This document shows, piece by piece, positions 1 to 31,931 of a DNA stretch of 31,931 nt (position 1 is the stretch's first letter; each line of letters starts with the position of its first letter). The notes beneath the pieces were generated by a model. That model had not been told where the DNA came from. It did not search any database and saw only the letters and a program-made list of their open reading frames with translations. The DNA is from a virus. The stretch covers positions 1-31,931 of IMG/VR virus record IMGVR_UViG_3300042893_000168; one strand, given 5' to 3'. The translations under genes were made by a program, and so were the position numbers.

Positions 1-178
1 TGCAACAAATAAAACCTTTAACTGGGTAGATGCAACAGATGCTTGGACATCTTCTGAACACATGGATCTTGCAGCAGGCAAGTCTTATAAAATTAACAAT
101 ACAGCAATATCAGCAGCCTTACCAGCCCTTACATGGGGAGAAGTTAAAAATGGTAAGTCTGGACTTGTAATTAGTTAA
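1..178 (+). CDS. 3' end of an unidentified gene, possibly tail fibre or other virion protein (partial)
   Basis: The reading frame is open from the first bases of the window (codons start at base 2) and ends at TAA 176-178, giving about 58 C-terminal residues; the start lies upstream. The visible part has a segment reading AGKSYKINNT followed by an LTWGEVKNGKSG stretch, polar and Gly/Ser/Thr/Asn-rich, as in beta-rich fibre or collar proteins. Its place at the edge of the structural module fits that, but no family motif is certain. The reading frame is well supported; the role is a guess. Confidence 0.55.
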   Translation, partial: ATNKTFNWVDATDAWTSSEHMDLAAGKSYKINNTAISAALPALTWGEVKNGKSGLVIS

Positions 179-330
179 TTACTTTCTAAAATCAAAAGTA
201 CTAAACCTTTACTTTATACTTAATGTTTTAAATTAAGCGTAAAAAAATAATATAATGATGTGATATACTTAGACTACTTTACAATATGTAAAGTTCTATT
301 ATTATTTTTAGTGAGAGGTTTACAAATTCA
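179..330. other. AT-rich intergenic leader before the ribonucleotide reductase
   Basis: These 152 bases hold no gene. They contain a weak inverted repeat (CTTAAT at 219-224 with ATTAAG at 232-237) without a clear T-tract, so a terminator is not convincing. A bare TATAAT lies at 251-256 and a better extended -10 at 261-269. The segment is the longest gap in the first 10 kb and probably separates two transcription units. Confidence 0.5.
261..269 (+). promoter_or_regulatory. Extended -10 promoter (TGATATACT) for the reductase gene
   Basis: TGATATACT matches the extended -10 pattern TGnTATAnT that recurs before many genes here. Predicted transcription start is near 276, giving a leader of about 55 bases. 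No good -35 box is visible. A second TATAAT lies 10 bases upstream. Confidence 0.5.
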
Positions 331-2358
331 ATGTCAGATATCTTTTCTTTTCGTTTGTTAGATGATTTTATTGCAAAATACAAGGAGACTGAGCCTCCGT
401 TTGGGTTTACAGACGCAGGCAATAACTCTTTAGGAGAAATCACTTTCATTCGTACCTATTCTAGAATCAAGGAAGACGGAACAAAGGAAAGATGGCATGA
501 GGTTTGTAAGCGTGTAATTGAGGGTATGTACTCAGTTCAAAAAAACCATGCTAAGGAAAACAGACTTCCATGGAATGATAACAAGGCTCAGAAGTCTGCA
601 CAAGAAGCCTATGAGCGCATGTTTAATCTTAAGTGGACTCCACCAGGTCGCGGTATGTGGACATTTGGTACACACATGACTATGGAAAAGAAGAACTCTG
701 CAGCATTGCAAAACTGTGCAATGGTTTCTACTCGTGACATTGATCGTAACGATCCTGGTGCATTATTTGCATGGGTTATGGATGCATTAATGCTGGGTAT
801 TGGAGTTGGATTTGATACCGTCGGTGCTGACAAAGAGTATCCAATTTATGCACCAACAGAGCCAGTCTCTACCTATCAAATTCCAGACACCCGTGAAGGA
901 TGGGTTGAATCTGTTAGATTCTTGTTAAATTCCTTTTTAAGGCCAAATCAGAATATTCAGGAGTTTGGCTACTCATTGATCCGTCCTTTAGGTGCCCCTA
1001 TTAAGGGCTTTGGAGGGGTTGCAAGCGGTCCACAGCCACTGATTGACCTCCATACACGTATTCGTAAAGTTATTGGCGGTAGAGCAGGAGAGAAGTTAGA
1101 TTCTCGTGCAATTACAGATGTTGTAAATCTTATTGGTACATGTGTTGTTTCTGGAAATGTACGTCGTTCTGCTACCCTTGCTTTAGGTGCACCAGGAGAT
1201 CAAGATTTTATTAATCTAAAAAATGCAGAAGCATTTCCTGAAAGAAACTCATTTGATCCAGAAAATCCAGGTTGGGCATGGATGTCTAATAATTCTATTT
1301 CTGCAAACGTAGGAATGGATTATGAAAAATATGTAGATTTAATTGTTGACAATGGAGAGCCAGGTTTTATTTGGCTTGATGTTGCCAGAAATTATGGTCG
1401 ACTAAAAGATCCAGCAGACGGAAAAGACTTCCGTGTAATGGGCTTCAATCCTTGTGCGGAGCAGCCATTGGAATCATACGAACTTTGTACACTTGTAGAA
1501 GTGCACTTGAATCGTCATGAAACTAAGGAAGACTTCCTCAAGACATTGAAGTTTGCATATCTTTATGGAAAGACTGTAACTCTACTTCCAACACATTGGC
1601 AGCAAACAAACGGTATCATGCAACGTAATCGTCGTATTGGAACATCTCTAACAGGTATTGCATCTTTTGCAGATGAAAGAGGACTTCCAATAACTCGTGA
1701 GTGGATGGACGAAGGCTATGAAAAGATTCGTCACTATGACCACAAGTATTCAGAGTGGCTATGTGTACGTGAATCAATTCGTGTAACAACAGTAAAGCCA
1801 TCAGGCTCCGTGTCAATTCTTTCTGGTGCAACACCTGGAGTTCACTGGGGACCAGGAGGAGAATACTTCCTACGTGCTATTCGTTTTGGTGAAACAGATC
1901 CAATGCTTCATTTATTTAAAGCAGCGGGGTACAAGATTGAAAAAGACCTTGTATCAGCAAATACTCAAGTAGTATATTTCCCAGTACATTCAGGACATCC
2001 ACGTTCTGAAAAGGATGTAACATTGTTTGAAAAGATTGCTCTTGCTGCAACTGCTCAAAAGTATTGGTCAGATAATGGTGTTTCTGTTACCCTTTCATTT
2101 GATAAAGAAACAGAGGCAAAGCATGTTGCCCCAGCACTTCATATGTATGAGGGGCAACTCAAGGCGGTATCATTTTTACCAATGGGAAATCACACCTATC
2201 CTCAACAACCATATACTCAAATTACAAAAGACGAGTATGAGGCACATCTTGGTCAAATCAAGAAGATTAATTGGGATGCAATTTATGATGGTGTTGACAA
2301 CCTTGAGGCTATGGGCGAGGCATATTGCACCACAGATGTGTGCGAAATAAAACTCTAA
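331..2358 (+). CDS. nrdJ: Adenosylcobalamin-dependent (class II) ribonucleoside-triphosphate reductase
   Basis: Reduces ribonucleoside triphosphates to deoxyribonucleotides with coenzyme B12 as radical source, feeding phage DNA synthesis in the host cytoplasm. The 675 residues carry the monomeric RTPR pattern: Cys129 in an LQNC motif and Cys386 (ELC) as the likely reducing pair; NPCAEQ at 373-378 with Cys375 as the thiyl-radical cysteine and Glu377; a TTVKPSGSVS loop followed by GATPGVHWGPGG; and a C-terminal Cys666-x4-Cys671 pair in CTTDVCEIKL, spaced like the Cys731/Cys736 pair of the Lactobacillus enzyme that re-reduces the active site. It is somewhat shorter than that about 739-residue enzyme, but all key residues are present. 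The start is ATG 331 with a weak GAGAGG about 12 bases upstream. It lies between virion genes, which is unusual for a metabolic gene. Confidence 0.95.
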   Translation: MSDIFSFRLLDDFIAKYKETEPPFGFTDAGNNSLGEITFIRTYSRIKEDGTKERWHEVCKRVIEGMYSVQKNHAKENRLPWNDNKAQKSAQEAYERMFNLKWTPPGRGMWTFGTHMTMEKKNSAALQNCAMVSTRDIDRNDPGALFAWVMDALMLGIGVGFDTVGADKEYPIYAPTEPVSTYQIPDTREGWVESVRFLLNSFLRPNQNIQEFGYSLIRPLGAPIKGFGGVASGPQPLIDLHTRIRKVIGGRAGEKLDSRAITDVVNLIGTCVVSGNVRRSATLALGAPGDQDFINLKNAEAFPERNSFDPENPGWAWMSNNSISANVGMDYEKYVDLIVDNGEPGFIWLDVARNYGRLKDPADGKDFRVMGFNPCAEQPLESYELCTLVEVHLNRHETKEDFLKTLKFAYLYGKTVTLLPTHWQQTNGIMQRNRRIGTSLTGIASFADERGLPITREWMDEGYEKIRHYDHKYSEWLCVRESIRVTTVKPSGSVSILSGATPGVHWGPGGEYFLRAIRFGETDPMLHLFKAAGYKIEKDLVSANTQVVYFPVHSGHPRSEKDVTLFEKIALAATAQKYWSDNGVSVTLSFDKETEAKHVAPALHMYEGQLKAVSFLPMGNHTYPQQPYTQITKDEYEAHLGQIKKINWDAIYDGVDNLEAMGEAYCTTDVCEIKL

Positions 2359-2360
2359 AA

Positions 2361-2369
2361 TGCTATAAT
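2361..2369 (+). promoter_or_regulatory. Extended -10 promoter (TGCTATAAT)
   Basis: TGCTATAAT begins two bases after the reductase stop codon. Predicted start of transcription is near 2376, directly before the AAGGAG ribosome site at 2377-2382, so the leader of the next gene would be about 11 bases. The -35 region shows no good match. Confidence 0.55.
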
Positions 2370-2386
2370 AAAGGCTAAGGAGTAAC

Positions 2387-5300
2387 ATGTCCCAGCCGTC
2401 TAATTTATATGCAGAAAAGATTTATTCTGAGCACCCAACCATTCTTTGGGCTTTGGACGATTCTGCTGACTATATTACTTTAATCACAGAACAACAAAGA
2501 AATATATCTTCTGGATGGACTGTAACCAATGCATCTGTAACATCTGCTGCTGGAGTTACTGGAGAGCCATTTCCAGATAGTTATACAACTTTTGTTCAGG
2601 GAGATGTCCCATCTGGTGCAACAGAAACAGTTACCTTAATAAGTCCAGACTTAGTTAATTTTCAAGATTTAAACACAAACCTTGGATCTTTTTCTATCGG
2701 CTCATACTTTTATTCTGATAGTGCTTATTTGCAATCTGTTCAAATAGGATTTAGATATATTGATACAACCACTTCTTTGCCTGTAGAAGAGTTTGATACT
2801 TTTATAACTTCCGTTTTTAATGCTTGGAGTTTTGTATCTGGAACATTTGACATAGTAGATGAAAACACAGACTTTGAAGTTCTTATAAAACTAAACTATG
2901 CAGAAGGCGGAAGTGCTGGAGATTATAATTTTTATATTAATGGAGTTACAGCAGGACAGTGGTCAGAAGAATTTAATACTACATCTCTTGGAGTAACGCC
3001 AGTTTCTTTTCCTTCTAATATTGCTTTGGATGCAGGTCAAGCAGTAGTTGCAGATCCATATGGTCTTGCAGGAGAAGTTGGATACTATCTTGTAGATAAC
3101 AATGCTTTGATTGCAAGAAACAGCGGTGTGCCAATGGTATTTGGCGCAAGCAACATAACAAGAATGACACCAAACTCAAACAACAAGCCATCCTTAGTTG
3201 TTCCTGGAAGAGGATTCTTAAACAAGTCTGGTCAGTATAAAGAATACACAGTTGAGTTTTGGACAAGAATTAATTCAAATGCTTATGAACCAAAAAAAAT
3301 ATTTGGTCCTATATCTTCAACAGATGGACTTTACGTTGAATCAGGATTTTTAACTCTTGTTATAGGAACAGAATTTGCCTCACACTTTGTTGGTGAGTGG
3401 TTTAGACCAATGCTTATTCATGTTAGAATAATTAGAAATAGTGCAACGGTATTACTAAATGGAGAAGAAGTAATCAATCTTCCTATTAACACAGATACAC
3501 TAAATCTTCCAGATATTCTTAACGAAGATGGTGACAGCCAAGACTGGCTTGGCTTTTATGCTTACACAGATGTAACTCCAGTTGAGATAGACTGTGTTGC
3601 TATTTACCCATACTCTGTTGCAATAAATGTTGCAAAACGCAGGTGGGTTTATGGGCAAGGAGTTCTTTCCCCAGAAGGAATTAACTCAGCATATGGTGGA
3701 ACATCAGCATTCATTGACTATGCCTTTGCAGACTATACTGCAAACTACAACTACCCTGATTTTGCAAACTGGGAACAAGGAACCTTTGATAACCTGACAA
3801 CAACATCAAATACACTTGGTACGCCTCAGTATTCTTTACCAGACATTAGCCTTGGATCAAAATCACTTACACAACTTTATGCAGATAACAGAGATATTCA
3901 GGATCCAGAAGAATATAATTTTATTACCTTTAGACCAGACAACTCTTGGGATGCAGACCAATGCTATTTTAATTTTCCCAACTTTAACATTCTAAGTGAT
4001 TCTATTTATACTATTTATGGAGTATTTAGTTCATCAGATTTAGCAACAGAAGAAACACTAATTAAAATTTACAATCCTCAAAATGGCAATTATTTTAGTA
4101 TTCGTAAAGACCTAGACGAGATTCATTACTACCTATATTTCAATGGCACAGAAGAAGAAATTTATACATCTAATACAATTATAGAAGATGGACTGTTTGC
4201 AGCAGGAATACAGATTAATACCTTGTCGGAGTATTTTGGCGGTAATGTTTCAACATTCTTTGGCAATCAAAACGGACTAAAAATATATGTTGGAGGAGAA
4301 GCAGATCCTGCATACCAGTTTACTGGAAAGATTTATACATTTGGAATATCAACTGCCTACAATTCATCAGACATCTCCGAGCACTTTGAAGAAAATGGCA
4401 CAGCCATAGTTGATGATCTAAACGTTACTGGACTTCCAGAACCAGAAAATGCTATTGCTCTCATCGATCACACCGCAAGTTATACATTGCTTCCCACACA
4501 AGCATACGGATCATACTTCTTGGACATTGGAGTTTCAGGCTATTGGGAAGATTACTTACCACTTTCATATTTTGCACAGTTTGTAACAAATGATGTTGGT
4601 AATAGATATTATGATTTAGATTTCTTGCAGTTCAATATTGGATACCCTTCACCTACTAAGTTGGCAGAATTTGAAACAACTAGTTCTTGGACATATCAGG
4701 AACTAAAAGAACAATTCGCTCATCCAGTTCAAAGAACATATTTACAGTTAGATAACAATCTATTTACTGGCTGGAATGACTATTCTGACATGGCACAAAG
4801 AGCAGAAAAGTATTATGAGTATGATACAACTGATGCTTCCATTAGAAGTTACATAACATTTCAGTACATAGCAGCAGGAGCAAATGCACCAAGATCTGAC
4901 TTCTCAACAATACTGCCAGCAAAAGAAGGTGGCATAATTGATATGGATAACTATCCAGACTGGCTTGCAACAAAGTTTGAAGTAGTTGATAACACTTTAA
5001 TTTATCCAACTAAGACTGTTGACTTTAATGAATTAGCCTTGGTATACCATCTTGATTTTAATATTCGGGGTATTCTTAAAAAGCCTATTGCATTAAGAAG
5101 ACTAGAACTTGCATCACAAGCATTTAACGATAACTCCTTTAATCCAGTTGGAACAAGATTTGGTATTGACATGTTCCCATTTACAAGATCTGGACTATAT
5201 TTTGACTATAAGGCTAAAAATCCGTTCAGCATTTATAAGGGAAGTACTCCATACCTTTATTTAAATAGAACATCTGGAGTAGAGGTACGTGGTGATTTTG

Positions 5301-6004
5301 ATCCACTAACAAGTCGTGGTATGTCTATGCCAATCAATCAAAATATTGCAGATAACTATCGTGTAAGTGCTGCTCAGGTATGGATGAGATATGACCAAGA
5401 TGCTTTTCCAATTACCCCAACAGAAATATTTGAAATCAAGTACAAGGCAGATACAATTAAGTTCTATATGGTTGCAGATAATCCAGAAGGAACAAGAGCA
5501 AGAATATATGCAACTAGCCTAGCAACAAACGCACCATTTAACGGTATTTCTTATTTCATGAATGGCGGAATTGTAAGAGAGCCAGTCTTGACAATCAAAG
5601 AATGGGGAGTTCTTGGTATTGCCTTTGCTAGTGCTCTTAACTTTGATTTATTTATTGGAGCAATTAATTTAACAGGCCCTCTGGTATTTAATAACATTGC
5701 CTACTACCAGGCCAACAACTTGCAGCAGGTTCAGAGCAGCCTTTTAAGGCCTTGGCTTAAGGTTCAGACAGACGGTGTAACAAACTTTGAATGGGAATAT
5801 TGGCTAAATAATTTTGTTTGGGAAGGTGTTTTGGTTATTTCTGCTTCAGATCTTTATGGAGTTCTACCTTCTGACGTATATAAGACTTATATTGGAACTA
5901 ATAAGATTATTATTGATGATTTAGAGGGCATGGTGTTCGATGCAGAGAAACTTAAGGTCTATAATGACACAACATGGACCATTAGGTTGGGCACACCTGT
6001 TTAA
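2387..6004 (+). CDS. Giant virion-associated protein with LamG/concanavalin-like regions
   Basis: A 1205-residue beta-rich protein, probably exposed on the virion and able to bind sugars or the cell surface. Residues about 225-410 look like a LamG (concanavalin-type lectin) fold: a Val-Glu-Phe-Trp-Thr-Arg strand near residue 289, a 'GLYVESGFLTLVIG' type strand pair, and a closing WLGFYAYTD/VEIDCVAIYPY strand. Residues about 520-680 look like a second, weaker copy with its own closing strand. The N-terminus (NLYAEKIYSEHP, then LWALDD) resembles the entry to such a domain. No signal peptide or membrane segment is seen. AAGGAG at 2377-2382 supports ATG 2387. It sits upstream of the portal, away from the other tail-tip genes, so it could be a fibre, a head fibre or a baseplate adhesin; its exact position in the particle is unknown. 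Confidence 0.7.
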   Translation: MSQPSNLYAEKIYSEHPTILWALDDSADYITLITEQQRNISSGWTVTNASVTSAAGVTGEPFPDSYTTFVQGDVPSGATETVTLISPDLVNFQDLNTNLGSFSIGSYFYSDSAYLQSVQIGFRYIDTTTSLPVEEFDTFITSVFNAWSFVSGTFDIVDENTDFEVLIKLNYAEGGSAGDYNFYINGVTAGQWSEEFNTTSLGVTPVSFPSNIALDAGQAVVADPYGLAGEVGYYLVDNNALIARNSGVPMVFGASNITRMTPNSNNKPSLVVPGRGFLNKSGQYKEYTVEFWTRINSNAYEPKKIFGPISSTDGLYVESGFLTLVIGTEFASHFVGEWFRPMLIHVRIIRNSATVLLNGEEVINLPINTDTLNLPDILNEDGDSQDWLGFYAYTDVTPVEIDCVAIYPYSVAINVAKRRWVYGQGVLSPEGINSAYGGTSAFIDYAFADYTANYNYPDFANWEQGTFDNLTTTSNTLGTPQYSLPDISLGSKSLTQLYADNRDIQDPEEYNFITFRPDNSWDADQCYFNFPNFNILSDSIYTIYGVFSSSDLATEETLIKIYNPQNGNYFSIRKDLDEIHYYLYFNGTEEEIYTSNTIIEDGLFAAGIQINTLSEYFGGNVSTFFGNQNGLKIYVGGEADPAYQFTGKIYTFGISTAYNSSDISEHFEENGTAIVDDLNVTGLPEPENAIALIDHTASYTLLPTQAYGSYFLDIGVSGYWEDYLPLSYFAQFVTNDVGNRYYDLDFLQFNIGYPSPTKLAEFETTSSWTYQELKEQFAHPVQRTYLQLDNNLFTGWNDYSDMAQRAEKYYEYDTTDASIRSYITFQYIAAGANAPRSDFSTILPAKEGGIIDMDNYPDWLATKFEVVDNTLIYPTKTVDFNELALVYHLDFNIRGILKKPIALRRLELASQAFNDNSFNPVGTRFGIDMFPFTRSGLYFDYKAKNPFSIYKGSTPYLYLNRTSGVEVRGDFDPLTSRGMSMPINQNIADNYRVSAAQVWMRYDQDAFPITPTEIFEIKYKADTIKFYMVADNPEGTRARIYATSLATNAPFNGISYFMNGGIVREPVLTIKEWGVLGIAFASALNFDLFIGAINLTGPLVFNNIAYYQANNLQQVQSSLLRPWLKVQTDGVTNFEWEYWLNNFVWEGVLVISASDLYGVLPSDVYKTYIGTNKIIIDDLEGMVFDAEKLKVYNDTTWTIRLGTPV

Positions 6005-6006
6005 TC

Positions 6007-6015
6007 TGGTATACT
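6007..6015 (+). promoter_or_regulatory. Extended -10 promoter (TGGTATACT) giving a leaderless message
   Basis: TGGTATACT starts just after the previous stop codon, with TTGGGC at 5987-5992 as a partial -35 box at 17-base spacing. The expected transcription start is about 6022 and the ATG is at 6023, with no ribosome-binding sequence between, so the message would be leaderless. Confidence 0.55.
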
Positions 6016-6022
6016 TTAGTAT

Positions 6023-6418
6023 ATGAATCCATTAATTAGTCCAAAAACTGGTAAGCCTATTGTAGGAAATGTACGTCGTCAGGTCATTGAAAAGAAATAT
6101 AACTGGGGTTTGTATGTTTACAAGAAGTCAAACGGCAAGTGGTTTACAGACGAAGATGGCAATGTCTTAAACATTGAGTCAACTCGTGGAGATATTGCAC
6201 AAATTGCCAAACTAAAGGATGCTGCAAAGTATTATGGCGATGAGGGTGATGGCGAAGCAGTCTTTGTTCCTGGCTTAACAAGGGTCAGCGAAGAAGAATA
6301 TTCAGAGCAACTTGATAGAATGAAGCAGGGATTAATTCCTTCACTAAACGATTTAGGTGCATGGAAAGCCGCACAGGACACACTTAATAAACACGGAAGA
6401 GATGCGTACGAATCATGA
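6023..6418 (+). CDS. Small hypothetical protein directly upstream of the portal
   Basis: A 131-residue soluble, charged protein that I cannot assign to a family. It begins with NPLISPKTGKPIVGNVRRQ, has a short beta-like stretch (NWGLYVYKKSNGKWF) and then a helical acidic C-terminal half. Its stop codon TGA overlaps the portal ATG (ATGA), so the two are probably translationally coupled and work in the same step, perhaps head assembly or portal function; that is inference from position only. The start lacks a Shine-Dalgarno sequence but lies at the predicted transcription start. Confidence 0.75.
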   Translation: MNPLISPKTGKPIVGNVRRQVIEKKYNWGLYVYKKSNGKWFTDEDGNVLNIESTRGDIAQIAKLKDAAKYYGDEGDGEAVFVPGLTRVSEEEYSEQLDRMKQGLIPSLNDLGAWKAAQDTLNKHGRDAYES

Positions 6419-8040
6419 GCGAAGATTACGATTACATTCAAGCAAGTCTTAGAACTCAAGAAGAATCTGAGAATATATTTAAGTCACAAGATCCATTCGG
6501 CAAAGATTGGACTGTTCTAAAAGACTATGTTGGAATTGATCAAAACTTTAAGCGCAGAACAACAAGAAATGTTTCAAAGGTAACATACGCATATAACACA
6601 GTAGAGCCATCCAATCAATACCTAAACTCTGCAAATGCAGTCCCATCTGGAGAGGGTGCAGAATCAAAGCAGATTAATCCTGGAACGGTATACCGTAATG
6701 GATATGGTCTATTTGATGTAATCACTCCTCCATACAACATGTATGAGTTGGCAAGTTATTACGATACATCTTTTGCTAACCATGCTGCCATTGACGCAAA
6801 GGTAGAAAATGTTGTTGGTCTTGGATACCACTTTGATATTACAGACAGAACAATGTTGCGTTTTCAAACAAGTGATGATCAGGCTGCAGTAGAACGTGCA
6901 AGACGCAGAATTGAAAGAATGAAATTGGAAATGCGTGAATGGACAGAATCATTAAATGATGATGATTCATTTACAACAACTATGGAAAAGGTATATACAG
7001 ATCTTCAGGCTACTGGTAATGGATTCTTAGAAGTAGGCAGAACAGTTACTGGTGAGATTGGGTATGTTGGACACATACCTTCAACAACGATTCGTGTTAG
7101 AAGACTTCGTGACGGCTTTGTGCAAATCATTGGCCAGAAGGTTGTGTATTTCCGCAACTTTGGTGCTACAAATGTAAACCCAATGACCACTGATACACGC
7201 CCAAATGAGATTATTCATATTAAAGAATATTCACCTTTGAACACTTATTATGGAATTCCAGACATTATTTCAGCGGTATCATCACTGATTGGTGACTCAC
7301 TTGCTGCTCAATATAATATTGACTATTTTCAAAACAAGGGAGCCCCACGCTATATTATTACAGTAAAGGGTGCAAAACTATCTGCAGATGCAGAAGACAA
7401 GATGTTTAGATTCTTGCAGACTGGACTAAAGGGGCAGAATCATAGAACTCTTTATATCCCACTTCCTGGAGATACAGACAACAACAAGGTTGAGTTTAAG
7501 ATGGAGCCTGTTGAGACTGCAATTCAAGAAGCATCTTTTGAAAAGTATCGTAAACAAAATCGTGATGATATTTTGGTTGCACACCAAGTTCCTATTTCAA
7601 AACTAGGCGGATCAGATTCTGCCGCTATCGCTGCTGCAATGTCACAGGATAGAACATTTAAGGAACAGGTTGCACGTCCAGCACAAGCACAACTTGAAAA
7701 AGTCATTAATAAGATTATTAAAGAAAAAACAGATATTCTTACTCTCAAGTTCAATGAACTAACTCTTACAGATGAAATTGCTAAATCTCAAATTATTGAG
7801 CGCTATGTAAAGACACAGGTTATTACTCCAGATGAGGCTCGTGAAATGATTGATATGCCACCAAGACCAGACGGTGACGGTGGAGAACCATTTTCAATGA
7901 CACCACGACAAGCAACAGACGCTAGAGCAAATCTTGCTGGCAATCGTCAGCGGGATGCAGAAAGAACAAACAATTCTTCAGATTCCCCAGCATCACTTGA
8001 AGGAAGAAATCCACAAGGCGAAGGAAGATCATCTCAATAG
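6415..8040 (+). CDS. Portal protein
   Basis: Forms the dodecameric ring at the unique capsid vertex through which DNA enters and leaves and onto which the neck is built. The 541 residues follow the common siphovirus portal pattern: an N-terminal PPYNMYELASYYD block and 'NHAAIDAKVENVVGLGY' near residues 120-145; a HIPSTTIRVRR strand; the conserved KEYSPLNTYYGIPDI block (about 270-285), which marks portals of the HK97-like superfamily; a helix with YNIDYFQNKGAPRYI; then 'VAHQVPISKLG' near residue 393 leading to the crown and wing helices. The C-terminus is a polar disordered tail. The ATG overlaps the previous stop codon; a weak GGAAGAG lies about 14 bases upstream. Confidence 0.9.
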   Translation: MSEDYDYIQASLRTQEESENIFKSQDPFGKDWTVLKDYVGIDQNFKRRTTRNVSKVTYAYNTVEPSNQYLNSANAVPSGEGAESKQINPGTVYRNGYGLFDVITPPYNMYELASYYDTSFANHAAIDAKVENVVGLGYHFDITDRTMLRFQTSDDQAAVERARRRIERMKLEMREWTESLNDDDSFTTTMEKVYTDLQATGNGFLEVGRTVTGEIGYVGHIPSTTIRVRRLRDGFVQIIGQKVVYFRNFGATNVNPMTTDTRPNEIIHIKEYSPLNTYYGIPDIISAVSSLIGDSLAAQYNIDYFQNKGAPRYIITVKGAKLSADAEDKMFRFLQTGLKGQNHRTLYIPLPGDTDNNKVEFKMEPVETAIQEASFEKYRKQNRDDILVAHQVPISKLGGSDSAAIAAAMSQDRTFKEQVARPAQAQLEKVINKIIKEKTDILTLKFNELTLTDEIAKSQIIERYVKTQVITPDEAREMIDMPPRPDGDGGEPFSMTPRQATDARANLAGNRQRDAERTNNSSDSPASLEGRNPQGEGRSSQ

Positions 8041-8062
8041 TTGAGAAAAGCCTAAAAAGGTT

Positions 8063-8071
8063 TGATATAAT
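8063..8071 (+). promoter_or_regulatory. Extended -10 promoter (TGATATAAT) giving a near-leaderless message
   Basis: TGATATAAT with TTGAGA at 8041-8046 as a possible -35 box (19-base spacing). Predicted transcription start about 8078, three bases before ATG 8081; there is no Shine-Dalgarno sequence before that ATG. Confidence 0.6.
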
Positions 8072-8080
8072 AATACTGCC

Positions 8081-9409
8081 ATGATTATAAATAAAGCACA
8101 CTGGGTTACTGATGGCGACAACGTTCGCTTCTCTATGCCAATTGGCAAAGTAGATCAAGAACGTAGAATCGTATCAGGTTTTGCAACTCTAGACAATGTT
8201 GACAAGCAAGATGACATTGTTACAACAGAGGCAAGTCTAGAAGCATTTAGAAAATTCCGTGGAAATCTACGAGAAATGCACCAGCCTATGGCTGTTGGCA
8301 AGATCGTTTCATTCAAAGAAGATCGTTATTTTGAGCCTCAATCAAAGAAGTTTTATAGCGGAGTTTATGTTTCCGCTTATGTTTCAAAGGGTGCTCAGGA
8401 TACTTGGGAAAAGGTGCTTGATGGCACCCTTACTGGATTTTCTATCGGTGGTAACATCACAAAGTCAGATGATCAGTTTGATGAAAAACTTGATAAATCA
8501 GTGCGTATAATTAAAGAGTATGAACTGTTTGAATTATCACTAGTTGATAATCCAGCAAATCAATTTGCTAACGTAATCTCTATCGAAAAAGTCGATGGTA
8601 AGAATACAGTTAGTGGATACCTTTCAAAAACAGAAGTTAAGAATGTATTCTGGGATTCAGAAAATGATATTGTTTTAGTATCAGAAGATGATTCAGCAGA
8701 TAGCCCTACTTCTGGAAGACCTATGAAAAACATTGGTTTTGTTGAAAAATCAGATTCAGAAAATACAGAAAAAATAAAGTTCTTAGTTGATAGTGCAAAA
8801 GGCATTAGAACAATTAAGATGACAGAGGAGGAAAATCCTATGACAGAAGAAACAACAATCGTTGAAGCACAAGGTGCAGAGACAGTAGAGTTGGTTGAAA
8901 ATGTTGAGGTTGCTCCAGAGGCTGCAGCAGTTGCTGTAGAAGAGGCTCCAGTAGAAGTTCCTACAGAGGATACACCTGCTACAGAGCCAGCAGCAGAAGC
9001 AGCATCAGAGGCTGAAGAAGCACCTGTTGTTGAAGAAGCAAATGATTCAGTTGATGCTGTTGTTAATGCAACAGAGGAAGTTGCTAAGGCAGTTTCTTCA
9101 ATCAATGAAAATCTAACTAATGCCTTGAGCAATCTTGCAGATACAGTAAAGTCTATGCAGACAACTGTAGAAGCAATTACGAAGTCCCTTGAAGCCGTTA
9201 CAGGTGAAGTAAAGTCTGTATCAAATGAGGTAAAAGAAGTCAAGGGTTCTTTTAATGAGTTTGGAAAGCGAGTAGATATGGTCGAAAAAGACACCGCTTT
9301 CCGCAAGTCTGGCGATCTAGGCGAGATCGTGCAGGAGTTTTCGGAAACGAAGACTCACAAATCCCTATGGGGCGGCCGTTTCCTCAAATCAGCCGACTTA
9401 TTCCAATAA
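8081..9409 (+). CDS. Capsid maturation (prohead) protease with C-terminal scaffold region
   Basis: A 442-residue fusion of a serine protease and a scaffold. Residues 1-165 match the XkdF/herpesvirus-assemblin-like prohead protease pattern: an entry strand VDQERRIVSGFATLDNVD with DIV, His67 in EMHQPMAVG as likely catalytic histidine, a TGFSIGG strand, and Ser153 in ELSLVDNPAN as likely nucleophile. Residues 165-250 form a linker. From about 254 onward the chain becomes Glu/Ala/Val-rich and then a long helical segment (about 325-405) typical of scaffolds, ending in a basic, aromatic tail with LWGGRFL. The protease would trim scaffold or capsid proteins inside the prohead. It lies directly before the major capsid gene, the classical order. 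The start has no Shine-Dalgarno but is close to the predicted transcript start. Confidence 0.88.
   Translation: MIINKAHWVTDGDNVRFSMPIGKVDQERRIVSGFATLDNVDKQDDIVTTEASLEAFRKFRGNLREMHQPMAVGKIVSFKEDRYFEPQSKKFYSGVYVSAYVSKGAQDTWEKVLDGTLTGFSIGGNITKSDDQFDEKLDKSVRIIKEYELFELSLVDNPANQFANVISIEKVDGKNTVSGYLSKTEVKNVFWDSENDIVLVSEDDSADSPTSGRPMKNIGFVEKSDSENTEKIKFLVDSAKGIRTIKMTEEENPMTEETTIVEAQGAETVELVENVEVAPEAAAVAVEEAPVEVPTEDTPATEPAAEAASEAEEAPVVEEANDSVDAVVNATEEVAKAVSSINENLTNALSNLADTVKSMQTTVEAITKSLEAVTGEVKSVSNEVKEVKGSFNEFGKRVDMVEKDTAFRKSGDLGEIVQEFSETKTHKSLWGGRFLKSADLFQ
8840..9409 (+). CDS. Nested scaffold protein from an in-frame internal start
   Basis: Inside the protease gene, GAGGAGG at 8825-8831 lies eight bases before ATG 8840, a near-ideal ribosome site, and this ATG is in the protease frame (codon 254). 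It would yield a 189-residue protein beginning MTEETTIVE, made of an acidic Ala/Glu-rich stretch, a coiled-coil-like helix and the basic WGGRFL tail: a typical scaffold without the protease. The arrangement is the same as the Nu3 scaffold nested in the C protease gene of phage lambda. The upstream gene itself has no Shine-Dalgarno, so the internal start may well be the stronger one. An alternative ATG at 8819 is less well placed. Confidence 0.72.
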   Translation: MTEETTIVEAQGAETVELVENVEVAPEAAAVAVEEAPVEVPTEDTPATEPAAEAASEAEEAPVVEEANDSVDAVVNATEEVAKAVSSINENLTNALSNLADTVKSMQTTVEAITKSLEAVTGEVKSVSNEVKEVKGSFNEFGKRVDMVEKDTAFRKSGDLGEIVQEFSETKTHKSLWGGRFLKSADLFQ

Positions 9410-9411
9410 GT
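9396..9411 (+). repeat. Perfect 7-base inverted repeat over the protease stop codon
   Basis: ACTTATT and AATAAGT are separated by two bases, include the stop codon TAA 9407-9409, and end 11 bases before the capsid ribosome site. A small AT hairpin is possible, but it has no T-tract and is too weak to be called a terminator. It might mark an RNA processing point. Confidence 0.35.
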
Positions 9412-9435
9412 ATAAATCACTAGGAGGTGAACAAT

Positions 9436-10575
9436 ATGTCGGAACAAGAAATCGTAAAGAACTATCCAGGTTCTCCAACCGTGAACCACAACCATCAAGG
9501 TGATGGTTCATTCGCATCAGGTGACATTGGCGGAGCAACTGCTACCAGTCCAAGCACTTCTGATGTTGGTGCACAACTAGGAAATATTGCAACAGCAAAC
9601 TTTGGTGTATCCAATGGTGCTAACGCAGTAAATCCAACTGGAACACCAGGCGGTATTCTGCTCCCAGAGCAGGCTCGCCGCTTCATCGACTATGTGTGGG
9701 ATGCAACAGTTCTCGCCAAGGATGGTCGTAGAGTTACAATGAGAGCAAACACCATGGAACTTGAGAAAGTTAACGTTGGTGAGCGTGTTATTCGTGCTGC
9801 TGCACAGGCAAACAATAACTACACAAACGCTGGTGCTACATTCACAAAGGTAGAACTAACAACCAAGAAGATTCGTCTTGACTGGGAAGTATCTACAGAA
9901 GCACTTGAAGATAATATTGAAGGCGGTGCACTTGAAGATCATCTAGTTCGCTTGATGACAAATGCATTTGCTAACGATATTGAAGACCTAGCCATTAATG
10001 GTGATGGTTCAACTGGTGACTTCCTTTCAATCATGGAAGGTTTCGTACACAAGGTAGAAAACGATGGCGATGCTCACGAAGCACTCGTTACTGTTACTGA
10101 TGACAACTGGACAACTGAGGTAATGCAGGATATTATCCTTGCAATGCCACGTAAGTATCGTGCACTAAAGCAGAACCTAAAGTTCTACGCAGGTACAGAT
10201 GCTTTCCAGGGTATCGTAAAGAACAACGGAACACTTGCTGATGCAATCGCAGAAGCATTTGCTCCACGTACTGCTGGTACAGAGCGTAACCGTCAGGCAT
10301 ACCTTGATGGACAGGCACAGACATTCGGTGGAGCACGTACAACTCGTGTTCTAGGCATTGATGTACAAGAAGTTCCTTACTACCCAGCAAACTATGTCGA
10401 CTTGACATTCCCTGCTAACCGTGTATGGGGCTTCCAGAGAGATATCACTGTAAACCGTGAATACAAGCCAAAGAAGGATACAATTGAATACACAGTATTC
10501 GTCCGCTTTGGTCTACAGTGGGAAGAACTTGATGCGGTTGCTTATGCAGACGCAGCAGTTGATCCTACAGTATAA
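9436..10575 (+). CDS. Major capsid protein (HK97 fold)
   Basis: Builds the icosahedral shell. I take ATG 9436 as start because GGAGG at 9423-9427 sits eight bases before it; a GTG at 9427 is part of that ribosome site. The 379-residue chain has an N-arm of about 75 residues (YPGSPTVNHNHQGDG near 10-24; LGNI at 48-51; GTPGGILLP at 69-77) and then the HK97 core: QARRFIDYVWDATVLAKDG, a VNVGERVIRAA E-loop region, KIRLDWEVSTEALEDN leading into the long spine helix, LAINGDGSTGD, and a KFYAGTDAFQGIVK A-domain strand, with GFQRDITVNREYKP near the C-terminus. Codons look more uniform than in neighbouring genes, as in highly expressed proteins. The gene ends with TAA TAG in tandem and is followed by a hairpin terminator. 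Confidence 0.93.
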   Translation: MSEQEIVKNYPGSPTVNHNHQGDGSFASGDIGGATATSPSTSDVGAQLGNIATANFGVSNGANAVNPTGTPGGILLPEQARRFIDYVWDATVLAKDGRRVTMRANTMELEKVNVGERVIRAAAQANNNYTNAGATFTKVELTTKKIRLDWEVSTEALEDNIEGGALEDHLVRLMTNAFANDIEDLAINGDGSTGDFLSIMEGFVHKVENDGDAHEALVTVTDDNWTTEVMQDIILAMPRKYRALKQNLKFYAGTDAFQGIVKNNGTLADAIAEAFAPRTAGTERNRQAYLDGQAQTFGGARTTRVLGIDVQEVPYYPANYVDLTFPANRVWGFQRDITVNREYKPKKDTIEYTVFVRFGLQWEELDAVAYADAAVDPTV

Positions 10576-10597
10576 TAGTTTGTAAAAACTAAACGAT

Positions 10598-10630
10598 AGG
10601 GAGGGCAGAGTAAAAACTGCCCTCCTTTAT
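10598..10630 (+). terminator. Rho-independent terminator after the capsid gene
   Basis: A 9-base-pair GC-rich stem (GGAGGGCAG at 10600-10608 with CTGCCCTCC at 10617-10625), extended by one G-U and one A-T pair, closes an 8-base loop and is followed by TTTAT. The T-run is short, so termination may be partial and let some transcript run on into the next gene. Confidence 0.8.
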
Positions 10631-10645
10631 CAATTAAGGAATAAA

Positions 10646-10870
10646 ATGTCATATCCAGGAAATCCAACAGTTCCTCATCAACACGATGGTGATGGAGCAA
10701 TTGCTGTTGGAGGAGTTGGCGGGGTAATAGTAATGGGTCCATCAGGAATTATTACACAAAACAATGTTTTAGGAAATATACCAACACCTATATTTGGTGA
10801 TAATATATCAATTTCTGGAACACCTAGTGGTATTAGAAGACCACAAACATTGAGAGCAAGCAGAAGATAA
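10646..10870 (+). CDS. Stand-alone paralogue of the capsid protein N-terminal arm
   Basis: A 74-residue protein whose whole length aligns with residues about 10-82 of the major capsid protein: YPGxPTVxHxHxGDG at 3-17 against 10-24, G..GG after it, LGNIxTxxFG at 42-51 against 48-57, and GTPxGIxxP at 58-66 against 69-77. It stops with a basic RASRR tail where the capsid continues into its folded core. AAGGA at 10636-10640 gives a good ribosome site. It lies after the terminator and has no promoter of its own in the gap, so it should be made at a lower level than capsid protein. A role as minor capsid component, decoration or assembly modulator is possible; nothing in the sequence decides this. 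Confidence 0.8.
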   Translation: MSYPGNPTVPHQHDGDGAIAVGGVGGVIVMGPSGIITQNNVLGNIPTPIFGDNISISGTPSGIRRPQTLRASRR

Positions 10871-10878
10871 TTCATTTC

Positions 10879-10887
10879 TGATATAAT
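10879..10887 (+). promoter_or_regulatory. Extended -10 promoter (TGATATAAT)
   Basis: TGATATAAT lies nine bases after the stop codon of the small paralogue gene. The predicted transcription start is near 10894, at the front edge of the GGAGG ribosome site, so the leader would be about ten bases. Confidence 0.55.
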
Positions 10888-10903
10888 AGCAGTGGAGGAT
10901 ATT

Positions 10904-11257
10904 ATGGCAACAACAGTAGAAGTAGTAGAAAAATTTGCTAAAAAGACGGTACCGCAATTACAGGCATATGCCAAAAAGAACAATATAGATTTATATGGAA
11001 CTGAAACAAAAGAAGAAATGCTAGAGGCTATTTTGCCTTTTGTACCAAGAAAAGATCCAGTAGAAGAAGTACTAATAGAGAATCCAAAAGAAAAGGTTGC
11101 ACTTTATTCAGAGCGTAATCTACATTGGACTGGTGTGGGTGCCCTTGAAAAAGGATATAACATTGTCACTAAGGAGGCATCCGTTAAATGGTTAACTCAT
11201 AAGGCAGTGCGTGAAGCATCGCCTAAAGAAGTAGCCAAACACTACGGTAAAATCTAA
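10904..11257 (+). CDS. Small head protein with N-terminal HeH/SAP-like helical motif
   Basis: A 117-residue protein. I choose ATG 10904, five bases after GGAGG (10894-10898), rather than the upstream in-frame GTG 10892. Residues about 10-45 (AKKTVPQLQAYAKKNNIDLYG, then TKEEMLEAIL) form a helix-extension-helix pattern like HeH/SAP/Rho-N motifs, which can bind nucleic acid. The C-terminal half has LYSERNLHWTGVGALEKGYN and WLTHKAVREASPKEVAKHYG, a pattern I associate with small head proteins found between the capsid and connector genes. The stop overlaps the next ATG (TAATG). The function is not certain; it could be a head or head-tail connector accessory protein. Confidence 0.72.
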   Translation: MATTVEVVEKFAKKTVPQLQAYAKKNNIDLYGTETKEEMLEAILPFVPRKDPVEEVLIENPKEKVALYSERNLHWTGVGALEKGYNIVTKEASVKWLTHKAVREASPKEVAKHYGKI

Positions 11258-12243
11258 TGCAAATATTGCGCTTACCACCATACCCGCTTACAATATCTTA
11301 TGATGTTCCACTAGCGAACACAGAGTATTTATTGCTAATTCAAGACAGTTCTAGAAATGTTATTGAAGTTGAAGAAAATATAACATCTACTTCTGGATCA
11401 CAAATTGAATACACCTTGCCATCCTTATTTAGTTCTTATGATGAATCATATTATTTGGCAATCTATGAGGTAGAAGATGGTGAGCAGGCAGAGATTGTTG
11501 TTGAAGATAATCTAGAGGTAATGCGCCCGTATGTTAATCCAACCACACTTGCAAAAAAGTATGGGTCAGGAACAGCAACTGAAATTAATGAGTATACACA
11601 GTATGAAGACTTAGCAAGAGCAATCATTGATTCCATTGTTCCTGGAGGATTTTATTATGAAAGATCTTGGTATGAAGTAAATGGCAACGGAACAGACTAC
11701 CTTGCTATCTGGGACAGAGTTTATAAAATCTTAAAGGCTTATGAAAACAATGAACTTGTTTGGGATTCAACACAAGATCCACAAGCATTGTTTGAGTGGA
11801 GTTACTTATTAACAAAAGATAAAACAGCAATTATTAAAGAGTGGAATCAGCAAACTACTGATTCATATGTCAGAGCAGTTGGAACACCAAAGGGTGTGCC
11901 GCTTGGTGAGTCAGATTCTATCTATTTATATGACACAGAGGATAGCCCCGTAACCTTGGCAGTTGCAGCAGGTGTTACATTTCCAATAACTTTTAACTAC
12001 TTATTCTCACTAGAAACTGGGTACAAGGTAGTGCCTTATGATATACAAGATGCCATAACAATGCTTATTGATGATATTAAGTGTGGAAGAATGGAATACC
12101 ACAAGAGATATATACTTGATTATTCTACTGATCAATATAAGATTAAAATTGACAAGTCTGCCCTTGACGGTACAGGAAATATCCTAGTAGACAGAATCCT
12201 AGAAAAGTATATAACAAACTTTGGTACACCTGGAGTCTTGTAA
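11257..12243 (+). CDS. Head-to-tail connector (adaptor) protein, probable
   Basis: A 328-residue protein with an N-terminal beta-sandwich-like part (residues about 1-90) and a helical C-terminal part in which LARAIIDSIVPGGFYYE and VPYDIQDAITMLIDDIKCGRMEYHKRY look like the helices of connector proteins that dock below the portal. Its position after capsid and before head-closure and neck genes supports the call. It overlaps both neighbours by one base (TAATG), so translation is coupled. The N-terminal beta domain is an addition to the usual short all-helical adaptor. The family call rests more on gene order than on motifs. Confidence 0.65.
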   Translation: MQILRLPPYPLTISYDVPLANTEYLLLIQDSSRNVIEVEENITSTSGSQIEYTLPSLFSSYDESYYLAIYEVEDGEQAEIVVEDNLEVMRPYVNPTTLAKKYGSGTATEINEYTQYEDLARAIIDSIVPGGFYYERSWYEVNGNGTDYLAIWDRVYKILKAYENNELVWDSTQDPQALFEWSYLLTKDKTAIIKEWNQQTTDSYVRAVGTPKGVPLGESDSIYLYDTEDSPVTLAVAAGVTFPITFNYLFSLETGYKVVPYDIQDAITMLIDDIKCGRMEYHKRYILDYSTDQYKIKIDKSALDGTGNILVDRILEKYITNFGTPGVL

Positions 12244-12692
12244 TGAATAGTTGTGAGACAACAGATTTTATTTACCCAATGAAGGCTGATATTTACTATC
12301 CTATAATTACACAGAATAGTTATGGACAGGCCAATAAAGAGTGGGTATTTGATAGAACAGTTTCTTGTAATGCTACCCCAGTTGGTGGGGCAGGAGATGT
12401 AGAATTAAAACCAGAAGTATTTTTACAGTATGATGGAAAACTAATTGCTAGATCAAAGTCAGACCTAAGAACTTCTTCTAATAATACAGATAATGCAATT
12501 AGCAACATATTAATTACTAATATTCGTAGTTCAACAGACGTATCAATATACAAAGAAACTGGCGGACCAAGAGCAGGCCGTGGAACAATTTATGAAGTTG
12601 GAACTCTAGAGCCTTTTGTTGGTCCTTTTGGCGATATAGAATACTACAAGATGCTCTGGCGCAGAACAGAGAATCAGACGGTTGGTGACTAA
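12243..12692 (+). CDS. Head closure / stopper protein, probable
   Basis: A 149-residue beta-rich protein. The opening 'MKADIYYPIITQNSYGQANKEW' followed by FDRTVSCNATP resembles head-tail joining proteins (SPP1 gp16 type) that seal the portal channel after packaging. GGAG at 12232-12235 lies seven bases before ATG 12243 and the genes overlap by one base on either side. Size and place, third in the connector block, agree with the call; sequence motifs alone would not be decisive. Confidence 0.6.
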   Translation: MNSCETTDFIYPMKADIYYPIITQNSYGQANKEWVFDRTVSCNATPVGGAGDVELKPEVFLQYDGKLIARSKSDLRTSSNNTDNAISNILITNIRSSTDVSIYKETGGPRAGRGTIYEVGTLEPFVGPFGDIEYYKMLWRRTENQTVGD

Positions 12693-13369
12693 TGCGTGTA
12701 GTTATTAATACAAAAGCATTTGAAAAACAACTTACAAATATAGCAAACTACTCTTTTGGTTTTTTAGATGGAGTCAATCGTGGTAAAAAAGAATTTTTAA
12801 ATAATTTAGGTAAAAGTGTTATTGTTGCATTGGGTCAATACATTGATTCAGAAGCAAGAGCCAACAGCAGAAGTATGCACCACGTATATGAGTGGTACAA
12901 AACTGGTAGCCCAGGATCAAGACTTTTTACTTTAAACTATACTGTTAGCAATCTTGGATTATCAGTAAACTCAACTTTTAGACAATCAAGCACAGTAACA
13001 GAAGAAATGACAGTTCCGTTTTATAATAAAGCAAAAATAATGGAGCAAGGAATTCCTGTTACAATTAAGCCAAAGGCAAACGGTGCTCTTAAGTTTAAAG
13101 ACGGAGGACAGGAAGTCTTTGTTACAAAACCAATAACAATAAGAAACCCTGGAGGAGATGCAGTTGAAGGTTCTTTTGAAAGAGTTTTTGATGAGTTTAT
13201 GCGAAACTACTTTACTCAGGCATTTTTAAGATCTAGCGGCTTGCTGGCATATCTAAACAAACCTGTAGCATATAAGAAAAATATTTTGGCGGGATCAAGA
13301 ATGGGTAGATCCAAGGGTATTGATACTGGATACAAGTGGATTATTAATGCAAATGTTAAGGTAGAATAA
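12692..13369 (+). CDS. Neck protein / tail completion protein, probable
   Basis: A 225-residue protein beginning with a basic strand (MRVVINTKAFEKQL) and a long helix carrying 'KKEFLNNLGKSVIVALGQYIDSEAR', then a YEWYKTGSPGSRLFTL segment and a beta-rich second half. This arrangement resembles HK97 gp10-type neck proteins that join head-closure and tail-terminator rings; many are 130-200 residues, so this one is a little long. The ribosome site is weak (GGTG), consistent with coupling to the upstream gene, whose stop overlaps the ATG. Confidence 0.65.
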   Translation: MRVVINTKAFEKQLTNIANYSFGFLDGVNRGKKEFLNNLGKSVIVALGQYIDSEARANSRSMHHVYEWYKTGSPGSRLFTLNYTVSNLGLSVNSTFRQSSTVTEEMTVPFYNKAKIMEQGIPVTIKPKANGALKFKDGGQEVFVTKPITIRNPGGDAVEGSFERVFDEFMRNYFTQAFLRSSGLLAYLNKPVAYKKNILAGSRMGRSKGIDTGYKWIINANVKVE

Positions 13370-13373
13370 AACC

Positions 13374-13946
13374 ATGGTATATGATATAAAACTAACAGCA
13401 TTTCCACCAACATTTGTTAACCAATATGTGGTTGAGCAGTTAAAACTTTTTGGTATTTTAAGTGGTGCAGAGCAAATGGTCCCCGTGTTCCCAACAAGCC
13501 CAACAAATATCGAAGATGTATTTAAAAACTATATTGGAGCACCAGGGGTATCAGACCCAATTCTTATTCAATATGAAAGATTAATCAGATTTAGACCAAG
13601 CCCATTTTATAGAAACAAAAGAGAACAACTGGTTTATTATTTGTATTGCACAGACCTTTCTAAAATAAACAACTCTCACAGGATTATCACAGATGCCCTT
13701 GATCGTGAAGACTCTGCAGGGCAAGACGTAAACGCTTTTTGCTCAACGGAGGCAACTGAGGAACTACCATTTAATGTGTATTTCCATAGTTTTAGGGTTT
13801 ATCAAGTAGATGAAACTAGAGACCTACTAGACTTGGCCTCAGCAAGAACGGTATATGCAAATAAACTTATTATTGAATATGACTATCATACAAAAGACAT
13901 CATAGTTCCAGGTCCAGATGGCAATCCCGTTCAAATATATGATTAA
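13374..13946 (+). CDS. Tail terminator protein, probable
   Basis: A 190-residue protein placed directly before the tail tube gene, where tail terminators are normally found. It has alternating helices and strands: a helix with FVNQYVVEQLKLFGIL, a FRPSPFYRNKREQLVYYLYCTD strand pair, a 'SHRIITDALDREDSAGQDVN' helix, and strands with FHSFRVYQVDETRDL and ANKLIIEYDYHT, consistent with the compact alpha/beta ring subunit that caps the growing tube and sets its end. It starts four bases after the previous stop with no clear Shine-Dalgarno. The call rests on order and secondary-structure pattern. Confidence 0.65.
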   Translation: MVYDIKLTAFPPTFVNQYVVEQLKLFGILSGAEQMVPVFPTSPTNIEDVFKNYIGAPGVSDPILIQYERLIRFRPSPFYRNKREQLVYYLYCTDLSKINNSHRIITDALDREDSAGQDVNAFCSTEATEELPFNVYFHSFRVYQVDETRDLLDLASARTVYANKLIIEYDYHTKDIIVPGPDGNPVQIYD

Positions 13947-13952
13947 AAATGC

Positions 13953-13961
13953 TGTTATACT
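13953..13961 (+). promoter_or_regulatory. Extended -10 promoter (TGTTATACT) for the tail tube gene
   Basis: TGTTATACT seven bases after the tail terminator stop codon. Predicted transcription start is about 13968, giving a leader of about 56 bases with a GAGGTG ribosome site at 14011-14016. A separate promoter fits the need for many tube subunits. Confidence 0.5.
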
Positions 13962-14023
13962 TATTTTGAGGAAACACCCCAACAACTTAATATAGATTCT
14001 ATTGAAAGTAGAGGTGAAATAAT

Positions 14024-14659
14024 ATGGCATACACTCGTGGTACGTCTACTAACATTATTGTTGGTGCTGCAGCGCTTTTCGTCGCAGACACAACACTAAC
14101 TGCTGGAACCCTACCTGCTTATCTATCTTCAGAGTCATACAGAGAAACAATCGCTGATGACAATGATTTTACTAACGTAGGTTATACAATGAACGGCCTT
14201 GAATTGCAGTTCCAACCAGACTTCGGTGAAGTACAGGTTGACCAACTTCTTGACGTTGCTAAGTTGTACAAGCAAGGAATGCAAGTGAATATGGCAACTG
14301 CTTTTGCTGAAGCCACACTTGAGAACTTGCTTCTTGCACTTGCTTACAACTCTGATCAGTTGTCAGGCACAAAGTCTTCATCTAACGGACAGGCACTTGA
14401 CCTATCCGCAGGCGATATTGGCGAATGTCCAGTAGAGCGTGGAATTATTGCTGTAGGTCCAGGTACAGGTGACTGTGCGGACTCAGCATACGTAGAGCGT
14501 GTTTACAGCGCATACCGTGCACTCTCAATTGAGAATGTAACAGTATCTGCAAAGCGTGATGAGGCTTCAATGTTTGAAGTTTCATTCCGTCTCCTACCAG
14601 AGGACACATCTGGTTCATACGGTAAGATCGTAGATCGTACCTGGACACCAGCAACATAA
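14024..14659 (+). CDS. Major tail (tube) protein
   Basis: Polymerises into the hollow tail tube. The 211-residue chain begins AYTRGTSTNIIVGAAALFVA, then a YRETIADDNDFTNVGYTMNGLELQF stretch typical of siphovirus tube proteins with the 'VGYT.DG' type turn, a long helix region (DQLLDVAKLYKQGMQVNM, then AEATLENLLLALAY) and a C-terminal strand set (RALSIENVTVSAKRDE, MFEVSFRLLP). It has its own promoter-like site and a long leader, good ribosome site, codon use resembling the capsid gene, and is followed by the strongest terminator in the window, all as expected for an abundant structural protein. Confidence 0.88.
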   Translation: MAYTRGTSTNIIVGAAALFVADTTLTAGTLPAYLSSESYRETIADDNDFTNVGYTMNGLELQFQPDFGEVQVDQLLDVAKLYKQGMQVNMATAFAEATLENLLLALAYNSDQLSGTKSSSNGQALDLSAGDIGECPVERGIIAVGPGTGDCADSAYVERVYSAYRALSIENVTVSAKRDEASMFEVSFRLLPEDTSGSYGKIVDRTWTPAT

Positions 14660-14678
14660 TCTAGTTTTAGATTAATAA

Positions 14679-14713
14679 CAGGCCCATCCCTTCGGGGGTG
14701 GGCTTTGTTCTTT
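14679..14713 (+). terminator. Strong rho-independent terminator after the tail tube gene
   Basis: The stem GCCCATCCC (14682-14690) pairs with GGGGTGGGC (14695-14703) with one T-G wobble, around a UUCG tetraloop; two more pairs extend it, and TTTGTTCTTT follows. This is the most stable hairpin I see in the window. A promoter motif starts four bases after it. Confidence 0.92.
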
Positions 14714-14716
14714 CTA

Positions 14717-14725
14717 TGATAGAAT
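14717..14725 (+). promoter_or_regulatory. Extended -10-like promoter (TGATAGAAT) giving a leaderless message
   Basis: TGATAGAAT, one base off the common motif, lies right after the tail tube terminator. Predicted transcription start is about 14732 and the ATG is at 14733, with no ribosome site. The gene downstream needs a promoter here because of the terminator. Confidence 0.5.
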
Positions 14726-14732
14726 AGATAGA

Positions 14733-15446
14733 ATGGCTACAGAGATATATAAAAGGGGTAGCATTTTTTTAGTTGACGGAACAGAATTAGAAATATCTCC
14801 CCTTAAGATTAAATACTTGCGTCAATTTATGATAGCCTTTGCAGATATGTCAGATGCAAAGGATGATGATGATGCTATTGGCGTACTAACAAAGTGTGCA
14901 CAAGTTTGCATGAAACAATATTATCCACAAATCTCAAAAAGTATAGAAGATATTGAGGACCACATAAACCTTCCAACTATATATGAAGTTGTAGAACTTG
15001 CTGCTGGTATTAAAATAAACAAAAAATCAGAAGAGCCAGTAAAACAACAAGCAGAAAAAAGTGGTTCTACCTGGGATGATTTAGACTTGGCAGCGTTAGA
15101 GTCAGAGGTATTTTTGCTGGGTATATGGAAAGACTATGAAGAATTAGAAACTAACTTATCTATGCCAGAATTAATGGCTACATTAGAAAGTAAAAGAGAC
15201 TTAGATTATCAAGAAAAAAAGTTTTTAGCAGCCATCCAAGGTGTTGATTTAGATAAAAATAGTGGAGCAGAAAAAGGTCAAAAGGAGTGGGAAGACATGA
15301 AGGCAAGGGTCTTTAGCGGCGGTACTACTTCTGATAGTAACGACGTTCTTTCACTGCAAGGACAAAATGCTAAAAAAGCAGGATTTGGTATTGGAATGGG
15401 TCTTGATTATAGCGATGAAAGAGATCCAGCACTTATGAAAAAATAG
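14733..15446 (+). CDS. Tail assembly chaperone, long form (G-T-like)
   Basis: A 237-residue protein that probably keeps the tape measure soluble and recruits tube subunits during tail assembly. Residues 1-95 form the G-like domain (FLVDGTELEISPLKIKYLRQF; CMKQYYP; LPTIYEVVELAAGIK) and are clearly paralogous to the next gene. Residues about 108-237 form an extension with TWDDLDLAALESEVFLLG and PELMATLESKR followed by YQEKKFLAAIQGVDLD, a pattern seen in the T part of chaperones that are normally made by a ribosomal frameshift. Here the fusion is in a single frame. No Shine-Dalgarno precedes ATG 14733. The ends are clear; the G/T labels are by analogy with lambda. Confidence 0.8.
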   Translation: MATEIYKRGSIFLVDGTELEISPLKIKYLRQFMIAFADMSDAKDDDDAIGVLTKCAQVCMKQYYPQISKSIEDIEDHINLPTIYEVVELAAGIKINKKSEEPVKQQAEKSGSTWDDLDLAALESEVFLLGIWKDYEELETNLSMPELMATLESKRDLDYQEKKFLAAIQGVDLDKNSGAEKGQKEWEDMKARVFSGGTTSDSNDVLSLQGQNAKKAGFGIGMGLDYSDERDPALMKK

Positions 15447-15454
15447 CCTATTTG

Positions 15455-15463
15455 TGCTATAAT
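15455..15463 (+). promoter_or_regulatory. Extended -10 promoter (TGCTATAAT)
   Basis: TGCTATAAT lies in the 44-base gap between the two chaperone genes. Predicted start about 15470 gives a 21-base leader that contains the GGAGG site at 15481-15485. It would let the short chaperone be made in excess over the long one. Confidence 0.6.
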
Positions 15464-15490
15464 TGACGTAAACCTAAACAGGAGGAAAAA

Positions 15491-15823
15491 ATGGCAACAA
15501 CGCTACACGAGGGTACAGAACTAACTCTTATGGACGGATCAACAATCACAGTGAGACCACTAAAAATCTCATTGCTTCGTCCATTTTTGAAGAAGTTTGA
15601 GGGCATTGCAGAGGTGGCAGAAGATAACGATAAGTCTACAACTATTCTTATCGAATGCGTACAGATTGCTATGAAGCAGTACAAGCCAGAACTTGCAGAA
15701 GATCTAGCAAAACTAGAAGATGTTTTAGATCTTCCAACAGTTTATCAAATTATTGAGGCTGCTTCAGGAATTAAATTGCAAGATGCAAATGCTTTGTTAA
15801 ACACAGTTCTTGCAAATAACTAA
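15491..15823 (+). CDS. Tail assembly chaperone, short form (G-like)
   Basis: A 110-residue paralogue of the upstream chaperone's N-terminal domain. The two align without gaps worth noting from the first residues: DGSTITVRPLKISLLRPF against DGTELEISPLKIKYLRQF, MKQYKPEL against MKQYYPQI, and LPTVYQIIEAASGIK against LPTIYEVVELAAGIK. It ends 15 residues later, so it has no T-like extension. It has its own promoter motif and a strong GGAGG ribosome site, unlike its longer neighbour, which suggests a short-form excess as in other phages. It ends 18 bases before the tape measure gene, leaving no room for a frameshifted extension. Confidence 0.85.
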   Translation: MATTLHEGTELTLMDGSTITVRPLKISLLRPFLKKFEGIAEVAEDNDKSTTILIECVQIAMKQYKPELAEDLAKLEDVLDLPTVYQIIEAASGIKLQDANALLNTVLANN

Positions 15824-15841
15824 ATAAAAGAGGTATTGTAG

Positions 15842-18800
15842 ATGAGTGATGTTAATGCCAATATTGGGGTACAAATTGATACCTCTGCGGCATTAGCACA
15901 ACTCAAAAATTTACAACGTCAGATAGCAACCTTTCATTCACAAATTTCTAAGTCCAGTGCTACTGCAGCAATGGCTCAAAAAAATCTACAAACAAACCTA
16001 CTTAATGCTATAAATGCAACTGGAAAATTCCATGCACAAATGGGTGTTGTCAGAACATCCACTGAGTCATTTACTGATGCATTAGAAAAAAATAAACTCT
16101 CAATGAGAGAGTACTTCCGTTTTGCTGGAGGTGCGTCTAAATCATTTGGAAAGTTATTTAAACAAGAGTTTGACACAATAGGCAAGGTTGCTGAAGATCG
16201 TGTCAAGAAAATGCAGACTCAGTATATTAAGATGGGTCGTGACGCATCTGGTGCAATGAAGGCAATGTCCATTACACCAAACACTCTAAATATGAAAGAC
16301 TATGGCACACAAACAGCCCTAGCAGCACAAAAACAAGCACTCTTTAATCAGTTAGTTAAACAAGGATCTACAAATCTTTTAAACTTTGGTAAAAATACTC
16401 AGTGGGCTGGTCGCCAGTTAATGGTTGGCTTTACTGTTCCACTTATGTACCTGGGCACAGTTGCTGCTAAAACTTTTATGGATCTTGAGCAGCAGGCTCT
16501 TAAGTTTAAGCGTGTTTATGGAGACATGTTTACAACAAACGAACAAACAAACAAAGCACTTAAAGATGTTGAACTACTAGCAAAAGAGTTTACAAAATAT
16601 GGTGTCGCAGTTAGCAAGACAATGGAAATGGCTGCCTCTGCTGCGGCAATGGGTAAAACTGGAGCAGATCTTACTGCTCAAGTTGCACAGGCAACAAGGC
16701 TTGCAGTTCTTGGTAATGTTGAGCAAGAGCAAGCACTTGAAACAACAATTTCTTTAACAAGCGCATTTGGTATTGCTGCTGAAGACCTTGCAAAGAAAAT
16801 TGACTTTCTTAACTCTGTAGAAAACCAAACAATTGTATCTATTGAAGATTTAACAATTGCGGTTCCAAAGGCTGGACCAGTTGTTAAGCAACTTGGTGGA
16901 GACGTAGAAGACCTAGCATTCTTCCTAACAGCAATGAAGGAAGGTGGCATTAATGCATCAGAAGGTGCTAACGCACTCAAGTCTGGTCTTGCATCTTTAA
17001 TTAATCCTAGTAAAAAAGCAGCAGCAATGCTTAACGACTATGGTGTTAACATCAAGGCAATTGTTGAGGGTAATCAAGGAGACATTAAAAATACTGTTAT
17101 TGAATTTGCACAAGCACTAGATACCTTGGCACCACTTGATCGATCAAGATCAATTGAGCAACTGTTTGGCAAGTTCCAGTTTGCACGTCTATCAACACTG
17201 TTTCAAAATATAACAAAAGAAGGAACCCAGGCAAACAAAGTTTTAGAACTTTCTAAGATGGAAGTAGAAGAACTTGCAATCCTTTCTGAAAGAGAATTAA
17301 AAACAATAGAAAATGCTGTTGGCACTAATTTTAAAGCAGCAGTTGAAAGTCTTAAATTAACAATTGCTCCAATTGGTAAAACATTTTTAGAAGCAGTAAC
17401 TCCAATCGTAAAAGCACTTGCTGGCCTGCTTGAAAACTTTAATAACCTTGGAGACGGAACAAAAAAGTTTATAGTCGTTGCTTCTACTCTTGTTGGTATT
17501 ATTGGCCCAACTCTTCTGATGACATTTGGTTTGCTTGCAAACGGAGCAGCAAATATTGTCAAACTGTTCCTTGCAATGCGTACTGGATTTTTAAAACTTG
17601 GTGGAAATACAAAAATTCTTGGAGAAAGCACTCAATACCTAAATAGCGAACAACTTGAAGCAGCAACTGTTGCGGCATCATTAAATCAAGCGCACACCAG
17701 ACTAACTCAAACATTTGTACTAGAAACATCTGCAGTAAACGCACTTAGAAATGCATATTTAGATGCAACACTAGCAGCGACTAATTTTGCCAGAGCAAAT
17801 CCAGGCATGATGATGCCAGGTGCTAAAGGTAAAACCCCTAAGAAGTTTGCAAAAGGAACAGCCTATGTTCCAGGTACGGGAAACAAAGACACAGTAGCAT
17901 CTATGCTTACTCCTGGAGAAGCAGTCATTCCAGCACCTATTGCACAAGATCCTCAGTTCCAACCAATCATTGATGCAATGGTTAGCGGAAAACTTCAGGG
18001 ATTTAATCTCGGTACTGGCTCGGTTAGCCAAGCAGGTAAAAAACAAAGTTCAAAGCCAATGTCTTCAAGAGATGCTTTTGCACATGTTGGAAAAGCAGTA
18101 TCAGTTGGAGCAGAAGATTATATAAAACAGTCTTCTGGGCTAAGTGAATATGACAAAGCAAGAATTAGAGCAGTAGATGGAATAGAAAGAGCCGCTGGAA
18201 AGTCAGGACTTGTTACCGACTACAGAGGACTAGGGTTTTCTTTTAGTCAAGAATTAAATACTCAACTTGCTAAAAAGAATGGTGTGCCACTTGATGTCTT
18301 TGAAAAAGAATGGCTTGCCCAAGGCCCAGACAAATGGGATGCAACTAAAGATAGAAAACTAGTAAAAAATCTTTATGGTCCAGATAACTCTGTTATTGAT
18401 GATTCAATGCTTAAAAAGATTAAGGAAGAGGCCGCTAAGTCGGGCGGAAAAGTAACAGATGATTTAATTAAAAAATCTTTTCAGGATTTGCCAGCAGGTG
18501 TAAAAGCAACAAAAACATATCAAGCAATGGATACAGCATTCCAAGCCAGATCACAATACGGTGTTGGAAAAGGAATGTCTCACAATCCAAGAACAATGGA
18601 AAAGAAGTTTAAAGCAGCAATTGCTGCAGGAACAATTGCCAATGCTCCAGTTATTATAGTAGATGGAGATGCAACAACTTACAACGGTAAAACAAATCCA
18701 TTAGGCAAAGACGGAAATCCTCAAAAACTTTCTGCTCTTTTAGGAAGTCCAGGATTTGAACTGCCTGCAAAATCACACGTTATTGTAGAAAGAACAGACT

Positions 18801-21800
18801 CTAGAGGAAAGAAAAAATCTGGATCAATCTTTGCTTATGATCCAAAATTCTCTGACCCAATATTTATTTCTAAGGGTGCAAGTACAACTAGAGCAAATGT
18901 TGGAAGAAACCCTAACTTAATCTCAAAGGAACAAATCAAGGAAGTTAAGCAGAGACTAAGTGCAAGATCTCTAGAAGAAATGAAAAGAATTGATGCAGAT
19001 GTAAAGTCTAGCAGCATGGCAAAGGTTAAGCCTACAGACTTTGGAAAGCAAATTGCACCTACGGCTGGATACAGTTTCCCAGTTTCTGGAATTGGCGGAG
19101 TATACGAAAAAGACGGTAAAAAAGTATTTGTTAAGCCAATGATTGATGAAAGATCAGCAAAAGCAGAACTACGTGCAAATAGAATTGCTAGAGAAGCACA
19201 TGGTCTAGATACACCTGAGCAAGTCATGAAGGTTATGGCAGATCCAAACAATAAAAAGAGAAAAATTATTGTTTTAGAATCTGCTTTTGATCCAAGATTT
19301 GCAGAATCAAATATGACTGGAAAGTTTACAAAAGATCAATACTTTAGACAGTTGACAGCATCATTGCTGCGTGGAGATAAAGACTTAAAACGAGGAAACC
19401 TCTCTGGAAATATATTGACAGATCCAGGAGCAGCGGGAGTATTTGATAGGGCTTCTGGAAGAAGAGATTATTCTACTGGAATGAAATCAATGCTTGGACA
19501 AGCAGAAATTAACCTGCTTGGAGTAAAGGGTGGAGCAAGTAAAGATTTTGCTAAGGCAACGGTAGATATTCCAAAGGGCATGACCGCAGATCAGTACCAT
19601 AGATCAATGATTGCTGAAATAGATAGAGTTCTTCCAAAATTAAAAAATGTTGTAAATAGTTTTGCCCTAACAGATCCAGTTGAAAAGGCAGTCTACAAAG
19701 ATATGATTGCAAGACTTGAAAAGGGTAAGTTAACAGACTGGCGTGGTATTCATAAGATGCACTCATCTGTACTAGTTACAAAAGATGAAATGCTTGAAGA
19801 TGAAAAAACTAAAAAGATATCTGCAATCAAGAAGAAAAAGAAAACAAGGGCTGTTGAGTCAATAGTTCCAAATAGAAAAGATCAATATTTAGCCTCTGTT
19901 CCAAAAGGTAAGTCAGTTGTTCAAAAACCACTTAGAGTTATTGGTAGAGCAGATGCTCCATTAAGTCAACAGGATCAGATTAGACAAAGAGCAGCACAAG
20001 AAGGAGTTAGTTTATCAACTGCAAGAAGAAGACTTGTTTCTGAGGGTCAACTAATTGAAGGAATAAAAAAACAATCAGAGGCTTTAGAAAAATCAACAGT
20101 TGCTGCAAATGAAAATACAAAAGCATCAAAACTGTCAAAAGAAAGCCTTAGATCTTTTGGAGCAAAAGCAAATATTGGTGTTGGAGCAGTTAGTGGTTTA
20201 ACTATAGCGGCTTCATTTGCTGGTGGCAAAATTGGAGAAATGGCACAAAAGATTATGCCGTTTGTCTTTGGTTTGCAGGGTATATTGATGTTACTTCCAT
20301 TGCTTATGAATCCACTTATCGGATTACCGCTTGCAATTGGTGCAGTAGTTGCTGGTATTTGGTTATTTAATAAAAAACAAAATGATGCTATTAAAGCAGA
20401 AGCAAGACTTGTAGATGAAGTATTTGCAACAACAAAGAAGATGCAACAGGTCGGAGAAATATCTGGCAAGGTTGGCGCATCACAACTTGCAGCACGTAAG
20501 CGAGAGTCAGCAGGTGGAGACTTTTCTTTTGAGCGCAAGGGTATTAAGTTTGGAAGTGCATTCTTACAAAGTGAAGTGGGACAGTCAGACATCGCAGCAT
20601 TTGAAGCAAGATTTAAAGCAATGCCAGATATTGCTATGAAAGAATTTTCTCTTAAGTTGGCAAGTTATGTATCTGATGGTGTTATAGATGCAGCACAGGC
20701 TGCAAGCATTGCAGACCAGGTAGGAATTCAATTTCAGGATAAAGTTCTTGGAATAAAAATTCAGGGACAATTACAAGGATTGTTGACATCAGACGGCAAA
20801 GATATAACTCAAGAACCATTTGAAATTAGAATTAAAATTGCAGAAGAAACAGTATCTCAATTTGATAACTTAGTTCCAAACCTTCAAAAACAACTTGGAT
20901 TGGCAGAAAAGGATGCAAATGCTTTAGGAGATAAACTTTCATTAGCAATGAATCTACCTATATCAGATCCTTTACGAGATAAGCAAATTGCTGCAGCAGA
21001 AACTTTATTTAGAGATTCTGAAAAAAGAGTTGCTATTATTAAAAATTCTATTAAACAAAATTCTGCTTTTGCTGCAGGAATGTCAAGTCAAGCATACGAA
21101 GCAATTCAAGCACAAATTGACGGTATAGATATTACTACATCAAAGACTCTTGATAAACTAAAAGCAGATAAAGCAGCAACAAAAGATTTAGAAAAACAAG
21201 CCTTAATTCAAAAACAAATTGATTCTATCGAATTAAAAAGAACTGCTTCACTCAGCAAACTTAGAGCAATGAATGACAGAGTTACAAGAGGCATTGAGCA
21301 ACAACTTAAACTATCTTCATCTGGAGAAAAGCAGGCATTCTTTACTGGAAGCGCAGAAGCAGTTCGATCTAGATTTAAGGGTACAAGGCAAGAGAGCGAC
21401 GCAAACCTATTGCTTGCTAAGACAGCACAAATGGGTCAGTCTGTAGTAAGGGCAAAGATAGAAGCAGTAGTTTCTTCTGGACAGTTTGGCCCAGGACAAG
21501 CATCAGGTTTTATTAATTTATTTGGTAATGATCAAGCAGCATTAAATAAAACACTTAATACATTTTTAAATGTTCAAGGAATAGATGACTTAAATAAACT
21601 ACAGTCTATTCTTGGAACTTTTGAAGATCAAAAGTTGGCTAAAGATATCATGGTTAATATGTCTGGCCTTTCTGATTCAGAATTCCAAGCACAATATTCA
21701 ACTCTTGAATTATTAATGCAAATGGATAATGAAGAAATAAATGTTGAGTTAGTATTAAAAGATCCAGGTGCTCTTGCAAAAATAACAAGTATTAATACAG

Positions 21801-22177
21801 CAATCGAAAATATTCCAGATGTAACACAAAAGTCAGTAGAACTTGTCTTGACTGAAAAGGGATTTAGTGCTGGTGGACTTGAAGAAATTTCTGCTAACTG
21901 GGAATACTTTGAAGGACTTCCATCAAATTTAAGAAAAACAGCACTTCAAACATTTACTACTCTACATGCAACAATCTTTGCAAATAAAGAATCTAAAATG
22001 GAATGGGCTAGAAATTATGCTGAAACCATGACTCCTAACCTAAGAAAACAAAATCGTGAAGAAGCGGTAACTAGAGTACTTACAACTATAATTGATGTTA
22101 AAACTGGAGAGTTTACTGCAAAGGGAGATAAGGCTATTGCAGCAGATGTTCTTGCTCAAACAAAAGATATTATTTGA
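15842..22177 (+). CDS. Tape measure protein, N-terminal part (with kinase-like insertion)
   Basis: Sets tail length and enters the cell on infection. GAGG at 15830-15833 supports ATG 15842. The 2111 residues contain: helical N-terminus (1-180) with typical 'VQIDTSAALAQLKNLQRQI'; a TP901-type tape-measure core (about 180-500) with QLMVGFTVPLMYLGTVAAKTF and GGINASEGANALKSG; a hydrophobic segment (about 544-568); a DTVASMLTPGEAVIP motif (about 680-695); an unrecognised region (735-1075); a kinase-like region (about 1075-1215: GIGGVYEKDGKKVFVKPM with Lys1098, Glu1109 or Glu1118, DKDLKRGNLSGNIL with Asp1181, Asn1186 and Asn1190, and Asp1202); a Lys-rich stretch; two hydrophobic segments (about 1471-1510); and further helices. 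It ends at TGA 22175-22177, with the frame open again straight after. Confidence 0.9.
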   Translation: MSDVNANIGVQIDTSAALAQLKNLQRQIATFHSQISKSSATAAMAQKNLQTNLLNAINATGKFHAQMGVVRTSTESFTDALEKNKLSMREYFRFAGGASKSFGKLFKQEFDTIGKVAEDRVKKMQTQYIKMGRDASGAMKAMSITPNTLNMKDYGTQTALAAQKQALFNQLVKQGSTNLLNFGKNTQWAGRQLMVGFTVPLMYLGTVAAKTFMDLEQQALKFKRVYGDMFTTNEQTNKALKDVELLAKEFTKYGVAVSKTMEMAASAAAMGKTGADLTAQVAQATRLAVLGNVEQEQALETTISLTSAFGIAAEDLAKKIDFLNSVENQTIVSIEDLTIAVPKAGPVVKQLGGDVEDLAFFLTAMKEGGINASEGANALKSGLASLINPSKKAAAMLNDYGVNIKAIVEGNQGDIKNTVIEFAQALDTLAPLDRSRSIEQLFGKFQFARLSTLFQNITKEGTQANKVLELSKMEVEELAILSERELKTIENAVGTNFKAAVESLKLTIAPIGKTFLEAVTPIVKALAGLLENFNNLGDGTKKFIVVASTLVGIIGPTLLMTFGLLANGAANIVKLFLAMRTGFLKLGGNTKILGESTQYLNSEQLEAATVAASLNQAHTRLTQTFVLETSAVNALRNAYLDATLAATNFARANPGMMMPGAKGKTPKKFAKGTAYVPGTGNKDTVASMLTPGEAVIPAPIAQDPQFQPIIDAMVSGKLQGFNLGTGSVSQAGKKQSSKPMSSRDAFAHVGKAVSVGAEDYIKQSSGLSEYDKARIRAVDGIERAAGKSGLVTDYRGLGFSFSQELNTQLAKKNGVPLDVFEKEWLAQGPDKWDATKDRKLVKNLYGPDNSVIDDSMLKKIKEEAAKSGGKVTDDLIKKSFQDLPAGVKATKTYQAMDTAFQARSQYGVGKGMSHNPRTMEKKFKAAIAAGTIANAPVIIVDGDATTYNGKTNPLGKDGNPQKLSALLGSPGFELPAKSHVIVERTDSRGKKKSGSIFAYDPKFSDPIFISKGASTTRANVGRNPNLISKEQIKEVKQRLSARSLEEMKRIDADVKSSSMAKVKPTDFGKQIAPTAGYSFPVSGIGGVYEKDGKKVFVKPMIDERSAKAELRANRIAREAHGLDTPEQVMKVMADPNNKKRKIIVLESAFDPRFAESNMTGKFTKDQYFRQLTASLLRGDKDLKRGNLSGNILTDPGAAGVFDRASGRRDYSTGMKSMLGQAEINLLGVKGGASKDFAKATVDIPKGMTADQYHRSMIAEIDRVLPKLKNVVNSFALTDPVEKAVYKDMIARLEKGKLTDWRGIHKMHSSVLVTKDEMLEDEKTKKISAIKKKKKTRAVESIVPNRKDQYLASVPKGKSVVQKPLRVIGRADAPLSQQDQIRQRAAQEGVSLSTARRRLVSEGQLIEGIKKQSEALEKSTVAANENTKASKLSKESLRSFGAKANIGVGAVSGLTIAASFAGGKIGEMAQKIMPFVFGLQGILMLLPLLMNPLIGLPLAIGAVVAGIWLFNKKQNDAIKAEARLVDEVFATTKKMQQVGEISGKVGASQLAARKRESAGGDFSFERKGIKFGSAFLQSEVGQSDIAAFEARFKAMPDIAMKEFSLKLASYVSDGVIDAAQAASIADQVGIQFQDKVLGIKIQGQLQGLLTSDGKDITQEPFEIRIKIAEETVSQFDNLVPNLQKQLGLAEKDANALGDKLSLAMNLPISDPLRDKQIAAAETLFRDSEKRVAIIKNSIKQNSAFAAGMSSQAYEAIQAQIDGIDITTSKTLDKLKADKAATKDLEKQALIQKQIDSIELKRTASLSKLRAMNDRVTRGIEQQLKLSSSGEKQAFFTGSAEAVRSRFKGTRQESDANLLLAKTAQMGQSVVRAKIEAVVSSGQFGPGQASGFINLFGNDQAALNKTLNTFLNVQGIDDLNKLQSILGTFEDQKLAKDIMVNMSGLSDSEFQAQYSTLELLMQMDNEEINVELVLKDPGALAKITSINTAIENIPDVTQKSVELVLTEKGFSAGGLEEISANWEYFEGLPSNLRKTALQTFTTLHATIFANKESKMEWARNYAETMTPNLRKQNREEAVTRVLTTIIDVKTGEFTAKGDKAIAADVLAQTKDII
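22175..22177 (+). other. In-frame TGA dividing the tape measure
   Basis: The codons ATT-TGA-ATT-CAA-GCA-ATG join two open frames of the same phase. Tryptophan is encoded by TGG throughout the window, and TGA ends the gene at 6023-6418, so general recoding of TGA is not supported. Local readthrough, reinitiation, a nonsense mutation or a sequencing error remain. Confidence 0.85.
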
Positions 22178-22186
22178 ATTCAAGCA

Positions 22187-24730
22187 ATGATTGATAAAAT
22201 GCTTAATCCTAAAGGCAGCGGCAGCGGCGAAAAGGGTACAAGAAATACATTTCTTGATAGTGTTCTAGATAGACTAAGAAGAACAAGAGATGCAAGTGTT
22301 GACACCACAAAAGGGCTAAGCGAACTTAGAAGAGTTCTTAAAGACTCTGGAGGAGACATAAAAGTATTTGATGGTTTAGATCAACAACTTTCAAAACTAA
22401 AAGCACCACAAGAATTTATTGACTTTGTTGCTAGTTTAGATCCAAAGGGTAAAAAGGGTGCAATCGATTCATTGGCAACATACCTTGATGCAGAAAAATT
22501 AAAAAAGGGTATTGTTGAATTAACTAAAGATGGAAGAATACTCCTAGATGTATTTAGAGAAGGAGCAATTGGAGAGTTTGAAAGTGATTTAAGAAAAGCA
22601 ACCAATGGTTTGATTGCACAAAAAACACAGTTTATCTTTCTTAATACAATAGTAAAAGACAACGTAAAGTCTGCAGAGATGCTTGCAGATGCAAATTTTG
22701 CCTTAGCCCTAAGTTCAGCAAAAACAACCACAGAGGTTAAGAGGCTTGTTGATGCATTTAATGCTCAGAAAGCAGCACAAGAAGACTTGGCAATGACACA
22801 AGACCCTCTAAAATCATTGCAAGATAAATTCTCTGAGGTAGAAGATAGAATAAACAAATTCTTTTCATTAGCAAATGAAGCAATAGAGGGTAGATTTGCT
22901 AGAAGAATACTTGCTGGAGAAAGAGCAGTAGATGCTGCTCAAAAGCAAGTTGAAAAAGCACAGAAAGAAATAACAAGGATTCAAGACCATATTGACGGCA
23001 TTCAGTCAAAAATTGATGACAAACAAAGAGAAATTGAAATGTCAATTACTCGTCCAATTGAGGCTTTCCAAGAAACAATCTCTGGTATTGAAAATACAAT
23101 TAATACTCAGTTCGATAAACCTATTGCTATATTACAAGAAGAATCTTCAGACCTTGCAAATGATTTGACATTGCTTGACAAAGCAGCAGATGCAATTAAC
23201 AAAAAATATGATGCACAAGAAGAAGCATTAAATAAAATTGCTGAAATTAATAAAGATTTAATTGGACAAGAAAAGCAAAGAATTTCACTTGCTGATACAT
23301 TGACCTCTGGAGATATTTCTGCAGCAGCACAGGCTGTTCAGGACATGCGCCAAGCAAGAGCAGAAGCAGCATCTGTTTCAAACATGGACATGCTCAAGGC
23401 AGCAAGAGAATCAGAACTTGATAAGCAAAGAACTGCTGCTGGTCTTACAAGACTACAAATTGAAGAGCGACAATTTGCAATAAGCCAAAGCATATTCCAA
23501 CTTGAAGAAGGCCGTGAAGTCCTTGAGCAAAGAATTGCAAATATTAAAGAACTTTCTATTCTTCCACTTGAAAGAGAAAGAGAAAAACTTTCAAAACTTA
23601 TTCGTGGATACGAAGATGAAATTTATAACATTACAAACGGTATTGGTGTTTCTGAAACATTAAATCTAAAACTTGCTAATGAAAAACTTGATGCTGCAAT
23701 TAAAACTCTTGATACTAAGAAGGCAGAACTACTTGCTATAGAAGAAGAAAGACAAAAAGAATTAGATCACCTTGATGACTTAAAGTTACAATGGATAGAG
23801 GTTAAGGGCGGTATTGCAGAGGCAGAACTTCAAACTATTAGTTTACAGGCAGAAATTGCAAAAGCAATAGAACTAGCAAAACAACTTGCAGCATTGTTTG
23901 CTTCAATGAAAGTTCCTGGCGGTGGAGTTACAGTTCCTTTTGTTGCAGATCCAAAAGCATCTCCTGAAGCAAACCAAGAAGCAAAAGATGCAGCAGACGC
24001 AGCAGCAGACGCACTAGCAGAGTCAAACGCAGCAGCAGATGAAGCAACAGCAGCAGCGTTAGCAGCAGCAGATGCAGTATCAGCCCTATCAGTAGAAGCA
24101 GATGCAATATTAAAAGCAACAAATAGCATTGCCAGAGTTGCAATTGTAAAAGCAACAAACATAAATAGTTTAAATAAAGCAGTTGCTCTTGCACAAGATA
24201 CCCTGTCTCCAGAATCTATAGCAATAAATATGGCAAGAGCAATAACAGGTTCAGAATCTATGACAAAAGCAGTAGGTGGAACAGCAGCAGCACTTTCAGC
24301 AGCACGATATACTGGCCAAGCATTAAGATATGCTCAAATGGAAAAAGAAAAAGCAGATAAACAAGCCGTAGCAGATTTAGGGTCAGCAGGCGTAGGCTTA
24401 CGAACAGGTGATACCTTTATGCAATTTATGGCAGGTGGCGGAATGGTTATGCCTAAATATTTTGCTGCTGGAGGCTATTCTCGTGGTACAGACACAGTAC
24501 CAGCAATGCTGTCTCCAGGAGAGTTTATAATGAGTAAATATGCTGTTAACTCTTATGGTCTTGATAAGATGAAGGCTATGAACAGTGGAACATACAAAGG
24601 CGAGAAGGTGTATAATTATAACCTAAGTGTTAATGTTAAGTCTGATGCAAATCCAGATGATATTGCAAGGGTAGTAATGACACAAATTAAACAAATTGAT
24701 TCACAAAGAGTTAGAGGACAAAGAGCATAA
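22187..24730 (+). CDS. Tape measure protein, C-terminal part (same frame after a TGA)
   Basis: The frame of the tape measure continues after TGA 22175-22177 for 847 residues from ATG 22187. There is no Shine-Dalgarno before this ATG or the next (22199), so the part may be made by readthrough of the TGA or by reinitiation three codons later. Residues about 239-490 form long coiled coils (AQKQVEKAQKEITRIQDHI; LEQRIANIKELSILPLERE); about 595-645 is an Ala/Asp-rich stretch; and about 750-795 holds GGGMVMPKYFAAGG and DTVPAMLSPGEFIMSKYAV, the usual tape-measure C-terminal motif. The ending overlaps the next ATG by one base. With the upstream part it would give a protein of about 2960 residues. If not read through, it would be a separate tail protein. 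Confidence 0.8.
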   Translation: MIDKMLNPKGSGSGEKGTRNTFLDSVLDRLRRTRDASVDTTKGLSELRRVLKDSGGDIKVFDGLDQQLSKLKAPQEFIDFVASLDPKGKKGAIDSLATYLDAEKLKKGIVELTKDGRILLDVFREGAIGEFESDLRKATNGLIAQKTQFIFLNTIVKDNVKSAEMLADANFALALSSAKTTTEVKRLVDAFNAQKAAQEDLAMTQDPLKSLQDKFSEVEDRINKFFSLANEAIEGRFARRILAGERAVDAAQKQVEKAQKEITRIQDHIDGIQSKIDDKQREIEMSITRPIEAFQETISGIENTINTQFDKPIAILQEESSDLANDLTLLDKAADAINKKYDAQEEALNKIAEINKDLIGQEKQRISLADTLTSGDISAAAQAVQDMRQARAEAASVSNMDMLKAARESELDKQRTAAGLTRLQIEERQFAISQSIFQLEEGREVLEQRIANIKELSILPLEREREKLSKLIRGYEDEIYNITNGIGVSETLNLKLANEKLDAAIKTLDTKKAELLAIEEERQKELDHLDDLKLQWIEVKGGIAEAELQTISLQAEIAKAIELAKQLAALFASMKVPGGGVTVPFVADPKASPEANQEAKDAADAAADALAESNAAADEATAAALAAADAVSALSVEADAILKATNSIARVAIVKATNINSLNKAVALAQDTLSPESIAINMARAITGSESMTKAVGGTAAALSAARYTGQALRYAQMEKEKADKQAVADLGSAGVGLRTGDTFMQFMAGGGMVMPKYFAAGGYSRGTDTVPAMLSPGEFIMSKYAVNSYGLDKMKAMNSGTYKGEKVYNYNLSVNVKSDANPDDIARVVMTQIKQIDSQRVRGQRA

Positions 24731-25368
24731 TGGCTACAAGTGCCTATATTACTGGTAGACGCAGGTATCAGAGACCACAGGCTGTCCTATGGTCAGATAA
24801 CCCTGGAACCCTCTCTAATGGCCTGTACGTGCCCAATGGCTTTGAAGTAGGGGCAGATGTACCAGTAGAAACAGACCCAAACCTTATAGATCAATTTTTA
24901 ATATTATCAGACGATAATCGTGGCGCAATTGATATTAATCAAGAAAGACTTGAACAAAGACAAAGAACAATTAATGGACGTATGCGTTCATATCATATAG
25001 CAGATAAATTAAGTTTTAGTTGGTCGTGGAATTTATTACCATCCCGTGCATTTTTTCAAAATGCTGAATTTAATACAACAACTGGTAAGTCTCCATACCA
25101 AAATATTACGCAAGAATTTACATCAGATGGCGGTGCTGGAGGAGTAGAAATATTAGACTGGTATCAAAACCATAAAGGACCATTCTGGATGTACCTAGCA
25201 TATGACAAGTATTCTAATTTTGGTGATGACAATGCAGCATTTGGACACCTTGCACAATATAATCAAATCGTTCAGGTGTATTTTGCAGACTTTAATTATT
25301 CTATAGTAAAGCGTGGTGGAAATAACTTTGACTTCTGGAATATTTCGGTAACACTGGAAGAGGTCTAG
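24730..25368 (+). CDS. Distal tail protein-like / minor tail protein
   Basis: A 212-residue beta-rich protein between the tape measure and the hub-like gene, the normal place of the distal tail (Dit) protein that caps the tube and carries the tail tip. Visible features are an Arg/Tyr-rich start (SAYITGRRRYQRPQAVLW), a WSWNLLPSRAFF strand, an 'ILDWYQNHKGPFWMYLAYDKY' block and a final 'NFDFWNISVTLEEV' strand of the kind that ends tail-tip proteins. I cannot match it to a family by motif, so the name rests on gene order. ATG 24730 overlaps the previous stop, with AGAGGA about 12 bases upstream. Confidence 0.6.
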   Translation: MATSAYITGRRRYQRPQAVLWSDNPGTLSNGLYVPNGFEVGADVPVETDPNLIDQFLILSDDNRGAIDINQERLEQRQRTINGRMRSYHIADKLSFSWSWNLLPSRAFFQNAEFNTTTGKSPYQNITQEFTSDGGAGGVEILDWYQNHKGPFWMYLAYDKYSNFGDDNAAFGHLAQYNQIVQVYFADFNYSIVKRGGNNFDFWNISVTLEEV

Positions 25369-25369
25369 A

Positions 25370-28300
25370 ATGTTTGTTAGTGAAGCATTAAAGACACACC
25401 TAGAAACATCTGCAACAATTAGACTTCAGTCATTAGTATTGGCTGAATGGAATATGAATATGCCAGACAATGTTCAAAAGGTTGGAAATTATAGATACCG
25501 TCCAACAACTGTAGACTCTCCATACTTTACATTGCCCATAAGTTTTGACCCACTAGACATTGGAAACTACTATACTGGTGCAACAGATGCAGACATAATT
25601 GTAGATGGTGGGTTTACAAACAATAATACACCACAACAGTTTACATTGCAAAAAGATAAAATGAAAATGCTTTATTCTTTAGAAGATTGTATTAAACCAT
25701 TTAGACCCAGATCTGGAATTAATAAACCACTTTATTTTGCTAACAGATATTTGCCAAATTCTGGTGCTGATATTGCAGAAAGACCAAGATACTACATGCC
25801 ATCTAGATATGATGAGTTTAGATACTGGACATCATATAGAACAGAAGGTAATTTTGAGCGGGGTATTGCAAAGAACATTCTTAATGGTCTTAATTATATA
25901 GATGACTCTGTACCATTTGTAGTATATAAAAATCAAGTACCAGCAAATAGACTTATTGTAAAAATGCAAACAGGGGTAGGCTCAGTTGATCTTGGGCCCT
26001 TTGCAACTAGCACTGGTCCAATAGATGATCCTTTATTTGGAGATGCAAATAAAACAACTCCATCAAGATGGAGAATTCAATACCTAAGTGATAACAATTG
26101 GGTAGATGCTTATTCATTTACCGAAACCGACACCAGAGCAGATGGCTCTGCAATCATAGGCCCAGACGGATACCTTGAGTTGCAGTATGGGCTTGTTATT
26201 CCAGAACAATATAGGGATATTTTTGTATATGCAGAAACTCTTTCATCAATAACCCTAAGACCAGATGCCGCACCTGTTGGTTATGCATATCTAGTAATAC
26301 CTAGCACTGGAGATAAGGGAACTTTTTATATTTATACTGGAACTGGAGAAGATGATGGATATGACTCGTTTATTCCAGAGTACGACTGGATTCTTGGAAC
26401 AGAGACCATAACAAATCAAACAAACTTTGTAACAGATTTAACATCCCCAGAAGAATTTACAGATGATACAAGTGGTCAAACAGTGTATAGAGAGTTTTCT
26501 TATTTGCAGGGTATAAGAGTTGTAGTAGAACTTATGAACAAGTTTGATTCTACTTTTGACCTAATAGAGATGTCTCCAAGATTAGTTGTAGATGTTTCAG
26601 ATAAAACTATCGACTTTAATATTACAAAAACTTTGTCAGATATTGGAGTAACATCTTTGCCAGTTGGACAACTTTTAGCATCTACTGGAAGCATATCTTT
26701 GTTTGATGATGATCAAGCATTTAACCAGTATAACGAAAACAGCATTATTGCAGACTATGTTAGAAAAAACATTAAGTTTAATTTTCATGAAGTTGTTATA
26801 GATGTAGATGGATTTGATTATTATGTTCCAATTAAAACTTTGTATTCTGAGGGTATGCCACAGGCAGATGTGACAAGTGGAACTCTATCTCTTAACCTTA
26901 GAGATTTTTACTTCTTCCTAGAGTCTATGCCTGCCCCAAGACTACTAATGACAGAAACATCTTTGAGCATGGCAATAGTCACACTACTTGACTATATTGG
27001 CTTTAGCAACTATTCTTTTAGAAGATTAGATACAGAATCAGATCCGATTATTCCATACTTCTTTGTTGCACCAGACCAGAATGTAGCAGAGGTTTTAAAT
27101 CAGTTGGCCATAGCAACACAAAGTGCAATGTTCTTTGATGAGTTTAATAACTTTATTGTTATGAGCAAAAACTATCTAATGCCAGAAACAGATGAAAGAC
27201 CAACAGACTTTGTTTTGTCTGGAAGCAATAATCAGACAGACTCTGGAGTTATTGAAAATGCAACATCTGGCAACTTGCCTAATATTATTTCAATAGCATC
27301 GGAAGACAAAAAAGTTTATAATGGTGGAAACATTTCTTATACTGCAAGATACATACAAAGATCTTATGGTAGCATTAGACAAGCAAGCATGGTTGACAAA
27401 GATAAGACTTGGATATATAAACCAGCCCTTTTGTGGGAAGTCTCAGGAACTGACAATACAAAGACAATTAATGAGTTAGCATCAAAACAAGGCAAGTATG
27501 TTCTTGGAGCAATGCCTCTAAACTCAGACTTATCTGCTTCTGTTCCTGTAGTTCAAAACGGTATAGTGGTAAATAACATCCTTGACCTAGGAGAAAACGT
27601 ATACTGGTTAACAAGATATCAAGGGTACTTTTATTCCAGTGGAGAAGTCATAAGATACGATGCAGTTGAGTTTAATATTACTGGAACTGGCAATGTCTTT
27701 ATTAGCAACAACCAGGAATATCAAAAGTATTTTTCTTCCATACCTTTTAATGGAAAAATATATCCAACAGGATCTGTAAGAATATTTTCTACACCATTTT
27801 ATGAAACAATAGACGGCATAGATAGACTACAGCCAGGTGCAGTTTATGAGCACGGCAGAGGTCAGTTTGGAACACCAATCGTAAGCCACTCTGCTGGAAT
27901 AAATTCTTATTGGTCAGACAATACCTATGTTCGTGGGTGCAATATGCAAACTCAGTATCTTTTTACTACAACCTTAGATCAAAACTTATCAGTTCCTGCA
28001 ACTACTCTTGGTGCAGCAGGAATTAATAATACTCTTGCACGTCAAACAACAAGAAATGGAGTTATTAAAAACTTCATGTCAACTAGTTATTTAACAGAAA
28101 CAGATGTAAATAGTTTAAAATCTACACAAAGCGGAACAATTCAGTCTTCTGCCTTAGTTATGAACGGTCCATCTTTTAAAACAACAGAAACACCAATTAA
28201 CTTTGTTTCTTATCAGTATAAACAACTTGATAATGCCTACAGAAGTTTTGGTGCAAGAATGCGAATTATTGGTAAAATAGAAAACAATGAAAACCGTGGA

Positions 28301-29692
28301 CAAACTCCAATCGGAAGCATTTCTTATTATCAGGTAAATGGTTCACAAACAAATCAAAATGTTAGCATAGGTGGTGGTTCAGGAGGTTTAGCAATCATGC
28401 TTAATCCTGAAACCAATAATGGATATTACTTTGAAATTGTTGCTTTAACAGAAACCAATGTAGAGCAATACTTAAAACTTGATAAAACAGGACAGGCTTC
28501 CGTAAACGTAAACAACGTTGTGTTTTATAAGGTTAAAAAAGATGCCTCAAGCAATGAGGCTATTCCAGTTAAACTTTGGGGCGGACTAACGAGTATTATT
28601 GTTGATGATGGAAGATTTACTGGACAGTACAGAATGTCTGGAGAAGACAAGCCCACCGTATATGATTTATCTGTAGAGTATGAAAATATTGGAACTAGCC
28701 GTAGATTCTTTTTATATATAAACAACAAGTTAATTAAAATTGTAGATGACACAGATCCTCTTCCAGTCTATAACAGCATGGCACCTTTTGTTCGTGGTTC
28801 CTCCAGGGTAATGTTTGAAAACCTTTACGCCCTAACCAATAACTATTCGCAAAACACTGTATCTGTTGTAGGCGAAACGCTGTCTGATGTATTTGGAGAT
28901 ACAGAAATTGATGCAAATGAATCATTTAGAAAGTATGCAGTAAGTGGATTAATTCAAGGAACCTATTTATCTGGAATTAGTTCAGAGCAGCCACCAAAAT
29001 ATAATATGTATTTTGAGGAATTTGGATCTATTATGCGAGAGTGTGCATATTTTGATATTAAATATGATCGTGCTTACCCAGCACTTTATGCACAACTTTC
29101 TCCAACATTTAACAGAATTAAAGGGTATACCGTTTCTGGTTTTCAGGCAGACTCGTATGGAGCAGAATTTTTAATTTTTAATGCTACAGATACTGCATTA
29201 AATCTTGATGAAACAACTGGCAACTATCTAAGAATTCAGGGTATTACATTTACACAAGACACTACGTATCAATTAACTGTTGATGAATACTTTAAGAAGG
29301 TAGGAAACCTATCTGATCCACAATTGCAAGGTAGTTCATTAATTGTGTCTCCACTAGTTCAAAAAGCCAAATATGATGAGATTAAATTAAGTAGGCTTAT
29401 ATATGGTAAAAACGATTTTGCCATTGAAAGCCCATACATTCAAACACAAGATGATGCTGATGAACTAATGGGATGGATTATTAATAAAGTCATGAATCCC
29501 AAAAAATCTATTGGACTACAACTTTTTTCAATACCAACTCTTCAATTAGGAGATATTGTAACAATTGACTATCAAGATTCTAACAGTCTAGACCTAGTTG
29601 CAGAACCTTCTGATAGGTTTGTTGTGTATAATATTGCATATCAAAGAAGTCTTTCAGGGCCTTCTATGACCGTTTACTTGAGTGAGGTATAA
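25370..29692 (+). CDS. Tail hub / tip protein (Tal-like) with a lectin-like insert
   Basis: A 1440-residue protein likely forming the tail tip. The N-terminal about 350 residues include a beta-sandwich-like part (NRLIVKMQTGVGSVDLGPF, then SRWRIQYLSDNNWVDAY). Residues about 380-690 resemble hub folds of gp27/Tal type (SLSMAIVTLLDYIGFSNYSF; 'VAEVLNQLAIATQSAMFFDEFNNF'), and the last 90 residues have the typical 'ESPYIQTQDDADELMGWIINK' and LQLGDIVTIDY pair seen at the end of hub proteins. Residues about 960-1160 look like a LamG/concanavalin domain (DLSVEYENIGTSRRFFLYINN, then a closing RVMFENLYALTN strand). GAAGAGG at 25357-25363 supports the start, one base after the previous stop. No peptidase motif was noticed. 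Confidence 0.75.
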   Translation: MFVSEALKTHLETSATIRLQSLVLAEWNMNMPDNVQKVGNYRYRPTTVDSPYFTLPISFDPLDIGNYYTGATDADIIVDGGFTNNNTPQQFTLQKDKMKMLYSLEDCIKPFRPRSGINKPLYFANRYLPNSGADIAERPRYYMPSRYDEFRYWTSYRTEGNFERGIAKNILNGLNYIDDSVPFVVYKNQVPANRLIVKMQTGVGSVDLGPFATSTGPIDDPLFGDANKTTPSRWRIQYLSDNNWVDAYSFTETDTRADGSAIIGPDGYLELQYGLVIPEQYRDIFVYAETLSSITLRPDAAPVGYAYLVIPSTGDKGTFYIYTGTGEDDGYDSFIPEYDWILGTETITNQTNFVTDLTSPEEFTDDTSGQTVYREFSYLQGIRVVVELMNKFDSTFDLIEMSPRLVVDVSDKTIDFNITKTLSDIGVTSLPVGQLLASTGSISLFDDDQAFNQYNENSIIADYVRKNIKFNFHEVVIDVDGFDYYVPIKTLYSEGMPQADVTSGTLSLNLRDFYFFLESMPAPRLLMTETSLSMAIVTLLDYIGFSNYSFRRLDTESDPIIPYFFVAPDQNVAEVLNQLAIATQSAMFFDEFNNFIVMSKNYLMPETDERPTDFVLSGSNNQTDSGVIENATSGNLPNIISIASEDKKVYNGGNISYTARYIQRSYGSIRQASMVDKDKTWIYKPALLWEVSGTDNTKTINELASKQGKYVLGAMPLNSDLSASVPVVQNGIVVNNILDLGENVYWLTRYQGYFYSSGEVIRYDAVEFNITGTGNVFISNNQEYQKYFSSIPFNGKIYPTGSVRIFSTPFYETIDGIDRLQPGAVYEHGRGQFGTPIVSHSAGINSYWSDNTYVRGCNMQTQYLFTTTLDQNLSVPATTLGAAGINNTLARQTTRNGVIKNFMSTSYLTETDVNSLKSTQSGTIQSSALVMNGPSFKTTETPINFVSYQYKQLDNAYRSFGARMRIIGKIENNENRGQTPIGSISYYQVNGSQTNQNVSIGGGSGGLAIMLNPETNNGYYFEIVALTETNVEQYLKLDKTGQASVNVNNVVFYKVKKDASSNEAIPVKLWGGLTSIIVDDGRFTGQYRMSGEDKPTVYDLSVEYENIGTSRRFFLYINNKLIKIVDDTDPLPVYNSMAPFVRGSSRVMFENLYALTNNYSQNTVSVVGETLSDVFGDTEIDANESFRKYAVSGLIQGTYLSGISSEQPPKYNMYFEEFGSIMRECAYFDIKYDRAYPALYAQLSPTFNRIKGYTVSGFQADSYGAEFLIFNATDTALNLDETTGNYLRIQGITFTQDTTYQLTVDEYFKKVGNLSDPQLQGSSLIVSPLVQKAKYDEIKLSRLIYGKNDFAIESPYIQTQDDADELMGWIINKVMNPKKSIGLQLFSIPTLQLGDIVTIDYQDSNSLDLVAEPSDRFVVYNIAYQRSLSGPSMTVYLSEV

Positions 29693-29693
29693 A

Positions 29694-30197
29694 ATGAGTT
29701 CAACAAATCCAGTATCTGCAACCCCACTAACACCAAGCACACTGGGGCTGTCAGTATCAAGGAACAACGTTAACCCAGTATTGACTGCACCAATAGACAC
29801 AATTCTTTTTAATGATGACAATGTTCCTATTGAAATCATGACGGATCTAATATTTGAAAATATTGGAGGGCAAGAATTAATTAATATTGCTAGAAATGAT
29901 ACAGTCAATGGACAAACAATCATATATCAGCCTATTAAGAATTTAACACAGATACAGCAACAGTATAATCCTAATAATATAGTTAGTCTTCAGGCTACCT
30001 CAGATAAATACTTTCAAAACTTTTCTATTAAACTTGATGATAAGGTTCCAAACAATCCTACGGGTCCATCTGGAGAACATGTTTATATAGATCCAGAAAC
30101 TGGGGAGTTGGTTGTTGAGGCCGTAAACCTAGAGCCAGATGAGCAGATAGAGATAGAAATTACCATAAGTGGTACAATATATGAGGCGGTAATTTAA
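29694..30197 (+). CDS. Small tail-associated protein, unknown
   Basis: 167 residues; I take ATG 29694, which follows the hub stop codon by one base and has GAGG seven bases upstream, instead of the in-frame GTG 29682 that lies inside the hub gene. The N-terminus is Ser/Thr/Pro-rich and flexible; the rest is beta-strand-rich (IDTILFNDDNVPIEIMTDLIF, QIEIEITISGTIYEAVI at the end) with YIDPETGELVVEAVNLEPDE. No family is recognised. Being between the hub and a fibre-like gene it may be a tail-tip or fibre-attachment protein. Confidence 0.65.
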   Translation: MSSTNPVSATPLTPSTLGLSVSRNNVNPVLTAPIDTILFNDDNVPIEIMTDLIFENIGGQELINIARNDTVNGQTIIYQPIKNLTQIQQQYNPNNIVSLQATSDKYFQNFSIKLDDKVPNNPTGPSGEHVYIDPETGELVVEAVNLEPDEQIEIEITISGTIYEAVI

Positions 30198-31349
30198 ATG
30201 ATAACTGATATTGGAAAATCTATAATTGGTAAGTATTTGCTTGGTCAAGCACCAGCATATGCTTCGTACATTGCTGTAGGCTGTGGAGCACAGCCATTAG
30301 CCACATCTGATCCATATGGTAACTATGACCTAAAAGAAAATCTTGACTTTGAAATGTTTCGTGTACCAATCTCTTCCAGAGGCTTTGTAAATGATGGCGG
30401 TACAGAAAAGTTAGTCCTAACTGCAGAACTACCAACAGAAGAAAGATATGAAATAACCGAAATTGGTCTATACTCAGCAGGATCCAACCCGTCTGCTGGA
30501 GCATATGACAGCAAAACAGTTTTTGCTTTTACTCAAGGAGAAAACTGGCAGCACCACACAGCAGTAGCAGCAACATCTATTCCTACTATTACAGAGCCAC
30601 TTGATGACCCTCTTGATGATAACGTAATCGCAACAACAGATCCAGTATTTCAAACAAATGCAGATAACTCTATATTTTATAAAGCACCAAGACCTGAAAG
30701 ATATGAACGTGCAAGATTTTTAAATAATGTTATTTTAATACAAGGTGATGATTCAGATCTAACCATTGACCCTTCAACTGGAGGTGCTGCTGGACACTTT
30801 ATTGTTGAGCCAGGATCAAATCATATTCACTTGCTTAGCCCAGATGTAGACTTTAATAAAAACTCTCCAATTGATGAACTTAGACTTGCATTTTCTATTA
30901 TCAGCAAAGATGGAGATTCTTCTGCTGTTCCAGATACAGTAAGAATTCTTGTAGATTTTGCAGAAACAGATGCGGCAAATACTGGAGAATTTGCAAGATT
31001 TGAGATTGAATTAGAAAATGGAAACGGTACTGGAGCAACATATGATTTTGAAACTAACAGATACTATGTAGCCTCTACTCAACTGCAAGAGTTGTATCAG
31101 ACACAAGGATTTACCTGGAATGCAGTAACTAGTGTAAAAATATATGCATGTGCAATAGTTTCAGATGTTCCATCTGGAGACTACTATATTGCACTAGATG
31201 CTCTTAGATTAGAAAATATTGCAACAACAAATCCACTTTATGGTTTAACGGGGTACTCTGTTGTTAAAAATACAGATGCAGAAACAATTATTAAGTCACC
31301 CAATACTAGCAATTATATTGAATTTAGATTTTCTGTAGGTGTAACATAA
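30198..31349 (+). CDS. Tail fibre / collar-like protein with carbohydrate-binding-like domain
   Basis: A 383-residue protein. Residues 1-125 follow the pattern of phage fibre attachment regions: ITDIGKSIIGKYLLGQAP, YIAVGCGAQPL, then VLTAELPTEERYEITEIGLYS, similar in layout to tail-collar N-termini. Residues about 165-350 look like a beta jelly roll (HFIVEPGSNHIHLL; DELRLAFSII; TVRILVDFAE; SGDYYIALDALRLENI as closing strand), a fold often used for sugar binding. It could therefore attach to the tip and touch the host surface. A GAGGCGG site lies about nine bases before ATG 30198, and the gene overlaps the next ATG by one base. Confidence 0.68.
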   Translation: MITDIGKSIIGKYLLGQAPAYASYIAVGCGAQPLATSDPYGNYDLKENLDFEMFRVPISSRGFVNDGGTEKLVLTAELPTEERYEITEIGLYSAGSNPSAGAYDSKTVFAFTQGENWQHHTAVAATSIPTITEPLDDPLDDNVIATTDPVFQTNADNSIFYKAPRPERYERARFLNNVILIQGDDSDLTIDPSTGGAAGHFIVEPGSNHIHLLSPDVDFNKNSPIDELRLAFSIISKDGDSSAVPDTVRILVDFAETDAANTGEFARFEIELENGNGTGATYDFETNRYYVASTQLQELYQTQGFTWNAVTSVKIYACAIVSDVPSGDYYIALDALRLENIATTNPLYGLTGYSVVKNTDAETIIKSPNTSNYIEFRFSVGVT

Positions 31350-31879
31350 TGTCTGATCAAACAATTAAGAAGTTTAAAACTCCTGCTAATGATCTGCCAC
31401 CAGTTAATAGCATTACTGAAGGCTATTCTTTAAGATACAGAATTGTGTCGTCAGATAAAAACCGTACATCTCATTGGTCTCCAGTGTATTTAATTCTTCC
31501 AGATCAAACATTCGTACCTGGAACTATTGAATTTAATAAGGCAGGAAGCATTGCTAGTTTGGTTTGGGACTCAGTAACAATTACAAAAATAGAAGATGCT
31601 GTAACCTACACAATTGGTAAGGCTGCAGAATATGATGTTTGGGTAAGATGGGATAGAGGCGGCGGTAATGGAGATTGGTTGTATAAAGAAAGATTACTAA
31701 CTACATCTCTTTCTATTCCAATACCTTCAGAATATACTGTAGGTGGAGTAGTTCAACCTTCTGCACCAAATAGACTTAGCGTTGAAATATATTTAACTGG
31801 CTCACCTATTGCAAGAGCAGATGGTGCTGCTGGAACACCGTTTTTAAAAGTTTACAGATTACTCAACGAGACTGTTTAA
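31349..31879 (+). CDS. Fibronectin III/Ig-like small virion protein, probable
   Basis: 176 residues, beta-rich, with the look of a single Fn3/Ig-like domain: GYSLRYRIVSSDKNRTSHWSP (strand, with Arg and Trp, as in Fn3 'YRVRS..G..SWSP' strands), IASLVWDSV, 'AAEYDVWVRWDRGGGNGDWLYKE', and NRLSVEIYLT followed by FLKVYRLLNETV. Such domains decorate fibres and tips. It starts in the TAATG overlap with the previous gene. Family assignment is by pattern only. Confidence 0.6.
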   Translation: MSDQTIKKFKTPANDLPPVNSITEGYSLRYRIVSSDKNRTSHWSPVYLILPDQTFVPGTIEFNKAGSIASLVWDSVTITKIEDAVTYTIGKAAEYDVWVRWDRGGGNGDWLYKERLLTTSLSIPIPSEYTVGGVVQPSAPNRLSVEIYLTGSPIARADGAAGTPFLKVYRLLNETV

Positions 31880-31888
31880 TGATATAAT
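31880..31888 (+). promoter_or_regulatory. Extended -10 promoter (TGATATAAT) overlapping the previous stop
   Basis: TGATATAAT follows immediately after stop codon TAA 31877-31879. Predicted transcription start is about 31895, only three bases before ATG 31898, and downstream of the GGAGA that could serve readthrough messages from upstream. Confidence 0.55.
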
Positions 31889-31897
31889 GGAGAGATA

Positions 31898-31931
31898 ATG
31901 GCTAAAGTACCGCTACCAGAACGAGGACAAC
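31898..31931 (+). CDS. 5' end of a further gene (partial)
   Basis: ATG 31898 opens a frame that runs off the window: MAKVPLPERGQ. GGAGA lies four bases before it, and a promoter motif precedes it. Too little is present to name it; its place after fibre-like genes suggests another tail-tip or fibre component. Confidence 0.5.
   Translation, partial: MAKVPLPERGQ

Follow-up and report, generated by a model that had tools for sequence, protein, structure and literature searches.

The tape measure protein (TMP) encoded in the 31,931-nucleotide stretch of DNA analysed here (the window) contains a domain that, judged from its predicted structure, almost certainly has a kinase fold. Most likely this domain is a HipA/PI3K-like phosphotransferase that the TMP bears as cargo, its activity, delivery and target being put forward here as predictions. 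The best explanation of our data, in which our confidence is evenly balanced, is that the TMP carries an optional kinase-fold phosphotransferase of ~310 aa as a cargo cassette, which would be ejected and act early on the host.

The ORF in question both matches tape measure profiles in Pfam and PHROG searches (PhageMin_Tail, PF10145, E 5e-25; phrog_10030, E 2e-100) and is positioned among tail genes. It is closed in the window by a single TGA, past which the TMP continues in frame at 22187-24730; in contig L001 (99.99% identical) this codon is GGA, a one-base difference, and with the in-frame continuation the TMP has a full length of 2962 aa. The gene order of the phage is like that of Streptomyces phages (Stanwilliamsviridae), and its TMP, capsid and minor tail proteins show 24-44% identity to those of Stanwilliamsviridae of Streptomyces; an actinobacterial host is likely. 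The TMPs of three of these Streptomyces phages were examined (Tomas, Mildred21 and MeganTheeKilla; ~2100 aa), all of which share the gene order and have a homologous N-terminus (~29% identity) but lack the kinase-fold domain.

Homologues of the domain came from a scan of IMG/VR with the domain itself (38 loci), an alignment-based scan (the best 80 of at least 164 loci), a scan with the TMP N-terminus (80 TMP loci) and further loci found with a DNA pattern of the catalytic loop and with a divergent member as probe. The aligned full-length copies number 250, of which 146 are unique and 102 are less than 90% identical to one another; pairwise identity among these 102 has a mean of 46% and a minimum of 22%. 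No match was found among named phages by tblastn and no relatives were found in GTDB genomes, and the divergent member L182, used as a probe, matched itself only. The TMPs with the kinase-fold domain belong to a family of uncultured phages that are probably actinobacterial.

A kinase-like region had been proposed in a preliminary description of this DNA, and a predicted structure bears this out. The AlphaFold2 model of aa 1023-1332, made from an alignment of 44 sequences, is confident (pLDDT 88, pTM 0.85) and has the core order of the protein-kinase-like superfamily, namely an N-lobe of the form strand-strand-strand-alphaC-strand-strand followed by a hinge, helix alphaE, a catalytic loop and a helical C-lobe. 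More precisely, the first strand is followed by the Gly-rich loop, a second strand, the strand that holds Lys1098, the helix that holds Glu1109 and two further strands with the hinge; after the helix beyond the hinge come the catalytic loop, two very short strands, Asp1194-Pro-Gly1196 and the helical C-lobe. When the model was compared with the PDB using Foldseek, all 50 of the 50 matches listed were protein kinases, the top match being Helicobacter pylori CtkA (E 4.4e-4, probability 0.99). The TM-scores to these kinases were low (~0.2-0.3), and the C-lobe is therefore unlike that of the matched kinases. Against a viral library, the matches were to large uncharacterized phage and halovirus proteins and then to many giant-virus kinases. 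As a control, the adjoining TMP domain (aa 735-1030; pLDDT 91, pTM 0.83) was compared in the same way and gave no match below E 1.2, so TMPs are not simply prone to kinase matches with this method. The limits originally given to the kinase region (18060-19480, aa 740-1213) proved wrong, as aa ~740-1020 form this separate folded domain (Table 1). The region had also been said to lie between hydrophobic segments, which is true in the window, at aa 542-566 and 1470-1510, but its placement relative to such segments varies in relatives.

Table 1. Features of the TMP gene in the window, with the basis for each assignment
Feature	TMP residues	Position	Strand	Basis
TMP ORF	2111 aa in window	15842..22177	+	PF10145, phrog_10030, gene order
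Hydrophobic segment	542-566	17465..17539	+	Hydropathy scan
GTAYVPGTGNKDTVASMLTPGEAVIP motif, upstream border of variable slot	672-697	17855..17932	+	Copies on both sides of kinase domain in L063, L088, L099, L105, L117
Separate domain upstream of kinase domain, no known fold matched	~740-1020	18059..18901	+	AF2 pLDDT 91, pTM 0.83; Foldseek
Kinase-fold domain (predicted)	~1041-1310	18962..19771	+	AF2 pLDDT 88, pTM 0.85; Foldseek PDB; 102 non-redundant homologues
Glycine-rich loop, strands 1-2 (GYSFPVSGIGGVY)	1076-1088	19067..19105	+	Gly1076, Gly1086 invariant; model position
ATP-site lysine, strand 3	Lys1098	19133..19135	+	102/102; within model strand 71-78
Helix alpha-C glutamate	Glu1109	19166..19168	+	102/102; within model helix 81-96
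Catalytic loop RGDKDLKRGN	1177-1186	19370..19399	+	Arg1177, Asp1179, Asp1181, Asn1186 each 102/102
D-P-G, probable DFG equivalent	1194-1196	19421..19429	+	Asp1194 102/102, Gly1196 100/102; follows short model strand
Hydrophobic segments	1470-1510	20249..20371	+	Hydropathy scan

The motifs on which the kinase proposal had been based can all be read off the translation within aa 1083-1206: GIGGVYEKDGKKVFVKP at aa 1083 (19088-19138), IIVLESAFD at aa 1142, DKDLKRGNLSGNIL at aa 1179 and GVFDRASG at aa 1199. Only 14 of 306 alignment columns are invariant across the 102 homologues (Gly1076, Gly1086, Lys1098, Glu1109, Pro1125, Gln1170, Arg1177, Asp1179, Asp1181, Asn1186, Asp1194, Asn1224, Phe1236 and Arg1291), and four of the seven residues named in advance as functional are among them (hypergeometric P = 9e-5). 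Thus the ATP-site Lys1098, the helix residue Glu1109 and the catalytic-loop Asp1181 are unchanged throughout, as is Asn1186, one of two asparagines suggested for the catalytic loop; the other, Asn1190, is not conserved, and neither is Glu1118. The strand-3 lysine, the alphaC glutamate and the Asp-x4-Asn catalytic loop, with its canonical Asp1181-Asn1186 spacing, are accordingly those of the kinase superfamily. Asp1202, put forward as the metal ligand, is aspartate in 37 and lost in 65 of the 102 homologues, which mostly have Ala, Ser, Gly, Lys, Asn or Glu in its place, and conservation speaks against it as the DFG aspartate. The metal aspartate is more likely to be Asp1194, which belongs to a near-invariant D-x-G and follows the last short strand of the model; we prefer Asp1194-x-Gly1196 as the probable DFG equivalent because Asp1194 is invariant and Asp1202 is not, although it lies only 8 residues past Asn1186, an unusually short distance. 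The DNA pattern scan selects for the catalytic loop; the catalytic residues are also invariant in alignments without the loci from that scan, one of 44 sequences (A2) and one that includes the divergent members L182 and L150 (A3), and they are kept in divergent members of 23-39% identity. On this conservation and the model, we consider that the domain is probably catalytically active.

A family assignment by sequence, to HipA, PI3K, actin-fragmin kinase or APH, had also been envisaged, and this did not hold. There was no convincing Pfam or PHROG match in TMP aa 987-1373, and the domain matched no kinase family of Pfam, PHROG or NCBIfam by sequence profile; the Pfam models for PI3K/PI4K, actin-fragmin kinase and APH matched none of 44 members at E values up to 10. 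The HipA_C profile (PF07804), which was positive in 4 of 14 control genomes, had no match in the window, and hhalign against Escherichia coli HipA gave a 24-residue chance match. When PDB sequences were searched with a single sequence and with two profiles, the matches, to PKC C2 domains, cadherin, annexin and designed helical bundles, were at chance level, and matches of a few members to Pfam CpXC (E 0.06) and NanE-type profiles were below the cut-off. What the domain has in common with the HipA family (E. coli HipA, PF07804) is the form of the catalytic loop, which in HipA is G-[N/D]-x-D-x-x-x-x-N, and by this motif the loop looks like that of a HipA/PI3K-type kinase. CtkA, a HipA-like Ser/Thr kinase (PDB 3akj/3akk/3akl) and the closest fold in the PDB, is alike in N-lobe order and catalytic residues (TM-score ~0.3) but has no detectable sequence similarity to the domain and is a free-standing bacterial protein, whereas the domain resides within a virion protein.

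A viral parallel is gp13 of Haloarcula virus HHTV-1 (1100 aa, adjoining the head genes), a Foldseek match that also gave a weak profile match in a single hhalign comparison (E 0.006); this covers the N-lobe and the catalytic loop, where AASVLTGNRDIHGGN pairs with TASLLRGDKDLKRGN. It is not a tape measure, which in HHTV-1 is gp35; its C-lobe does not align with that of the domain and its D-N-G has the usual spacing. A search with gp13 as probe found HHTV-1 only. This weak match hints that kinase folds within large virion-region proteins may be more widespread. The Streptomyces contractile injection systems have TMP-related effectors with enzyme domains, Tme and Sle1 (PMC11126660, PMC13277306), which are likewise TMP-derived, carry an exchangeable functional domain and are ejected from a tail-like tube; these belong to bacterial injection systems, their domains (endonuclease and others) are C-terminal, and these two papers report no kinase. 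We found no kinase inside a tape measure in the open-access literature searched, which takes in only a minority of subscription journals; the MinS1 'kinase domain protein' encountered there is a separate ORF of 95 aa and not a TMP domain.

Within everything sampled, the domain is confined to TMPs: the TMP N-terminus is present in 228 of the 263 ORFs that carry the domain, and the others are cut by a contig end, a locus end or a frameshift. Conversely, the 80 TMPs fetched by their N-terminus comprised 22 with the domain, 42 long enough to hold it but without it and 16 that were truncated, so that 42 of 64 sufficiently long TMPs lack the domain, and TMPs without it exist whose N-termini are 80-89% identical. 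The proposal that the domain is an insertion is supported by comparison of L009 with L124, whose sequences match at 70% as far as a single point and align again beyond it; at that point L009 has ~308 extra residues and L124 has 6, a clean empty site. Median TMP length is 2823 aa with the domain and 2447 aa without it, and the start of the domain ranges from aa 724 to aa 1851. In five distinct TMPs a ~37-aa motif (GxxSVPGPKGxGDVVPAMLSPGEAVIPA) occurs once before the domain and once after it. On a tree of TMP N-termini, the deep part of which several long branches make uncertain, the presence of the domain requires at least five changes, three of them forced by well supported branches. Where the N-terminus of a TMP shares 76-87% identity with the window's own, identity of the domain runs from 82% down to 33%; where the N-termini are only 36-38% identical it is mostly 47-49%. 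By these comparisons the divergence of the domain and that of the TMP N-terminus are loosely coupled, and the domain looks like a mobile, exchanged cassette that evolves independently of the TMP backbone, although strong constraint on the domain core would narrow its range of divergence as well.

Our working hypothesis of how such a cassette might function is that Lys1098, Glu1109, Asn1186 and Asp1194 hold ATP-Mg and Asp1181 is catalytic, so that the domain would transfer phosphate, or possibly AMP. As a segment of the TMP it would be carried in the tail lumen unfolded or extended, be ejected with the TMP together with the DNA or before it, and refold once on the cytosolic side, where ATP is present. 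There it would modify a host protein at an early stage of infection, such as a factor in defence, translation or transcription. In mycobacteriophage Douge the tail lumen of ~35 A holds the TMPs as trimers, for which expulsion and the formation of an envelope-spanning channel have been proposed (PMC13033339). Three folded 30-kDa domains side by side are too wide for a lumen of this size and the domain would therefore have to unfold and refold; a TMP-related injection effector has likewise been suggested to pass unfolded or extended (PMC13277306). Since TMPs are ejected (PMC13033339), the role of a delivered effector is plausible, and we give roughly equal weight to the domain acting, or not acting, as an effector in the newly infected cell. 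Against the hypothesis as a whole stand the absence of a kinase-family profile match, the low TM-scores (0.2-0.3 in the PDB) and the short spacing (8) between asparagine and aspartate.

Because a kinase needs ATP, the domain should act in cytosol, that of either the producing or the newly infected cell. Synthesis of the TMP takes place in the producing cell, whose cytosol contains ATP, and an active kinase in a structural protein only, with invariant catalytic residues, might phosphorylate tail or chaperone proteins or itself and so govern how the TMP folds, how the tail is assembled or how DNA is gated, without being delivered. A domain that is absent from TMPs with N-termini 80-89% identical and is exchanged independently of the backbone fits a core assembly role poorly, and we regard this alternative as unlikely, if the strongest of those considered. 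An optional, fast-diverging domain whose catalytic residues do not change is likelier to be a host-directed enzyme than to serve in assembly.

The chemistry might also differ from that of a protein kinase. Kinase-fold enzymes that transfer AMP (SelO-type), glutamylate or phosphorylate small molecules exist, and a C-lobe with no counterpart in solved kinases and no fitting family profile would suit one of these; the D-x4-N spacing of the catalytic loop is of the phosphotransferase type and the top structural match is a protein kinase, leaving such an enzyme rather improbable. Marginally less probable again is a pseudokinase, a nucleotide-binding domain or purely structural spacer that would lengthen the tape measure or aid an interaction without catalysis. 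Such proteins as a rule miss at least one of the Lys, Glu, Asp, Asn and D-x-G Asp that are all invariant here at a mean identity of 46%, even though the loss of Asp1202 in 65 of 102 homologues, the very short Asn1186-Asp1194 segment and the greater length of TMPs with the domain would be in keeping with it. That the motifs match by chance in a helical tape measure insert without a kinase fold, as the missing sequence-profile match and low global TM-scores might suggest, is highly improbable given the confident model, consistent kinase matches, negative control and invariant catalytic set.

Tape measure proteins are usually seen as rulers and pore formers. If the phosphotransferase cassette proposed here is real, a kinase with conserved catalytic residues in an optional slot would turn TMPs into vehicles for enzymes that act at the very start of infection, a parallel to the TMP-related effectors known from contractile injection systems. 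We tentatively suggest, at somewhat less than even confidence, that swappable kinases in the TMP slot are phage effectors of a new class, delivered by the virion, which would enter the host cytosol along with the genome and possibly disable defence or reprogram the cell ahead of any phage gene expression. The named residues offer concrete targets for tests, phages with and without the cassette form a natural control set, and the cassette could account for some of the differences in size among tape measures.

The tape measure protein reading frame is closed by a TGA codon at a position where contig L001, 99.99% identical across 12.9 kb, reads GGA. The ORF at 22187-24730 is the remainder of one 2962-aa tape measure protein begun upstream of this TGA. 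The TGA arose by nonsense mutation or through an error in sequencing. Near the window start, the 1205-aa ORF had no match in Pfam, PHROG or named phages.

Coordinates of features in the window, homologous IMG/VR loci (L-numbers) and HHTV-1
Feature	Position	Remarks
Class II (B12-dependent) ribonucleotide reductase gene	window 331-2358	adjoins head genes
1205-aa ORF	window 2387-6004	flanked by ribonucleotide reductase and portal genes
VPGxGNxDTVxAMLTPGEAVIP motif (~37 aa)	window 17855-17932; also L063, L084, L088, L099, L105, L117	
Tape measure domain preceding kinase domain	window 18059-18901 (aa ~740-1020)	confident fold prediction
TGA stop closing tape measure ORF	window 22175-22177	
HHTV-1 (L120) gp13	9436-12738	adjoins head genes

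The kinase-like stretch of gp13 from Haloarcula virus HHTV-1 contains VFEK, GNRDIHGGN and VDNG; the HHTV-1 record carries no annotation of this stretch.

The domain preceding the predicted kinase domain is modelled with confidence (pLDDT 91) but had no match among PDB structures or Pfam families. It occurs in tape measure proteins with and without the kinase domain; among the positions that never vary in it are K-W and, within HVG, the His and the Gly. The VPGxGNxDTVxAMLTPGEAVIP motif is repeated among the tape measure proteins, its copies within a single gene sharing 61-78% DNA identity, and in several of these proteins it flanks inserted domains on both sides, which suggests that the copies are slot borders for domain exchange.
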